IMG/VR virus record: IMGVR_UViG_3300042485_001870 | Location: 1-64,000 of that record | From: a virus | Reading direction: 5' to 3' (one strand) | Length of the DNA stretch: 64,000 nt | In this document: piece after piece, positions 1 through 64,000 of the stretch | Layout of the letters: every line of letters begins with the position of its first letter | Numbering within the stretch: position 1 is the first letter of the stretch | Notes under the pieces: model-generated | What the model saw: only the letters and a program-made list of their open reading frames with translations | Told to the model about the DNA's origin: nothing | Databases searched by the model: none | Translations under genes and position numbers: made by a program

Positions 1-1
1 G

Positions 2-253
2 CACTTATCACCTAGGGTAATGGGGTATACTATGTATGTGCTAGCCTATCTATATGGTGGTGTATGTGGTGGTATTATGGTATTGGTAAGGATGTTAGTA
101 TTACTAAAGTATTTAGTTAATAGTGTAAGTTACGCATTATTAAAAAAGCTAATTTGCTCAAGGATAAACTATCTCGACATGGGTGAGGCTATGACATCAA
201 AAGGCATTAGGGTGTCTAGAATCGCCTTAAAATGCGAAATAGGGCTATTATAA
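2..253 (+). other. Open frame touching the left edge, doubtful gene
   Basis: A reading frame is open from the window edge to a TAA at 251-253, with a possible ATG at 20. The predicted product is hydrophobic at first and then basic, and matches no family I know. Neighbouring frames also hold short coding-like pieces, so this could be the decayed end of a gene that starts left of the window, or part of a structured RNA region. I do not claim it is translated. Confidence 0.15.
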
Positions 254-298
254 TTAATTTAATAATTTAACATATTTTAACAATATTTTAACAACTAA

Positions 299-331
299 TT
301 TGCTCAAGTACAAAATAAAAGACTATCTTTG
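299..331 (+). promoter_or_regulatory. Bacteroidetes-type promoter for the early region
   Basis: TTTG at 299-302 and TATCTTTG at 324-331 are separated by 21 nt. This fits the Bacteroidetes sigma-A consensus (TTTG, about 19-21 nt, TAnnTTTG). The start would fall near 338, at the foot of a GC-rich hairpin. The -33 box lies in a 14-nt sequence (295-308) that also occurs at 149-162, where no good -7 box follows. Confidence 0.6.
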
Positions 332-337
332 TTCTGC

Positions 338-664
338 AATCGGGGGTAAAGCCCCACTGCAAAAGTTCTTTCTAGGTAGTTTCACAATCACGTTTAAAAA
401 CTGATTAACGCTGAAACTGATAATGCGAAATGTAGACATACTACATGAGTAGCGCTAAAGATTATCTGCCGAGCCAATAAGCACCCCAAAACCAACACCA
501 TCACTAGCTTGAGGGTATATAAAGAAGCTAGGGAAGTAGTTACCACTTACATAGGTAGCGTCTACCTTTCAGCAACGGAATCCGATGTGAAATACATAGG
601 TTGGTACTTTTAAGATGTCTTATCTGTTACCTTCTTACTCACACGATAGCCAAACATATTAACC
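338..664 (+). ncRNA. Putative structured leader RNA of unknown class
   Basis: About 330 nt without a credible gene, starting at the predicted transcription start and ending just before the first early gene. Helices visible by eye are GGGG/CCCC closed by TGCA/TGCA (335-361), AGTTTCA with TGAAACT, GATAAT with ATTATC enclosing ATGTAG-ACATA-CTACAT, CTAGCTT with AAGCTAG, and AGGTAG-CGT-CTACCT. The region ends with CATATTAACC (655-664), the same ten bases that end two of the hammerhead elements downstream. It does not match tmRNA, RNase P, a group I intron or a riboswitch that I can recall. It could be a regulatory leader, a structured phage RNA, or an untranslated leader with chance helices. Confidence 0.4.
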
Positions 665-680
665 ATTAAAATTAAATAAA

Positions 681-896
681 ATGAACACACAAATTTTTGA
701 CCAAATTTCTTTCAATGTTAAAACATTACAATTCATCATGTACATTAAGATTTTAGGCAGTCAAGAGCAATTTAACATTCCACATATGAAAGCACAATTT
801 CTTATTGAGGATGTTAATTTATCAAGTACTTATAAAATAGATACCGAAATAACAAAAGAATATATCTATTATATACCTACAAAAAAACAAGGTTAA
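681..896 (+). CDS. Small hypothetical protein, first early gene
   Basis: 71 residues, starting at ATG 681 after an A-rich leader (ATTAAATAAAATG) with no Shine-Dalgarno, as in the other genes of this block. The product is mixed alpha/beta with no recognised motif. The frame ends in KKQG, and its TAA stop lies inside the GGTTAA strand that forms stem I of the ribozyme at 891-958. Ribozyme folding and translation termination therefore share the same bases. Function unknown. Confidence 0.6.
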   Translation: MNTQIFDQISFNVKTLQFIMYIKILGSQEQFNIPHMKAQFLIEDVNLSSTYKIDTEITKEYIYYIPTKKQG

Positions 897-958
897 CTGA
901 CGATGGGGTAAATCCCCGAAATGTTCACGAGGATAGACGGGCTATCCGCATATTAACC
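891..958 (+). ncRNA. Hammerhead-type ribozyme candidate A
   Basis: Stem I is GGTTAA (891-896) with TTAACC (953-958), six pairs. It encloses CTGACGA (897-903), an extra T, stem II GGGG/CCCC (905-917) with loop TAAAT, then GAAA (918-921). Stem III starts TG/CA and carries a GGATAG/CTATCC hairpin (931-947). The T951-A952 step before stem I is the expected cleavage site. CUGANGA plus GAAA joined by three stems is the hammerhead core, with stem I open (type I). Oddities are one unpaired T before stem II and no obvious tertiary loop in stem I. Cleavage would leave a 31-nt leader before the gene at 984. Confidence 0.72.
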
Positions 959-983
959 AATTTAAATTATTAAATTAAACAAC

Positions 984-1247
984 ATGGAACACAAGCACCC
1001 ACAACCAATGCACACTATTATGACATTTCTTCGTAGTGAAATTACTGATGACCTAGAAAAATGTCTTGATATTGCAATCACCCTAGTTGATTATTCAGAT
1101 GAATTAATTGACATGATGAAGGAAGATAAAGAGATGGCTAAAACGACCCTTATGCATGATTTTAACGGATTGTTCACCCACTACGGGCTTAAAAAAGCCG
1201 ATGAGGATTTCTTACCTAGATTGAGATTAAATAACCAATTAAACTAG
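984..1247 (+). CDS. Small acidic hypothetical protein
   Basis: 87 residues, acidic and probably mostly helical, with a Met-rich N-terminus (MEHKHPQPMH) and a run of Asp/Glu around residues 20-50. It begins 31 nt after the predicted cleavage point of ribozyme A, behind an ATTAAACAAC leader, and is followed five bases later by the next gene. No family recognised. Small acidic early phage proteins often bind host proteins, but nothing in the sequence proves this here. Confidence 0.6.
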   Translation: MEHKHPQPMHTIMTFLRSEITDDLEKCLDIAITLVDYSDELIDMMKEDKEMAKTTLMHDFNGLFTHYGLKKADEDFLPRLRLNNQLN

Positions 1248-1252
1248 ATAAA

Positions 1253-1447
1253 ATGAAAAACACTTTACGAACTGCACAAATGATTACCCTTTTTAGCGGT
1301 ATTATGCTAGGCACATCTGCTTTTGTAGTTGGTGCTACCATGACAATGGATAACCCAATAAAGCATAATATGATACTTTTAATCGGGTTTGCTGAACTGC
1401 TTGTCATATTCTCACTTGTATCAATTTTCACCACTAAATCTAAATAA
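1253..1447 (+). CDS. Small two-helix membrane protein
   Basis: 64 residues with two predicted transmembrane helices (about 9-29 and 38-58) joined by a short polar loop. It starts after CTAGATAAAATG, five bases behind the previous gene, and one base separates its stop from the next start. The topology would suit an inner-membrane early protein such as a superinfection or envelope modifier. It lies far from the lysis block, so holin function is less likely. Confidence 0.6.
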   Translation: MKNTLRTAQMITLFSGIMLGTSAFVVGATMTMDNPIKHNMILLIGFAELLVIFSLVSIFTTKSK

Positions 1448-1448
1448 A

Positions 1449-1682
1449 ATGATGGACATAATAATTGAAAGAAACAAAATCAGTGAAGTAACAAACGAAG
1501 GATTCACTGCACAAAAAGTAGTAGAAATCAAAGAGAAATCGGTATATGGTGGTACTCTTTGTTATCCTAATAATGAGACTGCACACTTATTTGCTGAAAT
1601 GATAAATAAGAAAACATTCAGTGCTAGAGATATCAGTATCATGATAGATTTAGGATATAGGATTGAGATTATTAAATTATAA
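1449..1682 (+). CDS. Small hypothetical protein
   Basis: 77 residues. The open frame extends back to 1389, inside the previous gene, but ATG 1449 directly follows the leader CTAAATAAA and gives normal spacing, so I take it as the start. Predicted alpha/beta protein with Ile- and Glu-rich strands near both ends. No motif recognised. It sits in a run of genes separated by about ten bases or less and is probably co-translated with them. Confidence 0.55.
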   Translation: MMDIIIERNKISEVTNEGFTAQKVVEIKEKSVYGGTLCYPNNETAHLFAEMINKKTFSARDISIMIDLGYRIEIIKL

Positions 1683-1693
1683 AACTAAACAAA

Positions 1694-1945
1694 ATGACAA
1701 AGCAATTTAAAATCGGCGAATATGCCGTTGGTGGTATTATCAAAGTATCCAAGATAAAAATTAAGGATGAACATTTTACTGACCATGTAATGATTGAAGC
1801 ACTAGATTATACCACCAAAAAAGTGGTAGTAAGTTCTAGGTTTTTTGATTGGGGTGACGAAGCCATGAGCAATTTTTTAAATGAACTTACTAGCAGTTAT
1901 TATGCTGATAAAATATTAGACTACATTAAAACCAAATTAAACTAA
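1694..1945 (+). CDS. Small hypothetical protein
   Basis: 83 residues, lysine-rich, predicted beta strands in the first half (KIGEYAVGGIIKVSKIKIK) and helices at the C-terminus. The first half resembles the start of a small OB- or SH3-like barrel, but no family can be named. The start ATG follows AACTAAACAAA, the usual leader in this block, and the stop is five bases from the next gene. Confidence 0.55.
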   Translation: MTKQFKIGEYAVGGIIKVSKIKIKDEHFTDHVMIEALDYTTKKVVVSSRFFDWGDEAMSNFLNELTSSYYADKILDYIKTKLN

Positions 1946-1950
1946 ACAAA

Positions 1951-2157
1951 ATGACAAATTACGAACAAAAATTACTAACCGATTTAATGGATGTAAATTG
2001 GATGATTAAAGAAAACAAAGCCAATAAAGAGATGGCAAGATTTTTAAGAATTGCTTATTATAAAATACAAGATGATTTGAGAGATTCAATGGGCGATGAT
2101 AAGTATGAAACATTTCTTAAAGGGGGCAGAGAGATGTTTGCACCCGTAAAAGGTTAA
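1951..2157 (+). CDS. Small helical hypothetical protein ending in ribozyme B
   Basis: 68 residues, predicted all-helical, charged. Its last codons (PVKG, then TAA) run into the GGTTAA strand of ribozyme B at 2152-2157, repeating the arrangement at the end of the gene at 681. Cleavage at the ribozyme would leave this message intact to its stop codon and release the DUF932 message downstream. No function can be assigned. Confidence 0.55.
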   Translation: MTNYEQKLLTDLMDVNWMIKENKANKEMARFLRIAYYKIQDDLRDSMGDDKYETFLKGGREMFAPVKG

Positions 2158-2210
2158 CTGACGAGCGATTAAATATCCGAATTCTGCTATGTCTATAGCG
2201 GAAATTAACC
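2152..2210 (+). ncRNA. Hammerhead-type ribozyme candidate B
   Basis: The same six-pair stem I (GGTTAA 2152-2157, TTAACC 2205-2210) surrounds CTGACGA (2158-2164), a short stem II (G-C, then GAT/ATC with one bulged C) with the same TAAAT loop, GAA (2179-2181), and a nine-pair stem III (2182-2190 with 2195-2203, GTCT loop, one G-T). The pair that is A-U in a standard hammerhead next to the cleavage site is T-A here (2182/2203), so both bases changed together. Cleavage is expected after A2204. The altered pair may slow it. Confidence 0.62.
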
Positions 2211-2247
2211 AAAAGGTGAGGCACACCTTATAAACTGCAACTATTTT

Positions 2248-3162
2248 ATGAATATCAAAATGAATGACAAATTTAATGCGTTTGGATTAACACAAGAGCA
2301 AACAGAATCAAAATTAAGCCATCTTTTAGCCAATTCTAGACAAGATAATGTCTTGGTGACATCCGAGGTCGTTCCATTGGAGAAACTGACAGGAATGCCA
2401 TCTAGAAGAGGATTAGAGAATGCTATTATCTGCGAAAATCAAATCGTGAATGTGGTATCTAATTCCTATGGACATTTACCTAATGAAAAATTCTTCCTAG
2501 GTGTGGAGGAAAAGTTGATTGATGCTGACATCTATTATCAGCAACGTAGTATCAATCGTGACAATCGCTCATTCGTTGTGGATTATATCCTAGCAGATGA
2601 CCGCTACAAAATTGAGGTGAAAGGTGACAAGGACATTTTGCGTCCAATGTTACGCTTTGTGAATTCTTACGATGGCTCATGTAAGACTAGCGGTTCCTTT
2701 GGATTTTGGCGTAAAGTGTGTGACAATGGCTTACATGTAGCACAAACACACATTGGATTCTCTGTTAAGCATTCGGGTGCTATTGCTGACATCGTAATGC
2801 CTAAATTGGATGAGATTGTAAGTCAGTTCATGGACAATGAATTTTTCACCCTTAAACGCAAATTTGAGGTACTTGCAGAGCGTCCCGTATATAACTTGGA
2901 GGATTATGTTAAAGTGACCGCAAAGAGCCTAGGAATGTTTAAATATGAGATGTCTGATAAGAATCCTGAACCTAGCGCAAACGCTCGCTTTGTATTGGAT
3001 GTGATTGACCGCGAATCAAGACAATTGAATACACGTCCTAACCAATGGATTGTATACAATGCATTCAATGAATTATTACATAGTAAATTGAAGAAAACTT
3101 TTGACCAACAGCGCACGTTGGATGAAAAATTATTTGAAACTATCTACGCTGACATTAATTAA
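2248..3162 (+). CDS. DUF932 phage/plasmid-like protein
   Basis: 304 residues, the largest gene of the early block. The centre carries the signature region of the DUF932 / phage-plasmid TIGR03299-like family: a segment around residues 109-170 with RYKIEVKGD, LRFVNSYDGS and FGFWRKVCDNGLHV, followed by a helical C-terminus. The family is widespread in phages and plasmids. Its biochemical role is not established, though a link to DNA metabolism is often suspected. The gene starts 43 nt after the predicted cut of ribozyme B and is closed by a strong terminator at 3171-3196, so it behaves as its own unit. Confidence 0.8.
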   Translation: MNIKMNDKFNAFGLTQEQTESKLSHLLANSRQDNVLVTSEVVPLEKLTGMPSRRGLENAIICENQIVNVVSNSYGHLPNEKFFLGVEEKLIDADIYYQQRSINRDNRSFVVDYILADDRYKIEVKGDKDILRPMLRFVNSYDGSCKTSGSFGFWRKVCDNGLHVAQTHIGFSVKHSGAIADIVMPKLDEIVSQFMDNEFFTLKRKFEVLAERPVYNLEDYVKVTAKSLGMFKYEMSDKNPEPSANARFVLDVIDRESRQLNTRPNQWIVYNAFNELLHSKLKKTFDQQRTLDEKLFETIYADIN

Positions 3163-3170
3163 TCAATAAA

Positions 3171-3196
3171 GGGGACTGAAATATGTCCCCATTTTT
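3171..3196 (+). terminator. Rho-independent terminator after the DUF932 gene
   Basis: GGGGAC (3171-3176) pairs with GTCCCC (3185-3190) around an eight-base loop, followed by ATTTTT. It lies nine bases after the stop codon of the preceding gene. Confidence 0.75.
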
Positions 3197-3217
3197 AAAC
3201 TTATTAAATTAAACAAA

Positions 3218-3349
3218 ATGAAACTATCAAAATCAATTAAAAAAGACAAATTTAAATTAACAATTTTACCAACTATTCAATACTACTATGCTTATCGCAT
3301 AGTGGTTATTGTATGGCTGAACTATGAATTACAATTTTATATTAAATAA
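3218..3349 (+). CDS. Very small basic/hydrophobic protein
   Basis: 43 residues, ATG 3218 after AAATTAAACAAA, the same leader as its neighbours. The N-terminus is lysine-rich (about residues 1-14), followed by a Tyr-rich hydrophobic stretch (about 20-41) that could be one membrane helix. It lies between the terminator at 3171 and the next gene at 3362. The leader and spacing support it as a real gene. Function unknown. Confidence 0.45.
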   Translation: MKLSKSIKKDKFKLTILPTIQYYYAYRIVVIVWLNYELQFYIK

Positions 3350-3361
3350 AAATTAAATAAC

Positions 3362-3562
3362 ATGAAAGATTTATTTGAATGTCCTAATAAATTACCTAAA
3401 AATATACAAGCTATTTTAAAGCGATTTAACGACCTAGAAATTGAAAGGGGTATACAATATGCCGACCTCATCCAAATGGGCAAAGAAATGGCTAATTATG
3501 GCTATAGCTTCGATTTCTATCTTGACTGCGTACCTTATAATCTTAAAAAAATAAAAAATTAA
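3362..3562 (+). CDS. Small hypothetical protein
   Basis: 66 residues, predicted helical, with a cysteine at position 7 and another near residue 57. The start follows AAATTAAATAAC. Five bases separate its stop from the next gene. No family recognised. Confidence 0.55.
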   Translation: MKDLFECPNKLPKNIQAILKRFNDLEIERGIQYADLIQMGKEMANYGYSFDFYLDCVPYNLKKIKN

Positions 3563-3567
3563 ACAAA

Positions 3568-3762
3568 ATGAAAAAATTTATTACAACTGCAATTTTATTC
3601 GCTCTATTTTTTAGCGCATCTGCTAACGATGTTATTATTAAGGATACCACAATAAACAAAGTGGTTTATTCAATGTATCAAGGTGCTAGAGGTGGAAGGT
3701 ATATTATTGTTACTAGCAGTACAGGAACGACATACCGCAAGTATTTTAAAAAGCAAGGTTAA
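3568..3762 (+). CDS. Small exported protein ending in ribozyme C
   Basis: 64 residues with a clear signal peptide: MKK, a hydrophobic core of about 12 residues, then a small-residue cleavage region (SASAND, around 19-20). The mature part of about 44 residues is rich in beta strands (DVIIKDTTINKVVY, GRYIIVTSSTGTTY), so it probably acts in the periplasm. Like the genes ending at 896 and 2157 it ends in a Lys-Gly tail (KKQG), and its TAA sits in the GGTTAA strand of ribozyme C. A superinfection-exclusion role is possible but unproven. Confidence 0.6.
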   Translation: MKKFITTAILFALFFSASANDVIIKDTTINKVVYSMYQGARGGRYIIVTSSTGTTYRKYFKKQG

Positions 3763-3843
3763 CTGATGATGGAATAAATTTCCGAAATGGTGGGTGGTAG
3801 TAATTAGACTGCCACCCTTTATAGATTACCTAACATATTAACC
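3757..3843 (+). ncRNA. Hammerhead-type ribozyme candidate C
   Basis: Stem I GGTTAA (3757-3762) with TTAACC (3838-3843); core CTGATGA (3763-3769); one extra T; stem II GGAA/TTCC (3771-3783) with loop TAAAT; GAAA (3784-3787); stem III begins TG/CA and contains a nine-pair hairpin (GGGTGGTAG with CTGCCACCC); TA precedes stem I. Stem II differs from candidate A at two pairs and pairs perfectly in both, which is covariation. Cleavage after A3837 would leave a 20-nt A-rich leader before the gene at 3858. Confidence 0.72.
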
Positions 3844-3857
3844 AAAAAAAAAAAATT

Positions 3858-4229
3858 ATGGAAAAAAAATTCGTTATTGACTATGATAACAAAGTTTTGA
3901 CTTTGCACTATCTAGGACAAATTTTTATGTTTGATTTGACTACGGGTGATACGGGTGATTTTTGGCATGGATTTGAACTTAAAGATGGAACTGAACTAGA
4001 TGTTAACTTTCATCAAGAAAGTGCCAAGGAAGAGCCGTATTGCGAAATATGGGCTACTGCATTGGATGAGGAAGATGGTAAGTATTATACTAATCATCAG
4101 ATTGATGGAATTGACAACTGCGAGATTCTAGGTAATCCTATAAATTACTTTGGAGAAGAGCCTATCAATGTTCCTTGGATGAATGCATTTCAATTAGATA
4201 AACAATTTACAAATTTTAAAATTAGATAA
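3858..4229 (+). CDS. Hypothetical acidic protein
   Basis: 123 residues, acidic, predicted beta-rich in its first half (strands around 1-30) with several Trp and Glu/Asp clusters. It starts 20 nt after the predicted cut of ribozyme C, behind a run of twelve A residues. One base separates its stop from the next start. No family recognised. Confidence 0.6.
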   Translation: MEKKFVIDYDNKVLTLHYLGQIFMFDLTTGDTGDFWHGFELKDGTELDVNFHQESAKEEPYCEIWATALDEEDGKYYTNHQIDGIDNCEILGNPINYFGEEPINVPWMNAFQLDKQFTNFKIR

Positions 4230-4230
4230 A

Positions 4231-4503
4231 ATGAAAAACAAAATATTGTGTTCAATTTACAATTTATGTTTTTATATAGACAATAAATTAGGTTATATTG
4301 AAAGGTACGATTACGAAACCGCTCCATATTGTGGTCACCATTACGATGGACATAAAGGAAAGTTTACTGCTTCGGATTATCACGAAGGGGATGGAGAAAA
4401 ATATTGTATATTTTTATTTTGGGTAGTTGCAAAATGCACCGAAGATAAAAACTGGTATATACAAACAAAAAAGCAATTTAATAAATATTATAAAAGATTT
4501 TAA
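4231..4503 (+). CDS. Small hypothetical protein with Cys/His residues
   Basis: 90 residues, Tyr-rich, with cysteines at positions 7, 12, 31, 55 and 66 and a GHHYDGH segment near 32-38 that could bind metal, although no known zinc-finger spacing fits. A hydrophobic stretch lies at about 52-65 (YCIFLFWVVAKC). It begins one base after the previous gene and probably depends on it for translation. Function unknown. Confidence 0.5.
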   Translation: MKNKILCSIYNLCFYIDNKLGYIERYDYETAPYCGHHYDGHKGKFTASDYHEGDGEKYCIFLFWVVAKCTEDKNWYIQTKKQFNKYYKRF

Positions 4504-4513
4504 ACTAGATAAA

Positions 4514-4777
4514 ATGAAAAACAAAATACCAACCGAAAAATTAGAAAAATGGATTAGCAATTTACTAAATGATATTGATGCAGATGAATTGTTTAGGATG
4601 TTATCCAATGAATGCGACAAAAAACAATTGGGATACCTACATGACGCAATTAAAGACGAATTAAGGTTACATGATAAGTATGTCATAGAATGTACCAACC
4701 TAATTGATAAGCAGAAATTTGAGGCTTTTATGGATGATTACAAGCCATACTATAACGAACAAACATTAATATTTTAA
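4514..4777 (+). CDS. Small helical hypothetical protein
   Basis: 87 residues, charged and predicted all-helical. The frame is open back to 4427, but that would overlap the previous gene. ATG 4514 follows the standard leader ACTAGATAAA and is chosen as the start. No motif recognised. Confidence 0.55.
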   Translation: MKNKIPTEKLEKWISNLLNDIDADELFRMLSNECDKKQLGYLHDAIKDELRLHDKYVIECTNLIDKQKFEAFMDDYKPYYNEQTLIF

Positions 4778-4795
4778 ATTATTAAATTATCTAAA

Positions 4796-5107
4796 ATGAC
4801 AAATCAAGACGATATGTGGAATTGTTCAGAATGTGGACAATTACAAGGCAGACACGATATGTGGTTTGATGGTATATGTGAAAACTGCAATACCAACGCT
4901 ACAAAAAAAGGGACTTTTTATATAAATGAATTAGCGTGCGAATTGGCTGATTTATATATAAAACAAACCTATGAGTATACCACCGAAACCATTTGGGAGG
5001 ATGATGGCGAAGGTGGTAGCAAATACACCGAATTTATGCAAGAACAATTTAATATCATGCATGATAAAATAGAATCCCTTTTATTAAGAAACCAATTAAA
5101 AAAATAA
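4796..5107 (+). CDS. Small zinc-ribbon protein
   Basis: 103 residues. Two CxxC pairs (C9-C12 and C28-C31) form a probable zinc ribbon in the first third. The rest is an acidic helical tail. Small zinc-ribbon proteins are common in phage early regions and usually contact nucleic acid or host protein. The stop is two bases from the next ATG, so the two are likely co-translated. Confidence 0.6.
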   Translation: MTNQDDMWNCSECGQLQGRHDMWFDGICENCNTNATKKGTFYINELACELADLYIKQTYEYTTETIWEDDGEGGSKYTEFMQEQFNIMHDKIESLLLRNQLKK

Positions 5108-5109
5108 TC

Positions 5110-5298
5110 ATGACTAATTTAGAAATCAAAATCAGACTAGAACAAATCCTAGCTAAAATACAAGACAATATCAATAGTGGGTGGAAGGATGACCTTGAAG
5201 ATACATTCGAATGCGTAGTGCTTGAGGATGCGCAAGGTTCAGAGTACAATGGGTGGATGAGTGAATTAGAAGCCCTACACAACGATATTATTATCTAG
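5110..5298 (+). CDS. Small acidic helical protein
   Basis: 62 residues, acidic, predicted to form two or three helices. It starts two bases after the zinc-ribbon gene. A weak hairpin follows its stop. No family recognised. Confidence 0.5.
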   Translation: MTNLEIKIRLEQILAKIQDNINSGWKDDLEDTFECVVLEDAQGSEYNGWMSELEALHNDIII

Positions 5299-5313
5299 TT
5301 CGGTTAACGAGGG

Positions 5314-5350
5314 ATGCGCATTCGTTATAACGCATAATTTTATTATATTA
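5314..5350 (+). terminator. Possible weak terminator
   Basis: ATGCG (5314-5318) can pair with CGCAT (5331-5335) around a 12-base loop that contains the palindrome CGTTATAACG, followed by an AT-rich tract. The stem is short. A GGTTAACGA upstream (5302-5310) recalls stem I of the ribozymes but no CTGANGA core follows. Confidence 0.3.
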
Positions 5351-5403
5351 TCTAATTTGCTAAATTTAAAAAAACTAAATTTATAATTATTAAATTATCT
5401 AAA

Positions 5404-5571
5404 ATGAAAAACATTAAAAAAATACAAAGCCAAATTAGGGTTTTGAACACTAAAATTCACCTAGGTAAAGTAAAAAATGTATACGCAGTAATGGAGAAGA
5501 TAAAAAAATTAAAGACACAACTGCAAGTTGAAATTGACCTATACAATTGGGAAAACTATCTATCAAAATAA
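5404..5571 (+). CDS. Very small basic coiled-coil-like protein
   Basis: 55 residues, lysine-rich, predicted as one long amphipathic helix with heptad-like Leu/Ile/Val spacing (for example IRVLNTKIHLGKV, MEKIKKLKTQL). ATG 5404 follows AAATTATCTAAA, the block's usual leader. It could be a small dimer that binds nucleic acid or protein. Function unknown. Confidence 0.45.
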   Translation: MKNIKKIQSQIRVLNTKIHLGKVKNVYAVMEKIKKLKTQLQVEIDLYNWENYLSK

Positions 5572-5588
5572 CTTATTAAATTAATTTA

Positions 5589-5619
5589 TTTGCTTAATCA
5601 AAAATAGTTTATACCTTCA
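5589..5619 (+). promoter_or_regulatory. Possible second early promoter
   Basis: TTTG (5589-5592), 19 nt, then TACCTTCA (5612-5619). The -33 box and spacing fit the Bacteroidetes pattern, but the last two bases of the -7 box differ from TAnnTTTG. It would drive the genes from 5641 on. Confidence 0.35.
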
Positions 5620-5640
5620 CAAAAAAAATTAAAAAAATCA

Positions 5641-5778
5641 TGATTAAAGAATTATCAATTTTTATGTACCAAATGCTCAAGCTATTGGTCATCGGGCTGC
5701 CTATAGCAATCATCCTGCTTTGCACCTTTCACCTATTTTTTGAAATTAAAAGAATAATACAATGGATAAAAAAATAAG
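5641..5778 (+). CDS. Very small single-pass membrane protein
   Basis: 45 residues with one strongly hydrophobic helix (about 13-34) and a basic tail (EIKRIIQWIKK), suggesting an inner-membrane protein with its C-terminus in the cytoplasm. ATG 5641 follows AAAAAAATC. It overlaps the next gene by 17 bases in another frame, a sign of translational coupling. Function unknown. Confidence 0.45.
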
Positions 5779-6004
5779 CCAACACCAAATGTTAAGGGAC
5801 ACTATGTATGTAATGTTTAAAGACAACCACCTGCCTTATTTAGACATGGAGGATTTTATTACCATGTGGGAGGCATTAGCTACTAAATGGAATATTCGTA
5901 TAGATGATGACCAATGGGAAGAATTTACAGAAGAAGTTAATAGTGTAGCTTCTAATAGACAAAGTGTATTCAACACAATATTTGATAAATATTTTAACAA
6001 TTAA
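5762..6004 (+). CDS. Small hypothetical protein
   Basis: 80 residues, acidic and helical with several Trp and Met residues. It starts inside the end of the membrane-protein gene. No family recognised. Confidence 0.5.
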   Translation: MDKKISQHQMLRDTMYVMFKDNHLPYLDMEDFITMWEALATKWNIRIDDDQWEEFTEEVNSVASNRQSVFNTIFDKYFNN

Positions 6005-6021
6005 ACCAAAAAACAAAAATT

Positions 6022-6231
6022 ATGACAAAGTATGAAATCGTAGAAAGAACAGAAGTTAATGGTCAAGTATGGTATCACATTAGAAAAAATGACGACCATG
6101 TAGAAGGTACTTTTACAAGAGAATTAGAAGAAGCTGAAAAAAATCTTGAAGAACTTTTAAAGGGGAAACCAACTGAACCTATTATTAAAATTTTAAAAAC
6201 AATAGAAGTAAATGAAAACAAAACAAATTAG
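6022..6231 (+). CDS. Small hypothetical protein
   Basis: 69 residues. The first 35 residues look like a three-strand beta unit (YEIVERTEVNGQVWYHIRKN) and the rest is a charged helix. It overlaps the next gene by 20 bases. No family recognised. Confidence 0.5.
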   Translation: MTKYEIVERTEVNGQVWYHIRKNDDHVEGTFTRELEEAEKNLEELLKGKPTEPIIKILKTIEVNENKTN

Positions 6232-6415
6232 CGTAAAGGAATACGCAAGTAAAGTAGACCCTTCTCTATTTAGGTCAAATAGAAAAAATCCAGATGCTTC
6301 ATTAACACAACAAGCTATTAAGTATAGGATTAAACACAATATGCATTTGCCCCATGTAATAAAATATAACAGAGTGGGAAAAATCCATGTATTAAGCGTG
6401 TTGGCGAATTTTTAA
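6212..6415 (+). CDS. Small basic protein, possible DNA-binding
   Basis: 67 residues, basic. The sequence KQISVKEYASKV, then a basic loop, then LTQQAIKYRIKHNMHLPHVIKYNRVGKIHVL resembles the helix-turn-helix and strand arrangement of small excisionase-like or helix-turn-helix phage proteins. The match is by eye and incomplete. Overlap with the preceding gene suggests joint translation. A regulatory role would suit its place in the early block. Confidence 0.5.
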   Translation: MKTKQISVKEYASKVDPSLFRSNRKNPDASLTQQAIKYRIKHNMHLPHVIKYNRVGKIHVLSVLANF

Positions 6416-6432
6416 TTTAAAATATAAACGAA

Positions 6433-6651
6433 ATGAATAAAGAAAATTACAATCAAAGAAATGTAGAATGGATACTTAATTGCATTAATTCATGTACTAA
6501 TAACGAACAGCTTGATTGCTGTGAAGTACTTATAGGATTATTTAGATTTAGACTTATGAAGGATAATACTGATGAAAAAGATATGCACGATATAGAATGT
6601 GAAATCATAGAAACATTTGTCAACAAAAGAGCTTTTTTAGAAATTATATAA
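6433..6651 (+). CDS. Small hypothetical protein with Cys residues
   Basis: 72 residues with five cysteines (among them NCINSC and LDCCEV), predicted helical. One base separates its stop from the next ATG. No known metal-binding spacing is evident and no family is recognised. Confidence 0.5.
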   Translation: MNKENYNQRNVEWILNCINSCTNNEQLDCCEVLIGLFRFRLMKDNTDEKDMHDIECEIIETFVNKRAFLEII

Positions 6652-6652
6652 T

Positions 6653-6817
6653 ATGAAAAATAACTACGAATTAAAGCAAACAATGTTATTGTCCATAGAA
6701 AATGAAACTTTAAGAGAGCGTGTAAAAGAATTAAAATTGGAGATAAAAAAGCTACAAGATGAAAAAAGAGAAAGAATGGTATCGGGCGAAGGGGATAATG
6801 CAGTTATTCAAGAATGA
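6653..6817 (+). CDS. Very small coiled-coil protein
   Basis: 54 residues. Residues 12-40 form a strong coiled coil with leucines at heptad spacing (LLSIENETLRERVKELKL). ATG 6653 lies one base after the previous stop. It overlaps the following gene by 59 bases in another frame, and both look real because each continues the pattern of closely packed starts. Probably a small dimeric protein, function unknown. Confidence 0.4.
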   Translation: MKNNYELKQTMLLSIENETLRERVKELKLEIKKLQDEKRERMVSGEGDNAVIQE

Positions 6818-6953
6818 TAAATTAATAAGGGAATACCGATATAATGATAGTTATAATAGAAGGAGAATTTATAAAATATGGATGGTTGAAATAAAACCTA
6901 ATGGAATAGATTGTTATGAACTAATTATTAAACCCGAAACGCCTCTTTTTTAA
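6759..6953 (+). CDS. Small basic hypothetical protein, last early gene
   Basis: 64 residues, basic, Tyr- and Arg-rich in the middle (IREYRYNDSYNRRRIYKIW). Its last codons form half of the hairpin terminator at 6937-6963. It is the last + strand gene before the lysis block on the other strand. No family recognised. Confidence 0.5.
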   Translation: MKKEKEWYRAKGIMQLFKNDKLIREYRYNDSYNRRRIYKIWMVEIKPNGIDCYELIIKPETPLF

Positions 6954-6963
6954 GGGGCGTTTT
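6937..6963. terminator. Hairpin terminator between convergent genes
   Basis: AAACGCCTC (6937-6945) pairs over nine positions with GGGGCGTTT (6954-6962), loop TTTTTTAA. It overlaps the last codons of the + strand gene and lies directly before the end of the - strand acetyltransferase gene, so it probably stops transcripts from both sides. Confidence 0.7.
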
Positions 6964-7384
6964 ACTTTAATTCCTTTTGAAAGTAAAGCATTTCTCTGCC
7001 GCCATAAGCATATTCGGGAGAGTAAAATTTAAAACCTTGTGATATTAGACTATTTACGCTTGGGTAATTATCAATACTTGTATAGGTTATAGCCATATGA
7101 CAATCATAGGCTGACTTGACTCTTAACTTAATCATTTTCTTTTGTAAACCTTGTCCTCTGTAATCCTTATGAACCCACGCCCTTACAAATATGCAAAGAC
7201 CTTCAGTAAAACCGCATCCACAATAAGCTATTATTTTGTTTCCAGAAACTATAACCCACCAATCCCTATTTAATTTAAACTCATCATTGCATCCACTAAA
7301 TACCTTATAATCCAATTCTATTACTTGCTCGTAAAGATTTAGGTTTAGCACTTTGCCCCTACTGAATACCTTTATGGTTTTCAT
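6962..7384 (-). CDS. GNAT-family N-acetyltransferase
   Basis: 140 residues, the usual size of a single GNAT domain. The acetyl-CoA pyrophosphate loop is visible as RGQG (residues 76-79) after the strand AWVHKDY, and the helix that follows (LQKKMIKLRVK) fits motif A. The substrate cannot be told from sequence; phage GNATs can modify proteins, small molecules or DNA bases. It is the last gene of the lysis operon, two bases after the phosphoesterase gene, and ends at the shared terminator. Confidence 0.8.
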   Translation of the reverse strand: MKTIKVFSRGKVLNLNLYEQVIELDYKVFSGCNDEFKLNRDWWVIVSGNKIIAYCGCGFTEGLCIFVRAWVHKDYRGQGLQKKMIKLRVKSAYDCHMAITYTSIDNYPSVNSLISQGFKFYSPEYAYGGREMLYFQKELK

Positions 7385-7386
7385 GG

Positions 7387-8379
7387 TTATACAATTTTAC
7401 CTTTGAATATTCTTTTATTGTTAAATTCAAAGTCCTCCCCGTTCGGGTCAAGGTCTACCTCTGCAAACCCATGATTCCACTTATTTAAAGGCATATAGGC
7501 GGGGTGTAATTCGGAAAGGCAACCCAATGACCAAGTAGTTACCATCTTGCCCGTAAGGGTAGGTTCTGTGTGTTCGCTCGTTTGGTGATTATGTCCTTGA
7601 AAGGTGCTAACCTTTGCTTTTAAAAATAACCCTCTTGCAGGGTTTACGGGGGCTGATATTCCACCTACATATTCATGACCATGAATCCCCCACAGATTAT
7701 TTAATTTCATAGGTCTTTTGTCCCCTATTATTTCTATACCTCTGGCTCTTGCCTTAATGATATTCTCAAATTCAAATTCCTCAATACCTACCAATTCACC
7801 GGCTTTCTCGTAAAGAAAATGCTCGTATCTCTCCTCGTGGTTACCTATCTTAAAATATATCTTACACTTTAACTCCTTTTCAAACACATCAAATAATGCT
7901 TTGAATGTATCTAATTCTAACTTAAAATTTCTTTTCTTTGGGTCTTTAATAAATCTGCTTAAACGATGGCAGTCAATAGTATCGCCATTCAATAGTAACG
8001 CATCGGGTTTTGTTTTCTTTGCGTATTGTATGGCAGCCGTAATTGCATCTATGCTATGGTAAGGGACATGTATATCAGATAATATTAAAATCTTTTTATG
8101 CCCTTTAAATACAAATGGTTCAAATGCAGTTTCATCTGATGATGGCAAATTATAAGGATTTCTAGGTCGTTCTCCTTCTTTTATAAATTCGGGGGTAGCA
8201 AATTTTCTTTCAACACCACCCTTTTTCCCCTCAATATATCTCAAAGAAGTCCTTGCACTTTCCTCATTTGCAAATGCTAAATTATTTTCAGCATACATTA
8301 TCCTAGCTAATTTTTTAGTAGGAAAGTCGGGGTATTTTCTTCTATATTCTCTTGATATTTTTGCGTTGCCATTTTGCAT
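7387..8379 (-). CDS. Calcineurin-like metallophosphoesterase
   Basis: 330 residues. The dimetal phosphoesterase motifs appear in order: D102-x-H104 (SDIH), G132-D133 (NGDT), GNHE at 179-182, then GHE(Y) and GHNH near 235 and 263. The first 90 residues are basic and helical, with a KLARIMYAE-like segment, and may be a small helix-turn-helix. Phage enzymes of this type act as phosphatases or nucleases. The target is unknown. It sits between the endolysin and the acetyltransferase in a tightly packed operon, an odd place for a DNA-repair enzyme. Confidence 0.82.
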   Translation of the reverse strand: MQNGNAKISREYRRKYPDFPTKKLARIMYAENNLAFANEESARTSLRYIEGKKGGVERKFATPEFIKEGERPRNPYNLPSSDETAFEPFVFKGHKKILILSDIHVPYHSIDAITAAIQYAKKTKPDALLLNGDTIDCHRLSRFIKDPKKRNFKLELDTFKALFDVFEKELKCKIYFKIGNHEERYEHFLYEKAGELVGIEEFEFENIIKARARGIEIIGDKRPMKLNNLWGIHGHEYVGGISAPVNPARGLFLKAKVSTFQGHNHQTSEHTEPTLTGKMVTTWSLGCLSELHPAYMPLNKWNHGFAEVDLDPNGEDFEFNNKRIFKGKIV

Positions 8380-8383
8380 AAAG

Positions 8384-8854
8384 CTATTTGTATGTTTGGT
8401 AGTGAGGTTTCCCGTTTACTCTTGTAGCTTTTAAAATTTGCTTTCTTTGCTTACCGGTACTCTCATACGAAACATGAACCCAATCGGGATTCTCATTAGT
8501 ACCAAACTCCCATATCAATTGGTCAAATTCTAAATTATCTTTGATATAATTAAATACCATTGTGTTGGTAACGCCATTTGCACTGCCATCCATATCTATG
8601 TCAACTGCTTCACCTGTGCTATGCTGTGATGTGGGTGATGCGCCCGGCGTACAAGCATTAAGTTCTTTGCTTCTGTATCCAGAACTAATATGAATAGGAC
8701 AACGGAAATGATTCCTTACTTTTTCAAATACATTTTCTGCTAACAATTTAAAGTTAGCTATGTGTTCTTCTGTTGGCATATTTGAAATGCCATGACGCTT
8801 TGCAGTTTCGCTACGGATTACTTCTGATAAGTCTAGGTGTTCGCTGATTTTCAT
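8384..8854 (-). CDS. M15 peptidase endolysin
   Basis: 156 residues, a single peptidase M15 (D-Ala-D-Ala carboxypeptidase / VanY-like) domain. The zinc ligands are visible as H78 and D85 in QHSTGEAVDID and H127 in WVHVSY; SSGYRS near 57-62 is also typical. The enzyme cuts the peptide side chains of peptidoglycan to release progeny. There is no signal peptide, so export would need a holin, and a two-helix holin candidate starts just upstream at 9082. Confidence 0.88.
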   Translation of the reverse strand: MKISEHLDLSEVIRSETAKRHGISNMPTEEHIANFKLLAENVFEKVRNHFRCPIHISSGYRSKELNACTPGASPTSQHSTGEAVDIDMDGSANGVTNTMVFNYIKDNLEFDQLIWEFGTNENPDWVHVSYESTGKQRKQILKATRVNGKPHYQTYK

Positions 8855-8857
8855 ATA

Positions 8858-9082
8858 TTATGATTTTGGTTCTTCTTTTTTAAATATCTTTTCTGCTGTA
8901 GTTAATCCAAGACATCCAAAAGCCAAACTTGCTACCGCCCAAACCAATGATTCACTAGGTGCTTTTTCTAATGGGCTAAATGAATTGTGGTACATTGTAA
9001 TGCATAACGCTACAACGCACAAAAGACCGCAAAGTCTTTTCATACTTAATCTATCATTATCTTCTGTAAAAAATTGCTTCAT
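8858..9082 (-). CDS. Holin-like two-helix membrane protein
   Basis: 74 residues with two hydrophobic helices (about 16-32 and 46-64), a charged N-terminus and a lysine-rich tail (KIFKKEEPKS). Size, topology and position three bases before the M15 endolysin fit a class II holin. A second candidate lies at 10688-10873, so which one forms the lethal hole is unclear. It could instead be an antiholin. Confidence 0.55.
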   Translation of the reverse strand: MKQFFTEDNDRLSMKRLCGLLCVVALCITMYHNSFSPLEKAPSESLVWAVASLAFGCLGLTTAEKIFKKEEPKS

Positions 9083-9088
9083 TGTCTA

Positions 9089-9502
9089 TTAATTTTTTAA
9101 ATTGCTTATTGTAGTAAATTGAAATAAGATTATTGCTATAAGGATGATTTTTTGCGCGAATTCGAGCTTTTCTTCGGCTTCGTAACTTCTGGCTTTGGGG
9201 CGGAGTCTAAAGAGGTCAACACTTGTTTGATATTTCCCTTGCCAAATATTGATTGAATCTTGCTTACGATGAATTGCTTTATATATGCTATCATATTTTT
9301 TATTTTTAATTGTTATTGTATTATTTAATAATTGTATTGAATCGTTATAACTTTTATATAATTTATTAATTGTATCTGCTTGTGTAATGGATAGTATTAC
9401 AACCGAATCCCCTCTAAAAACTCTTTTTTGGGGATATTGGCAGTAACTTGATTGGGATACCCATATCAGTACTAACACTATCAAGCTTACCCTTAACTTC
9501 AT
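9089..9502 (-). CDS. Exported coiled-coil membrane protein, spanin candidate
   Basis: 137 residues. It has an N-terminal signal sequence (hydrophobic 6-20), a long polar helical middle (about 40-115) and a C-terminal hydrophobic helix (about 118-134). It overlaps the lipoprotein gene upstream by 89 bases in a different frame, as spanin pairs often do. With that lipoprotein it could bridge the inner and outer membranes at lysis. The topology (C-terminal anchor) is reversed compared with the classic Rz protein. Confidence 0.45.
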   Translation of the reverse strand: MKLRVSLIVLVLIWVSQSSYCQYPQKRVFRGDSVVILSITQADTINKLYKSYNDSIQLLNNTITIKNKKYDSIYKAIHRKQDSINIWQGKYQTSVDLFRLRPKARSYEAEEKLEFAQKIILIAIILFQFTTISNLKN

Positions 9503-9740
9503 TTAATTGTATTTTTAAATCTTTGTTTTCTTTTTTTAATGTTACTATTTTCGTTATCGTTTCTTTTACTATTTTGGTTTGGCTTTCGCTTGCTTTCTTT
9601 TGAACCTCACTGCTAGCTTGCGTATTAGCTTCTACCTTATTTAATAAACTTTTAAACTCTGCATCTTCTTTAATATTATCATTCTCTTTTTGCCCTATTG
9701 CTTGACAACCAAATAAGAATATTAATAAAATAAACCTCAT
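9414..9740 (-). CDS. Lipoprotein with coiled coil, spanin candidate
   Basis: 108 residues. The first 12 residues form a lipoprotein signal with lipobox LFGC (Cys12). Residues 20-95 form a long charged coiled coil (repeated Lys/Glu heptads), and the end is Pro/Ser-rich. An outer-membrane lipoprotein with a coiled coil in a lysis cassette fits a spanin subunit. Its 3' end overlaps the next gene out of frame, and its ATG shares bases (ATGA) with the stop of the gene at 9737. Confidence 0.5.
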   Translation of the reverse strand: MRFILLIFLFGCQAIGQKENDNIKEDAEFKSLLNKVEANTQASSEVQKKASESQTKIVKETITKIVTLKKENKDLKIQLNEVKGKLDSVSTDMGIPIKLLPISPKKSF

Positions 9741-9850
9741 CTTTTTTTACGCTTTATTTCGTCATAAACATATATTGCCATATATACCCATAATACTCCT
9801 ACTAATAATAATTGCATATGGAATAAATAATCTTCTAAAACATTTTTCAT
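9737..9850 (-). CDS. Very small single-pass membrane protein
   Basis: 37 residues: a short N-terminus, one hydrophobic helix (about 12-29) and a basic tail (EIKRKKR). Both ends overlap neighbours by four bases (ATGA), which is strong evidence that it is translated as part of the operon. Small proteins of this kind in lysis cassettes can be holin regulators. Function unproven. Confidence 0.55.
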   Translation of the reverse strand: MKNVLEDYLFHMQLLLVGVLWVYMAIYVYDEIKRKKR

Positions 9851-10149
9851 TTGATGGATTTAATTGCACCCAACTCTTGCAATGTTTTTAATTGTGTTGT
9901 TGAAACTGCTTTTGCTGAATCACTCCTTCTCAAAGCCTCTTGCACTAAATCCAACCTACCTTCTATCTTTTCAATTCTAAAGTCTTGTGATTTAGCTTGG
10001 TCTTTAAATGTTGTTTTTACATCAACATAAAGATAACCAATAGCTATAAGCACTATAAACAAAGTTCCCACTACGGGATTTTTTGCAAAATCTTTGAAAC
10101 TTATTGGCAATGGATTAGCTCCTATGTTTACCTTCTTACTTGTTGCCAT
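9847..10149 (-). CDS. Membrane-anchored coiled-coil protein of the lysis block
   Basis: 100 residues with one transmembrane helix (about 25-45) and a C-terminal coiled coil (about 50-95, FRIEKIEGRLDLVQEALRR). This is the layout of an inner-membrane spanin (Rz-like) or of the hemolysin XhlA-like holin helpers. It overlaps the next gene by four bases. Which role applies cannot be decided from the sequence. Confidence 0.5.
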   Translation of the reverse strand: MATSKKVNIGANPLPISFKDFAKNPVVGTLFIVLIAIGYLYVDVKTTFKDQAKSQDFRIEKIEGRLDLVQEALRRSDSAKAVSTTQLKTLQELGAIKSIK

Positions 10150-10701
10150 TTAGAATAACTTTTTATATAAGCCTACGCTTATGTGGTTAGTGGTATAATT
10201 AAATGTATAACCTTCTTTTTGCTTCTTATAAATAATTCCTACTCCAACTCCCAATCTTTCATCAAACCTTCTGTAATCGCCTATTAATCCCAAGAATAAT
10301 TCATTTTTAGGCTTGTGGTAAATGTCGTTCTTTATTGTAATTGTTTTTTGTACAAAATGTCCGCCATAACCTCTGCCTAATATTTTGTTTTGACTGATGG
10401 TGTCGCTTACATAAACATATTGAGCTGAATCTATTTTTAGCGTATCGTAATACGCATATGTACGGCTATAATCGGATATAATTTTGATTGTATCGTGAAT
10501 TTCATCTACTTGATAGATTGTGTCTAAAACGACAAAAGGGATGTCTTTCCCTTTCTTATATTTGTATATTGTAGTATCCTTTACTAAAGTGTCTATCTTC
10601 GTTATTACACGAGTATTTTCTATAGGTTTAGGATTAGATAAAATAAAAAACCCTAAAACTAATACTAATAAAACTATTAAAATGTTTTTAGCGGTTGCCA
10701 T
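10150..10701 (-). CDS. Membrane-anchored protein with outer-membrane-like tail
   Basis: 183 residues. An N-terminal hydrophobic anchor (about 6-22) is followed by a region of repeated short strands with Asp-Thr-Ile/Leu motifs (KIDTLVKDTT, EIHDTIKI), and a C-terminal third rich in alternating aromatic strands (LFLGLIGDYRRF, HISVGLYKKLF). Similar proteins recur in Bacteroidetes phage lysis regions (my recollection, possibly the DUF6808 group). It could span the periplasm. It overlaps the upstream gene by 14 bases. Confidence 0.5.
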   Translation of the reverse strand: MATAKNILIVLLVLVLGFFILSNPKPIENTRVITKIDTLVKDTTIYKYKKGKDIPFVVLDTIYQVDEIHDTIKIISDYSRTYAYYDTLKIDSAQYVYVSDTISQNKILGRGYGGHFVQKTITIKNDIYHKPKNELFLGLIGDYRRFDERLGVGVGIIYKKQKEGYTFNYTTNHISVGLYKKLF

Positions 10702-10873
10702 CTTTTTTAAGGTGTTTGGTTTTCCAATAATAATATCTCATTGCAAACAAACCTGAAGCGATAGCAACTAATCCAGCTGTTAAGCTTACAAATGGCTGAA
10801 TAGAACTAATAGTAACGACTGCCGATAGTATACTTATAGATGCCGATGCGTCCGCTAAATTATGTTGTGTCAT
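10688..10873 (-). CDS. Holin-like small membrane protein, first lysis gene
   Basis: 61 residues with two closely spaced hydrophobic segments (about 8-24 and 28-48) and a basic tail (KTKHLKKDGNR). It is the first gene behind the promoter at 10887-10920. Position and topology fit a holin. Its small residues (Ala, Ser, Gly) suit helix packing in the membrane. The other candidate is at 8858-9082. Confidence 0.5.
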   Translation of the reverse strand: MTQHNLADASASISILSAVVTISSIQPFVSLTAGLVAIASGLFAMRYYYWKTKHLKKDGNR

Positions 10874-10886
10874 GTCAATTTTTTAC

Positions 10887-10920
10887 CAAATATAATTAAT
10901 ATTTTTATTTTACTAACAAA
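10887..10920 (-). promoter_or_regulatory. Promoter for the lysis operon
   Basis: Read on the - strand, TTTG (10917-10920), 22 nt, then TATATTTG (10887-10894), 13 bases before the start codon at 10873. The -7 box fits TAnnTTTG exactly; the spacer is slightly long. Confidence 0.45.
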
Positions 10921-10935
10921 TATATAAATCATTTA

Positions 10936-10966
10936 TTTATTAATTAAATTAATTATTCTAACTTTG
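10936..10966 (+). promoter_or_regulatory. Promoter for the glycosyltransferase operon
   Basis: TTTA (10936-10939), 19 nt, then TAACTTTG (10959-10966). It lies 13 bases before ATG 10980, so the transcript would have a very short leader. It is divergent from the lysis promoter. Confidence 0.5.
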
Positions 10967-10979
10967 CAAAAAACTATTT

Positions 10980-11591
10980 ATGAAATTAAACATCAACCGA
11001 ATTGATTTAATTAAGAAGATAACAATTGGATTTCCCGATGGTTATGGCGCTGAAATAGGTTCGTTTAAGGGTGAGTTTGCAAAAGAAATAGTTGAAAATT
11101 GGGGTGGCAATTTATTTATGGTAGATGTGTGGATGGGACTCGGGGATGAATATAAGGACGCAAGTAACCATAATATCCATACAAACGCCTATGCAGATGC
11201 AATGAAATCTATAGAAGGATATGAAAATAGAGCAGTAATGGTAAGAGGAAGCTCTGAAGTGGTATCCGAGATGTTTAGAAATGAATCGCTTAATTTTGTA
11301 TATATTGATGCCAACCATGCGTATGATTTTGTTATTCAAGATATTGAATTGTGGTATCCAAAGGTAAAAAAAGGGGGTTATTTACTTGGACATGATTACA
11401 TAGATATGGATTGGGATAAAGACCCTCATTTTGCAGATTGCTATGGCAAAAACAAGCACATATATTCATCTACAGGGTTTTATTTTGGTGTGTTTGGCGT
11501 CAATCCAGCAGTGGATGAATTTTGTAAAACCAACAACTATGAACTTACCCTAACAAATGAGTGGTTTGGAACATGGATGATTAAAAAATAA
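10980..11591 (+). CDS. SAM-dependent methyltransferase
   Basis: 203 residues, class I Rossmann methyltransferase of the Methyltransf_24 type often found in surface-glycan clusters. Motif I is GAEIGSFKGEFAKEI near 20-34, followed by MVDVW (end of strand 2), FVYIDANHAYDFVIQDIELW near 113 and GGYLLGHDYID near 135. It resembles the methyltransferase at 37328-37915 in motif order. First gene of a four-gene + strand operon, three bases from the next gene, so a sugar hydroxyl is the likely substrate. Confidence 0.8.
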   Translation: MKLNINRIDLIKKITIGFPDGYGAEIGSFKGEFAKEIVENWGGNLFMVDVWMGLGDEYKDASNHNIHTNAYADAMKSIEGYENRAVMVRGSSEVVSEMFRNESLNFVYIDANHAYDFVIQDIELWYPKVKKGGYLLGHDYIDMDWDKDPHFADCYGKNKHIYSSTGFYFGVFGVNPAVDEFCKTNNYELTLTNEWFGTWMIKK

Positions 11592-11594
11592 ATT

Positions 11595-12485
11595 ATGAAA
11601 TACCCCAAAGCGTATGTCTTATATGCCAATGAAAACTATATAGATATAGTTAATGCTTGTGCTAAATCAATTAAAACTTTCAGCAACCTTCCTGTTTTTG
11701 TCTATCTACTTAATTGTGATAAAACCGTTTTGGAAGCTGATAAAACCATTAATTGGGAGTGTGATATAGATGCAAATGAAAAAGAAGAAATGTACCTTAA
11801 GCAAAGTGATTTAAACTTCTATGTAAATAGGGCTAGTAAAAGAATTTATAGGCTAATAAAAGAACGACCACTTATTGTAAAGCATGCTCTAAAAATGGCT
11901 AATCTTGTGTGTTATGTGGATTGCGACTCCATAGCTACAAAGCATATAGATAGAGCCTTTAAATTATTTGATGAGCATAGCTTTTATCCATTTTTTTCTG
12001 AAGGTATTTATGATTTTTTAATGATGAATGGCAGGGGCGGGGCAACAGGGAATGACCTATCTACTACATTAGAACATCCAGCTTGTGAATTATTTAGTAT
12101 TAATCAAAACAATCGTAAAAAATACAGGACATCAAATATATTTGTTGCAGGGCAAAATTGTATTGAATTTTTAGACACTTGGTATTGGATGATGATACAT
12201 CCTAAAATACTTGCAGACCCTGAATTTTATGCCCCATTTCAGGATGAAACCATTGCAAACTGCCTGTTATTTAAGCATAATATTCAAAATGGACTTCCTT
12301 ATGTTTATACTAATGGTGGATTAGATAGGATAGATGAAGTGCTTAATATTGGATTTAATGGTTCAGCACAATACATAGCACAATGGTTTAAGATTCCCGC
12401 AAAAGAAGAAGATTTACTAGTTTTTCATGGAGAAAAAAGAACTGCTGAAATGAATAAAATGATAGAAAAATTAAAAACTACATGA
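11595..12485 (+). CDS. GT-A-type glycosyltransferase
   Basis: 296 residues. It starts with a strand-helix unit (KAYVLYANENYIDIVNACAKS) typical of GT-A nucleotide-sugar binding. YVDCDSIA near 110 contains the DxD-type metal motif (DCD). The family is not certain; it resembles GT8-like or unclassified phage/algal virus enzymes. It overlaps the next gene by four bases, so it probably acts in the same pathway as the fused glycosyltransferase. Confidence 0.7.
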   Translation: MKYPKAYVLYANENYIDIVNACAKSIKTFSNLPVFVYLLNCDKTVLEADKTINWECDIDANEKEEMYLKQSDLNFYVNRASKRIYRLIKERPLIVKHALKMANLVCYVDCDSIATKHIDRAFKLFDEHSFYPFFSEGIYDFLMMNGRGGATGNDLSTTLEHPACELFSINQNNRKKYRTSNIFVAGQNCIEFLDTWYWMMIHPKILADPEFYAPFQDETIANCLLFKHNIQNGLPYVYTNGGLDRIDEVLNIGFNGSAQYIAQWFKIPAKEEDLLVFHGEKRTAEMNKMIEKLKTT

Positions 12486-14551
12486 AGAAAATAAAATTAC
12501 TTTACTTAATGCCTCATTGCAGTACAGGAGGTATGCCCCAATTTGTTCTTAAACGTATTCAAACACTATTAGATTATACAGATGCATTTGAGGTATTTGT
12601 TATTGAATATCATGATTATGGGAAACATTTTCCTGTTCAACGAAATCAACTTATAGAACTTTTAGGTAATAATTTTATTAGCTTACAAGAAAATAAAATG
12701 CGTGTAATGGAAATTATTCGCACTGAAGAAATAGATATAGTTCATTTAGATGAGATGCCAGAATTAATGGATAATGATAGATTATTTAAAGATTTATATC
12801 GTAATGATAGAAAATGGTATATCGTTGAAACTTGTCATAATTCCTCATTCCGCCCTGATACAGATAAAAGATTTCATCCTGATTTATATTCTTTTTGTAC
12901 TCCTTGGCATGAGGATATTTTTGCAGGAATGGATTCTAAATTTGTAACTATACCCTACCCAATAGATAAAAAAGAAAGCTTATTAGCAATTAAAGAAAAT
13001 AAGCGCATATTCCAATCATCTCCAATTGTTCTTAATGTAGGGCTATGGACTTCTGGTAAGAATCAAGCTGAAGGAATTGAGATTGCTCGCAAATATCCTG
13101 ATATGACATTCTATTTTGTAGGTAACCAAGCTAGTAACTTTGAGGATTATTGGCGACCATTAATGAACGATTTACCGGATAATGTTAAGGTATGGGGGGA
13201 AAGAAAAGATATAGATACTTTTATGGAGATGGCTGATATATTTATGTTTAATTCTACTTTGGAGCTTAACCCATTGGTTTTGCGTGAGGCGATTGGACAT
13301 GGCTTACCAATTATAGCTAGAAATTTACCACAATATGCAGGGATGTATGATGAATATATTAATCCAATAGATACTGATTTAAACACTTTGAAATGTGATT
13401 ACATAGTACCTACTGATAATACCTCATTTACTTTTGGATTAAGACATGAAGAAGCCTATAAAAAGATATTAGAAAAGCCCATCCATCAACAAAAAGTAAA
13501 AGTTATTAACTACTATGTGGATAACCCATTTTTAGAAATTAAGGGTGTTTCTGATAGTGATTTTAAGGTAGCATTTTATGATGAAAAAGATGTATGCCAT
13601 TATGAAAATACCATTAAATCAAATAATTGGGTTAAAGTTAACAGGCAATATTACACGAAATGGACTGCCAAGGTTTGGCAAGATGGAGAACTAATTTATG
13701 AGGACACATTGGACTTGAATAACAAAAGAGTTTACATAGCCTTTGAAAGTAAAAGTTTAGGAGATACTATTGCTTGGATGCCCTATGTAGAAGAATTTAG
13801 AAAGAAACATAATTGTACGGTGATTTGCAGTACATTTTGGAATAGCTTGTTTGACTATCCAGAGATTGAATTTGTAGAACCATCGTTTGTAGTGCCAAAT
13901 ATTTATGCCCTTTATCGTATTGGTTATTTTGATAATTTAGATAAGCTACCATTAAAGCCTGTAACAATACCTCTTCAAAAGGTGGCTACAGCCATTTTAG
14001 GACTTGATTTCCAAGAAATGATACCAATACTAGCCTATAAGCCTAAAGTGGTTAAAATGGGCAAATATGTAACAATAGCGACCAATTCCACTTCAGGAAT
14101 GAAGTTTTGGACTAAAGAAGGTTGGCAAGAGCTTATTAATTGGTTAGTTTCTGATGGGTATGAGGTGTATAATGTTTCCCTTGAACCAAATCCATTTGAT
14201 AATTGCACACAAATAACCACTCCTTCCCTTGAATCTAAAATGGATTGGATTGCAGGAAGTGAATTTTTTATAGGATTATCTTCAGGTTTAGCTTGGGTTG
14301 CTTACGCTATGGGTAAGAGAGTGGTAATGATAGCTAATTTCAGTGAAGAGTTCAATGAGTTCTCTTGCATAAGGATTGTAAAAAAAGATGTTTGTCATGG
14401 TTGCTGGAACAATCCTAATTTTAAATTTGATGCTGGAAATTGGAACTATTGCCCGATTTATCAAGGTAGTGATAGACAATTTGAATGTCAAAATTCAATA
14501 ACAAGTGATATGGTTATAGAAAAAATAAAACTAATGAATGGAAAATTTTAA
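12482..14551 (+). CDS. GT4 glycosyltransferase fused to an autotransporter-type O-heptosyltransferase
   Basis: 689 residues, two enzymes in one chain. Residues 1-340 are a GT-B GT4-type domain (STGGMPQFVLKRI at the N-terminus; LNVGLWTSGKN near 184; E-rich loop NPLVLREAIGHGLPII near 265). From about 350 to the end the sequence follows the autotransporter strand-loop-strand O-heptosyltransferase family (TIGR04414; AAH, TibC): SLGDTIAWMPYVEEFRKKH near 420, a GLSSGLAWVAYAMG loop, and four cysteines (C638, C641, C657, C669) spaced like the iron finger of TibC. Relatives O-glycosylate Ser/Thr of autotransporter adhesins. The phage fibre is rich in Ser/Thr and adhesin-like repeats, making it a candidate substrate. 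Confidence 0.8.
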   Translation: MKKIKLLYLMPHCSTGGMPQFVLKRIQTLLDYTDAFEVFVIEYHDYGKHFPVQRNQLIELLGNNFISLQENKMRVMEIIRTEEIDIVHLDEMPELMDNDRLFKDLYRNDRKWYIVETCHNSSFRPDTDKRFHPDLYSFCTPWHEDIFAGMDSKFVTIPYPIDKKESLLAIKENKRIFQSSPIVLNVGLWTSGKNQAEGIEIARKYPDMTFYFVGNQASNFEDYWRPLMNDLPDNVKVWGERKDIDTFMEMADIFMFNSTLELNPLVLREAIGHGLPIIARNLPQYAGMYDEYINPIDTDLNTLKCDYIVPTDNTSFTFGLRHEEAYKKILEKPIHQQKVKVINYYVDNPFLEIKGVSDSDFKVAFYDEKDVCHYENTIKSNNWVKVNRQYYTKWTAKVWQDGELIYEDTLDLNNKRVYIAFESKSLGDTIAWMPYVEEFRKKHNCTVICSTFWNSLFDYPEIEFVEPSFVVPNIYALYRIGYFDNLDKLPLKPVTIPLQKVATAILGLDFQEMIPILAYKPKVVKMGKYVTIATNSTSGMKFWTKEGWQELINWLVSDGYEVYNVSLEPNPFDNCTQITTPSLESKMDWIAGSEFFIGLSSGLAWVAYAMGKRVVMIANFSEEFNEFSCIRIVKKDVCHGCWNNPNFKFDAGNWNYCPIYQGSDRQFECQNSITSDMVIEKIKLMNGKF

Positions 14552-15203
14552 TTGGGGTGACTCACCTGAAGAGTTCAACAAGCTGATACACAAAGAGATA
14601 TTTGAAGATAAGATGTACGAAAAGGTTTTTAAGGTGAAAGAGGGGGATGTCGTTTTTGACATTGGCGCAAGTACAGGGGCTTTTGCTTATTCTATCTTGG
14701 GTGCAAATCCAAGTCATGTTTTTTGCTTTGAGCCTAGTTACAAGGAGTTTATGACATTGGTATTAAATACTAGACAAGCGCCTGTTACCTGTGTAAACAA
14801 AGCCATATCTGGTATAGTAGGGGAGTTTAAATCAGACTATATATTTGATAATGACCAAGATAAGATATATTCTACCACTTTTATGCAAGTGATAAAAGAC
14901 TATAATATAAATAAAATAGATTTTTTAAAAATGGATTGCGAGGGTGGTGAGTATGATATTTGCAATGCTAAAAACCTATTATGGATAAAAGAAAATGTAA
15001 GCCAAATAAGTGGTGAATGGCATTTAAGCACTCCTGAATTAAAAAATAATTTCAGAATATTTAGGGAGAACTATCTAACGGCATCTAACTATAAAATATA
15101 TTCACTAGACAATTTTGATATAACAATGGGTGTTTGGTCAGATGAATTTATAGACTATTATACAGAAGTTATCGTACACATAGACAATAAAAAAGCAGGT
15201 TAA
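14538..15203 (+). CDS. FkbM-family methyltransferase
   Basis: 221 residues, FkbM type class I methyltransferase. Motif I is VVFDIGASTGAFAYSI near 38-53, FCFEP follows near 65, and IDFLKMDCEGGEYDI near 130-145 holds the typical D-x-E-G segment. Such enzymes methylate sugar hydroxyls in glycans and polyketides. It overlaps the fused glycosyltransferase gene by 14 bases. Its stop overlaps, tail to tail, the end of DUF2061 on the other strand. A second FkbM enzyme lies at 35686-36321. Confidence 0.85.
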   Translation: MENFNWGDSPEEFNKLIHKEIFEDKMYEKVFKVKEGDVVFDIGASTGAFAYSILGANPSHVFCFEPSYKEFMTLVLNTRQAPVTCVNKAISGIVGEFKSDYIFDNDQDKIYSTTFMQVIKDYNINKIDFLKMDCEGGEYDICNAKNLLWIKENVSQISGEWHLSTPELKNNFRIFRENYLTASNYKIYSLDNFDITMGVWSDEFIDYYTEVIVHIDNKKAG

Positions 15204-15418
15204 GGTTGTTTATTTTTTAGACCATAAGTAATCCATCTATACCAAATACGTTCATGGATGTAATATTGGATTGGTTTATAAACAAGTTCAGCTACTCCAA
15301 ATGCAGCTCCTACTTTTATGGAACCACTAATGCCCCACATGATTCCAAATCCGATAGCTGTACTAATAATTCTGTAGCTTATAGTCTTGGCTAAATGCCT
15401 TTTCTTTTCTACTATCAT
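15200..15418 (-). CDS. DUF2061 small membrane protein
   Basis: 72 residues matching DUF2061: the KTISYRIIST start, two hydrophobic helices (about 16-32 and 36-50), and the end YYIHERIWYRW. Its start overlaps the stop of the nucleotidyltransferase by four bases, so it belongs to the sulfation operon. The family has no established biochemical role. Coupling to APS kinase and a sulfotransferase suggests a part in sulfate handling or in placing the sulfation enzymes at the membrane (inference). Confidence 0.8.
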   Translation of the reverse strand: MIVEKKRHLAKTISYRIISTAIGFGIMWGISGSIKVGAAFGVAELVYKPIQYYIHERIWYRWITYGLKNKQP

Positions 15419-15792
15419 AAACCTAATTCTTTTCTAATTTTTGTAGCTGAAATTTCTGCCACTTCTGATGGCGGTATATATTCTATAATGTCATATCCAA
15501 CTCCTCTACCAAAGTTGACTGAAGAAATATCAGGAACAATAATAACTTGAACACTTTCATTATACCAATACTCTTTTGATATGTTTTCAAATACCTGCTT
15601 TGTAGTAAATGGATTTTTTTCATTAACCTCTCCATCTCTAACAGCAATACACACCCTTCCTCCGTCATCTAATACTTGCTGAAATAATTGTTTATGAGCC
15701 TCGTGTAAAGGTTGCCAACGACCTATAAATAAAGACCATTGACTATCTTTTCTCTCCATTGAGCTTTTAACGTGTACTTTTTTGTCCCACAT
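15415..15792 (-). CDS. Nucleotidyltransferase (cytidylyltransferase-like fold)
   Basis: 125 residues. The HxxH-type signature is GRWQPLHEAH (residues 24-33), and the C-terminal signature ISATKIRKEL is at 114-123. Both are hallmarks of the NMN-adenylyltransferase / cytidylyltransferase superfamily, to which ATP sulfurylase also belongs. It sits between APS kinase and DUF2061, overlapping APS kinase by 26 bases, so it may supply adenosine 5'-phosphosulfate to the kinase. That step is inference; the protein is much shorter than known ATP sulfurylases. An internal ATG at 15759 would avoid the overlap. Confidence 0.75.
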   Translation of the reverse strand: MWDKKVHVKSSMERKDSQWSLFIGRWQPLHEAHKQLFQQVLDDGGRVCIAVRDGEVNEKNPFTTKQVFENISKEYWYNESVQVIIVPDISSVNFGRGVGYDIIEYIPPSEVAEISATKIRKELGL

Positions 15793-16213
15793 ATTTTTCT
15801 ATTTTTTCTAATGTTTCTTCAATTGATTGATTGTCGGTATTTATTTGCATGAAATTTTCCAATTCTGGCTCTTCAAAGTCAGCAACATGGAAACCTTCTC
15901 TACCTCTAGGATTTGTATAAGTTAGGTATATCCATTTTACATTTGGCACTAAATTATTTAAATAATCTCTTGCTTCTTTATATGGATAAACAACAGACAT
16001 AACAACATCATAACTCATTCCGTTTAAAAATGCAGCAATATCACTAGCTTTCTGCAAATTTCTTAATCTACCTTCTTTACTAAAATCCTTATTATTAAAT
16101 ACCTCTCTTAACTTATCTCCATCAATATGAATGTCATATAAGTTTTCAAATTCTAATCTTTCTGCTAATGTTGTCTTACCACTATGCGGCTGACCAAATA
16201 ATACTATTATCAT
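15767..16213 (-). CDS. cysC: Adenylylsulfate (APS) kinase-like enzyme
   Basis: 148 residues. The P-loop is GQPHSGKTT (7-15), and IDGDKLREVF (30-39) with KEGRLRNL (46-53) match the APS-binding motifs of CysC (DGDNLR and D-R-ENIRR-like). The enzyme would make PAPS, the sulfate donor, from APS and ATP. The gene overlaps the sulfotransferase gene by four bases (ATGA), which ties PAPS production to its use. It is shorter than bacterial CysC (about 200 residues). A general small-molecule kinase is the alternative, but the neighbour argues for PAPS. Confidence 0.8.
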   Translation of the reverse strand: MIIVLFGQPHSGKTTLAERLEFENLYDIHIDGDKLREVFNNKDFSKEGRLRNLQKASDIAAFLNGMSYDVVMSVVYPYKEARDYLNNLVPNVKWIYLTYTNPRGREGFHVADFEEPELENFMQINTDNQSIEETLEKIEKYVGQKSTR

Positions 16214-17028
16214 TTTGTATATCTAAATTGTTGAAAAAACCATTGATAATTATCCCAAATCCACCCTGTCACCTCTTTGCCCAACAGTTGTTTAGCTCTT
16301 GATGGAACAGGCTCTAGCTTTGTACGGATGGTATGGTCACCAAAGCTTCCATATACTTCATCATCTTCTTTAGTTACTTGCTCTATGTTGTCCCAATCAT
16401 GTTGGTAATATGGTATGCCTAAATACTCGTATATTTTTACCATTGTGCTATCAGGATATAAACATAAATCCTCAAACTTTACAAATAAAACATGCTTATC
16501 TATATCTAATCTAAACATCTCCTGCAACCTTTCAATAGCTAATCCTACGGGCTGTGATTGTGACCAAATGTCTATACGCTTTGGTACTGTTGTTCCTTGC
16601 ATTTGCGCCCAATTTAAAATAGCATTTGCTTTGTCTGGATTCTTTCTATAGTTGTTTTCCATTGATGCAAACACATCTCTTAAATCTCTAACCATCACAA
16701 TAATTTTTGGGTTAGGTTGTATGAAATTTAAAAAGTCATAGTGTATGCCCCATCCTCTTGATTTGTCTACAATATACTTTTTATTTGTAATGGCATTATA
16801 ATAAGCTTCCATACCAAATCTACAAAAGGCTTGGAAAGCCGTTTTCATTATCGCAGAATCTTGTGCTTGAAATTCAGGAGAGTCTGTGTAATTACCTCTT
16901 GCAGCAAATACTAATTCTAAAACGCCACTTGTAGGCGTTGCATAGATATCTGAATTTTGAGCTAGTATGTTTTGTAAAAGTGTACTACCACTTCGGGGAA
17001 GAGAACTTTGGTAAAATATTTTTTCCAT
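16210..17028 (-). CDS. PAPS-dependent sulfotransferase
   Basis: 272 residues. The 5'-phosphosulfate loop is SSLPRSGSTLL (8-18), and the 3'-phosphate-binding region is IIVMVRDLRDVFAS (109-122), both diagnostic of the sulfotransferase superfamily. It would transfer sulfate to a hydroxyl, most likely on a sugar or a protein side chain. It lies between a GT9-like glycosyltransferase (one base upstream) and APS kinase (overlapping), so the operon seems to build and sulfate a glycan. Soluble, no signal peptide. Confidence 0.88.
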   Translation of the reverse strand: MEKIFYQSSLPRSGSTLLQNILAQNSDIYATPTSGVLELVFAARGNYTDSPEFQAQDSAIMKTAFQAFCRFGMEAYYNAITNKKYIVDKSRGWGIHYDFLNFIQPNPKIIVMVRDLRDVFASMENNYRKNPDKANAILNWAQMQGTTVPKRIDIWSQSQPVGLAIERLQEMFRLDIDKHVLFVKFEDLCLYPDSTMVKIYEYLGIPYYQHDWDNIEQVTKEDDEVYGSFGDHTIRTKLEPVPSRAKQLLGKEVTGWIWDNYQWFFQQFRYTK

Positions 17029-17029
17029 A

Positions 17030-17908
17030 TTATTTTTTCAGTGATTCAATAATTTTATTTACATCAAATATCTCCTCTTCGTTATTATACGGAAACTCCA
17101 AAAGATTACCTGAAATATCATACTTCTGCAAGAATGAATGTCTTAACTCTGGCTTTTTTGTTTCATTGTTAGCTAAAATATTATCATGTATTTCATGTCC
17201 AAATACAACAGGTGTATTAACTACCCAACATACTGTGCTTGGCTTATTCATTGCAGCAGCAGCATGGTGAGCAAAGCTATCCATAAACAATCTTTTCTCA
17301 CTTAAATCTATAAGAACTGCTAATGCTCTAAAATTATCTGTTACTGAAAATGTTCCATCAAATGATGGTTGGTCATCTCTTCTAATATGAATGATGTTGT
17401 AATCATTTCTAAATTCTTCAATTACTCTTGCTACAACACTTGTAGGTATATCTCTTGCCCATGAGTATTTTAATTCTTGTTGAGCTGCGCCACCATTGGT
17501 TTGCAATAAAAATATTGGCTTGTCTGAAACAAACTTCTTACTAAAAAAGCTTCGCTCTCTATCGGTAAGAAACAATTCTGGACTAGTTGATTCGGGTAAA
17601 TCTAAACCAAGCATCTTACACCATGTATGTGTTAAATGTTCTGTTTGTAATAAATGCCCTGCTTCTAGGTACGGGTCGTGTCCAAAGAATTTAAAATCTT
17701 TTCCATCAATATAATCTTGGTAAAAATATTGAGTTTGACCAAATGTAAAAGCCCTATCAACGTGTGGATTATCAAGAAATACTTCAGGATAACCGCTTAA
17801 CACGATTAATTGGGCTTCAGGATATTGTTTTTTAATTTGTTTGCAAATAACGGTGGACATGATACATTTACCAATTCCGCCATTAACTTGTAAGATAGCT
17901 ATCTTCAT
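17030..17908 (-). CDS. GT9-like (heptosyltransferase-type) glycosyltransferase
   Basis: About 292 residues. The frame extends to a TTG at 17929, but ATG 17908 gives the normal MKIAILQVNGGIGKCI start and leaves room for the promoter box at 17927-17934. N-terminal strand-glycine loop (QVNGGIGK), a middle LLQTNGGAAQ segment, HIRRDDQ, and MDSFAHHAAAAMNKPSTVCW near the end are the GT9 (WaaC/WaaF-like) landmarks. It opens the sulfation operon and reads away from the fibre gene. The sugar donor and acceptor are unknown. Confidence 0.75.
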   Translation of the reverse strand: MKIAILQVNGGIGKCIMSTVICKQIKKQYPEAQLIVLSGYPEVFLDNPHVDRAFTFGQTQYFYQDYIDGKDFKFFGHDPYLEAGHLLQTEHLTHTWCKMLGLDLPESTSPELFLTDRERSFFSKKFVSDKPIFLLQTNGGAAQQELKYSWARDIPTSVVARVIEEFRNDYNIIHIRRDDQPSFDGTFSVTDNFRALAVLIDLSEKRLFMDSFAHHAAAAMNKPSTVCWVVNTPVVFGHEIHDNILANNETKKPELRHSFLQKYDISGNLLEFPYNNEEEIFDVNKIIESLKK

Positions 17909-17926
17909 GAATATTTGGGTTTTGCC

Positions 17927-17958
17927 CAAAGTTATGAAGTAACTATTAAATTAAAAAA
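17927..17958 (-). promoter_or_regulatory. Promoter for the sulfation operon
   Basis: Read on the - strand, a T-rich -33 region, 19 nt, then TAACTTTG (17927-17934), a perfect TAnnTTTG. It lies 18 bases before ATG 17908. The -33 box is only TTTT. Confidence 0.4.
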
Positions 17959-17974
17959 TTAATTTAATTAAATA

Positions 17975-18304
17975 TTATTTTGGTTCTGCTGGAGGTACAT
18001 AAGCCAACACTTCTGCTGCTAATGTATCTAACAACGCTTGGTCTAGGTTAGCTGCCTCTACTCTAAATGATTCAGCATCAGGAGTGTTTGGTAACCAATC
18101 AGAAAACAATGTGTTAAAGTTATTAATAGCGTGATATGTTTTTGGACTAGCGTAACCTTCAGGCTTGCCTGCCCATACATTATCAACTACTGCATCAACA
18201 TCTGCTTGAAAAGCTGAAATTGGTGCTTGTACGTTTTTTGTGTCAGATATTGCTTGAACTGTTCCGAATCCGAAGATGTGAAGTGTGTTCCATAAATTTG
18301 CCAT
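17975..18304 (-). CDS. Small hypothetical protein of the fibre module
   Basis: 109 residues, helical, with a proline-rich end (YVPPAEPK). It is the last gene of the fibre operon, 50 bases after the Asp-box protein. It could be a fibre assembly chaperone or a small tail component. No family recognised. Confidence 0.55.
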   Translation of the reverse strand: MANLWNTLHIFGFGTVQAISDTKNVQAPISAFQADVDAVVDNVWAGKPEGYASPKTYHAINNFNTLFSDWLPNTPDAESFRVEAANLDQALLDTLAAEVLAYVPPAEPK

Positions 18305-18354
18305 AATTGTTATTTTTATTTATTTACAAATATAATTAATTATAAAGATATTTC

Positions 18355-19968
18355 CTATATTTTAATCCAACTAGACCCTCCATTATTAGACCTCCATAAT
18401 TCATTAGTATTATTACTACTATAATTACAAGTGCCTGCTAATATATATTGACCATCATCTGACGCTGAAATAGCCCACCATTGTTTATTTCCGGGTCCCG
18501 ATACTGCTGTTAGTGGCGTTGCAAAACTAGCTCCACTTTGATAAATTGGATAAGTAGTATTAGCACTATAATAAAGAGTATAAAATCTATTTGAACCATT
18601 ATTAAATACAGCGATTCCACGATAAGCTGATGCAACAAAAGTAGAAAAACTACTACCTGAATTAGTAGAGGTATATATATCTGCACCTATTAGCCCAATC
18701 ACTGAACCACTTGATGTCATTGATATTCCTCTTTTAGAAATGCCTTGTGTTCCAAAAGTAACAGATGTCCAACTAGCACCATTATTAGTAGATTTAGAAA
18801 TCCCTGTTTGAGTGCTGATAACCATTAAGGAGCCATCTGAATCTATTTCACTAACAAAAAAACTATTTTGTTCATTTTGGTCATCTTCGTCAATAGCAAG
18901 AGAAAATGATGCTCCAAAGTTATTAGATAAATAACTTCTAGATGTTGGAGTACTAGCACTACATAATGAAGGGAAAAGACATACTATAATATGCTCTCCA
19001 TCTCCTGAAATAGATACATTGCTTATAGCTAATGGATTAGGGTAATCACAGGAAGGGATATTGCTTGTTATATCTGTAAAACTAGCACCATAATCACTAG
19101 AGAAAATAAGTTTACCATATTGTTCGCCTGCTACTACATACTCTCCAGTATCTGATATAGCAATTGAACTCCAATAACCAATTAATGTAGATTGTTGTCC
19201 TCCAACCTTTTGGAAATTTACACCGTAATCAATAGAGCGGTATATATACCCTTGTAAATTATCAAGAAATTGAGGTCCGACTTTTGCTGAAGCTACTACT
19301 TGATATTGTCCTGTTGTTCTACTAACAGCTACTGATGAAATTGGGAATTTTACATCAGTAACTCCATTATTAATTCCTCCATCTTCTACTACTACTCTAA
19401 TAGCACTTGGAGCATATATAGTATAAGGAAAAGATAATAATACATATTGTGGTCCACTTGGAAGAAATATATCAGATTGGTCTACTATTTGATTGCTTGA
19501 GTATATAGTAATATGAGCATAACCTGATGGGCTGCTTATTGTACCATCTATATATAATATAAATCCAAAACCGGCTCCATTATCTGCATATACTTGAAAA
19601 TCATAATTAATTGTAGTAATAGTAGTTACATTATATGAAAAAGCGGCAAGATTCCCATTAGTTGAACCTGTAAAATAAATACCATAAGCAGGCTCCATAG
19701 TTATTGTTCCTGTAGTATATATATCACCTTTTACAACAAGCTGATTTGTAGTTTTATTTGCAAAAGGAGGATATGCCGCTATAGTTGGATATGATATAGA
19801 AAGAGGGGCAAGTATATAATCTTCAAATTCTTGTTTAGTTATTTGCTTTGTACTAACAGGGACAGGATTAGATGGAAATGCCGGAGCATAAAATGGAGGA
19901 TTAGTTATTGCATCTTGTAAATTATTACAAGAAACACATTGGTTATCAGCTATACTTGCAAAACTCAT
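18355..19968 (-). CDS. Asp-box (BNR-like) beta-propeller protein, probable tail adhesin
   Basis: 537 residues. After an N-terminal domain (about 1-200) with beta-rich low-complexity sequence, at least six Asp-box motifs (S-x-D/N-x-G-x-S/T-F/W) recur at intervals of roughly 45-60 residues, for example SSDYGASF, STNNGASW, STNSGSSF and SNNGGSSW. Such repeats build sialidase- or VPS10-like beta-propellers. It begins one base from the giant fibre gene and is probably a receptor-binding or glycan-binding partner. Sialidase catalytic residues (Arg triad, Glu/Tyr) are not evident, so binding is more likely than cleavage. Confidence 0.7.
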   Translation of the reverse strand: MSFASIADNQCVSCNNLQDAITNPPFYAPAFPSNPVPVSTKQITKQEFEDYILAPLSISYPTIAAYPPFANKTTNQLVVKGDIYTTGTITMEPAYGIYFTGSTNGNLAAFSYNVTTITTINYDFQVYADNGAGFGFILYIDGTISSPSGYAHITIYSSNQIVDQSDIFLPSGPQYVLLSFPYTIYAPSAIRVVVEDGGINNGVTDVKFPISSVAVSRTTGQYQVVASAKVGPQFLDNLQGYIYRSIDYGVNFQKVGGQQSTLIGYWSSIAISDTGEYVVAGEQYGKLIFSSDYGASFTDITSNIPSCDYPNPLAISNVSISGDGEHIIVCLFPSLCSASTPTSRSYLSNNFGASFSLAIDEDDQNEQNSFFVSEIDSDGSLMVISTQTGISKSTNNGASWTSVTFGTQGISKRGISMTSSGSVIGLIGADIYTSTNSGSSFSTFVASAYRGIAVFNNGSNRFYTLYYSANTTYPIYQSGASFATPLTAVSGPGNKQWWAISASDDGQYILAGTCNYSSNNTNELWRSNNGGSSWIKI

Positions 19969-19969
19969 A

Positions 19970-22900
19970 TTATTTCAATTTAGCTTCTAGTTTAGCAATT
20001 CTTTCTTCTAGTTTAGATAGTTTATAAGTATTTACGTGGTTGTAATCAACTTGCTTATATCCCTCTACATTATTGTGTACTGCATTTGGAAGTACTTTTT
20101 CTACTTCTTGTGCTATGTAACCAAAACAAGATTTATTATCCGTATCTTTTTTCCAAGAGAATTGACTAAAATTAATACCATCATAAGCACTAAATGTGTT
20201 ATGAATATTTTTAAGTCTGCAATCTGATGTTTCAAAAAATGCTGTGGCAAACATACAAGAACAAGCACAAGAGTTATTTGTATAAAAAGTACAAGCTGCT
20301 GAAGCAGTGATGCTACAACCAAAAGCTCCCGACCAAGCCCCACTAGCGGTATTACTTGAACCTCCTAAAACAGCAGAACAACCACCTGATGCTGCATTTG
20401 AAACACCTCCTACAACTACACTACGATATCCTGAAGCTGTATTACTATCACCACCGCCTACAAAACTTCTACCACTACTTGCGGTGTTACTTGCTCCTCC
20501 TGCAACTGTTGTAAAATATGTTCCACTAGCTGTGTTTGATGCACCCCCACCTACTGTATTGTAAGCAATACCTGAAGCTGTGTTACCAACACCACCTGAT
20601 ACTGTTGAGCTTAAGGTTGAAGCTGTATTACCTGTACCACCTGACACTGTAGAAGTAGCTCCTGAAGATATGTTACTAACACCACCCCCTACAACAGAAC
20701 AAACACCTGATGCTGTATTTGTAACACCTCCTCCTACTGTTGAATAACTATTTGTTACTGTATTAGTACATCCACCTGCTATTGCTCCCCAAGCACCTGA
20801 AACAACATTTGCTCTACCACCACCAATAAATCCGTGACAACCTGCTGATATTACATTTTGATAACCACCTGATATTGTTGATGCATAGACACCACATATT
20901 CTACTGTTATAACCTGCACCAATAAATGAATAATATCCTGAAGCTGTATTGTCTGCTCCTCCTACTACTGCTGCTTTATAAGGTCCACAAGCTCTATTAC
21001 CTGTACCTCCAACAACAACAGCAGCCCAAGAAGTAGCATTATTACTATATCCACCACCTACAAAAGTACCGCAATTTGTTGATGTATTGCCAAATCCGCC
21101 TGAAACCACTGATGCACAACCTGAAGCTGTATTAGCATATCCACCTCCTGCTTTTGAAAATACACCTGAAGCTGTGTTTGATTGTCCACCACCTATTGAT
21201 GTGTGGCTAGCTGATGCTACACTACCATATCCACCTACAATTGATGCACAAGAACCTGATACATTATTATTTTGACCACCACCAATAAATGCACGATATC
21301 CTGAATTGGTATTAGTTCTTCCTCCTACAACTACATTTTCTGTTCCTGTAACTCTATTTGCATATCCTCCTGATATTGTTGAAGCATAACCACATACTAT
21401 ATTATTATATCCACCACCAATAGTATCATAAGTACCTGATGCTGTATGTGCTCTACCACCTGCTACTGTTGTAGCTTGACCATTTGATGTGTTACTAATA
21501 CCACCACCTATTACGGCATAAATAGCTGATGAATTATTTCCGCTACCTCCTGCATTTACTGAAAAACTACCTGATGCAGCATTACCTCCTCCGCCTCCTG
21601 CAAAAGAACAAGCACCTGATGCAGCATTAGCTGCTCCACCACTTACTGTACTATGATTTCCTGAAGCAGTATTTACTCTTCCACCTGCTATAACACTTCT
21701 GTTACCACTTACTGTATTAGCTTCACCTCCTCCTATAAAAGAAGAATAGTTTGATACAGTATTATAATATCCACTTCCAATACCTGACCAAATATAACCA
21801 ACATTATTACAAATACCTCCTGATACTACAGCATATCCTGCTGAAGCTGTATTTGTTTTACCACCGCCTATAAAAGAACAAGCTCCTGAAGCTATATTTG
21901 AAAGACCTCCTCCTATGAAAGAATCTGTTGATGAAGCAGTATTTCCACGTCCACCTACCACTGCTGAATAATTTCCTGTAGCTGAGTTTCCTTGACCACC
22001 TGCCACCGTAGAACGATAGTTACTAGCTGTGTTGGTTTGACCACCCCCTACTGTTGTCCAAAAACCTGAGGCTAAATTATTATTACCACCTCCCACAAAT
22101 GCTTCATATCCTGATGCGGTGCTAGCAACACCACTTGCAACTGCTGAACCTAAGCCTGATGCTATATTTGCACATCCTCCTCCTATAGATGAGTATTGAC
22201 CTGTTGCTCTATTCTGAAATCCTCCTCCTATTGTTGAAAACTGACCTGCTGCAAAAAATGTTGTAGGAGCTACTGAAAAAAATCCATTTGTAGTATTAAA
22301 TGTACCACCTGATGTGTTGTTTCCAATACCACCTGATATTGTTGTACCTGATGTACATCCTGCTGCGACAGAACTACAAATATAGTTACAAGTACCTGCA
22401 CCAATAAATGATGCTGTTGAATTTAAACAGTTTTTATAACCTGCTGATATTGTATTATAATTACCACTACTATTATTATACCATCCACCACTAATTGTGT
22501 TAGCATAACCACTTGCTGTGTTTGTTTGACCACCACCAATAAATGAACGAGAACCTGATGCTGTGTTTGATATACCTCCTGAAACTGTAGAAAATTGATT
22601 TGAAGCTGTATTAGAACATCCTCCTATAATAGCTGAAGTTGAACCTGATGATATATTATTATTACCACCACCTACAAAAGAGTATCCCCCTGAAGATGTA
22701 TTACCTTTACCACCTGCTATTGTACTTGATGTAGCAGGAGCATTGTTACTCCTACCTCCTGCTATTGTAACATAATATCCTGAAGCTGTATTTGATGTTC
22801 CACCTCCAATTGTACCACCATATTGACTATTTAATACATTACTTGCACCACCACCAATAGTACTTGCAGCATTGGCTCCAATAACACAAACAACGTTAGC

Positions 22901-25900
22901 TTGACCACCACCTATAGTAGCGAATGCTCCTAATGCTCTATTAGAAATACCACCACCAATAGCTGAGCAATTGCCTGAAGCTGTATTACATGCACCACCA
23001 TTTACTGCACTATGGTTCCCTGAAGCAGTGTGTGCACCTCCTCCTGCTATAACTGAATTTAATCCTGAAGCAATATTTGAATCTCCACTTAGTACGGATG
23101 AATAATAGCTTCCTGAAGCAGTATTGTTATACCCTCCCCCTACAACGTGAAGACCTTGACCACACGCTCTATTAGTACTACCCCCTCCTATAAAAGAACG
23201 ACTAGCTGTAATTGAGTTAAGATATCCACCACTTATTGTTGACCAAGCTGTACTTGCTGTATTACCACATCCACCAACTACAGCAGAGCAAGCAGCTGAT
23301 GCAGTGTTACCGTGTCCTCCTGCAACCACTGCTCTATAGCCTGATGCTGTATTGCTATCTCCGCCACTAACAACACTTCTACTACCACTCGCAGTATTTG
23401 ATGCTCCACCTGCAACAGTTGCAAAGTATGTACCACTTGCTGTGTTTGACGCACCCCCACTTACTGTTGCATAAGCAGCACCTGAAGCCGTGTTTTGGTG
23501 ACCACCACCTACCGTAGAACGATAAGTTGAAGCTGTATTGGTAAAACCACCGCTTACTGTAGAATGAACTCCCAATGCTCTATTACAAATACCCCCCCCA
23601 ACAAATGCGTGCGTTGCTGTAGCACAGTTTGCGAGTCCTCCTCCAACAAAAGCATAATTTGCAGAGGCTAAATTCCCATCACCACTTGCTATACCTGAAA
23701 TATATCCTGATGCTGTATTGTTTACGCCAAACACTACTGAAAAACCACCACTTGCTGTGTTTGTTCTACCTCCTACTGTAGAGCAGTTTCCTGATGCTGC
23801 ATTACCACTACCACCTACTACTGTAGAATTACAACCTGAAGCTGTGTTTGAATTACCACCACTAACAGTTCCATAAGTTGCATTTGCTGTATTTTGGTCA
23901 CCTCCAACAACAACAGAAATATATCCTGAAGCTGTATTGGCTGAACCGCCACCGTGAAACGCTCTTGCTCCTGATGCTCTATTATTTCCTCCACCTACAG
24001 AAGTAGCTAAACAAGCTGTTGCACAAACTCCTGTACCTCCACCTACAAACGCATAGTCACCACAGCTAATATTCATCCAACCACCTGCAAGAACACCTGC
24101 TGTTCCCATAGAATAAAGAGTAGTTGGAGCAGTTGAAAAATATGCAGCACCCATAACACCACCTGCTGTATTGTTTCCAATACCACCCCCCATAAATGAA
24201 CCCATACCTGTTGCTCTATTACATATACCTCCTGCAACAGTTGATTGCACTCCTGATGCACAGTTTCTATATCCTCCTGATACAGTACCATTATATCCAC
24301 TTGCTAAATTTGCATATCCTCCTCCCACTGCAGAATAAGAATTTGAAGCTGTATTTGCATAACCACCACCTATTGATGTGTGATTAGACGATGCTACACT
24401 ACCATATCCACCTACAATTGATGCACAAACACCTGATACATTATTATTTTGACCACCCCCTATAAATGAACGATATCCTGATACTGTGTTTGTATAACCT
24501 GATACAATACCTGAATACGCTCCACTTGCTGTGTTTCCATAACCACCCAAAGCAGCAGAATAATTACCTGTACTATTATTTGCAACACCACATCTAACTG
24601 ATGAACAAGCTCCTGCTCCTAATATAATAACAGCACTAGAACCAACATTTATACCACTAGAACCTGAAGTACCTGCCGTTCCGCTTGTTCCACTAGAACC
24701 ACTTGTCCCACTAGTTCCTGAAGAACCGCTAGTTCCTGTAGTTCCACTTGTCCCAGTCGTTCCTGAAGAGCCAGATGTTCCTGAAGTACCTGATGAACCA
24801 GAAGTACCAGAAGTTCCAGATGAGCCACTACTACCACTTGTACCCGTTGTTCCACTAGTACCTGATGAACCTGAAGTTCCTGATGTACCTGTAGAGCCAC
24901 TTGTACCCGTTGTACCGCTTGTTCCTGAAGAACCTGATGTTCCTGTCGTTCCTGTAGTTCCAGACGAACCTGAAGTCCCTGTAGTACCACTAGTACCATT
25001 TGTACCATTTATACCGCTAGTTCCTGATGTTCCTGAAGTTCCCGTTGTACCGCTTGTTCCTGTCGTTCCGCTAGTACCTGTCGTTCCCGATGTCCCCGTT
25101 GTTCCACTCGTTCCACTAAAAGCAGATGTAGCTACAAATATTTGATGGTTATTAGCAAACCCTGTCGTTCCCGTTCCTGATGATGATACCAATGTAACAG
25201 GTATTGTCCAATAAGTTGGAGAAACATAAGTAGGGGTAGCGCTAATTGTCCATACTTGATAGTTAGCTGAATTATTTCTGTCTTGTATTGTTAACTTTTG
25301 CCCTGTTTGCCATAAAGCTATAAATATATCAATATCTGTTATCGGGGTATCTGTTAAGTGATTTATATTTATTTGGGTAGCACTTATTTGTGTTGCATTA
25401 TTCCAAAGAATATGTCCACTTGAAGGCGCACCCGTAAAAGTATTTGCATCAGCTTCGTATAAAAATAAATTATTTGATATGCCATTAGAACCGCTTGTAC
25501 CCGATGTTCCAGATGTTCCTGTCGTTCCGCTTGTACCCGATGTTCCACTTGTGCCACTAGAGCCGCTTGTGCCTGTAGTACCTGATGTTCCCGAAGAACC
25601 ATCACCACCACTAGCACCGTCAAGGTTAACTATCCATGAAGAATAAGTTCCACTACCTACCGTTCTTGTTGGGGCTGCAAATTGTAAAGCACCTGTTACA
25701 CTATTATATGAAATAACCTCGCACTCTTGGAAGTTTGAAATATTAAAAACTACTATTATTGATTGAGCAGGAGTATAAGCAAGTCCTGTTCCAACTATTA
25801 AAGTCCCTGCATTACCAAGAGTAAAAGTTGTTGTTGATGTTGTAGCGTATTTATCACCTGTATATCCTGATGTTCCTGCGGTTCCTGAAGAACCACTTGT

Positions 25901-26719
25901 ACCAGATGTTCCACTCGTTCCATCAGTTCCTGATGAGCCACTAGTTCCCGTAGAACCAGAAGTACCTGTCGTTCCTGATGTTCCGCTTGTACCTGAAGTT
26001 CCCGTAGTACCACTTGACCCCGTAGTTCCGCTTGTACCACCTGTTCCGCTTGTACCTGCCGAACCACTCGTTCCTGATGTTCCACTAGTTCCGCTTGTGC
26101 CATCGCTCCCTGAAGTACCGCTAGTACCTGTAGTACCTGAAGTCCCCGTTGTACCTGAAGTCCCAGTAGTTCCTGAAGTTCCAGTAGTCCCTGATGAGCC
26201 AGAAGAACCGCTTGTTCCTGATGTACCTGTAGTACCTGAAGAACCGCTTGTTCCTGAAGTTCCAGAAGAGCCACTTGTTCCTGAAGTTCCAGAGCTTCCA
26301 CTTGAACCACTCGTTCCACTTGTGCCAGTTGTTCCACTTGTTCCGCTTGTTCCATCAGTTCCGCTAGTACCTGAAGTACCACTTGTTCCATCTGTACCTG
26401 AAGTTCCCGAAGTTCCACTAGTTCCGCTCGTACCCGTAGTTCCACTTGTTCCTGTAGTACCAGAAGTTCCTGAAGTACTTGAGCTACCAGAACTACCGCT
26501 TGTTCCTGCTGAACCGCTTGTACCAGAAGTGCCTGTTGTACCTGAAGTACCTGTTGTTCCACTTGTACCCGTAGTACCACTCGTACCACTTGTACCCGAA
26601 GAACCTGAAGTTCCTATAGTTCCTGAAGTATCGGCTGCTACTATGCCATTAACGGCAACCAAAATTCCATTTTCATTTCTTATTTTTATATCCCCCGTAA
26701 TGAGTGATTGAATAGCCAT
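19970..26719 (-). CDS. Giant trimeric-adhesin-like tail fibre with self-cleaving chaperone end
   Basis: 2249 residues. The N-terminus (1-30) is probably the virion anchor. Then come long runs of G-T-S / G-S-S / G-T-T triplets (about 33-290, 370-410, 530-690), broken by two globular inserts. From about 690 to 2150 a repeat of about 15 residues, with pattern GGxxNTASGxxSxVx, recurs many dozens of times and resembles the Hep_Hag / YadA-head beta-roll of trimeric autotransporters. The end is a peptidase S74 intramolecular chaperone: S2165-D-C-R-L-K2170 keeps the Ser/Lys dyad spacing and marks the self-cleavage point, and a terminal coiled coil (LEERIAKLEAKL) follows. Unusually many Cys and Ser/Thr residues. 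Confidence 0.88.
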   Translation of the reverse strand: MAIQSLITGDIKIRNENGILVAVNGIVAADTSGTIGTSGSSGTSGTSGTTGTSGTTGTSGTTGTSGTSGSAGTSGSSGSSSTSGTSGTTGTSGTTGTSGTSGTSGTSGTDGTSGTSGTSGTDGTSGTSGTTGTSGTSGSSGSSGTSGTSGSSGTSGTSGSSGTTGTSGTSGSSGSSGTTGTSGTTGTSGTTGTSGTTGTSGTSGSDGTSGTSGTSGTSGSAGTSGTGGTSGTTGSSGTTGTSGTSGTSGTTGTSGSTGTSGSSGTDGTSGTSGTSGSSGTAGTSGYTGDKYATTSTTTFTLGNAGTLIVGTGLAYTPAQSIIVVFNISNFQECEVISYNSVTGALQFAAPTRTVGSGTYSSWIVNLDGASGGDGSSGTSGTTGTSGSSGTSGTSGTSGTTGTSGTSGTSGSNGISNNLFLYEADANTFTGAPSSGHILWNNATQISATQININHLTDTPITDIDIFIALWQTGQKLTIQDRNNSANYQVWTISATPTYVSPTYWTIPVTLVSSSGTGTTGFANNHQIFVATSAFSGTSGTTGTSGTTGTSGTTGTSGTTGTSGTSGTSGINGTNGTSGTTGTSGSSGTTGTTGTSGSSGTSGTTGTSGSTGTSGTSGSSGTSGTTGTSGSSGSSGTSGTSGSSGTSGTSGSSGTTGTSGTTGTSGSSGTSGTSGSSGTSGTAGTSGSSGINVGSSAVIILGAGACSSVRCGVANNSTGNYSAALGGYGNTASGAYSGIVSGYTNTVSGYRSFIGGGQNNNVSGVCASIVGGYGSVASSNHTSIGGGYANTASNSYSAVGGGYANLASGYNGTVSGGYRNCASGVQSTVAGGICNRATGMGSFMGGGIGNNTAGGVMGAAYFSTAPTTLYSMGTAGVLAGGWMNISCGDYAFVGGGTGVCATACLATSVGGGNNRASGARAFHGGGSANTASGYISVVVGGDQNTANATYGTVSGGNSNTASGCNSTVVGGSGNAASGNCSTVGGRTNTASGGFSVVFGVNNTASGYISGIASGDGNLASANYAFVGGGLANCATATHAFVGGGICNRALGVHSTVSGGFTNTASTYRSTVGGGHQNTASGAAYATVSGGASNTASGTYFATVAGGASNTASGSRSVVSGGDSNTASGYRAVVAGGHGNTASAACSAVVGGCGNTASTAWSTISGGYLNSITASRSFIGGGSTNRACGQGLHVVGGGYNNTASGSYYSSVLSGDSNIASGLNSVIAGGGAHTASGNHSAVNGGACNTASGNCSAIGGGISNRALGAFATIGGGQANVVCVIGANAASTIGGGASNVLNSQYGGTIGGGTSNTASGYYVTIAGGRSNNAPATSSTIAGGKGNTSSGGYSFVGGGNNNISSGSTSAIIGGCSNTASNQFSTVSGGISNTASGSRSFIGGGQTNTASGYANTISGGWYNNSSGNYNTISAGYKNCLNSTASFIGAGTCNYICSSVAAGCTSGTTISGGIGNNTSGGTFNTTNGFFSVAPTTFFAAGQFSTIGGGFQNRATGQYSSIGGGCANIASGLGSAVASGVASTASGYEAFVGGGNNNLASGFWTTVGGGQTNTASNYRSTVAGGQGNSATGNYSAVVGGRGNTASSTDSFIGGGLSNIASGACSFIGGGKTNTASAGYAVVSGGICNNVGYIWSGIGSGYYNTVSNYSSFIGGGEANTVSGNRSVIAGGRVNTASGNHSTVSGGAANAASGACSFAGGGGGNAASGSFSVNAGGSGNNSSAIYAVIGGGISNTSNGQATTVAGGRAHTASGTYDTIGGGYNNIVCGYASTISGGYANRVTGTENVVVGGRTNTNSGYRAFIGGGQNNNVSGSCASIVGGYGSVASASHTSIGGGQSNTASGVFSKAGGGYANTASGCASVVSGGFGNTSTNCGTFVGGGYSNNATSWAAVVVGGTGNRACGPYKAAVVGGADNTASGYYSFIGAGYNSRICGVYASTISGGYQNVISAGCHGFIGGGRANVVSGAWGAIAGGCTNTVTNSYSTVGGGVTNTASGVCSVVGGGVSNISSGATSTVSGGTGNTASTLSSTVSGGVGNTASGIAYNTVGGGASNTASGTYFTTVAGGASNTASSGRSFVGGGDSNTASGYRSVVVGGVSNAASGGCSAVLGGSSNTASGAWSGAFGCSITASAACTFYTNNSCACSCMFATAFFETSDCRLKNIHNTFSAYDGINFSQFSWKKDTDNKSCFGYIAQEVEKVLPNAVHNNVEGYKQVDYNHVNTYKLSKLEERIAKLEAKLK
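20290..24640 (-). repeat. YadA-head-like 15-residue repeats in the fibre gene
   Basis: About 4.3 kb of imperfect 42-48 base repeats that encode GGxxNTASG-type units. Some longer segments recur almost unchanged: the stretch around 24360-24470 (GGYANTASN, VASSNHTSIGGG, NNNVSG) is repeated near 21180-21290. This suggests internal duplication and scope for recombination-driven length change. Confidence 0.75.
24655..26634 (-). repeat. Gly-Thr/Ser-Ser/Thr triplet repeat blocks in the fibre gene
   Basis: Three blocks of tandem GTS/GSS/GTT triplets coded by degenerate 9-base units (about 25860-26634, 25490-25612 and 24655-25125). Glycine at every third position recalls collagen, but proline is almost absent and Ser/Thr fills the other sites. 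The opposite strand has a long open frame of Pro-Val-Val-Pro type, which is a shadow of this bias. Confidence 0.8.
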
Positions 26720-26733
26720 TTAAATTTTTTTTC

Positions 26734-27249
26734 TTAATAAACTAAAATTCTAACAAATTCTCCAGTTGAAAAAGGAACCGTAGATGCAACTGTTAATGTA
26801 CCTACTGCGGTATCCCATTTAATATCATTTCCTGTAGGCGTGCCACTAAATATAATTTCACCGACACCTTGACCACCACGAGTTGCAGAAAGTAATGATT
26901 TATTAATTGCTTGTGAAAATGCTATTGAAGTATTTCCAGTACCTGCATATTTTCCTAATGGTATTGGAACCAATGCACCACCTGAAGCCGGATTAACAAC
27001 AATACCACCTGTACCAATTAAACCTTCTGCTTCATAAGCATACCCACCACACATTCCATAAACATAATTAGTAAACCCATTTATATTTATTCCTGTATAA
27101 CTATTAGAATATACCCACTGAAGCAAATAAACTTCTGTAGATAATTTTTTAGGTAAATTTAAATCATTTTCTTGTTGGTTTTCAATAGCCTTAATAACTA
27201 ATGATATCGAAACCTTCGCTATCTCTATAACATCTGCTGTACTTGGCAT
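26734..27249 (-). CDS. Fibre-proximal structural protein
   Basis: 171 residues. The N-terminal 50 residues are helical, then the sequence becomes glycine-rich and beta-like, with a C-terminal half full of short strands (GEIIFSGTPTGNDIKWDTAVGTLTVAS). It lies between the 178-residue gene (overlap of one base) and the fibre gene (gap of 14). Probably a fibre base or connector. No family recognised. Confidence 0.6.
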   Translation of the reverse strand: MPSTADVIEIAKVSISLVIKAIENQQENDLNLPKKLSTEVYLLQWVYSNSYTGININGFTNYVYGMCGGYAYEAEGLIGTGGIVVNPASGGALVPIPLGKYAGTGNTSIAFSQAINKSLLSATRGGQGVGEIIFSGTPTGNDIKWDTAVGTLTVASTVPFSTGEFVRILVY

Positions 27250-27785
27250 TAGAATACAAGTTTAGGATTGTCAATAATGAATTTCGCTTTATTTAAAGAT
27301 AATTGTGCAATTGTTATACCAGCTCCTAATGATATAGCATCATCCGCCGCTCTAATATAAGTTGTCAATGCAAATTTTGTAGATAGCCAATTATCTCCAT
27401 CTAATAAAGATGGACTTGAAACTTGAGCTTTAGATAATTTTACATCATATATTTTTGAGTAAGTTGAAAAACAATAATCAACTGTTTTACTATATAACAC
27501 GACGTAATCTCCAATTGTAGAAGTAACACTTCCCCATTCTACGGTAATAGTTAATGCGTAATCTTTATCAAGAACATCATAACTTATTGTATTGCCAGAT
27601 GCTAAAGGGAATAATTCATAATTTGTAGTTGTGCCCTCTTCAACAAGATATGTTCCATCTGATTTTCGCATATATACTCTTCTGCTTGTAATAGCAGCGT
27701 CTGTGCCAGTGCTTGTATCCGTAATTACAATCAAATTAGGCACTGAAATATATTGCGTTGCGGTAAAATTTTCTAAAAATGGCAT
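27249..27785 (-). CDS. Structural protein at the head of the fibre operon
   Basis: 178 residues, beta-rich in the first 100 residues (ITDTSTGTDAAITSRRVYMRK; YALTITVEWG), helical at the end. It is the first gene behind the promoter at 27800-27830. The layout resembles proteins that attach fibres or cap the tail, but no family can be named. Confidence 0.6.
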   Translation of the reverse strand: MPFLENFTATQYISVPNLIVITDTSTGTDAAITSRRVYMRKSDGTYLVEEGTTTNYELFPLASGNTISYDVLDKDYALTITVEWGSVTSTIGDYVVLYSKTVDYCFSTYSKIYDVKLSKAQVSSPSLLDGDNWLSTKFALTTYIRAADDAISLGAGITIAQLSLNKAKFIIDNPKLVF

Positions 27786-27799
27786 AATATAACTTTTAT

Positions 27800-27830
27800 C
27801 AAAAATACCAAAAAATAATAGTATTATAAA
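27800..27830 (-). promoter_or_regulatory. Promoter for the fibre operon
   Basis: Read on the - strand, TTTA (27827-27830), 19 nt, then TATTTTTG (27800-27807), a perfect TAnnTTTG, 14 bases before the start codon at 27785. It follows directly on a terminator, so the fibre genes form a separate transcript. Confidence 0.55.
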
Positions 27831-27833
27831 TAA

Positions 27834-27865
27834 AAAGCTCCTACTTTTTTTTAAGTAAGAGCTTT
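27834..27865 (-). terminator. Rho-independent terminator before the fibre operon
   Basis: AAAGCTC-x-TACTT (27834-27846) pairs with AAGTA-x-GAGCTTT (27853-27865), one mismatch, six-base loop. On the - strand the hairpin is followed by TTTTTATTTAT. Confidence 0.75.
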
Positions 27866-27885
27866 CTCGTAAATAATTAAATTAA

Positions 27886-28788
27886 TTATACCGTTTCTGG
27901 TTCAGTTAATTGTTTATTGATATTATCTAAAACTTGTTTACCATTCTTTGCAGAATTAATAAATTGAGTTAAAGCTTCTGTAACATTTCCTCTATCTTCT
28001 TTTGATATAGTTGTTATTTCTTGAGAACCAAGAGTAACTTTTCCTGTTGCAATATCAAATTTAAGAACATCAGAATCTAATGCTTTTCTAACAGATGCTT
28101 TAATTGGTTTATTAGGGTCATTATAAACTCTTAAAAACTCTTCAGGTTTAGTACGAGCTAAATCAGCTACTTGAGCTAAAATAACTTCATCATCAGTAAA
28201 TTCATTCCAATTTAATGATGCGCCAATTTGACGAGCTTCAGAAGGTTTTAATTTGGTAACAATATTAATTGCCTCTTTTAATGTATTAAAGCCAGTCATA
28301 ACTTTTTGACTTGTAACTTTTTGATTAATAACCTTGCACATAGGAGCTTTGCTTTTATCTCTTCCTCCTTCTCCTATAATACTATCTTGATTCCAATTTG
28401 AAATCATTAAAAACTCATACAACTCTTCATCTTTTTGATTACCACCGGTTAATGAAAATTTGCCTCCGAATTTAAAATCTCCAGAGCCATCACTAATCCC
28501 CGGCATAAAAAATCTTTCTCTAGGATTGCCATCTCTATCCCATGAATCAGCAACTACTATATCTACCCAAGAGCTTCCTTCTTTAATATAAGGGTCTTTG
28601 ATTCTATCCCTTAAAGGAATATTTGCTTTAGGATAAAGCATAGGACTTTTTTGTCTTTCTTTTTCATCAGGGTCATTGTTCTTTTGACCGGTAAGCATTT
28701 CAAATGTGATTGTTTGACCAACCTCCAATGCAGGAATTTGATTTTTTAATTCCTCTGAAATTGCGTTGAATTTTCCAACTACTTGCAT
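27886..28788 (-). CDS. Capsid-module protein, unknown
   Basis: 300 residues, soluble, mixed. The first third is polar, the middle contains GGKFSLTGGNQKDEELYEFLMISNWN, and the last 100 residues are helical. It lies between two terminators, one after the capsid gene and one before the fibre operon, so it may have its own promoter or depend on read-through. A head decoration or virion-associated role is possible from position. No family recognised. Confidence 0.6.
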   Translation of the reverse strand: MQVVGKFNAISEELKNQIPALEVGQTITFEMLTGQKNNDPDEKERQKSPMLYPKANIPLRDRIKDPYIKEGSSWVDIVVADSWDRDGNPRERFFMPGISDGSGDFKFGGKFSLTGGNQKDEELYEFLMISNWNQDSIIGEGGRDKSKAPMCKVINQKVTSQKVMTGFNTLKEAINIVTKLKPSEARQIGASLNWNEFTDDEVILAQVADLARTKPEEFLRVYNDPNKPIKASVRKALDSDVLKFDIATGKVTLGSQEITTISKEDRGNVTEALTQFINSAKNGKQVLDNINKQLTEPETV

Positions 28789-28813
28789 ATTGTGTGTTTT
28801 TTATTATGAAAAT

Positions 28814-28842
28814 AAAGGGCGGCTTTTTACACCGCCCCTTTT
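28814..28842 (-). terminator. Rho-independent terminator after the major capsid gene
   Basis: GGGCGG (28817-28822) pairs with CCGCCC (28832-28837), nine-base loop, flanked by A and T runs. It starts eight bases after the capsid stop codon on the - strand and probably limits downstream expression relative to the capsid protein. Confidence 0.75.
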
Positions 28843-28850
28843 AGTTTGTA

Positions 28851-30203
28851 TTAAGATAATACTTGTTGACGCAAGAAATGTTGAACACCTAAACACTCAA
28901 GACCTTGAGCAGTTGTCCAAGAACATGTCCAGTTCATCGCATCTCCGTTAGGATTAACAGGAGATAATGCTCCTGTATGGATTTCACCAATCATGTCATT
29001 ACCATACTTGGTTTGAGCAGGTACGTATCTTACACGCATTGCTGAATCATAACCACCGCCTTCAACTTTAACTCTATTGTTATAAGGAATGTAGTAAACA
29101 CTCTTATTGATAGTAGTTTGGCTGAATAATACCGGTTGGTCTTGAATTGGCATTGCCATGTAATGTAAATCAAATCCACCGTAGCTAACTTTGTCTACAG
29201 TCAAATCTAATTCTTTACCATCAACTACAATACGTACTGATTGAACACCAGAAGAACCTAAAGCCTTCCAATATGTATCATGCGCACGCTTTGCAGCAGA
29301 AGAACCGAATACTAAATAATCTTTAGGAGAGCGTTGAGAAATCAACACATCTAAAGCGTTATCAATATTTGTTTGTTGTACTGTACCTAAAGTACCATTT
29401 ACTAATGTAGAACCATACATTTCAATGTATTTGTTCAATCCACGAGTAGTTTGTACCGGTCCACCACCATCTCCGCCAGAAGTGTTAGCATCAGTCAAGA
29501 TAGGGTTGCTATCGCTGAAAGTTGTAACTGACATATCACCTGCAATATAAGCAGCATTGATTTGTCCTTTTAAACGGATTGCTTTCTCTAAATGGTCTTT
29601 AACGATAAATTTGTTTTGTCCGTTAAATTCTACCTCGATTGTAGCAGCGTTTTGTACGTCTGTGATTTTAGAGATTTCTCTAAAGATTTGATACTTGTTA
29701 GTGTAACGAGTCAAACCGAAACGTAAGTTGCTTTGAGAAACAGAATTCTCACCAACTGCTACAGAGAATAAAGATAATTTATCACCAGCAGTTAAAGTAG
29801 CGTTAGCTCCAGAAACTGTCTTAATGTAAACTGTATCAATACCTGAAGTAGATACTACGTTTGTAACGATAGCAGAAATAGCACCAGTAGGAACTAACAC
29901 TAAATCATCTTTACGAGCTTGACCTGAAGTCGCTGCTGTACAAGTGAAGTTTAATGAAGTTGTACCTGTACCATTAACTGTACCACCTGTTGTATCTAAC
30001 AATTTAAATAAACTTTCGTTTACAAATGTGTAGTACAAAGGTTGACCTGTTGCGATTGGTTTTTTTCTATCTCCCAACCATAAAATGTCGGTTAATGCAT
30101 CTTCGTTTTGGATGTCAGTAACTAACTTGTTAATCTCTCTCGTGTCAAGCACTGGGTCAATAGCGCTGACGTAGGCTTTGGTTATATTTCCAATATTTGC
30201 CAT
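28851..30203 (-). CDS. Major capsid protein (HK97-type, predicted)
   Basis: 450 residues, the usual size. Position (downstream of portal and scaffold candidates), a strong terminator just behind it and more C-ending codons than its neighbours all fit the most abundant virion protein. The C-terminal half (about 290-440) carries P-domain-like features: KDYLVFGSSAAKRAHDTYWKALG, a DGKELDLTVDKVSYGGFDLHYMAMP stretch and a conserved-looking VEGGGYDSAMRVRY. An insertion rich in Thr/Gly is near 70-150. HK97 fold is inferred; sequence identity to known capsids was not tested. Confidence 0.8.
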   Translation of the reverse strand: MANIGNITKAYVSAIDPVLDTREINKLVTDIQNEDALTDILWLGDRKKPIATGQPLYYTFVNESLFKLLDTTGGTVNGTGTTSLNFTCTAATSGQARKDDLVLVPTGAISAIVTNVVSTSGIDTVYIKTVSGANATLTAGDKLSLFSVAVGENSVSQSNLRFGLTRYTNKYQIFREISKITDVQNAATIEVEFNGQNKFIVKDHLEKAIRLKGQINAAYIAGDMSVTTFSDSNPILTDANTSGGDGGGPVQTTRGLNKYIEMYGSTLVNGTLGTVQQTNIDNALDVLISQRSPKDYLVFGSSAAKRAHDTYWKALGSSGVQSVRIVVDGKELDLTVDKVSYGGFDLHYMAMPIQDQPVLFSQTTINKSVYYIPYNNRVKVEGGGYDSAMRVRYVPAQTKYGNDMIGEIHTGALSPVNPNGDAMNWTCSWTTAQGLECLGVQHFLRQQVLS

Positions 30204-30233
30204 TTTGTTTTGTTTTTAAGGGTAAAATAAATT

Positions 30234-31382
30234 CTACCTGCCTAGTGTGCTTACTTTAGCTCTTGTTTTAATAGCTTCAGCAAACGATTCATTGGGTTGG
30301 GCAGGCGTATTACCTATTGGTCTTCGTGCGTTTTGCCCTTCTTCCACAATAGCTTTCAGCCCCAATGATTTACCATAGTTCACTAAATCTCTCTCGTAGT
30401 TTGGATTCATTGCCACTAATGCAATTTTTTGCAATTTAGCGACATCTGGAATAAGCTTACTCACATCTGCCTCTTGCGGATTTACTGATATTGCTCTTTG
30501 CCATTTTTCCGAATCTAACGCTACTGACATTAGATTTTCAGGTTTATCAATATTGAAATTGAATTTACCATTATCACCCAAATCAATAGCAACTCTCTTG
30601 CTTTGATATAAGTTTTTAGTGGCTTCGTGTTCCTGAAAAAATTGAATAATCTTTTGTGATTGGTCTATTTCTAACTTCCGCTGCTCTTCATACATTGCCT
30701 GCGTATTCGCCTCTTGCGTTCTTGCAGGGTCTGGTATTTGGAATTGCTTCTGTTCGGTAACTCTTTTTTGTCTTACAAGTTCTGCATCTGCCTCTAATTG
30801 AATTAATCCAATTTCTCTATCTTCATCAGATGCCATATCTGATTGCTTGTATTTAGACTGATATAATCTTTCAACCTTATCTTCAGTTAGATGTGGGTAT
30901 TGCGCCTTTAATTCATCTAAAATCAAATCCTGATGCGATACAGTTTCCCAATCAAATGCTCTTGCTTCTAAATATTTATACGCATCTCCTCCATTCTTTC
31001 TATACTCTGCAAATTCTGCTAAAAAATCATCATATCCTAATTCTTTTAAAATATCTTTTGGATTTGCTTTTTTTAACTCTTCCTTCCAATCGGCAATTAC
31101 AGCACTTGCTGAATTGGCTTCTCCTTCTGCTTCTCCATCAAGTGATGGCATCGTGAATGAAGATGCATTTTCTTCAGGTGGCGTATTGTCATTGTCGCTA
31201 GCTGTAGTGTTCTCATTTTGAACAGTTTGTGTTTGCGGTTCTACTTGCGCTTCGTTTTCTTCGGCTTTAAAGTTATGACTTTCGGCTTCTCTGTAATCAT
31301 CTACGCTTGGGATACCCGTACTAGCTTTGTAAACCGGTTTTGTTTCTTCTTGTGTTGTTTGTTGATTTTGTTCTTCTGACAT
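30234..31382 (-). CDS. Scaffolding protein candidate
   Basis: 382 residues. The first 90 residues are acidic, Gln/Asn/Thr-rich and probably disordered. The rest is strongly helical and charged (DILKELGYDDFLAEF; long Gln/Glu-rich helices around 190-260), and the last 40 residues are basic with TPAQPNESF and KTRAKVSTLGR. Acidic helical proteins directly before the capsid gene are usually scaffolds, with a basic tail that contacts the capsid protein. No protease domain seen. Confidence 0.65.
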   Translation of the reverse strand: MSEEQNQQTTQEETKPVYKASTGIPSVDDYREAESHNFKAEENEAQVEPQTQTVQNENTTASDNDNTPPEENASSFTMPSLDGEAEGEANSASAVIADWKEELKKANPKDILKELGYDDFLAEFAEYRKNGGDAYKYLEARAFDWETVSHQDLILDELKAQYPHLTEDKVERLYQSKYKQSDMASDEDREIGLIQLEADAELVRQKRVTEQKQFQIPDPARTQEANTQAMYEEQRKLEIDQSQKIIQFFQEHEATKNLYQSKRVAIDLGDNGKFNFNIDKPENLMSVALDSEKWQRAISVNPQEADVSKLIPDVAKLQKIALVAMNPNYERDLVNYGKSLGLKAIVEEGQNARRPIGNTPAQPNESFAEAIKTRAKVSTLGR

Positions 31383-31411
31383 GTTTGTGTTTTTTCGTTA
31401 CGAAATTATAT

Positions 31412-31906
31412 TTAAGGAACATCGTTGATATGTTGGTCGAATTCTAATATCTCTTTAGTTGCTTCAGCTGTTTCATATTTTGCAAGCAAATCACCATAAT
31501 GACCTACTGCTTTTCTTTGTATTTCCAAAAATTGTAATAAGAATTGCCCTACTACACAATCTTCATCTTCTGCTTTTTTGTAGAACTCTTTATATTTATT
31601 ATACACTTCAAGCTCCATTTCATATCCTATTTCTAAAGATTCTCCAATAGTCTTTACTTTATCTTTAATAGCTTCAATTGAAGGCATGTCGGCGCAATCA
31701 CCCATGTCATTTTGGAATTCAACATGCATTTGATAATGCGTTAATTCTTCAGCGCTTTCTGTTAAAAAATATTTTTGTGTACCAAAGAAGCCATATTGTT
31801 GCATTTGGTTAGCCAAAGCTTTCCATAAATTAGATTGATATAACTCTAGATATAACGCCTCTTGCAAGACGCTTTTCATACTTTTCGATAATAAGGATTT
31901 TACCAT
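31412..31906 (-). CDS. Ferritin-like diiron protein
   Basis: 164 residues, four-helix bundle size. Candidate ferroxidase ligands occur at ferritin spacing: E21 on helix A, E54 and H57 on helix B (ESAEELTHY), E98 on helix C (EMELEVY), E128 in FLEIQRK on helix D. The distances E21-E54 (33), E54-H57 (3) and E54-E98 (44) equal those of E. coli FtnA (17/50/53/94). It would store or oxidise iron, or use the diiron site for another reaction. It is one base downstream of the portal gene and upstream of the scaffold, so it may be packaged in or attached to the virion (inference). Confidence 0.75.
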   Translation of the reverse strand: MVKSLLSKSMKSVLQEALYLELYQSNLWKALANQMQQYGFFGTQKYFLTESAEELTHYQMHVEFQNDMGDCADMPSIEAIKDKVKTIGESLEIGYEMELEVYNKYKEFYKKAEDEDCVVGQFLLQFLEIQRKAVGHYGDLLAKYETAEATKEILEFDQHINDVP

Positions 31907-31907
31907 T

Positions 31908-34274
31908 TTATTTTGTTTTCATTGTTTGTACTTGCTTTCTGTCACTTACCGCTATTCTAGCATCTGCTGCTATTCTTTGAGCGATAACTTTTGCTTCTTT
32001 TTGTATTTCAGCTTCTTGAATATCTTTATCCTTCTTGCCCATTTGAATAATATATTCCCATTGTTTTTCGGCATTAATTTTAGCTATATCTGCATTTAAT
32101 TGGTCTTGCAATGTGATACGCTTTTCTTGTTCAGCTGTTTGAACTGCCATTGCATTACCTTGAGAAGCTTCTCTTACCTTCTGTAATTCATATTCCTGCA
32201 TCTTCTCTCTACGCTTCTTAATCTTATATGCAAGTATCATTGATGCCATTTTTAAATTACGGCAACTCATTACAAGTATTTTATCTTCAGGCTCAATCAA
32301 TCCTTGAGAATCTCTAATGTTTAATTCTTGTATTAGTTGTTGTCTTTCGTAATCAGATGGGCTATCTTCAATAAATATACCAAACTCATGAATAGATAAA
32401 TCAGGATTAATTTGGAAAAATTTAACGGTTTCCGTACCCAATGCTCTACCATAACCTTCTACCTTACCTAACTTGACAGCTATCTGTACTTTTGCAACAA
32501 TAGCGTCAGCAACATTTTGTACCAATTGCTTGTCCGCAAAACTTAATAAGTATAAAGCATTATTAGTGCTTTCCATTGCAGCGTTTGCAACTGGAACTAA
32601 TGTTTTTGCATTTGGAGTAGAACCATCTGTCAATTCATTTAATCCTGATATTTGACGCATCATATCAATAGTGTTTTGCAACTCTTGATACAATTGACCA
32701 AATACAGCTAATTGCCCTGAAGCTTCAATGCTTACTGGCTTGTAGTTTGGATTTTGACTTAACAAATCTGTTGAACGATAAGGTACAACAAAATTAGAAA
32801 ATATAAAATCCATAACCTTTGTTGGATTCATCTTATCACCACCACCACCAAAATCAACTCCTTCTAATGCATTTAAATCTATATTTATTAAATACGGAAT
32901 TAATTTATTAGACATATTTTGAAGCCTGAACCAAGCTAAACAAGCTTTATCTTCTAATGGAATCAATCTTTCTGTAATGCCTGCGAAACGCATTTTATAG
33001 AAATTCCATGAGTATAATTGGATGTTTAATTTTGTATCCCACCAAGACGAAGGCTGTCTAATTTGATTTTCAGACATACCCCAATCATACATATAATCGG
33101 TTTGAATTAACCATTTGCATTTATAAACAACCTTTTTAGTAACAGGCATATATACAGGCTCGGCTTGTCCTTTGCTTTTTGAGTCAACTAAACTAGGTAC
33201 AGAACCTGCGTAGTCAAACTTTTCAATAGTGCCTTTCTCGTTAACCGCCAAGTCCATTTTGCTTGAATCCTGATACTTTGTTTTACCAAAGCGAGCATTA
33301 CCTCTGTTATCTATTTCTTCTTTATAAGTGTAATCATTCCATGATAGGAATTCAAAATCTAAAATAAGCACCTTAAAACGATTCCAATATTTTGAATAGT
33401 CTGTGCCATACATAAAATTAGATGGGTTACCAAAACGTCCGGCTACAGATTGAACTATCAAATTTAATTGGTCGGGGGAAAAATAAGGTGCTAGGTCCCC
33501 TACATATACTTCTCTAACTTCTCCGAAATGTACTAAATCGGAAAAGTCATTTTTTGCGCAATACGATAATACTAAATTTTCAGGATTAACTTCTCTTACA
33601 TTCACCGCACCATTCTCATCTATATATTCAGTATATCCACCAATACCAAAATCAAATAAATTTTCAATAGTTCTTTTTCTTTTCTCGTCAAATTTATTTT
33701 TATACATTGTCAAAGCAATAGCACATTCTGCTTCCATTGCCATAACATGTTTGTAACCAAATTGTTGTTCCATTAACAACTGCTCCATATCTTCAGGCTC
33801 ACCCTCCATTGGTTTTAATACTGGGCTATTAGCTAATTGCTCATTACCTGCCTTTATTGCAGCTTCACGCATCATCACCTTAACTTTCATTTCATTAAAG
33901 CGTTCATCTTCTTCACTTTTAGCCAAAGGGTCAACTGCAAATGCTTGCAAATCATAACGCCTTTGAACAAGTTTTGAAATAGCTATCTCTCTATACTTTG
34001 TTAAAAATGATGGTGGAGTCCAATCCGTATTAAGCCATGTTTTATCTGTTTGCTCATCTACATTCAAAAGTTTTTTATACTTTGTAGTGCTTTGTCTTCC
34101 TAATGCATACTCTCTTATTTCATTCATTTTTGATTGACCGAAATTCAACATATTATTTGGCACATAACCACGGGAATCACCCCATGCCGCTTTGCAATAT
34201 TGAAGTATCCAATCATATCCTTTTTCCCTTGGGTCAATCTGTTGATTAGGGTATGTATTTGTAGCTTGTTGCAT
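31908..34274 (-). CDS. Portal protein
   Basis: 788 residues, a large portal of the size seen in crAss-like and related Bacteroidetes phages. N-terminal wing region with RGYVPNNMLNFGQSKMNEIREYALG, a central region rich in strands, SGLNELTDGSTPNAKTLVPV around 540-560 (a common portal clip/stem landmark), and a long C-terminal coiled-coil tail (about 690-780) rich in Lys/Glu/Gln. It would form the dodecameric channel through which DNA enters. It lies next to the capsid genes and behind its own promoter, separated from terminase by the eight-gene glycan block. Confidence 0.8.
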   Translation of the reverse strand: MQQATNTYPNQQIDPREKGYDWILQYCKAAWGDSRGYVPNNMLNFGQSKMNEIREYALGRQSTTKYKKLLNVDEQTDKTWLNTDWTPPSFLTKYREIAISKLVQRRYDLQAFAVDPLAKSEEDERFNEMKVKVMMREAAIKAGNEQLANSPVLKPMEGEPEDMEQLLMEQQFGYKHVMAMEAECAIALTMYKNKFDEKRKRTIENLFDFGIGGYTEYIDENGAVNVREVNPENLVLSYCAKNDFSDLVHFGEVREVYVGDLAPYFSPDQLNLIVQSVAGRFGNPSNFMYGTDYSKYWNRFKVLILDFEFLSWNDYTYKEEIDNRGNARFGKTKYQDSSKMDLAVNEKGTIEKFDYAGSVPSLVDSKSKGQAEPVYMPVTKKVVYKCKWLIQTDYMYDWGMSENQIRQPSSWWDTKLNIQLYSWNFYKMRFAGITERLIPLEDKACLAWFRLQNMSNKLIPYLINIDLNALEGVDFGGGGDKMNPTKVMDFIFSNFVVPYRSTDLLSQNPNYKPVSIEASGQLAVFGQLYQELQNTIDMMRQISGLNELTDGSTPNAKTLVPVANAAMESTNNALYLLSFADKQLVQNVADAIVAKVQIAVKLGKVEGYGRALGTETVKFFQINPDLSIHEFGIFIEDSPSDYERQQLIQELNIRDSQGLIEPEDKILVMSCRNLKMASMILAYKIKKRREKMQEYELQKVREASQGNAMAVQTAEQEKRITLQDQLNADIAKINAEKQWEYIIQMGKKDKDIQEAEIQKEAKVIAQRIAADARIAVSDRKQVQTMKTK

Positions 34275-34295
34275 TAACTAAATAAAATTTATTAC

Positions 34296-34328
34296 CAAAA
34301 TTAATTAAAAGTAAATAAAAAAAACAAA
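34296..34328 (-). promoter_or_regulatory. Promoter for the portal-capsid operon
   Basis: Read on the - strand, TTTG (34325-34328), 21 nt, then TAATTTTG (34296-34303), 21 bases before the portal start codon. The downstream unit (portal, ferritin, scaffold, capsid) ends at the terminator at 28814-28842. Confidence 0.6.
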
Positions 34329-34347
34329 ATATATTTTATTAATTAAA

Positions 34348-34893
34348 TTAATATAATTCCCGTCCTATTAAAAGGTCATCATAATTCATTTCCATTTTTG
34401 TATTATAGGAAAATCCATTGTGTTGAATTGCTATAAAAGGGACAGATACATAATACTTTCCAAGACCTGCCAATGCCCTGTCAATATGAGCATCATCCGG
34501 TAAAGATAAGTAAGTTTCATAGAATTTTTTATTTACAATGTAGCAATGAAATCCGGAAAACTCTTTTACTGAATTATCCTTTAAAATCTCTCCTAAATAA
34601 ATACCACTTAAATATACATCAAAATCTTCAGGTTTATGCTCTAAAAAATAAGAAAAACTATTTTTGTTAGTAAAACGAACATCGTCTTCCATTATGCATA
34701 TTTCAGGCAAATTATTATCTAAAGCATACCTGACGCATTGTTTGTGTGCTAAATTTATAGCTTTCTTAACCGAATGACTATCATGAACTGCCGGAAAAAA
34801 TTTAAAATCTCTTATGCCTTGAGTCTTAAATTCCTGCATTAACATATCAAATCTAGTAGCTGAATCAAAATTATGGATTACTGCTATTTGCAT
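34348..34893 (-). CDS. GT25-like glycosyltransferase
   Basis: 181 residues. MEDDVRF near 68-74 is the acidic metal motif of GT25 (LPS galactosyltransferase-like) enzymes, preceded by LAHKQCVRYALDNNLPEICI, which fits the family pattern. The N-terminus (IHNFDSATRFDMLMQEF) matches the first strand and helix. It overlaps the exostosin-like gene by 23 bases and is the last gene of the glycan block. Confidence 0.72.
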   Translation of the reverse strand: MQIAVIHNFDSATRFDMLMQEFKTQGIRDFKFFPAVHDSHSVKKAINLAHKQCVRYALDNNLPEICIMEDDVRFTNKNSFSYFLEHKPEDFDVYLSGIYLGEILKDNSVKEFSGFHCYIVNKKFYETYLSLPDDAHIDRALAGLGKYYVSVPFIAIQHNGFSYNTKMEMNYDDLLIGRELY

Positions 34894-35689
34894 TTAGAAT
34901 GTTTTTAATCTTGTTAAAAGCCCCTTCGTATGTATAATATTCATTGTATATCTCCTTGATTTTTAACTGCTTATCTACTATCTGTAAATCAGTGTAGCTT
35001 TTTAAAATTTCCTCTATTTTACTTGAATCCTTTTCTTCTATTATAATTCCATAGTCTTCAAAATTAGCATCAAAGCAACTAATAAATTCATCTGAAATAT
35101 ATACAGGGATGGTTTCGTATTGCATACATTCTGCTATTCTAAAACTATTCAATCCATACCCCCTTGGACATAATCCGAATAATGAATGAGAGATTATATC
35201 GCAAAATGATTGTATGTCATGCTGCTTATCGGAAATATAAAAATCCTTATTCTGTATGTTAAATACATTTTCCCTAATTGGATGCGTATGTGTGCCAATA
35301 AATGATGCAAATATTGACTTGCTATGATTCCACTCGTATGAATGTGGCTTACACAATAACGGTATTTCCACCCCCGTCTTTTTGCTCATACTAAAAACCA
35401 AGATATCCAAATCTTTAAAATCAGTCATTACCCCGTCATCATATTGGCAAATAGTCCAATATTTTAAATCTTTAGGCAACTTATCTACATAGTCTTGTAA
35501 TTGCTTTCTTGCTACAGGATTATTACCATAATTATTATTTACATGATATGCTGTCCATTGAATTGGAAGGTAATGCCTTTCAGTGTTTGGGATATGCTCG
35601 TGTGAAACCCAATCTTCAAATATAATATCATTTTCCCAAGGATATATTGTATTTATTGTTGGAGTAAATTCTTCTGGTATGTGTATCAT
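34871..35689 (-). CDS. Exostosin-like (GT47-type) glycosyltransferase
   Basis: 272 residues. The C-terminal half carries the exostosin/GT47 signature: LFGLCPRGYGLNSFRIAECM followed by ETIPVYISDE (about 165-200), where the Arg and Glu contact the donor sugar nucleotide. GTHTHPIREN near 130 also fits. Related enzymes transfer glucuronic acid, GlcNAc, galactose or arabinose. It overlaps both neighbours (4 and 23 bases). Confidence 0.75.
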   Translation of the reverse strand: MIHIPEEFTPTINTIYPWENDIIFEDWVSHEHIPNTERHYLPIQWTAYHVNNNYGNNPVARKQLQDYVDKLPKDLKYWTICQYDDGVMTDFKDLDILVFSMSKKTGVEIPLLCKPHSYEWNHSKSIFASFIGTHTHPIRENVFNIQNKDFYISDKQHDIQSFCDIISHSLFGLCPRGYGLNSFRIAECMQYETIPVYISDEFISCFDANFEDYGIIIEEKDSSKIEEILKSYTDLQIVDKQLKIKEIYNEYYTYEGAFNKIKNILNANSSNP

Positions 35690-36321
35690 ATTTTGTATTT
35701 ACGGATATATAATGCATCTGTCCACGTTTCGGCTACCCACTCCCCCGTTTCAACTCTTTCAAATCCTCTTTGCAACATGAAATAATCAAGCTCCTCTATC
35801 AACATGCACCCCTTATACGTTTCTTTCATATTCACCTCAAGCAATGCGTAATCAATATTTTTAATCAAATCGCCCATCCCTTCTATTGCTAAATGCTCCG
35901 CACCTTGTAAGTCTACATTCAGGAAATTTATAGTAGATACATCTACATCTTTTAGCAATGTATCTACTCTTTGTGTTTTCATAGCTATTTGTTCTACATA
36001 ATGCACTTCAGGATGAATCAATGCATGAACTCCTAATTCCAAAATTGATGAACTTTGACTTTCATTATTTGAAACATTAAATACCACTTCATCGCCATCC
36101 ACATTACTCAAGCAAGCATTATATGCTGTTTGTTGTGGGTATGGTTTTATATTATGCTGGAGGTCTAAATAAACTTTAGGTATAGCCTCTACCCATATAA
36201 CTTTCCCCTTGCAATAATTGTCATAGGCATCTCTTTCCTGTCCGGTAGAAGCTCCTAAATGCAACACCCCGTTTATATCTAACTTATGCTTGTTGACTAA
36301 ATAGTCAAATGAAATCATCAT
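35686..36321 (-). CDS. FkbM-family methyltransferase
   Basis: 211 residues. GVLHLGASTGQERDAY (about 19-34) is motif I, VIWVEAIP follows, and INFLNVDLQGAEHLAIEG (about 130-147) is the FkbM signature with Asp-x-x-Gly-Ala-Glu. Together with the GDP-mannose epimerase gene (overlap of four bases) this points to an O-methylated sugar. Second FkbM enzyme in the window; the two are clearly not recent copies. Confidence 0.85.
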   Translation of the reverse strand: MMISFDYLVNKHKLDINGVLHLGASTGQERDAYDNYCKGKVIWVEAIPKVYLDLQHNIKPYPQQTAYNACLSNVDGDEVVFNVSNNESQSSSILELGVHALIHPEVHYVEQIAMKTQRVDTLLKDVDVSTINFLNVDLQGAEHLAIEGMGDLIKNIDYALLEVNMKETYKGCMLIEELDYFMLQRGFERVETGEWVAETWTDALYIRKYKI

Positions 36322-37325
36322 ATACTTGCGTTTTTATTAACTTGATTATCTATCCAAACATATAAATTTTCTAACCCTGTTTTTAAAGGCTTTGATGGTC
36401 GCCACCCTAAAACTTCTTGTATTAACTCATTATTTGAATTTCTTCCTCTTACGCCTATTGCGTTAGATTCTATATTTTTAATTTTTATATTTTTACCCGA
36501 AATGCTAATTACTAATTTAGCTAAATCGTTAATAGATATAATTTCATCAGAACCAATATTAACTGGTTTTCTATAATCAGATTCAAGCAATCTCATCACA
36601 CCTTCTATACATTCATCTATATATAAAAAAGACCTTGTTTGTAAACCATCTCCCCATATTTCTATTTCCCCTCCATCTTTAGTTTCGCATACTTTTCTAG
36701 TAACAGCGGCTGGAGCTTTTTCTTTACCACCAATCCATGTACCATCTTCTCCAAATATATTATGAAATCTAGCTATTCTTATATCAAGACCATAATTTCT
36801 ATGAAAAGAATTAAATAGTATTTCACTAAATATCTTTTCCCATCCATACGGGCTATCCGGATTAGCTGGGAAGCAATCACTTTCTCTCAACCCTTTATTA
36901 TCAGTAGACTCTTGTATTTCTTGCGGGTATGCGCAAGCGCTTGATGAAAAGAATAATTTTTTAACGCCACATTTGGAAGCGTAAAATGCAATATTTAAAT
37001 TTACCAATGCAGAATTATGCATAACATTTGCATCATTATCTCCTGAAAAAATATACCCTGCGCCACCCATATCCGCCGCCATTTGAATAACTAAATCAAA
37101 TGCATTATCCTTATCTAATAAATTATGTTGTTTTGGCGACCATAAAACCCTGCTAACTAATTGCTCATCTCTTAAATCCCCAACGATAAATTCATCTGCT
37201 TTTGTTTCAGAATGTTCTGGGTATTTCAAATCTACGCCTCTAACCCAATAACCATCATTTTTTAATCTTTTAACCATGTGGCTACCTATAAACCCACCTG
37301 CACCACAAACTAGAGCTGTTTTCAT
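36318..37325 (-). CDS. gme: GDP-mannose 3,5-epimerase
   Basis: 335 residues, extended SDR. GAGGFIGS (8-15) binds NAD. C131, Y160-x-x-x-K164 and K203 correspond to C145, Y174/K178 and K217 of plant GDP-mannose 3,5-epimerase with a constant offset of 14, so both catalytic acid/base residues are kept. Long runs such as RFHNIFG, GGKEKAPAA, WGDGLQTRSF and GVRGRNSNN match the plant enzyme closely. It converts GDP-D-mannose to GDP-L-galactose and GDP-L-gulose. The GT11-type transferase one gene upstream (37912) is a natural user of GDP-L-galactose, an analogue of GDP-fucose. Confidence 0.88.
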   Translation of the reverse strand: MKTALVCGAGGFIGSHMVKRLKNDGYWVRGVDLKYPEHSETKADEFIVGDLRDEQLVSRVLWSPKQHNLLDKDNAFDLVIQMAADMGGAGYIFSGDNDANVMHNSALVNLNIAFYASKCGVKKLFFSSSACAYPQEIQESTDNKGLRESDCFPANPDSPYGWEKIFSEILFNSFHRNYGLDIRIARFHNIFGEDGTWIGGKEKAPAAVTRKVCETKDGGEIEIWGDGLQTRSFLYIDECIEGVMRLLESDYRKPVNIGSDEIISINDLAKLVISISGKNIKIKNIESNAIGVRGRNSNNELIQEVLGWRPSKPLKTGLENLYVWIDNQVNKNASI

Positions 37326-37327
37326 GT

Positions 37328-37915
37328 TTATTTATTTAATTTTAAATACCATTGTTTCTTAAACCACCATAATCCCCAATTATTCAAAGTATCTTCTGAA
37401 TGTAAAATATCTTCGGGATTAAAAGTTTGCCCATCTAATTCATCTCTTAAAAAAACTTTAGGGACTACTTCGTCAACCGCTCTCATTACTTCAGGAGCAT
37501 TGTAATCATGCCCTGCTAATATGTTTTCATCTTTTACCTTTGGATACCAAGCTTTTATTTCTTTTTTAGTTTCCTCGTAAGTATGTGACGAATCAATGTA
37601 ACAAAAATCAAGATAACCATCATTAAATAATTTTACAGCCTCTAAACTTTCAAATGGAACTACTTCAATAAACTCCCCTAATCCACTTTTTATAATGTTT
37701 TGATATATAGTTTTCATTTGTAAATAACCGCCATAATCCATGTTATCTACCATATACAATTTAAACTTTTTGCCAAGTCGGTTTATTTCTTGCGCTAAAT
37801 AAATAGCACTATCCCCGTTTGCCACACCCACTTCGCAAACTTTGCAATCATTTGGAAGCTCTTTTGCAATTCTTTGATAGAAATGCTGAAAATCAAACAT
37901 AATTAATTCACTCAT
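37328..37915 (-). CDS. SAM-dependent methyltransferase
   Basis: About 195 residues. The frame is open to 37966, but ATG 37915 overlaps the upstream stop as ATGA and is the likely start. Motif I is CKVCEVGVANGDSAIY, then LYMVDNMDY, LDFCYIDSSHTYEETKKEI and NILAGHDYNAPEV. The order and wording match the enzyme at 10980-11591, so both belong to the Methyltransf_24-type sugar methyltransferases. The last step, HDYN, is where such enzymes bind metal. Confidence 0.8.
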   Translation of the reverse strand: MSELIMFDFQHFYQRIAKELPNDCKVCEVGVANGDSAIYLAQEINRLGKKFKLYMVDNMDYGGYLQMKTIYQNIIKSGLGEFIEVVPFESLEAVKLFNDGYLDFCYIDSSHTYEETKKEIKAWYPKVKDENILAGHDYNAPEVMRAVDEVVPKVFLRDELDGQTFNPEDILHSEDTLNNWGLWWFKKQWYLKLNK

Positions 37916-38649
37916 AATTTTATCCATTCGGGTTTTACAATATCGCTTGTATCTAATCCGCACCATCCTTCGCTAAACCAAAATTGCGGGAATATTACTT
38001 TTTTATTTTCGTTTCTGTTTAAATAAGCTCCCCACCAACTAAATGTAGACGGGCTACATATTTGATGCTCACACCAACTCATTTCTATTAAATCACTTTG
38101 CTCATCTGTATTTCCGGAATATTCGCAATCATTTCTATGTTTAAACGCATCCATACACCAAGCAATGTCATCAGAGAAAAACTTAAATTTATAATCAGGA
38201 AACATAGCCATAGCTTTTTCATACCATTCAATAGTAACTTCAGGATGTTTTTCTCTTAAAGTAACATAATCTCCTCGTCTAACATGAACTGCAACATATC
38301 CCTCTTTTTTTACCCAGTCAAATTTTAATAAATATAAAATCTCACTTCTGTATTCATCAAAGTATTTTGCAGTTTGTCTATAACCTTCAACGATTATATT
38401 CTTATCTCTCCAAGATTCTTCAAAAGGCAACTCTTCATACGAGTGCTTACCTTCCCATAATTGTATTTTCTCTAAACTTGGATTATATGTATTATCAATT
38501 AAATGATGACAATAAATAGGACTCCATTTTGGATTGCTTGTTTCTAATGGGACTGTAAATTCTAAATCATGTTTTATAGCATAAGCTATGGCTGTCGCAC
38601 ATTCAAATAAAAAATTACCCATTCTCCCTGCGTTTGTAAAAGATACCAT
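37912..38649 (-). CDS. GT11-type (alpha-1,2-fucosyltransferase-like) glycosyltransferase
   Basis: 245 residues. GRMGNFLFECATA (8-20) matches the N-terminal GxLGNQxF motif, HVRRGDYV (122-129) is the strongly conserved GDP-sugar-binding motif, and SPSTFSWWGAYL near 205 is the third GT11 motif. These transferases use GDP-L-fucose. Here the phage supplies a GDP-mannose 3,5-epimerase two genes away, so L-galactose is a possible donor sugar (inference). Confidence 0.85.
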   Translation of the reverse strand: MVSFTNAGRMGNFLFECATAIAYAIKHDLEFTVPLETSNPKWSPIYCHHLIDNTYNPSLEKIQLWEGKHSYEELPFEESWRDKNIIVEGYRQTAKYFDEYRSEILYLLKFDWVKKEGYVAVHVRRGDYVTLREKHPEVTIEWYEKAMAMFPDYKFKFFSDDIAWCMDAFKHRNDCEYSGNTDEQSDLIEMSWCEHQICSPSTFSWWGAYLNRNENKKVIFPQFWFSEGWCGLDTSDIVKPEWIKL

Positions 38650-38666
38650 AAGTAAAATTAATTAAT

Positions 38667-39362
38667 TTAATTTAATTTCCTAATCTTTTCTATTAATATT
38701 TCTCTAAAATCACCTGTTCTTTGAACATTATTTATATAGTGAGATTGATTGTGAACTAAATGCTCATACCTTAACCCGTGAACAATATGGATATACTTAC
38801 CTGACATTAGCCAATTATAATTTTGGAATAAGCTATCACTTGTTACGGGGTCTGTTGTAGCATCCCAAACATCACAATAAGCATTTTTGTTTACAAAATA
38901 ATTCATACAATTTAAGCAAGTTTCAAACATTGGCTTATCTATGTATTCTTTTAAGTTGTCTTTGCTAACTATTAAATCTGAATATTCTGTATAATTGAAT
39001 GTTGGTTTTGCCCAATCAGGAGCTAAAATCATATCTTCCGCCCATTCTTGTTCAAAAATTTTATCAAGGTATGATTTATCTATTTGATTATCAGAGTCTA
39101 ATATAATGCAATAGTCGGTAGGAGATAAACTAATAGATATATACTTATTAGCATAACAATCTCTATTAGTCAAATTTCTATATAATTTAACTTTAGATAA
39201 TTTATCACACTCCTCCTTTAATTTGTTATAAATATGCATTTCGCTTGCATCATCTACAATGATAATAGCTTCTACCCTGTCATCATTGTAAACTTCTTTA
39301 AAACTATTTAATGTCATTTCTACTCTATTCCAAGTAGGTATGCAGATTGATAATGTTCTCAT
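38667..39362 (-). CDS. GT2 glycosyltransferase
   Basis: 231 residues. The GT-A start is LSICIPTWNRVEMTLNSF (4-21), IIIVDDAS (34-41) is the nucleotide-binding motif, and CIILDSDNQID (about 90-100) holds the DxD. Size is that of a single catalytic domain with no membrane helix. It overlaps the GT25 gene by four bases. Confidence 0.85.
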   Translation of the reverse strand: MRTLSICIPTWNRVEMTLNSFKEVYNDDRVEAIIIVDDASEMHIYNKLKEECDKLSKVKLYRNLTNRDCYANKYISISLSPTDYCIILDSDNQIDKSYLDKIFEQEWAEDMILAPDWAKPTFNYTEYSDLIVSKDNLKEYIDKPMFETCLNCMNYFVNKNAYCDVWDATTDPVTSDSLFQNYNWLMSGKYIHIVHGLRYEHLVHNQSHYINNVQRTGDFREILIEKIRKLN

Positions 39363-39985
39363 GGTTGTATTTCTCCTAGTTTTTGATAGTATCTGTTTTC
39401 TATGAATGGTCGCCAGTCTATAAATTGACCGCCTATATCAGACATTCCTTCTTTCTGTGTGCAAAGTAACGGATATGTTATGTAAGTTTGCTGCATAGGT
39501 TGTATTTTTTCAACAATACAATTATCTATCGGAGCATATAGCCCTTGAATTAATATCTCTTTCATCCCTTGCAATGACAAAGCCCAAGCGTGGGTAGCGA
39601 AAGCCTTTTCTACTCTTAATAAATTAGGGGATGTTCTTGCTCTAAAACCGCCAGTAACCTGCGCTCCTAATAGTAATATATGCCAAGCTTCGGGTAGTTG
39701 TTTTACTACCTTTTCCATTGTTTCATTAGGGTTGCCACACGATTCAACAAACATTGCATCGTCTTCAAAAATTAATACTGAATCCCATTTGTTTTCAATT
39801 GCTTTTTCAAATATACCCTGCACTGTAAGGCGTAGTCCTTCTGCTCCTTTTTCATGCTTAATAGCATTAACTAGCTCATACGGAATACTCCATTTATCTA
39901 ATTCGCCGGCTATATCTAATAACCTATCAGTTCTTTCGGGTAAATTTATAACGAATATTTTCGTAAAAAAGTCTGTCCACGCCAT
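39359..39985 (-). CDS. GT25 glycosyltransferase
   Basis: 208 residues. FVINLPERTDRL (11-22) is the canonical GT25 start, VLIFEDDAMFV near 70-80 holds the acidic motif, and FATHAWALSLQGMKEIL (about 130-146) fits the end of the domain. Its start codon overlaps the terminase stop by one base (TAATG), so the glycan block is translationally tied to the packaging gene. Confidence 0.88.
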   Translation of the reverse strand: MAWTDFFTKIFVINLPERTDRLLDIAGELDKWSIPYELVNAIKHEKGAEGLRLTVQGIFEKAIENKWDSVLIFEDDAMFVESCGNPNETMEKVVKQLPEAWHILLLGAQVTGGFRARTSPNLLRVEKAFATHAWALSLQGMKEILIQGLYAPIDNCIVEKIQPMQQTYITYPLLCTQKEGMSDIGGQFIDWRPFIENRYYQKLGEIQP

Positions 39986-42033
39986 TATGCTATTTTTGTT
40001 TGTTTAAAAAAGTCTGTGATTTTAATTCTATCTTCTGATTTCTTAAAAATTGCTCGTTTAAAATAGTCAGCAACAAGCGTCCACCCGCCTCCCATTACAA
40101 GGTCACTTACTTCGGTTTCATTCACATTAAATTTAAGAAGTCCATCGTACTTATCATCTATCAATTCCGGATATATCAATTTACCTTCCTTGCCATGCGT
40201 TAAGATATACTGCTCCCATAGGTTTACCATAAGTGCTTTATTATCGGCATTAGGGTCAATACCATAATTTGCTTTATCAGGCAATCTCATTAGAAATGCT
40301 TCACAGTTATTATCTATAAAAAATTTACGCAAACCCCCATCCATTTTAGCCTCTATCAACATTTGTCCGCCATAAGCAAAGCATTGTAAAACCATATCCA
40401 TATGAAATAACTCTACCATTCTAGGTCTTGCATGATACTTACTAACAAACATCATGTTATACACTGGGTCATTGTTACCTATGTCATATCTATTTAACAC
40501 CAAGCTTGTGGCTTTAGAGCCTTCGCCATATTCGACAACTGAATTCTGAAACGGGTCACATCCCATAATAAATTGAACAGGATTTTTAGGTAAAAATAAA
40601 GACCCCCTAGTTATGTATGTTTCGCCTTCGGGTCGCTTAAAGTTTTTAGCTATAGTCCATCTACCATTCTCTTTTGTTGTAGGATGCCATTCCGCCTCTG
40701 TAAAAGGTTTGCCATCTTTCCACATCCAATTGCCATATTCTAATACTTCCTTTTCGTTTATTTTAGATATTTCATACAAATCATTCAGCAATACAGCATC
40801 AAAATGACAATTATTATTCCGAAGCATAAACATCTCCCTCTCATCAAAAGGGTTCATCCTTATCTCTTCCTCTAATTGTACGCTTTCTAAAATCTTTCTT
40901 TTCTCTTTTAAATATTCTTTTGCGCCTAATTTAATATCTTCTTCATTAAGGTCACCTGCGCCTACATAGTTTTCAACTAGGAATTTGTATTGCTCTTCGT
41001 TTGGCGGGTCAATGACACTCATCCCGTATCTATCTATAAAACCCAAGTACCCGTCATAAGCCGGAGAAAAATATTTAGCAAGTCTATTAGGAGTTTTTGA
41101 GTATTTAGTATGGTCTGCGTTATCCCAGACAATCTTAAATTCTTCTCCTCCACTAGTCATTGAATTGGATGTTGATGGACATTCTATAAATCCTACCCTT
41201 TTAGCACCCTTTACAAGTGTCTTGCTTACAATTGATATAAATGTCGAGAATGGGTTTTCTTTTGCCCATTTTCCGCCTTCATCAAACAATCCACGACTTA
41301 ACCTTCCGGAGTCATAAGAGTTCAAGGAAGGCGCTCTGTAATCAATTTTAGACCTATGTCCGGTATCTGTGTCAATTGTACTTCCTTTGCCACCCTTTAC
41401 CTCTACAGACTTATGCGCAAATACAAGTTCACTTACGCTGTCTTTGTTATTTAATTGCTTTGGTTTTAAGAACACGGGCAACTGCCTGTATCCAAAAGAA
41501 ATCATATTTGTAAATGCAGCTTTGGCATCTATCTGCGTTTTGCTTGTTAATCCGCAAAAGCTATTTTTATAGAAGATACACTCATAAACGATATTTGATG
41601 TCGCTTGCGAGGTTGCACCCTCTCTACGCTTTTTACCCCTAACAACACCTAAACACCAAGGAGTTTTTTCCCAATGGTCTAAAAACAAAAAATAACGCCT
41701 ATCTGCATCCCTAAAATCACCATAAATATCATCCTCTAGCTTCCACCATTGAAGATAAAAATAGTGTTTACCTGTAAGAAAAGTTGGCACTCCATTATTA
41801 TAAAACCAAAACCCTTTTCTACATCTATCTACCTCTCTTGCTGCAAATTCAGATTGCTCTAAATCCAATAGCGCATTACCTTCTTTATCATATTCTACCG
41901 ATTCAAAAAATTTAGGCAATTCTTTTCTTCTCCAATACTGCTCACTAGCAATATCAGCTCCCCAATCTTCAATTTCATCAGGGACGGGAGGTAGATTAAT
42001 TTCTACCCCGTATATTTTTATTTTATCAGACAT
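39985..42033 (-). CDS. terL: Terminase large subunit
   Basis: 682 residues. The ATPase part shows VVRGKKRREGATS (131-142, Walker A-like) and LSRGLFDEGGKW (about 245-256, Walker B with catalytic Glu). The nuclease part begins around IMGCDPFQNS with its metal-binding Asp, followed by EAKMDGGLRKF and a final Asp-rich segment (VSDLVMGGGW). It packages DNA into the prohead through the portal. It overlaps the small upstream gene by one base and the GT25 gene by one base. Confidence 0.85.
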   Translation of the reverse strand: MSDKIKIYGVEINLPPVPDEIEDWGADIASEQYWRRKELPKFFESVEYDKEGNALLDLEQSEFAAREVDRCRKGFWFYNNGVPTFLTGKHYFYLQWWKLEDDIYGDFRDADRRYFLFLDHWEKTPWCLGVVRGKKRREGATSQATSNIVYECIFYKNSFCGLTSKTQIDAKAAFTNMISFGYRQLPVFLKPKQLNNKDSVSELVFAHKSVEVKGGKGSTIDTDTGHRSKIDYRAPSLNSYDSGRLSRGLFDEGGKWAKENPFSTFISIVSKTLVKGAKRVGFIECPSTSNSMTSGGEEFKIVWDNADHTKYSKTPNRLAKYFSPAYDGYLGFIDRYGMSVIDPPNEEQYKFLVENYVGAGDLNEEDIKLGAKEYLKEKRKILESVQLEEEIRMNPFDEREMFMLRNNNCHFDAVLLNDLYEISKINEKEVLEYGNWMWKDGKPFTEAEWHPTTKENGRWTIAKNFKRPEGETYITRGSLFLPKNPVQFIMGCDPFQNSVVEYGEGSKATSLVLNRYDIGNNDPVYNMMFVSKYHARPRMVELFHMDMVLQCFAYGGQMLIEAKMDGGLRKFFIDNNCEAFLMRLPDKANYGIDPNADNKALMVNLWEQYILTHGKEGKLIYPELIDDKYDGLLKFNVNETEVSDLVMGGGWTLVADYFKRAIFKKSEDRIKITDFFKQTKIA

Positions 42034-42344
42034 TATCTTCTTGACTCTGCTATAGTTTCAACAAATGGTTTTTTGACTACATCTTTCTGCTCATCCCCAG
42101 TAACGCCCGCTGAAATGCCTAATTCCTTAATGGCTGCGGAAATACTAGCGCTGTCGTTCCAGATAACTTTTAGTCTTTCAAATGTTTTGTCTTTAGGGTC
42201 ATCAAGTAACAAATTGCTTATATTGGTTTTATTCAATAAATCAGCCATCTCATTCGCCTTTCTATTTAAAGCGTAAAATAATTTGGCTGCGCCATTTTGT
42301 TCATAAAGTGAAAGTTTGTGTTTTAATTCTTCTAGTGTTTCCAT
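42033..42344 (-). CDS. Candidate terminase small subunit
   Basis: 103 residues, helical, with a TASISAAIKELG-like helix (residues 69-78: SISAAIKELG) and a basic tail. Directly upstream of terL with a one-base overlap (TAATG). Position is the main argument; no winged or central-domain signature of a known small terminase can be seen. Confidence 0.5.
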   Translation of the reverse strand: METLEELKHKLSLYEQNGAAKLFYALNRKANEMADLLNKTNISNLLLDDPKDKTFERLKVIWNDSASISAAIKELGISAGVTGDEQKDVVKKPFVETIAESRR

Positions 42345-42357
42345 GTTTTGTTTTTAG

Positions 42358-45300
42358 TTATTCTTCCTCATCTGCGTTGAATTCAGATTTAGCTTCTTTT
42401 GTTGCGGCTGATTTTGCTTTCATAATAGCCGCTGTAATATTTTCTGGTGTTGATTTTTTGATTGGTACATATTCTCCTGCTTCTGCATCATATATACCTT
42501 CTTCATACAACTCTTTCATTTTCTCTTCAATTAGCTTATCACGCAATTTAGCAAATTCCTTGAATTCACTCATAGTTATATCTTCTTTAATTGATTTAGG
42601 GTCTAATTCATCACTATTTTGCGCTCTTTGTATCATTTCTTCCATAGGCTTCATATTCTTATCAGAATAATAACTACCAAACCCTACTCCCAAAATATTA
42701 GGCATCAATACAGTTAATAATGATACCATTCCATCTTCTTTAACTGCATCATAAACATCATCTGCATACATTGGATATATTTGGAATACTTCCATTGGGT
42801 TAAAATCTTGACCTATTGTATTTTTACCAACATAAGCATTAACTGCATAAGAATAATTTGGAGATAATTTATTTCTAAAAAAATTAATAACACTATTTGA
42901 AGCAAAATCTCTTGATTTACCAGCTTCAAATTTGCTTGTATAACCCAAAACTTGACTGCCAGTTGCACCAAATGCTTCCATTATTCTTAAAAATGTTCTA
43001 ATATATGGAGCTTGCCCAGCAGTAAGGTCATAAACTTTTTTCCCAAATCTAACTTGTAAAAATTCAGGGTCATCTGGGTCCATAGATACAGTACCACCAG
43101 CCGCCGCCAAAGCTAATGTTGACATAATCACTGTAGATGTATATGCAGCCATATCTTTCCATGCCATTTCTCTTACTTCAGAAGGCATTTTTACATAATA
43201 AGCTAAATTTAATGTATTAAAATTTGCTGCCATTAATCTAGCACCATAAAACAAAGTTCCTGCAATTTCCTGTCCTGCTTTTGATTCTAAAAATTTCAAC
43301 ATATTACCACTACCAGTACTATTCATTACCCATTTAGCCATTCCTTCGTATACTTTAGGGTCGCTTTCTCTTGTAATACCCTTACTTAATAAAACTTTTT
43401 GATATTTTTGATAAAGTTCATATCTGGCAACATTCATAGAAGCATCAGCTATCCTTTGAGATGAAATCATTAAATTTCTAATAACAGGTATTTTATAAAC
43501 AATGCTTTTAGGATTTGTAAATTCATTTATATTTTTAGAATCTTTTGCATTTATATCATTAAATCTAATTCCATCTTTAGTCATATTTTTAAAATCAGGT
43601 GATTGCTCTATTCCATACATTAATCTATCATAATTCTTTTGACTAAATATGGATTGAGAGCCTGCATATATGAATTTTGCAGCAATATCCCACTTTCTAG
43701 GGTTTAATGTTAATTTTGCTAATTGTCTAAACCAGATAGAAGCATCAATAGAAGTTTGAACTATTCTTCTTATACCTGTAATGTTTTTTACTGTTTCCCA
43801 TGCTTTTTGCCACTTATTTAATTTACTATATTGCTCTTTATACCTTTCTACAGCAAGTGCTTTTTCAAGCTCGATGACTTCGTCCATCTTTTGCTTTGTC
43901 TTTTTAGAAATCGTATATTTAGTAATTTCTTTTGCTTCTTTATCGTAATTCTTATTTTTTAAATCATTTTTTAATTCTGTAATTTTTTTATCTAAAAATT
44001 TTTGTCTTTTTTCATTGTATTCAGTATCTGTTAAATTTTCTTTAAAAGCTTCAGTAACTCCTTCTTCTGCTAATTCTTTTGCTTTGTATAAACGCTTAAC
44101 CTCTTTTATTTTAGCTTCTAATTCCTGAATCCTTTTTCCTTTTTCTTGAATTTGGGCTTCAGATTTAGCTTCCTCTTGACCAAGTCTTGCTTTTTCAAGT
44201 AAACCTAATAATTCAGCTTCTCTGCGTAACATTCTAATACCAGCATTTATATCGTTAGCTGTTTTCTTTTTAAGATTATATTTACCTGCAATAACATCTA
44301 ATACATCTCTTTTTGTAAGTCCTTCAACTAATTCAGAAAATTCTTTATGCACTTCTGTAACAATATCATCTAATTTAGAAACACCTTCAGCAAATAAACT
44401 TTTAACATATTTATTCATATGAGGAGCTACTGCAAATAATTGAGGCAAACCCGGTGCAGAAGCCATTAATCCGCCACCACCTTTATTAACTTTTTTTACG
44501 GCTTCTTTTGCAGCAGCTAATGCATCTTTTCTTTCTTTTACAAATTCTTCGTGAGATTTTTTAGTTTTTGTTTTATCTTCTTTTTTTGACTCCATTTCAA
44601 CCTCTGCTTTCAATTGCTCTTTAATATCATTGTCAACAGATTCTTTTAATTGCTCCTTTGCTTCTTGTATTTTTTCAAATTTAGCAGTTTCTTCTATCAT
44701 CATTTTAGGAGTCAATGGATATCCCTTATCTTCTTGTCTACTTAATAAAAAGTTTGATAATGTGTTAGCTTCGTTAAGCTTTTTTATTATTTTTAAACTT
44801 TCTAATGCCTTACCAGTTTGAGATGCACTTTGTTGGAATATATTAGCAAATTCAGTAATCTTGGCTAATAATTCTGCTGAAGGATTATTTTTTAATTCCA
44901 AATCTAATGCAGCTCTATATTCAGCCATAAATGCATTTTCGTAATTAGTTAAAATCTTTCCTAATTTTATTTTATCATACAAAGATTCAACGCTTACGCC
45001 TTTTTTAATCATCTCTTGAGCTGCCTCTCTTAACATTTCATGAGTTTCAAGAGGTAATCCTTTGTATGGTGGAAGCCCAAGACTTTTTCTTAATTCACCT
45101 ATATCTGCTGCTGTTATTCTAACATAATCTACATCACCATTATCCAATCCTACATTTTCAATTTCTTCTGGGATTTCCGTAGTACTTTCGGGCTGTGTTG
45201 CTTCTGTGCCTGCACCCTCTTCGGTAGTTGTTTCCCCTTCGACTCTTGGTTCCATTCGTTTACGTCCACCCCCTGATTCTCCATCTTCTCCTTGTTTTGG

Positions 45301-48300
45301 TTGAAGTATTTTCTCTGTGCTTCGCTCTTGTACGGCATCTTTTATATTTTTAAATGTTGGTAAATCAAATTCTGACTTTGCGATTTCAATTAAATCCTGT
45401 TCTGTAAAATCAAGTTCATCTATCGCTTTTTTATCTTCTTCATTTTTTAAATTATCCTTTATGAAATTCTTTTTATTTTTAAAGCTTTTTATTCCTTTTA
45501 ACTTATCAACTGCTGCTATTTGTTCTTCTTGACTAACAATATCTGCAACTACTTTTTTAGAAAATTCATCTAATGTCATATTAGATATTTGTTCAGCAGT
45601 CATATTTCTAATTCCAAAATGAATTGCAATTGTATCCCATAAATCTTTTAACCATTGTTTAAAATCAGCTTTTTGTGCAGCAGTTACAAATTTTTCTCCA
45701 TTATCACCTATAGCTTTTGCAAGAGCTTCTGATTTAAAATAATTTTCTCTTTCTAATTCAGGTAATTTAGATGCATTTTCTTGGTAAACTGGATTATTCT
45801 TAACATCGGAAAGATATTTAGAACCTTCTATTTTAGCCATTCCAGCATCATGCAAATCTTCTCTATTTTCTTTAGCCCAACTTAACCATAAATGACCTGC
45901 TTCATGGAATGGGGTATTACCATTCATTACATCAGCATTTAATACAATTTTGCCATTTTGCTCAAAACCATAAATCGTTCCTGTAGCATCTGTCATCATA
46001 TTAACATTACTAGGATGTTCAGAAGCTGGTTTAACAACTCCTTTAGCCATCCCAATTTGATTACTACCAAATTTGCCCGCACCTCCTTTTTTATCTACAG
46101 CATTGTTATTTGCATCATTTAATATATCTGTAACGTGTTGAGATTCTTTTAATACATTTAATACCGGTTTAACTTTATTGCCATTTTCATCAAATTGTTG
46201 CAAATGAAATGGATAACTTTCATGACCTTCTTCTTTACCACTTAAATCAACAACTTTTACTGGATGTTTTATTTCAATAGTTGCATATGCTTCACTATTT
46301 TTTACTCCAACGGTCATGTTGTCTGATAGTAAATGACCAATAGCATCAATTATACCTTCTTTAGCAAAACTAATCTCTCCTGTTTTTCTTTCTGTTGATT
46401 GTGGTAAAGCTTCAGTATTAAGTAATTCTCTTATTTTACCAATATTTTCTTTAGCGCTTTTACTATTTTTAGCTAAATGGTCAATAATATCTTGTACAAA
46501 AAAACCTCTTTTTGAAAATGTAGAATCATTTACACCAAAAAATTTTTTAGATATATCATCGTGAATAGCTTTAGCATCTAATCTACCATCAAAATCTATA
46601 TTATATTTTTTACCAACTTCAGTTAATGCTTTTCTAAAATCAGATAAAGAAACTAATTTTTTATCTACAAAATATTCTAAAACTTTCATTGCAGCTTTAG
46701 CACCTGTATGAGATGTTAAAGATTTTGATAAATCCCCTTTTGTAACAACAACATGAATTGTACCATTTCCACCAGCATCGATGTCCTTTTGTCTTGCTTC
46801 ATTTATATATTTAGCCAAAGTATTAGCTGTAGCATTATCGGAAGATGCCCATACATCACCAAATTTAGTAACAAAGTTTATACCACCATTACCATCTACA
46901 ATCGGTTTACCATTTTTTGTAATAACTTCTCCCGTAAGCATATTATCAGGATTGATAACTACTACTGGTTTTCCTTCTAATCCTTTTATGTCAAAATTTA
47001 ATTTAACAGTACCATCATCAATTAATTTTTTCCATTGAGGTGATTCTTCAAATCCTTTTTTTTCAAACCCGCCCCAAGATTGCAAATTAGCCCCACCTGT
47101 TTTAATAGCATCTTCTAATGCTTTTGCAAAGTTTTTACCCTTTAATACACTTATTTTAGCTTTATCACTTAATTTTTGAATACCCTTTCTTATTTTATCA
47201 ACTATAGGATTATATACCTCTTTTGGTATTTCAACAGGTTTTGTTTCTTCAGCTACTTCAGTTGGTTTATAAGCCAATAATTGGTCAGGAGTGTAACTCC
47301 TTAACATTTCAACAGAAGTGACTTCTACAGGTTCTTCATCTTGTTCTGTTACTGCAAATATTCTTTCTCCATTACTACGTCTTCTTTCAGCTTCTAATGT
47401 GCTTCCTATTGGTTCACCTTTTTCTTCTAAATCAAGTGGTATTTCTACTACTTCAACTGGCTCAACTTCTTCTTTTACTTCAACAACCGGTTCAACATTT
47501 TCTATTGCTTGCATTGGTTCTTCAACAACTGTTGTTTCTACTTCTGCTTTAGGCTCATTTTTACTTTTTTCTTTCAAGTTTATTTGATAAGCTATATCTT
47601 CAGCTATACTTCCCTTGAATGTTCTTTTTTTACCATCAGCTGTTTCTAGATTAACGGAAACTATATTTCCATTCTCATCCTTATTAATTGCTTTTAATGG
47701 ATTTGAGTATCTGTTTATATAAGGCTTTTGTCTTACATTTATATTCCCTTTATCGTCAACTGAAACCAAAGACTCATCGTATTTAACATCAAATTCAGAT
47801 GCCGGTTTTTCTTGTATTTCAGATGCTTTGCCTATTTCATATTTTTCTCCTGAAGTCTCGTTCTCAAATACAATGCTATCCCCATCCTGCAAGAATGTTC
47901 CTTTTTGCCCTTTGTATGTACCTTTTTTATCTACAACTTCAGCTATTGTAATATCTTTTTCTACTGGCGGATTTATAGCCTCTATAAAAGATGCTTCTGT
48001 ACCCATTTCATTTTCAGCAATTTCTCCTGTTTCTTTGTACTTTTGCGCTCTCTTGTATAAATCAGGAAGGTAGTTAGGGTCGCTATCTATTTTCTTATTA
48101 AATTCTTCAAATGAATTAGGAAAATCAAATTCTGGATTATTTGATTTTACACCATATAATATATCAAATTGCTCTACTCTTCTGCGTCTATTTTCGTCAA
48201 CAGGAGCTTTCTTTCTGCTATCTTCTTTCTTAATTGCTTTAGCTAAATCATAACGAGCTTGACTTATTGGAGTTTTATCTCCATTTTCATCAACTTTATA

Positions 48301-49932
48301 ATAAGTAGTTTCTTCTCCTTTTTTACCATCTCTTTTTACATATCTTGGCTTCTTTCCTGTTGCAAGACCTTCTAAATAATCGCCCGTTTCATCTATTTTA
48401 GCTTGTATTAAATCAATTTGGTCTTGCTTTTCTTTTCTAAATATAGGGTCAACTTGCATCATCTCTTCACGAGCGTTTTGCAAATCTTGTTGTAAGCTAT
48501 TTCTTTGCGAAATGCCACCTATAATTTTATATTTATCTTCAGGTGATACTGTTGTAGGAATCTTCTCTGCAATTTCTACATATTGTTGTGCTGTAATATT
48601 TGCTGCTTGCGCTTCTTCTGGAGTTATATTACCCTCTTCTACTTGTTTGTTTATTTGGTCTTGTATATTCTGCAAATCGGTGGTAACCTTTTTGTTACCC
48701 GTAGATTGATTAAATTCATTTTCTGTAACCTCTTTATCGTCAACATAAAACTTTTTTTCACCTGTAGCGTTTGCAACTTGTTGTCTTATTGCCTTATCTG
48801 TACTATTTAAACCTTGTAAACCTGCTCCGGTTGCTCCGCCCATTGCAGCACCCATAATAGCATTATTAACAACATTTTTCCAAAAGTTTTTATTTATATC
48901 TTCTTCATTAAAAACTTCTTTTTCTGCTATTTTATTAGTTGCTACTTTTATAGCATCCGAAGCCGCTTGCTGAATGCCTTCTGTACTTCCTTCCACAAAA
49001 GCACTTTCCAATCCTTTTATTCCTACATTTTTTAATTTAGTAGATATTTTAGCTGCTTTTTTAACCATCTCATCTTGAACCTCTTTTGCAGTAGCTTTTA
49101 TGCCTTTTTGAGCAAATCCTTCAATAACCTCTGCGGTAATTTTCTTTTCTATACTTTTAGCTAACCCTGTATTTTTTAATATTTTATCTATAGAAAATTT
49201 TTCAAGAGCTGCTTGAGCTGCCGCTTGAGTAAATAAATATCCTACTTTTTGAACATCGGTTAATTTTTTACCTTCCCCGCTTTCTTCCAATTCTTTTGCG
49301 TTGTCATTGACTGATTGTTGAGCAAATGTTAAACCACCGGACATACTTCCGGCAGCCATTTCTAACAATGTTTTAGGTGCTTGAAACGCCAACCCTCTGA
49401 CATCCTCCCAGTCTACCCCACTCATTAAACCTCCACCCTCTGTTGGGGTAATATCAAATTGACTTTGTTGTTGCTCAAATTCCTTACTTGACCTTGATGA
49501 ACGAGCTTGCTCTATAAAATCAACGGCTTTTTTCCTATCTGCTTCTGCAGTTGCAACCCTTACATTTAAAGGCATATAAGGTTGAGCGCCAAGTATATCA
49601 GCCATATAAGTAAATCCGCCTGAAATTGATGCTAAACTTCCAACTAATGTATTATACACTCCGGCTACATTGCTACCTTTAATTTTGTCTTTCTGAATAG
49701 CTTTACCTATTGGACTTTTATATCCAATAGTAGCCACTTCTTCTCCTATATCAAATTTATCTTGAGATGGTAATGGTGTAACCGAATATCCTGAAGGTGT
49801 AGCTTTTTTTTTTACACCAAATACCTCATCTGGAGTAGGTATTCTTTTTTTAGTTCCAAATACTTCGTCTGGAGTAGGTATTCTTCTTTTAGGTTGCGCT
49901 TGGTCTTGGTCTTGTTCTATTTCTAAAGCCAT
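42358..49932 (-). CDS. Giant virion-associated polyprotein-like protein with a HExxH motif
   Basis: 2524 residues. Residues 15-45 contain two copies of RIPTPDEVFG(T/V)KK. A glycine/alanine-rich hydrophobic segment lies near 355-370 (NNAIMGAAMGGATGAGL). H1343-E-x-x-H1347 (FHEAGHLWL) is a zinc metallopeptidase-type motif. Several long charged coiled coils follow (about 1640-2010), and the C-terminal third (about 2030-2450) has amphipathic and membrane-like stretches (TVIMSTLALAAAGG). This mosaic recalls the large polyvalent proteins injected by phages. A role in DNA ejection or early host takeover is inferred. It lies between terL and the internal virion proteins. Confidence 0.7.
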   Translation of the reverse strand: MALEIEQDQDQAQPKRRIPTPDEVFGTKKRIPTPDEVFGVKKKATPSGYSVTPLPSQDKFDIGEEVATIGYKSPIGKAIQKDKIKGSNVAGVYNTLVGSLASISGGFTYMADILGAQPYMPLNVRVATAEADRKKAVDFIEQARSSRSSKEFEQQQSQFDITPTEGGGLMSGVDWEDVRGLAFQAPKTLLEMAAGSMSGGLTFAQQSVNDNAKELEESGEGKKLTDVQKVGYLFTQAAAQAALEKFSIDKILKNTGLAKSIEKKITAEVIEGFAQKGIKATAKEVQDEMVKKAAKISTKLKNVGIKGLESAFVEGSTEGIQQAASDAIKVATNKIAEKEVFNEEDINKNFWKNVVNNAIMGAAMGGATGAGLQGLNSTDKAIRQQVANATGEKKFYVDDKEVTENEFNQSTGNKKVTTDLQNIQDQINKQVEEGNITPEEAQAANITAQQYVEIAEKIPTTVSPEDKYKIIGGISQRNSLQQDLQNAREEMMQVDPIFRKEKQDQIDLIQAKIDETGDYLEGLATGKKPRYVKRDGKKGEETTYYKVDENGDKTPISQARYDLAKAIKKEDSRKKAPVDENRRRRVEQFDILYGVKSNNPEFDFPNSFEEFNKKIDSDPNYLPDLYKRAQKYKETGEIAENEMGTEASFIEAINPPVEKDITIAEVVDKKGTYKGQKGTFLQDGDSIVFENETSGEKYEIGKASEIQEKPASEFDVKYDESLVSVDDKGNINVRQKPYINRYSNPLKAINKDENGNIVSVNLETADGKKRTFKGSIAEDIAYQINLKEKSKNEPKAEVETTVVEEPMQAIENVEPVVEVKEEVEPVEVVEIPLDLEEKGEPIGSTLEAERRRSNGERIFAVTEQDEEPVEVTSVEMLRSYTPDQLLAYKPTEVAEETKPVEIPKEVYNPIVDKIRKGIQKLSDKAKISVLKGKNFAKALEDAIKTGGANLQSWGGFEKKGFEESPQWKKLIDDGTVKLNFDIKGLEGKPVVVINPDNMLTGEVITKNGKPIVDGNGGINFVTKFGDVWASSDNATANTLAKYINEARQKDIDAGGNGTIHVVVTKGDLSKSLTSHTGAKAAMKVLEYFVDKKLVSLSDFRKALTEVGKKYNIDFDGRLDAKAIHDDISKKFFGVNDSTFSKRGFFVQDIIDHLAKNSKSAKENIGKIRELLNTEALPQSTERKTGEISFAKEGIIDAIGHLLSDNMTVGVKNSEAYATIEIKHPVKVVDLSGKEEGHESYPFHLQQFDENGNKVKPVLNVLKESQHVTDILNDANNNAVDKKGGAGKFGSNQIGMAKGVVKPASEHPSNVNMMTDATGTIYGFEQNGKIVLNADVMNGNTPFHEAGHLWLSWAKENREDLHDAGMAKIEGSKYLSDVKNNPVYQENASKLPELERENYFKSEALAKAIGDNGEKFVTAAQKADFKQWLKDLWDTIAIHFGIRNMTAEQISNMTLDEFSKKVVADIVSQEEQIAAVDKLKGIKSFKNKKNFIKDNLKNEEDKKAIDELDFTEQDLIEIAKSEFDLPTFKNIKDAVQERSTEKILQPKQGEDGESGGGRKRMEPRVEGETTTEEGAGTEATQPESTTEIPEEIENVGLDNGDVDYVRITAADIGELRKSLGLPPYKGLPLETHEMLREAAQEMIKKGVSVESLYDKIKLGKILTNYENAFMAEYRAALDLELKNNPSAELLAKITEFANIFQQSASQTGKALESLKIIKKLNEANTLSNFLLSRQEDKGYPLTPKMMIEETAKFEKIQEAKEQLKESVDNDIKEQLKAEVEMESKKEDKTKTKKSHEEFVKERKDALAAAKEAVKKVNKGGGGLMASAPGLPQLFAVAPHMNKYVKSLFAEGVSKLDDIVTEVHKEFSELVEGLTKRDVLDVIAGKYNLKKKTANDINAGIRMLRREAELLGLLEKARLGQEEAKSEAQIQEKGKRIQELEAKIKEVKRLYKAKELAEEGVTEAFKENLTDTEYNEKRQKFLDKKITELKNDLKNKNYDKEAKEITKYTISKKTKQKMDEVIELEKALAVERYKEQYSKLNKWQKAWETVKNITGIRRIVQTSIDASIWFRQLAKLTLNPRKWDIAAKFIYAGSQSIFSQKNYDRLMYGIEQSPDFKNMTKDGIRFNDINAKDSKNINEFTNPKSIVYKIPVIRNLMISSQRIADASMNVARYELYQKYQKVLLSKGITRESDPKVYEGMAKWVMNSTGSGNMLKFLESKAGQEIAGTLFYGARLMAANFNTLNLAYYVKMPSEVREMAWKDMAAYTSTVIMSTLALAAAGGTVSMDPDDPEFLQVRFGKKVYDLTAGQAPYIRTFLRIMEAFGATGSQVLGYTSKFEAGKSRDFASNSVINFFRNKLSPNYSYAVNAYVGKNTIGQDFNPMEVFQIYPMYADDVYDAVKEDGMVSLLTVLMPNILGVGFGSYYSDKNMKPMEEMIQRAQNSDELDPKSIKEDITMSEFKEFAKLRDKLIEEKMKELYEEGIYDAEAGEYVPIKKSTPENITAAIMKAKSAATKEAKSEFNADEEE

Positions 49933-49972
49933 TATTTCGGTTTTTCAAATATACAAAATATTATTTTCCCTT

Positions 49973-51691
49973 TTATTTTTTATTTTCTGCAATTCTAAAT
50001 CTCTTCACTTCTTCAGTATTAAGACTTTTTAATTTTTTTATATCTGCATCAGTCCAACCGCCCTCTACTAAATCATCATAATCATATATTTGGTCTGACA
50101 TTCCAAGACTTTTACCGCTAACAAGATATACTTTTACATTAGGAGCCTTATCCCCTCCTGCTCTAAACTTTTTTATCTCTTCGCTTGTAGCACTTGGTTC
50201 CTTCGTAGCGCTTGGTTGCTTCGTAGCGATTGGCTCTTTTACTTTTGGAGAAGCTTGATTTAAATTTGGTAAATTTTCAATTTCTGCCGCACTTTCACTA
50301 CCAGATATTTGTTGATAAGAACCCTGAAGCTTATCTCTTAAGTACGGGTCAGTTGCCTTAATAATATCACCACCTATTATTTTTCCTTTGCTATCTGCAT
50401 ATTTCAATTGTACCCCAGTAACTACGCCATCTGGTCTTTTATATACTTCTATTTTAGAAAATCTTGACTTCCCGCCACCTAAACCATAAAGTTTACCAGC
50501 TAAAGCTTTTATACTATCTACATTATTAGATTTAATAGCTTGCGTAAATGTATCTAAATATTCTCCAATTTTACCAGCTTTTCTCTCTCCTTCTGTTGAC
50601 TTTTGCCCTGCATATGATGGAGGAGGATTGTATGATGTTTCAGATAGACCCACAAATCCTTGTGTATCTTTCTTTTTTAAATAATTATATAAAGCATTTC
50701 TATTAGCAAAATCTTTTTCTTGTGGGCTAAATGTTTTGTACTGTTCTGGAGTAAATTGCTTTTGTGCTAATGAAACAATTTCAGATTTAGCATTATTTCC
50801 ACCTTCGGTTAAAAATTTATCATATGCCACTTGAGGAACCATATCTAATGGCTTATCAACTCCCCTTAATGAATTAGCAGGCAATGGTTCATTTGCTATT
50901 TCAACTCCTCCATATGTCAAAGATGGAATCTTTCCACCTTTTTTTATAAATCCGCTAGGTTCAACTTCAAATGTTGGCTTATTCCAAAAACCCATTTTAC
51001 CTGAAAATGTAGTATATGCTTGAGGAGTACCAAGTTTAGCCTCTATATTACGAGAAGATTCTTTACCTGATATTACCTTATCCAATGTGTTATATTCTGT
51101 AATGTATTTGGATAAATTTTCCGGATTTGACAATTGAGCAATAAGCGCAGAATCTTCTACTTGATTTGGGTCAACAAATTGCCCTTCTTTAATTCTTCTA
51201 TTTCTAACATCGCTTCTTAAATCATTTTTAAGCGCAGCAGCATCTATTGAAGGATAATTTTTTGCATATTGATTTACAATTTCATCAATATTATTATGTT
51301 CTAAAATGAATGTATTCGATGCTCTTGTAATACCCTTCATTACATCGTCTATTTCTGTCTGCAATGCAATAGGGTCAATTGATTTATTGTTCAATTTAGC
51401 CATTAAGTTAGATTTCACCTTTGATACAGCGTCTTGCGCTACCATATAAGCCTGTTCGTCAGCGGGCATCCTATCTAATCTAGCTCCAGATTGAATCATT
51501 GCCATACCTCTTTGCCTTTCCGCTTCTAATTCTTTGGCTTTTCTTTCTTCTGCTTGTTGATTTCTAAAATTAGCCGCTTCTTGTCTTTCTAAATCTCTTT
51601 CTTTTTTAGCAGATAAAGCTTGCAAAGCTTCGCCCGGAGATTGAAATATCTTTGGAAGATTTACCGCATAACTACCTAAATTTTCTGCCAT
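49973..51691 (-). CDS. Coiled-coil internal virion protein
   Basis: 572 residues. The first 70 residues form a charged coiled coil (repeated AEERKAKELEAERQR), the middle is helical and polar, and the end is acidic with Pro/Lys-rich linkers (TKQPSATKEPSAT, about 490-510). It lies between the giant protein and the T7 gp14-like protein, matching the order of T7-type internal core genes. A packaged, ejected protein is likely. No enzyme motif seen. Confidence 0.6.
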   Translation of the reverse strand: MAENLGSYAVNLPKIFQSPGEALQALSAKKERDLERQEAANFRNQQAEERKAKELEAERQRGMAMIQSGARLDRMPADEQAYMVAQDAVSKVKSNLMAKLNNKSIDPIALQTEIDDVMKGITRASNTFILEHNNIDEIVNQYAKNYPSIDAAALKNDLRSDVRNRRIKEGQFVDPNQVEDSALIAQLSNPENLSKYITEYNTLDKVISGKESSRNIEAKLGTPQAYTTFSGKMGFWNKPTFEVEPSGFIKKGGKIPSLTYGGVEIANEPLPANSLRGVDKPLDMVPQVAYDKFLTEGGNNAKSEIVSLAQKQFTPEQYKTFSPQEKDFANRNALYNYLKKKDTQGFVGLSETSYNPPPSYAGQKSTEGERKAGKIGEYLDTFTQAIKSNNVDSIKALAGKLYGLGGGKSRFSKIEVYKRPDGVVTGVQLKYADSKGKIIGGDIIKATDPYLRDKLQGSYQQISGSESAAEIENLPNLNQASPKVKEPIATKQPSATKEPSATSEEIKKFRAGGDKAPNVKVYLVSGKSLGMSDQIYDYDDLVEGGWTDADIKKLKSLNTEEVKRFRIAENKK

Positions 51692-51712
51692 AATGATTTT
51701 TTTTAAATTGCT

Positions 51713-52504
51713 TTATTGTCGTCCCCAAGATGGTATATATGGGATTCCAGTTGTGCCTGCTGACGCCATAGGTATTCCTCTGTAATTAGGCGTTATATTT
51801 GGCATTCTGCCTGCAAATTCACGAGGGGCGCTATATTTGCCTGTTATTGGCGCATATCTTTGCTGTGCTACAATACTACTATCAAGACCGCTTAATGGAC
51901 GACTAGCAAGGGAAGAAGCCGCGCCCGCGCCCGTACTAGCGCCTTTACCCATCATACCTCCTGCTTGTATCATACCGCCAGCAACATCACTAATACCACC
52001 AAATATATTATTCATACCTGATTCTCTTAATGCAGATTGAGCTTGAGAATCTAATTGATATTTCATTAACTTATTTGCTTGTACTTTATCGCCTTCGTTA
52101 ATAGACATTGCATAAGCTCTGCTTAAATTATCCAAAACTCCTACTTGTTGTTGAGCTTCCTGACCAGCTAAATTTGAAAAAGCTTGATTAGCATTTTCGG
52201 CAGCGCCTGCTCCTGTAGCTAATAAGGTAGCCGAATCTGTTGCGTTTCTTTGAGCATTAGACATTTGGTTTGATTGCGCTTGTCTAATATTAGCTTCAGC
52301 TTGTGTAAACGCACGATTTTTACCATAAAACAAATTTTGAGTAGCGCCTAGATTTTGTCCAGCTAATTTGTTTTCTTCGTATTTAGCCCACTCTGGCTTT
52401 ATTTGTTTAGCCTTATTCATTTGACTAATACCAAAAATTGATTTCCCGACTCCTCCCAAGCCGCCGATAATCATTCCTGCTGTTGCTAATCCTCCTAATG
52501 GCAT
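51713..52504 (-). CDS. Internal virion protein, T7 gp14-like
   Basis: 263 residues. An N-terminal Gly-rich hydrophobic segment (GGLATAGMIIGGLGGVGKSIFG, about 3-24 in part), an Ala/Gln/Asn-rich helical core (AQRNATDSATLLATGAGAAENA) and a Gly/Met-rich hydrophobic C-terminal region are typical of the gp14-like ejection proteins that form the outer-membrane channel of podoviruses. It overlaps the GNAT-like gene by ten bases. Confidence 0.6.
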   Translation of the reverse strand: MPLGGLATAGMIIGGLGGVGKSIFGISQMNKAKQIKPEWAKYEENKLAGQNLGATQNLFYGKNRAFTQAEANIRQAQSNQMSNAQRNATDSATLLATGAGAAENANQAFSNLAGQEAQQQVGVLDNLSRAYAMSINEGDKVQANKLMKYQLDSQAQSALRESGMNNIFGGISDVAGGMIQAGGMMGKGASTGAGAASSLASRPLSGLDSSIVAQQRYAPITGKYSAPREFAGRMPNITPNYRGIPMASAGTTGIPYIPSWGRQ

Positions 52505-52920
52505 AAAATATATTTTAATTTTGTTACATTCTCTAATTTACAATAATCCTCTTCCATCCCACATTTTTTTAACCAATTGATAGCTCTTTTATTTCTTTCC
52601 CACATATAACATTCAAAATAACCATCAAATTCATTTTTTATAATATCAAAAACTTTTTTCAAAGTTTCTTTATTTCTATGATTCTTATTTATTCCAAAAC
52701 TTACTAATACGTATTGAAAACAAAAAAAGAACCCAATTAATTCACCATCAATTATTAAATCAACAAACTTGCAAGCCCCTATTTGTTCGTGTTCTAATAA
52801 TTTATCATACACACTCAAAACCAATTCATCAATAGTAGCATCTTTATATTCTGCATCACAATACTTGTTTATATCATTGTCATCCTTAAAAGCATACTCT
52901 ATTGTACTTAATTTAATCAC
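52495..52920 (-). CDS. GNAT-like acetyltransferase in the internal-protein cluster
   Basis: 141 residues. The end of the GNAT fold is visible (WERNKRAINWLKKCGMEED, motif B-like), preceded by a strand-helix KFVDLIIDGELIGFFF. The acetyl-CoA loop (R/Q-x-x-G-x-G/A) is weak, seen as HRNKET, so it may be inactive. T7 carries a GNAT-like internal protein (gp13) in the same place, next to gp14. The gene overlaps the gp14-like gene by ten bases. Confidence 0.62.
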   Translation of the reverse strand: MIKLSTIEYAFKDDNDINKYCDAEYKDATIDELVLSVYDKLLEHEQIGACKFVDLIIDGELIGFFFCFQYVLVSFGINKNHRNKETLKKVFDIIKNEFDGYFECYMWERNKRAINWLKKCGMEEDYCKLENVTKLKYILCH

Positions 52921-52935
52921 TTAAAATTAAACAAT

Positions 52936-55900
52936 TTATTGATTTCCAAGAATAAAATTTTGTCCTCTTGACAAATTAAATCCTACATCAACAAAATTAA
53001 CATAAATTATTGATTCGTAAGATTGAAATTCAGTCATAATTTGAGGAATTTGAGAAAGCACAACATCTCCGGTATTAAGTTTTTGGTCTGCCGTTCCTGT
53101 TGTATTTGGAGACAATCTATCCCTCAATATTCTAGCATACAAAATACCTTCTTGATTTGTGAAATCGGAACTTGTTAAATCAGTAATTTGAGTATTTGGC
53201 AATGTTGTGTAAATAACCGTAAAATTAGGCGCTTGACTGCCTTCTATTACAATTTCAGCCATATCCTTCAATCCGCTCAATGGCTTGTTTAAAACCCAAC
53301 ATATTCTTACAGGGTATTGTTGCCCAAACCAAGTGTTCCACGTAGAGCTATTTGTATTAAACTCATATAAAGCGCCATTTTTCCATCCAAACATTCTGTT
53401 GTCAAAATAATCGTATTGTTCCGCAATGAATTGATAATCACTTACCCATTTATTTTCTTGAATATTAAAAGTTACTGTTTTAGCTAACCCGTCAGACATA
53501 TCAAATCTATTAATAATAGAAGAAGCGTAAGATGGCACTGAAGAGTAACTAGGCAGTGTATCGGCATAGTTTTCATAAATCAATCCGGGCAATGTTACAC
53601 CAAATTCTTTGTGATAGGGGTCGACATATGTTGGAATATGGTGAAATCCATTAATATTATCTAAATTACCCTCGCTTGCTGCTAAATACCCTTTTGCATA
53701 ATTTTTAAACAACTTTTCTTGCTTATAAGAGCTTACTGGAAATAATCCATTTGAGCTATACTGAACAATAGTTCCATTATTTAAATCATACCAAAATATT
53801 ACACCCAAATATTCAACTACGGTTTCTGGAGCTGTAGTTCCAAACATTCCTTTTAACACATTAATTGTACCTATTACAGCAGTATCTTGAACTAAAGACG
53901 AATTAGAAGAAGAACCAACTAATTGAACTTCACCCAAGTAGCATGATGCTGTTTGGAAAGAACCAATAGATAACATTACAACACCCTGTTCCGTTGTTTT
54001 TGAAGCTAATTGTAGCTTTTGTATGCTACCGGTACCCAATGGAATTGTTTTAAAATTCAAAGCTTCAAATGTACTTAATCCATTACTTTGAGTCCCAGCC
54101 GCATATACATTTGAATACCTAATCTCATGCTCGTTTCTATTTTGACCTAATAAAATAACAAAATTTGGAAATCCTTGGTCAGTAAACCAATTTTTATAAA
54201 AAAGGTCATTTGGCGACATTGCTTCTACATAATAATACACGGTAGAATTAAATTGCCTTTGGAATACAAAAACATCACCAATTAAGCTACCTGATAATGT
54301 AGAATACTGCCTGTTAACAGTTCCTCCATTTGTAATTGGGTATATATTGCCAACTTCATAAAAAGGTTCATTTTCCCCTTTTATATATGGGGTATATATT
54401 TCGTATATAAATGGAATATTTAATAGTGAATTTACTATATAAGCTGAACTCAATAATATATACGCTCCATCTTGCCCTATGACCGGCAATTCATATCTAG
54501 CATCATTAGTATCAACAAGCACACAAACATCTCCCTCTTTATAATTATATCCCAATCCTGATTGTAATAATATAGTCGAATCTACTGCAACTGCACTGGT
54601 TGTAGTAGCACTCCAAGTATCCGAATATGTATAAAGTCCAGTAGTTACATTTTTAGATGCATACTTGTTAGTACTACTATAAGAATCTATAAAATATCTT
54701 GTTTTTAAATTTGCTGTTCTTAAAATAGAATAATAATGCGCCCAATCTGGTATTTCATTTAATCTATTGGTATTACTTAATGTCCAATCTAAAGTTTCTA
54801 CATTACTTGCAGCGCTACTAGATGCTGCAATAGTAAAAGGAGACCCACCATAACATTCTAATTCACAAATACCAGCACTAATAAATTGAACTTGAAAAAC
54901 ATCCCCACTTGTTATAGAATAGTTACTTAAAGATAAAGTAGAATTAAAATAATATGGCAATCCCATTGATGCTGTATCAATGAATTGCTCTGCAATAGCT
55001 GGTATAGAGTAATTTTTAAGTATCCTAATCCTAAATACCGTAAATCCCGGCGTCAATGCTGTTACATTACCAATTATATTTACAGACATATCAGCAGTAA
55101 AAGAGGATGTAGCTGTAAATGAAGTTCCATTTCCGGGTGCGCCTCCGCTTGCGGTAAAATTACCCAATTGCACAACTTCAAATTCAAAATTATTATCAAC
55201 AGCAAAATCGTAATTTGCTATTATAGGATTTACATTAAAATCACTATTTGGAGTAAACACCTTTGGCGGAGTGGTAGTAATATTACTACCTTTTGTTATA
55301 ACCCCAGACTTTCTTCTTGCTTTATCATAAAAGGCAACACCTAATTGATAAGAGGATTCGCTTTTAAAAAACCTTTTATTAGCACCAGCTATTGCTGTTG
55401 TTTGCGAAACAGCTAATGATGTTGTAGTTGGGGTATCATAACCTGACAAATTATTACCTAAAAACATTCTATTTGTTGCACTTTCCATTGTAGTTGAAAG
55501 CAATGGAACGCTATCAAATGGTTTTGCCGAAATTGAACTAGGAATAGTAGCTCCTGTTACATCTCCGTAATAATCAAAAGAAAGCTGTGTTGTTCCGTTA
55601 TTGTGAGCTATAAATGGTTGCTCATCTATTAATTTATCAAATGTCTTAATTACATTTGCGGAATTAGTAAGTTCATCTTTAGCAACAAGTCTAATAATCC
55701 TTGCAGTTTGCGGTATTTTTTCTAATAAACTTAAAGTACAATTTATATAATTATACAAATCCGGCTCCCCCAATTCTACCAAATTTAGCATAGAAGCAAC
55801 AGAATATTCTCCAAGTACACTATCTTCGCCATCAAAATATACATATTGCCATGCAAACTTCCAAGAGCGGTTTGCTATAAAATTATTTATAAAAGTATTA

Positions 55901-56478
55901 TTGTAAATTTTTTCTATTGAAGGAGCATATACAGGAGGTCTTCTTATTAACATAATCTCGTAAGAGTCAGTTAAAGTTGTATAAGCTCTAGCATCAGTAT
56001 TGTATGATGGGTAATTCAATTTTATACCACTATCAATATTAATCTTTTTAGGTTCATTGTAATTATCTGTCCAATAAAGTAAACCTTGATTAACTTTGCA
56101 ATTTTTATCAATCCTATGATTTTTATTAAAATTTAATCCGCCCTGAACCTGACTATCATACAATACAGCATATGTTGTAGAAGTTGCAAAATCAAATGCA
56201 TAAATTCCGTGGTCATCAAATGTATTATATACAAACCATATTAATCTTTGACCTTCAATATCTACACAGCTACCTATACATATATTTGTTCCATAAGGTG
56301 GATATACTGATTGCGTTATAGAAGTAGTTCCGGGTACGCCTTCTACTCGATAATTTTTACCATATTGAGTAATACCAACACGCCCGTTCATTAGCCTCAA
56401 GTATTGAGCATCATCTAATAAATGCAATGAGTCATCTTGATTTGTTCCGCCAGTAAATAATTTTTTATCTCTTAACAT
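52936..56478 (-). CDS. Large tail stabilisation/muzzle-like protein
   Basis: 1180 residues, soluble, beta-rich throughout with many Tyr/Asn/Ser strands and few charged helices. The N-terminus (LFTGGTNQDDSLHLLDDAQYLRLMNGRVG in part) resembles the start of crAss-like stabilisation/muzzle proteins, where a beta-propeller or beta-sandwich is built (memory-based). In T7 this place is taken by tail tubular protein B. It most likely forms the nozzle of a short tail. Confidence 0.68.
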   Translation of the reverse strand: MLRDKKLFTGGTNQDDSLHLLDDAQYLRLMNGRVGITQYGKNYRVEGVPGTTSITQSVYPPYGTNICIGSCVDIEGQRLIWFVYNTFDDHGIYAFDFATSTTYAVLYDSQVQGGLNFNKNHRIDKNCKVNQGLLYWTDNYNEPKKINIDSGIKLNYPSYNTDARAYTTLTDSYEIMLIRRPPVYAPSIEKIYNNTFINNFIANRSWKFAWQYVYFDGEDSVLGEYSVASMLNLVELGEPDLYNYINCTLSLLEKIPQTARIIRLVAKDELTNSANVIKTFDKLIDEQPFIAHNNGTTQLSFDYYGDVTGATIPSSISAKPFDSVPLLSTTMESATNRMFLGNNLSGYDTPTTTSLAVSQTTAIAGANKRFFKSESSYQLGVAFYDKARRKSGVITKGSNITTTPPKVFTPNSDFNVNPIIANYDFAVDNNFEFEVVQLGNFTASGGAPGNGTSFTATSSFTADMSVNIIGNVTALTPGFTVFRIRILKNYSIPAIAEQFIDTASMGLPYYFNSTLSLSNYSITSGDVFQVQFISAGICELECYGGSPFTIAASSSAASNVETLDWTLSNTNRLNEIPDWAHYYSILRTANLKTRYFIDSYSSTNKYASKNVTTGLYTYSDTWSATTTSAVAVDSTILLQSGLGYNYKEGDVCVLVDTNDARYELPVIGQDGAYILLSSAYIVNSLLNIPFIYEIYTPYIKGENEPFYEVGNIYPITNGGTVNRQYSTLSGSLIGDVFVFQRQFNSTVYYYVEAMSPNDLFYKNWFTDQGFPNFVILLGQNRNEHEIRYSNVYAAGTQSNGLSTFEALNFKTIPLGTGSIQKLQLASKTTEQGVVMLSIGSFQTASCYLGEVQLVGSSSNSSLVQDTAVIGTINVLKGMFGTTAPETVVEYLGVIFWYDLNNGTIVQYSSNGLFPVSSYKQEKLFKNYAKGYLAASEGNLDNINGFHHIPTYVDPYHKEFGVTLPGLIYENYADTLPSYSSVPSYASSIINRFDMSDGLAKTVTFNIQENKWVSDYQFIAEQYDYFDNRMFGWKNGALYEFNTNSSTWNTWFGQQYPVRICWVLNKPLSGLKDMAEIVIEGSQAPNFTVIYTTLPNTQITDLTSSDFTNQEGILYARILRDRLSPNTTGTADQKLNTGDVVLSQIPQIMTEFQSYESIIYVNFVDVGFNLSRGQNFILGNQ

Positions 56479-56483
56479 TTCTA

Positions 56484-57278
56484 TTATGATTTAGGCGCTG
56501 CCATTGTATTCTTTTGTACAATCCTTTTAATTTTCTCAACACTCCAATCAGCTTTTCTTGCTCTCAATATCTTTCTTTCACGAATGTATTCGTTTTGAGA
56601 TAATTGCTTTTCACCCATATTATAATTTCTATTATGGGCTTTTAATTGAGAATCAATATATGCTTGAATTGTTTTTATTGCATAAGGGTCTACTAATGTT
56701 GCAGCATCTGCTGACTGACCATCTGAAATATATTGCAATACCACATTCTCAACATATAATTTTTGGTCTATTTGAATTTGATTTCTTTCTTTAAAAACTT
56801 GAAAAGTATCTTCTTGATACCCTGCACCTAAACCAAAAAACCTACCGATGTTTTCACCAAAATCATTGTAGTGAACCGTAAACCATTGAGCATACGGCAA
56901 TGCGCCATAATACAATTGAGCTTGTCCGTTGTTTGAATCCGGAGGCGTTAAGTTATCTGTCCAATCCTGTGGGTTAAAGTTACTATTTGTATCTAAACTT
57001 GTTAATGGGTTCAATGTTAAAGTAGGCACTAATGGTCGTATTCTTTGCCCAACCATAACGCTGACATTAACATAATCCTGATAATCTTCTGGTAATTCTG
57101 CTGTATTAATAGCTTGATTAACCGGAAGTATTTTTGTATTTATAACACGCAAATCGTCAAATGTTATATCACGAAGACAATCTGATGCGTAAACCATAAA
57201 TTGCATATACCAATGCAATGGGTATCCCTTTTTTAAAAGGAAATTTTTAACTATATAATCCAAACTTGCTGTAGTCAT
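56484..57278 (-). CDS. Tail adaptor/ring protein candidate
   Basis: 264 residues. DYIVKNFLLKKGYPLHWYMQFMVYASDCLRD (opening helices, in part), then INTAELPEDYQDYVNVSVMVGQRIRPLV near 55-80, resemble the crAss-like ring proteins as I recall them. The C-terminal tail (about 215-262) is helical and basic. It lies five bases from the muzzle-like gene. Part of the head-tail connector, by position. Confidence 0.6.
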   Translation of the reverse strand: MTTASLDYIVKNFLLKKGYPLHWYMQFMVYASDCLRDITFDDLRVINTKILPVNQAINTAELPEDYQDYVNVSVMVGQRIRPLVPTLTLNPLTSLDTNSNFNPQDWTDNLTPPDSNNGQAQLYYGALPYAQWFTVHYNDFGENIGRFFGLGAGYQEDTFQVFKERNQIQIDQKLYVENVVLQYISDGQSADAATLVDPYAIKTIQAYIDSQLKAHNRNYNMGEKQLSQNEYIRERKILRARKADWSVEKIKRIVQKNTMAAPKS

Positions 57279-57280
57279 TT

Positions 57281-57922
57281 CTAATTAATTTTTTGTGTTG
57301 CTGAACTATAATTGTTAACTATACCTGTTTCCGGAGTAACTGTAGCAAATTTAGCAAACGCCTTTTCTACAATTTCCTCTTCCATACTTGCAGGTATTGG
57401 CAATGGGTCAGTATTTGAATACAATGATATATCCATTACAATCAAATACATATTTACCGTATTAACACCAAGCAATAATATATCTTTTGAAAAAATAACA
57501 ATGTTTTTTCTTATTTCAAACCAAACATTCCCCAGCAAATCATTTAATAATTTATCCGCTCTTAACAATGCCCCCTGACCTAACGGGACAGGAATAAAAT
57601 CATTATCTTTAGAATCGGTTACTCTATAAACGCCCATGTTTCTTGGTAAAGAAATTGGGATAACTGGTAATTCTGCCTGCGATTTATCACCAAGAGTTGT
57701 TACTGGTATATTTTCGTAAAAAGCTATCATTAGATTATCTGGGATAGTTTCTCCTGTTGGCAATGTAGCATTGTAATACTGCATTTGAAACATAGAGTTG
57801 ATAATCTGCTCTATTGCTTTAACTATATCTTCATTTTGTACAGGTTGATTTGCATCCCTGAATCCACCAGCTAATCTAGTTTGTACTTGTTCAGCCAAAA
57901 GGTATTTAGTGCTATTAGCCAT
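57281..57922 (-). CDS. Tail adaptor/ring protein candidate
   Basis: 213 residues, mixed alpha/beta, with DIVKAIEQIINSMFQMQYYNA at 29-49 and a beta-rich centre (MGVYRVTDSKDNDFIPVPLGQGALL). It lies two bases from each neighbour, so the three small proteins at 56484-58566 form one translational unit. Connector or stopper function is inferred from position. Confidence 0.58.
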   Translation of the reverse strand: MANSTKYLLAEQVQTRLAGGFRDANQPVQNEDIVKAIEQIINSMFQMQYYNATLPTGETIPDNLMIAFYENIPVTTLGDKSQAELPVIPISLPRNMGVYRVTDSKDNDFIPVPLGQGALLRADKLLNDLLGNVWFEIRKNIVIFSKDILLLGVNTVNMYLIVMDISLYSNTDPLPIPASMEEEIVEKAFAKFATVTPETGIVNNYSSATQKIN

Positions 57923-57924
57923 TT

Positions 57925-58566
57925 CTATTTAGTTTCTTGCGTTTGATTTTGTGCAAATGCCTGAATATCTTGTTCAGCCATATTGATGCCCCAAAACTTT
58001 AATGCTATTGAAATAATATTATTAATATAAACATCTGTAAATTCTAACTGCGTACTTGTAGCGTTATCGTATGTTATTGTTCTTCCTGATGTAGTATAAC
58101 CATAAACAGGTTTTAATGGTCTTCTTAAGTAATTATAAAAACCGGTTTGAGCAACTTGTGGATATATTTGGAATCCGGTTGCTGTATCCCTAGCTATTGG
58201 CAATGAAGTACTTACCGGTCTTAATTGACTTTTTAAAGCTAATGCTACCTCGTCTTCATTTACAAATCTTATTGAATTTATAGTACTACCCGTGACAGTA
58301 TATGCACCACCAATCATATGTAAGTAATTGGAAGCAAAATCTACTTGCCCGTCTGATGTAGAAGTGAATTGAACTTGTGAACGAAGTTTTCTTATAGCAT
58401 CATGAATTTTTTGCGTTGTACCATATAATTCAAACCAATCCGATACAGCTTCTATTTGTGCGTTATCAAGTGTTGACTCAAATTCAGGTATTGTAACAAA
58501 TACACCTCTTTCTTTACGCACAATAAAGACCATGAAGTTGTATATTTCGTTTAAATTGTATGCCAT
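57925..58566 (-). CDS. Tail adaptor/ring protein candidate
   Basis: 213 residues, same length as its neighbour but different sequence. The first 70 residues are helical (DWFELYGTTQKIHDAIRKLRSQ), the second half beta-rich with a C-terminal helix (VYINNIISIALKFWGINMAEQDIQAF). It is one base from the GroES-like duplicated protein. Probably part of the neck. Confidence 0.58.
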   Translation of the reverse strand: MAYNLNEIYNFMVFIVRKERGVFVTIPEFESTLDNAQIEAVSDWFELYGTTQKIHDAIRKLRSQVQFTSTSDGQVDFASNYLHMIGGAYTVTGSTINSIRFVNEDEVALALKSQLRPVSTSLPIARDTATGFQIYPQVAQTGFYNYLRRPLKPVYGYTTSGRTITYDNATSTQLEFTDVYINNIISIALKFWGINMAEQDIQAFAQNQTQETK

Positions 58567-58567
58567 A

Positions 58568-59416
58568 TTAATTTTCCTCCCAAATTCCTAATGCTCTATA
58601 GGATTTTATTAAATAATAAGATTTATCTCCATATTCATATTTCTCAAGGTACTGCGGTTCAAAACCAACAACATCTCCTTTTTCCAAGCCAGAATCTTCG
58701 GGAGCTGATAGTACTTTTGCTCTATCTCCAAGTCTAACTTTTGCATCAATAGTATCAACAATACCCATTTGCTTTATTACATCTTTTGGTATATTTTCAT
58801 CAATTGGTTCTAGAATAATTCTATCGCCAACTGTTGTAAGTTCATCATTTTCTATTTTAGCATATATATCCCTGTAGTCAGCTTTCCAAACATCTTTGTC
58901 GTTTATATCAATTAAATTTTTAAATAAAAACCTTTGGGTTTCACCAAAACTAAATTGAGATTTCCATCTACTTATATCGTGTTCAGACCCTTGGCATCCA
59001 TCAACAAAGTTACCTCTTTTATCATGCAATGTACCTACCCATATATGGGTTATCTTTCCCGGCATTGCTACAATAAGCAATCTTTCTCCTTTACCATTTG
59101 TAAATTTTTGGTAATAAGGGCTATCTTTTGTTATTTCAGTAAAACTTCCACCATCTGATTCAAATTTTCTTTCCGCAACTACAGAATAATCAAACAAAAC
59201 CTTATCTCCATTTTTAAGTTTAGAAACAACTTTTGAATTATCTCCTTTTGGATTTTTTGGCAATCCGTAAATTTCACCTACTACTGTAGCGTTCCATTCA
59301 GGTCTGTACGACCCGTCAAGATATAACTCTAAATCACCTACCTTGATTGTATCTTGAATAGGTTTTGTTAAGCTTAAAAAAATATGATTTACCGGTTGTG
59401 CTTGCATATATGGCAT
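58568..59416 (-). CDS. Protein with GroES-like modules
   Basis: 282 residues. The C-terminal 95 residues (VGDRIILEPIDE, RAKVLSAPEDSGLEKGDVVGF, YLIKSYRALGI) follow the beta-barrel pattern of Cpn10/GroES. The first 60 residues (FLSLTKP, NATVVGEIYGLP, KLKNGDKVLFDY) repeat part of that pattern, with an insertion between. This looks like a degenerate tandem co-chaperonin or a structural protein built on that barrel. It lies 67 bases from a genuine GroES gene, with a terminator between them. Confidence 0.5.
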   Translation of the reverse strand: MPYMQAQPVNHIFLSLTKPIQDTIKVGDLELYLDGSYRPEWNATVVGEIYGLPKNPKGDNSKVVSKLKNGDKVLFDYSVVAERKFESDGGSFTEITKDSPYYQKFTNGKGERLLIVAMPGKITHIWVGTLHDKRGNFVDGCQGSEHDISRWKSQFSFGETQRFLFKNLIDINDKDVWKADYRDIYAKIENDELTTVGDRIILEPIDENIPKDVIKQMGIVDTIDAKVRLGDRAKVLSAPEDSGLEKGDVVGFEPQYLEKYEYGDKSYYLIKSYRALGIWEEN

Positions 59417-59446
59417 AAAATTAGACTTTTTTATTTATTAAAAATT

Positions 59447-59477
59447 AAAATGCCCCCAAAAATTTTGAAGGCATTTT
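59447..59477 (-). terminator. Terminator between GroES and the late gene block
   Basis: AAAATGCC (59447-59454) pairs with GGCATTTT (59470-59477), 15-base loop, A and T runs on both sides. On the - strand it ends the early replication/GroES transcript. Confidence 0.7.
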
Positions 59478-59483
59478 TTTAAA

Positions 59484-59744
59484 TTAAATCACAGCGTCGA
59501 TATAACTTTCGTCTGGGATTAACCTTAACTTTTCTCCATCGACTTCAATATCTACCCCTACGCTATGGGCAAACATTATTCTATCGCCTTCTTTAACAAG
59601 CGCAGCTTCAGTTCCAACAGCAATTACCTTGCCTGTTGAAAAATCATTTTGAGCTGTTTGCGGAAGATAGATTCCCGCATCTGTTTGCATTTTTGCTTCG
59701 TCAAGCTTTACTAATACCCTTTTGTTTAATGGTTTAAATTTCAT
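59484..59744 (-). CDS. groS: GroES-like co-chaperonin
   Basis: 86 residues, close to the 95-residue family length. KPLNKRVLVKLDEA is the N-terminal strand, AGIYLPQTAQND (23-35) is the mobile loop that contacts GroEL (IYL in place of IVL), and VKEGDRIMFAHSVG and ESYIDAVI close the barrel. Like T4 gp31 it may redirect the host chaperonin to fold capsid or fibre proteins. The terminator at 59447-59477 follows it. Confidence 0.88.
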   Translation of the reverse strand: MKFKPLNKRVLVKLDEAKMQTDAGIYLPQTAQNDFSTGKVIAVGTEAALVKEGDRIMFAHSVGVDIEVDGEKLRLIPDESYIDAVI

Positions 59745-59775
59745 TTTTAATTTAATTTTTGTGTTTTTTAATTAA

Positions 59776-59895
59776 TTAACGCCCTTGACCTCGGTAAGCC
59801 TTTGGTCTTGGATTACTTTTATTGTAAGATTTTTTTGCTCTCCCTGATTTTTTTGTTCCAAATGTAACTTTGGATGAATTGGTTAGTTTTGCCAT
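59776..59895 (-). CDS. Very small basic protein
   Basis: 39 residues, rich in Lys, Arg, Ser and Gly (KKSGRAKKSYNKSNPRPKAYRGQGR in part), with no hydrophobic core. Its ATG overlaps the stop of the upstream gene by one base (TAATG), which supports translation. It may bind nucleic acid. Function unknown. Confidence 0.5.
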   Translation of the reverse strand: MAKLTNSSKVTFGTKKSGRAKKSYNKSNPRPKAYRGQGR

Positions 59896-60119
59896 TATTT
59901 TTTGTTTTTGAAATAATCTTTATCTAATTCCCCGCCGTCCATTTTATTGGGGTAAACAAGTATGTCTGTGTCGTAAAAGTTCCTAACCATACCGTTGTGC
60001 TGTAATATGACTTTCCAAACAGTGTTGATTTCGGTTCCGTAGTCAATCCAAGCGATTGCTTTTCCTTTACCAAGAGGGGTTTCGACATCTATAATATTTT
60101 TAAGTTCGTGAATATACAT
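59895..60119 (-). CDS. Small hypothetical protein next to SSB
   Basis: 74 residues, beta-rich first half (IDVETPLGKGKAIAWIDYGTEINTVWKVI). The pattern of a small SH3-like barrel is possible. Start and stop overlap both neighbours by one base. Its place between SSB and the basic peptide suggests a DNA-replication helper. Confidence 0.6.
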   Translation of the reverse strand: MYIHELKNIIDVETPLGKGKAIAWIDYGTEINTVWKVILQHNGMVRNFYDTDILVYPNKMDGGELDKDYFKNKK

Positions 60120-60460
60120 TAAAAATTGTTTTCTTCTTTATTACTACTTGATAATAATTGTATTGTTGATACTCTACAATGTAATTGAGGAACGGTTTCG
60201 TTTGTCTTATTGTTTTGATAAGACTTTGCTTCAGGCTTACCTTCTGTATAAACTAGCGTTCCTTTCTTTAAATAGTTGGATACATTAAGTTTATCTGTCC
60301 AGTAGGCGCAAGAAACCCAAGTTGTTCTTTCGGTATCTTCTCCTTGTTGGTTTTTAAATTTTTCGCTGTAAGCTACTGAAAAATTAATTACACTTTTACC
60401 ATTGACATTGTTTACGACTGCGTCTTGTCCTAATCTTCCGATTACAGAAATTCTAATCAT
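60119..60460 (-). CDS. ssb: Single-stranded DNA-binding protein
   Basis: 113 residues, one OB fold. MIRISVIGRLGQDAVV, INFSVAYSEKF, TTWVSCAYWTDKL and KKGTLVYTEGKPEAKSY follow the SSB pattern. The acidic end EENNF replaces the usual DDDIPF tip that recruits partner enzymes. It protects single strands during phage replication. It lies between the primase-helicase gene and a small gene that it overlaps by one base. Confidence 0.88.
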   Translation of the reverse strand: MIRISVIGRLGQDAVVNNVNGKSVINFSVAYSEKFKNQQGEDTERTTWVSCAYWTDKLNVSNYLKKGTLVYTEGKPEAKSYQNNKTNETVPQLHCRVSTIQLLSSSNKEENNF

Positions 60461-60476
60461 TGTTTTTGTTTTTATA

Positions 60477-62336
60477 TTAAAAATTTACATCTTCTCCGTT
60501 GTCATCCTTATAAGGTACCCAATTATCAAATGTCTTTTGAACTGCCACATCTGGTCTTAAAATTATATTTTTATCGTTTATAATCTTCTGCAATGAATCC
60601 AATCCATTGAATAAAAACCTTCTAGTTTGGAAAAACATTTGGAACAAAATAAAGCCTTTTTTACCAACAATCTTTTGCCTTCTTATTTTTTTACTATGAA
60701 ATTCACATGATGGGTTTTGCGGGTCTGTTTGCGCAAATGGTCTATGATACACAAGGATATTATCCATCTTATTATTCCACATAGCTCCATCGGTTAAATC
60801 AAATACATCAGGACATGGATAGTTACCATCGGCTGCTTTTTGCATTTTTGTTGGATGCGCAATTATCCAAAAGAAAATATTGTTTATTTGAGAAAATCTT
60901 GAAAACACTGACAATACCCACTCCAAATACTTATCACTTCTTTGAAACTTTTGATATTCGTTTGTCAATTGGTTAAACGGGTCAATATCAACACCATCAA
61001 CATTCTCCTTAACAATTAATTCTAAAAATACTTCCATTATGTATTGTGGCGTAGGTGATACATCCTTTGGGTAAACATAAAATACATGATGACAAACCAA
61101 GTCATAAACATACTCGTACACTTGCTTACTTGGTCTATGTGGATTTGCAGGGCTACAATCGCATCCTAATATTATCTCAACAAAGTCGTGGTAATATTCT
61201 TCAGGTGGATTATCCTCTGGCGAGAATGTAGCAAACTTCTCTCCGTACAACATAATCCTCATTGCTTGATACCATTTTTTAAATGAAGATTTACCATAGT
61301 TCCCTATTCCTGTAAGTACGGTAATTTCCCCTCTCTTTGGTTTAAATCTTTCATCTAATTCAGGAACTCCAATACCATCAACCCTAGCATACCCTTCATC
61401 ATAAATTTTTAACGCCTGCTCTTTTACATCAATTCCGTAAATAACATCCTTCAACTTTAACCCTTCATCAAATACAGCTTTTTCAACTTCAACTTCCCTT
61501 CTTGAAACTTTATCTACCAAGATTTCTTTGTCAAAAGATGCGCTACCAAAATTACCCGAATTAGCTTTATATGCTGAACGAATTGCCCTATTAGCTTCGT
61601 TTTTTGTAAACTCTGAATTAGTTAAAAACTCGCTGTGAATCATTGAATTAGCGGTCATTTCATTAATCCCAAAACGGCAACAAGCTGATGCTAATTTAAA
61701 AATAAAATTATTCCTTTCTCCTGTTACAAAAGCCTCGTTTTTATTTGAAAGCCAAGTAACGATATTTTTAAAAATCTTTTCGTCATCATCATTCTTTTCA
61801 TAAACGACAACCTTCTCTGTTTTCTTAATTTTCTTAAATACTTCAGCATTTTCGTTTATGTAAATTTCGGTGTCATAACTTTCATAACAAACCCGACTTA
61901 CATTAATCCCGCTTCGGTCAATTTCAGGGAAAACTTCTTGCAAAGCTTGAAAGTGTTCTCTATGCTTTGCTCCATTAGCTATTTTTACCAATGCCTTCAA
62001 TCCATTTCCAGAAGGACTAATCCAACAAGCATAAACAAACGGATTTGATATTATTTCGGTTTGCTTTTCCCTTAATTCAAAGATATTGTCAAAATCAAGC
62101 ACAACAAAACCACTATGTTGAATTAATTGGGCATCAGTTCTATCTGCTCCAAATTTTCCACTAAAACAAATGGATGGAAGGTTTAATTTTATCTTATTTG
62201 CCTTCTCTTTATCAATCGTTTTTCTAATTTCCTCTACTGTTGTTTTACTTTTACCTTGCTGTATCCTATTTAGCGCAGCTTCAACTGAAATGTAATTTGG
62301 TTCTTTTGAAAAAATGTTCTTAAAAATGGTAATCAT
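60477..62336 (-). CDS. Primase-helicase (BT4734/VirE-N domain plus DnaB/RecA-like ATPase)
   Basis: 619 residues. The N-terminal 130 residues match the BT4734/VirE_N type (GKFGADRTDAQLIQHSGFVVLDFDNI in part, then CWISPSGNGLKALV), a Bacteroidetes-typical primase-related domain. Residues 195-265 hold a helical PriCT-like region. The ATPase domain has Walker A GIGNYGKSS near 335 and Walker B VDGVDIDPFNQL near 448, followed by IIAHPTKMQ and a switch region. It probably opens and primes the fork. Its gene is four bases from the replication initiator's. Confidence 0.85.
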   Translation of the reverse strand: MITIFKNIFSKEPNYISVEAALNRIQQGKSKTTVEEIRKTIDKEKANKIKLNLPSICFSGKFGADRTDAQLIQHSGFVVLDFDNIFELREKQTEIISNPFVYACWISPSGNGLKALVKIANGAKHREHFQALQEVFPEIDRSGINVSRVCYESYDTEIYINENAEVFKKIKKTEKVVVYEKNDDDEKIFKNIVTWLSNKNEAFVTGERNNFIFKLASACCRFGINEMTANSMIHSEFLTNSEFTKNEANRAIRSAYKANSGNFGSASFDKEILVDKVSRREVEVEKAVFDEGLKLKDVIYGIDVKEQALKIYDEGYARVDGIGVPELDERFKPKRGEITVLTGIGNYGKSSFKKWYQAMRIMLYGEKFATFSPEDNPPEEYYHDFVEIILGCDCSPANPHRPSKQVYEYVYDLVCHHVFYVYPKDVSPTPQYIMEVFLELIVKENVDGVDIDPFNQLTNEYQKFQRSDKYLEWVLSVFSRFSQINNIFFWIIAHPTKMQKAADGNYPCPDVFDLTDGAMWNNKMDNILVYHRPFAQTDPQNPSCEFHSKKIRRQKIVGKKGFILFQMFFQTRRFLFNGLDSLQKIINDKNIILRPDVAVQKTFDNWVPYKDDNGEDVNF

Positions 62337-62339
62337 CGT

Positions 62340-63014
62340 TTATATTGGTTTAAAGGCGTTTCTAGCGTTTTCTAATTCGTTCTGATATTTATTACTAATC
62401 TTGGAAGAAGATGGCTGCATTGGCTTCTTTACGGCATCCACAACCCATCTCTTAATAGTTAGGTAATCTGATTTTGTTTTATAGGATTTTTCAACTTTAT
62501 AGGAAGAAAGAAAATCAAAACATTTCTGAACAATATCTTCCCCAAATTCTAAATCAAGTTTTATTTTTTCTTTTTCAAGCAAAGAAATATTATGCCTGTA
62601 TTTTATTTCCTTTATTTCCTTTCCTTTCCTTTCCTTTATAGCATTACTATCGGATTGCGGTTGCAATGCGTTCGCATTATTCCATCTCTTATTAGCTGAT
62701 TCTCTTGCTTTTATGCTTTTATCATTTCTTTCATCTAGTCTTTTTTGTACTGATAGACTTCCAAATGTATTAACATCAAAAACAAATAAATCAAAATCAT
62801 TTATTACAGAAAAAACAGTGTCGCTATCTGACCTTAAATCATACGCAATACCATCGTAATCCAATCGCAATGCGTTCGCATTATTATATAAATCTTCAAC
62901 TATAGACCAAAACACGCCATATCCTTGCATGCCATGTTTTCTAATAAGCCTTTTTATCTTTTCGTCATTACGAGCATTATAGTCGTGAGAAAAGTAGAAT
63001 GTGTCTTTTGGCAT
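62340..63014 (-). CDS. Replication initiator / helicase-loader-like protein
   Basis: 224 residues. The first 90 residues (FSHDYNARNDEKIKRLIRKHGMQGYGVFWSIVEDLYNNA in part) belong to the Lin1244/Lin1753-type winged-helix family (DUF4373) found in phage replisome organisers. A middle linker is built of repeats (KERKGKEIKEIKY; NNANAL twice), and the C-terminus (about 150-224) is the helical loader region. DNA repeats inside this gene (62663-62681 and 62867-62885) could be its binding sites. It lies ten bases behind the Cro-like gene. Confidence 0.75.
   Translation of the reverse strand: MPKDTFYFSHDYNARNDEKIKRLIRKHGMQGYGVFWSIVEDLYNNANALRLDYDGIAYDLRSDSDTVFSVINDFDLFVFDVNTFGSLSVQKRLDERNDKSIKARESANKRWNNANALQPQSDSNAIKERKGKEIKEIKYRHNISLLEKEKIKLDLEFGEDIVQKCFDFLSSYKVEKSYKTKSDYLTIKRWVVDAVKKPMQPSSSKISNKYQNELENARNAFKPI
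62603..62639 (-). repeat. Pentanucleotide tract in the initiator gene
   Basis: Five TTTCC units plus two TTTA interruptions. On the coding strand this is a GGAAA tract that encodes the Lys/Glu-rich linker. Gain or loss of one five-base unit would shift the frame, so the tract is a possible slippage site. Confidence 0.7.
62663..62885 (-). repeat. Pair of 19-bp repeats, possible origin iterons
   Basis: GCAATGCGTTCGCATTATT occurs at 62663-62681 and again at 62867-62885, identical, each with the inverted repeat AATGCG-TT-CGCATT. They lie inside the initiator gene about 204 bp apart and account for the duplicated NNANAL peptide. Phage initiators such as lambda O have origin iterons within their own gene. 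Confidence 0.5.
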
Positions 63015-63023
63015 TTTATATGC

Positions 63024-63221
63024 TTAATCGTTAATAAAATCGGTTTTCAACGCCTCGTTAATACGAGTTATTTCGGCATCGGTAAATAATAATTTACCTT
63101 GCATCTTTCGTGATAATTCCGATTCTGGGATTTTAGCATTTAGTGATAACCACCTTTGTGTACGCCCATCTAAAGCCTCTTTAATTCTCTCGTGGAGTCT
63201 TAATTCAGTTTTGATTTCCAT
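63024..63221 (-). CDS. Cro-like small regulator (helix-turn-helix)
   Basis: 65 residues. WLSLNAKIPESELSRKMQGK (residues 23-42) has the spacing of a helix-turn-helix of the XRE/Cro type, with the recognition helix at SELSRKMQGK. It is the first gene of the leftward replication transcript, directly after the divergent promoter pair, so it may bind between the promoters and set the early switch. Too short for a full lambda-type repressor. Confidence 0.65.
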   Translation of the reverse strand: MEIKTELRLHERIKEALDGRTQRWLSLNAKIPESELSRKMQGKLLFTDAEITRINEALKTDFIND

Positions 63222-63246
63222 AAATTTGTTTTTGATTATTGAGGAA

Positions 63247-63277
63247 CAAAAATAGTCTTATTTTTTACATCCCCAAA
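63247..63277 (-). promoter_or_regulatory. Leftward promoter for the replication genes
   Basis: Read on the - strand, TTTG (63274-63277), exactly 19 nt, then TATTTTTG (63247-63254). This is the best consensus promoter in the window, 25 bases before the start of the Cro-like gene. Confidence 0.75.
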
Positions 63278-63303
63278 TATTTTTAACTTTTTTTTAAAAT
63301 TAT

Positions 63304-63333
63304 TTTGTGTTTTAATTAAATTAATTATCTTTG
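63304..63333 (+). promoter_or_regulatory. Rightward promoter opposite the replication promoter
   Basis: TTTG (63304-63307), 18 nt, then TATCTTTG (63326-63333). It lies 20 bases before ATG 63354. Only 26 bases separate its -33 box from that of the leftward promoter, so one regulator could control both. Confidence 0.65.
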
Positions 63334-63353
63334 CTAAAACATTAAAACAAAAA

Positions 63354-63587
63354 ATGAGTCAAAAATTACAGGTGCTTAATCACCTTAAAAAAGCAACCCT
63401 AACACCATTAGTGGCATTAAGAAATTATGGTACATTTAGATTAGCGGCTATTATATTTAATCTTCGTGATGAAGGTTATATAATTGAAACTAATAGCACT
63501 AATGTAGGTACAAAGAAAAAACCTAAATATGTAGCTAATTATAAATTGATTACGGCAGAGCAAAATAATAAACAAGATGGCATATAG
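63354..63587 (+). CDS. Winged helix-turn-helix protein (HTH_39-like)
   Basis: 77 residues. KLQVLNHLKKATLTPLVAL, RLAAIIFNLRDEGYII and a final beta wing (KPKYVANYKLI) match the small winged-helix proteins (HTH_39 type) common near replication genes of Bacteroidetes phages. It is the first gene of the rightward transcript and overlaps the next gene by 11 bases. A regulator or a replication helper. Confidence 0.75.
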   Translation: MSQKLQVLNHLKKATLTPLVALRNYGTFRLAAIIFNLRDEGYIIETNSTNVGTKKKPKYVANYKLITAEQNNKQDGI

Positions 63588-64000
63588 TACAATAATAGTT
63601 AAGAAAAAACAACTTAAATGTGGTTGTTATGATTACAACTTTAGCAAGAGCAGATGTAAAAAACACGCAACACTTGAGGATACAGCTAATAGAATAATAA
63701 AATATAGGCACGAAAATATAAAAGAAGATAAAGAGCAATTATGGGATTGGTTTAAAGAAAAAAGAAAAGAAATGAAGGGAGTATGTTCTAATTGCAATAA
63801 TCCATCATCAAAAAAAGATGATGAAAAATTTCACTACAGCATAGCGCATATATTGCCAAAAAGATTATTCCCATCGGTAGCCACGCATCCGGACAATTGG
63901 ATTGAACTTTGTTTTTGGGGCAATAGTTGCCATACTAATTTTGATAACAGTGTAATTGACCTTATAGATATGAATTGCTTTGATGAAATAATAGAAAAAT
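63577..64000 (+). CDS. HNH-type nuclease or zinc protein, cut by the window end
   Basis: The frame starts at ATG 63577, overlapping the preceding gene by 11 bases, and is still open at the window edge (141 codons). It has C-x-x-C (CSNC, about residue 70), then AHILPKRLFP, then HPDNWIELCFWGNSCHTNFD, which follow the layout of an HNH nuclease with zinc-binding cysteines (the His of AHI and the Asn/His of the NW-CH segment as catalytic residues). Four earlier Cys/His (KCGCYDY, RCKKH) may form another small zinc site. It could be a homing or DNA-processing nuclease. The C-terminus is not in the window. Confidence 0.72.
   Translation, partial: MAYSTIIVKKKQLKCGCYDYNFSKSRCKKHATLEDTANRIIKYRHENIKEDKEQLWDWFKEKRKEMKGVCSNCNNPSSKKDDEKFHYSIAHILPKRLFPSVATHPDNWIELCFWGNSCHTNFDNSVIDLIDMNCFDEIIEK

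Follow-up and report, generated by a model that had tools for sequence, protein, structure and literature searches.

The window, the 64,000-nucleotide stretch of DNA analysed here, comes from a Flavobacterium-type virus (IMG/VR record IMGVR_UViG_3300042485_001870) and carries three elements, A, B and C, whose identification as hammerhead ribozymes, RNAs that cut themselves, is strongly supported by their sequence and that of their relatives (Table 1). We regard it as probable that they are type I hammerheads of a compact family, located at junctions between co-directional genes and cutting themselves to separate these genes. The most likely function is the cutting of a polycistronic phage transcript, possibly from an early operon as the region was labelled in the original prediction, into shorter messages. 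The fold, covariation, family membership, strand and position of A, B and C were all observed.

Table 1. Predicted hammerheads in the window and the genes, leaders and terminator-like hairpin around them.
Feature	Coordinates	Strand	Description	Basis
71-aa gene	681..896	+	TAA stop within stem I of A	ORF list
Element A	891..958	+	predicted type I hammerhead; predicted cut 952/953	core and three stems by sequence
Leader, 31 nt	953..983	+	on the gene at 984 after a cut of A	sequence and ORF list
68-aa gene	1951..2157	+	TAA stop within stem I of B	ORF list
Element B	2152..2210	+	predicted type I hammerhead, U15.1-A16.1, bulged C in stem II; predicted cut 2204/2205, probably slow	
Leader, 43 nt	2205..2247	+	on the DUF932-type gene after a cut of B	sequence
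DUF932-type gene, 304 aa	2248..3162	+	phrog_21518	PHROGs E 1.3e-105
Terminator-like hairpin	3171..3190	+	behind the DUF932-type gene	terminator scan
64-aa gene	3568..3762	+	TAA stop within stem I of C	ORF list
Element C	3757..3843	+	predicted type I hammerhead, long branched stem III; predicted cut 3837/3838	
Leader, 20 nt	3838..3857	+	on the gene at 3858 after a cut of C	sequence and ORF list

The three candidates had been proposed at these coordinates from the sequence alone, and their parts were confirmed by inspection of the sequence and by constrained folding. Each has a three-stem junction with the CUGANGA and GAA core, an open stem I, where the 5′ and 3′ ends lie, and closed stems II and III. 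Element A is composed of GGTTAA (891-896), CTGACGA (897-903), an extra T (904), a GGGG/CCCC stem with a TAAAT cap, GAA (918-920), ATG/CAT, A952 and TTAACC (953-958). Element B has GGTTAA (2152-2157), CTGACGA, the stem II G(C)GAT/ATC-C with a TAAAT cap, GAA (2179-2181), a stem III of 9 bp, A2204 and TTAACC (2205-2210). Element C has GGTTAA (3757-3762), CTGATGA, T, GGAA/TTCC with a TAAAT cap, GAA (3784-3786), ATG/CAT, A3837 and TTAACC (3838-3843). The hammerhead-constrained folds lie 0.2-3.1 kcal/mol above the free-energy minimum, and the fold of C has a z of -3.38. The pairing of stems II and III is borne out by these folds, but the outer stem III of A and C measures 3 bp only and leads into an internal loop and then an inner hairpin. 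The cleavage-site residue H17 is A, i.e., not G, in all three copies. The pair next to the cleavage site is A15.1-U16.1 in A and C and U15.1-A16.1 in B. This A-T to T-A change had been pointed out before and is present, but it concerns a core pair and carries a risk of defect rather than being ordinary covariation. Such a core pair lowers activity, being described in other hammerheads as active but slow, and stem II of B is bulged as well; B is the weakest expected copy of the three and probably a weak or slow cutter.

Counterparts of the elements occur in other phages. The same element as A is found in L131 and L147, and a nearly identical one in L132. The site orthologous to B carries canonical A15.1-U16.1 hammerheads in L131, L132, L124 and others, and a copy related to C (L124:815-907) has an identical stem III plan. 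A fourth hammerhead, ending at 660 and sharing CATATTAACC, was considered and rejected: no core is found upstream, and this stretch represents another conserved RNA.

A search with a hammerhead descriptor yielded 92 matches across the window and 1.1 Mb of viral loci, and none in the reversed sequence. A covariance model, R1, was built from relatives in other phages without any window sequence. It recovered A at 889-960 (36.7 bits, E 2.6e-5), B at 2150-2212 (37.9 bits, E 1.4e-5) and C at 3755-3845 (35.8 bits, E 4.3e-5), with nothing else above noise over the whole window. Together with covariation, these relatives strongly support the hammerhead identity put forward initially. The covariance search suggested as a check thus succeeded with the family-specific model (E 1.4e-5 to 4.3e-5) but not with Rfam, whose hammerhead models gave no match in the window at the gathering score or at E up to 10. 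Likewise, none of the ~70 family members in the scanned loci reached any Rfam gathering score. RAGATH-1-hammerhead (RF03152), including its 5′ hairpin, stayed below threshold with a best score of 34.8 bits against a gathering score of 56.3 (in L091) and had no match in the window. RF00163 and RF02275 gave weak sub-threshold matches of 24.7 bits (gathering 34; L007) and 28.4 bits (gathering 52; L016). Rfam misses the window copies because its models do not cover the compact variant. A blastn search of cultured phages with a typical element returned nothing useful, the element being too short and variable. The missing Rfam match is the one point in favour of a chance likeness in an AT-rich phage, an explanation of negligible probability that is refuted by the reversed controls (0 matches), the covariation and the orthologous sites.

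In all members of the family an A comes first, followed by one strand of a stem I fixed at 6 bp, CUGANGA, a stem II capped by a UNANU-type loop, GAAA, stem III, U-H, the cut, the other strand of stem I and a final A. Stem II is short, stem III is variable and stem I is open. In the pair counts 99.6% of cells are paired and double changes are found in 14 of 16 pairs. The double-change cells number 421 versus 107 in shuffles, and slid controls are 25-42% paired. When the four inner pairs of stem I were left unconstrained in the scan, all 81 unique matches were still paired at 6/6 positions, in 33 stem I versions. In an unforced test, pattern matches were split by the presence of the GG that stem I needs. 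A15.1-U16.1 was found in 59 of the 66 matches with GG, and in 55 of these 59 both stem II and stem III reach 3 bp or more; among the 48 matches without GG it occurs in 5, and none combines it with both stems. H17 in the GG-positive set is C in 44 cases, A in 21, T in 1 and G in 0. The family alignment counts 103 A-U and 1 U-A at pair 15.1-16.1, B being the sole U-A among 105 sequences. Stem I is flanked by A on the 5′ side in 131/135 and on the 3′ side in 133/135 sequences, and both flanking A are kept in all 15 sequences whose stem I is not GGTTAA. In loop II, U1 is invariant and A3 and U5 are usual. These residues may take part in a peripheral contact of stem I with loop II, a feature tied to activity at low Mg2+. 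Pairing of loop II with the stem I flanks in a pseudoknot was rejected, the covariation being unconvincing (best z 4.3, at a single position and with no pairing pattern). There is a strong case, on comparative sequence grounds, for a large, widespread set of phage hammerheads built on a uniform compact plan. Two concerns over activity raised with the original prediction lose some of their weight: the extra T ahead of stem II recurs in other phages and is therefore probably tolerated, and members of the family normally have no loop on stem I, which is fixed at 6 bp and bordered by A on both sides.

Nearly all family members are found between two genes in coding-strand orientation, with the upstream stop codon overlapping the ribozyme and the next ATG mostly 16-45 nt past the cut. 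In a first set, a sense stop codon is found at -5 to +19 in 86/101 cases and a start codon 14-45 nt past the cut in 83/97. In a second set the counts are 77/78 for the stop and 77/80 for the start, compared with 25 and 14 on the opposite strand. The claim that each window element carries the stop codon of the preceding gene holds in 3/3 cases according to the ORF list, TAA lying inside GGTTAA, and the leader lengths predicted for the genes behind are correct. Arrays reach up to 7 copies, and copies are strand-consistent in 20/20 multi-copy contigs. Twister-P3 ribozymes occur near hammerheads on the same strand in L007 and L127. Coding-strand intergenic placement, found in most elements of the two sets (~80-100 elements) and at the matching site in orthologous phages, supports the mRNA-processing reading proposed at the outset because such a role needs that placement.

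During infection the RNA would fold once transcribed and then cut itself directly upstream of UUAACC, a position we infer from the known mechanism of hammerheads. In the message upstream, a 2′,3′-cyclic phosphate would form the 3′ end, directly after the hairpins of stems II and III and the stop codon, and the downstream message would begin with a 5′-OH and a short leader. These new ends could alter the stability and translation of each message and thereby its expression. The leader behind B holds a hairpin (AAGGTG-AGGCA-CACCTT, 2213-2229). Similar leader hairpins are present in L131, L134 and L136, and in L091 with compensatory changes. The DUF932-type protein encoded downstream has 54.7% identity to Flavobacterium phage homologues annotated DUF932. 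The junction behind its gene is occupied by a hammerhead in L133-L137 and by a terminator-like or GC-rich hairpin in the window, L130-132 and L138-142. This swap and the position behind stop codons would also suit structured 3′ ends, i.e., terminator or stability hairpins without catalytic use, or decayed ribozymes, as would the core change in B and the terminator-like look of some stem III hairpins. We consider such 3′ ends very improbable, since CUGANGA, GAAA, A15.1-U16.1 and an H17 other than G are kept while all stems change and terminators would not need such a core. The observations suggest that many phages split their messages by RNA that cuts itself, either in place of terminators or alongside them.

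The same ribozymes might cut in the service of RNA joining, the segment between two of them being circularised or messages being re-joined in trans, as in viroids and retrozymes. GGTTAA/TTAACC is common to A, B and C while stems II and III differ, and relatives chosen by protein homology mostly have GGTTAA in stem I, again with variable stems II and III. The UUAACC of one copy can therefore pair with the GGUUAA of any other, and an excised segment could refold at its 3′ ribozyme. Cross-pairing of stem I is possible for 48% of pairs within contigs versus 7% between contigs. However, stems II and III are likewise more alike within contigs (35% versus 14% and 36% versus 9%), so shared descent accounts for part of the likeness. 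Moreover, some phages (L016) have different stem I versions, and a search by Perreault et al. for RNA circles or splicing products was negative (PMC3088659). Joining thus appears quite unlikely as the purpose of cleavage. Equally doubtful is the broader proposal of a dispersed ribozyme system for gene separation in tailed phages of aquatic bacteria, with arrays of at most 7 copies, at times joined by twister-P3, that would replace terminators and promoters at gene junctions and whose tendency to share stem I within a phage would also let messages circularise or re-join.

Hammerheads are patchy across the phage group: 7/26 related phage records have any, hence these phages do not need them. The family is found mainly in viral contigs and is almost absent from the scanned bacterial genomes; six genome records match in bacterial chromosomes, and 297 Bacteroidota genomes gave no match except for the record used as centre. 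No hammerhead was found in the partial genomes of Cellulophaga phi38:1 and phi13:2 and Maribacter phage Panino, nor in one region of Flavobacterium phage 6H. The cultured phage elemoF has one match (NC_055853.1, 16043-16104, minus strand), doubtful as a test object because of two mismatches in stem II. Patchiness would also be expected if the ribozymes were borders of exchangeable gene cassettes; the conserved core would then offer homology for recombination, and cutting of the RNA would shield neighbours from the inserted gene. In L136 and L137, homology to the window is interrupted from 2164, a position within B, to 2204 by an additional gene and ribozyme. L131 and L147 follow the window as far as 972, shortly past A, and have other DNA from there on. 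Yet both orthologues are adjacent at 31/59 hammerhead junctions versus 203/356 others, which is no clear difference, and small accessory genes come and go in phages in any case. Borders of this kind are an unlikely explanation, and a recombination hot spot at the ribozymes was rejected for want of a clear excess in this gene-order test.

What hammerheads do in bacteria and phages has been an unsettled matter since 2011. The family offers hundreds of alike natural replicates at one type of site, the gene junction, and therefore makes the idea of mRNA processing directly testable. It also represents a common phage ribozyme that escapes the Rfam models used in annotation, provides, with its fixed 6-bp stem I, flanking A and UNANU loop, a structural hypothesis for compact hammerheads that lack a loop on stem I, and includes sites where ribozyme and terminator-like hairpin replace one another. 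Perreault et al. (2011) described clustered prophage hammerheads, several of which border individual genes or short runs of genes within a single transcript, and the cutting of long phage RNAs into gene-length messages was already proposed there (PMC3088659). Self-cleavage has been shown in vitro for tandem phage hammerheads, and in E. coli for the A. tumefaciens ones (PMC3088659). The elements studied here are alike in clustering and in proposed mRNA cutting but follow one uniform type I plan, with a 6-bp open stem I, A flanks and a UNANU loop II, and occupy gene junctions, where the stop codon falls within stem I or adjoins it. They have the same core as Hammerhead_1 (RF00163) and Hammerhead_HH9 (RF02275), and the type I arrangement of RF00163. 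The hammerhead core and a long stem III are held in common with RAGATH-1-hammerhead, which differs from the phage family by an additional 5′ hairpin ahead of stem I. Type-SGC hammerheads, HRIMA-1 (PMC10085705), form a group in which the sequence of stem I is conserved and naturally occurring U15.1-A16.1 variants still cleave; these RNAs are permuted and come from metatranscriptomes, whereas the phage family has the plain type I order and belongs to DNA phages. Twister-P3 (RF03154) is self-cleaving and shares strand and gene arrays with the hammerheads in L007 and L127, but its fold is unrelated, which makes it a neighbour and not a relative. What may be new, compared with the hammerheads of PMC3088659, is a compact variant invisible to Rfam together with its precise placement at gene junctions.

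The three hammerhead ribozyme candidates of the original prediction (A, B and C) are present in the window sequence as described, with a common order of GGTTAA, CTGANGA, stem II (short, with a TAAAT cap), GAA, stem III, A and TTAACC. The window sequence and ORF list also bear out that GGTTAA contains the TAA stop of the upstream gene in all three and that the predicted cut leaves the leaders listed in the table. Folding of the single sequences is compatible with a hammerhead but not decisive: z-scores are -1.6 (A), -2.0 (B) and -3.4 (C), and the hammerhead-constrained folds lie +1.4, +0.2 and +3.1 kcal/mol from the minimum, respectively. The proposed covariance search had a divided outcome. 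Rfam gave no hammerhead match in the window (RF00163, RF02275 and RF03152 match weakly in related loci, all sub-threshold) and its threshold was reached by no element in the loci scanned, whereas R1, a covariance model of the variant trained on eight relatives from other phages without any window sequence, matches A, B and C (E-values 1.4e-5 to 4.3e-5). With its filters disabled, too, R1 gave no further window match; its matches total 108, A, B and C included.

Coordinates of the features in the window and in related loci
Feature	Location	Strand	Predicted cut	Details
Hammerhead A	891-958	+	952/953	31 nt from cut to next ATG
Hammerhead B	2152-2210	+	2204/2205	43 nt from cut to next ATG
Hammerhead C	3757-3843	+	3837/3838	20 nt from cut to next ATG
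Stem III of C	3787-3836			branched
Structured non-coding region	300-665			~330 nt conserved, upstream of first gene
Leader hairpin	2213-2229			right behind cut
DUF932-type gene	2248-3162	+		304 aa, directly behind B
Terminator-like hairpin	3171-3190			behind DUF932-type gene
Probable tail fibre gene	19970-26719	-		2249 aa
Transferase-like genes	10980-18000, 34348-39985			amid structural genes
C-like hammerhead	L124:815-907			inner hairpin and tail of C kept
Long-stem III hammerheads	L136:3512, L137:1962			stem III ~70 nt, complex fold of its own
Ribozyme array	L127:1-2902	-		~3 kb, contig of a bacterial MAG
Elemo phage match	L149:16043-16104			NC_055853.1

A pattern search with the CTGANGA, GAA and TTAA/TTAACC strands fixed, and with no constraint on stems II and III, on the 15.1-16.1 pair or on the GG opposite CC, found at least 120 stretches of viral contigs. 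Two classes are seen among the matches listed: A15.1-U16.1 occurs in 59 of the 66 unique matches with GG, 55 of these 59 with 3 bp or more in both stem II and stem III (several GG-carrying matches outside these counts are parse artefacts from gap limits), versus 5 of 48 without GG, where its combination with both stems is never found (0/48). A descriptor with free stem I gave 92 matches over 1.1 Mb; the reversed sequence gave none. In the 108-row alignment 99.6% of cells are paired and 14 of 16 pairs changed on both sides, while slid controls fall to 25-42% pairing. Because this alignment was fitted to the structure, covariation was tested again by a scan for ACTGANGAG-NNN-TNANT-NNN-CGAAAC...GTCTNNNNCA, with the inner stem I positions unconstrained. 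All 81 unique matches pair 6/6 in stem I, with 33 stem I versions among them; stem II is complete in 79, and 80 have A directly 5′ of stem I, a position that the scan did not force. This covariation is decisive evidence that a hammerhead fold is conserved.

Stem I of the variant is open, 6 bp long and flanked by A in 131 (5′) and 133 (3′) of 135 elements, as also in 15/15 elements with another stem I. Loop II of the 13-nt stem II copies always begins with U, and its third and fifth positions are mostly A and U, respectively. These two patterns suggest that loop II may touch the end of stem I, a contact that would replace the stem I loop usual in hammerheads. The additional T ahead of stem II (A, C) recurs in L015, L036, L081, L087 and other related loci, and the bulged C of B in L049 and L088. 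U15.1-A16.1 is found in B alone among 105 sequences, orthologous sites in L131, L132, L124 and others having A-U; according to the literature this change reduces activity, yet natural examples cleave (PMC10085705 for the natural examples). The inner hairpin and tail CCCTTTATAGATTAYCTAACATA of stem III of C possibly form part of a ligand or protein site.

The elements lie at gene junctions. In a first set, a sense stop codon is located at -5 to +19 of the element in 86/101 cases and a start codon 14-45 nt behind the predicted cut in 83/97; in a second, a stop codon occurs at -15 to +18 in 77/78 (opposite strand, 25) and an ATG within 80 nt in 77/80 (opposite strand, 14). Records carry up to seven copies, strand-consistent in all 20 multi-copy contigs. 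L007 has in addition a twister-P3 ribozyme on the same strand (42.5 bits; gathering threshold 39.9), and the six hammerheads of the L127 array are accompanied by a same-strand twister-P3 match slightly below threshold (39.5 bits). The best-supported use of the elements is gene separation. By the established hammerhead reaction, each would be cut between H17 and UUAACC, giving two products: an upstream message that ends in stable hairpins with a cyclic phosphate, and a downstream one that begins with a 5′-OH and a short leader. Alternatively, the shared stem I might let RNA segments circularise.

The DUF932-type gene is present in 18 viral contigs, in most of them behind a hammerhead with wholly different stems (stem I versions include GTGTAA/TTACAC and GTGTGA/TCACAC). 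The junction behind this gene holds a terminator-like hairpin in the window and L130-L132, GC-rich hairpins in L138-L142 and a hammerhead in L133-L137. Such swapping of hammerheads and hairpins at one junction fits a common role in message separation. Another alternative is that the elements serve cassette exchange: in L136 and L137 the B site is split by an additional gene carrying its own ribozyme, and hammerheads have a scattered distribution across the wider phage group (7/26 records). Ribozyme junctions were not shown to break more often in a gene-order test.

The leader hairpin is also found in L091, L131, L134, L136 and L137. Its loop is AGGCA/AGTCA, or of the AGGYGCA type in L091; TATAAACTG or TATAACAGG follows the hairpin, and the L091 stem covaries (AGTG/CACT, AGTC/GACT, AGAC/GTCT); it could stabilise the 5′-OH end or bind a regulator. 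The highly structured region upstream of the first gene has a consensus fold from six relatives of 77 pairs, 18 changed on both sides, and no match to Rfam, tRNA, tmRNA or in cultured phages. It shares its 3′-terminal CATATTAACC with hammerheads A and C. By eye, the 2249-aa protein, probably a tail fibre, has GTSGTSG and NTASGxxSxVGGG repeats and an end resembling a self-cleaving chaperone domain, and the many glycosyltransferase-, sugar- and methyl-transferase-like genes appear an unusual load for a 67-kb phage.

By terminase comparison, the phage lies close to the Flavobacterium elemo and Cellulophaga phages (23-29% identity). Among cultured phages, one group matches: all 68 elemo phage records have the element at a locus that is conserved, though its stem II is imperfect; in L149, stem I is GGCAAA/TTTGTC and stem II has two mismatches. 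A 108-nt ORF annotated opposite this match overlaps it and may be spurious. The variant is rare in bacteria: it occurs in six records of a species-level genome collection, and the sole match among 297 Bacteroidota genomes is the record used as centre.

A search of the open literature found no paper on this variant; with no Rfam match above threshold, we therefore judge it, within that literature, a new variant of a known ribozyme class. Both the hammerhead class and the proposal that it processes phage mRNA have been described before: clustered hammerheads flank phage genes and cleave in vitro and in E. coli (Perreault et al. 2011, PMC3088659).
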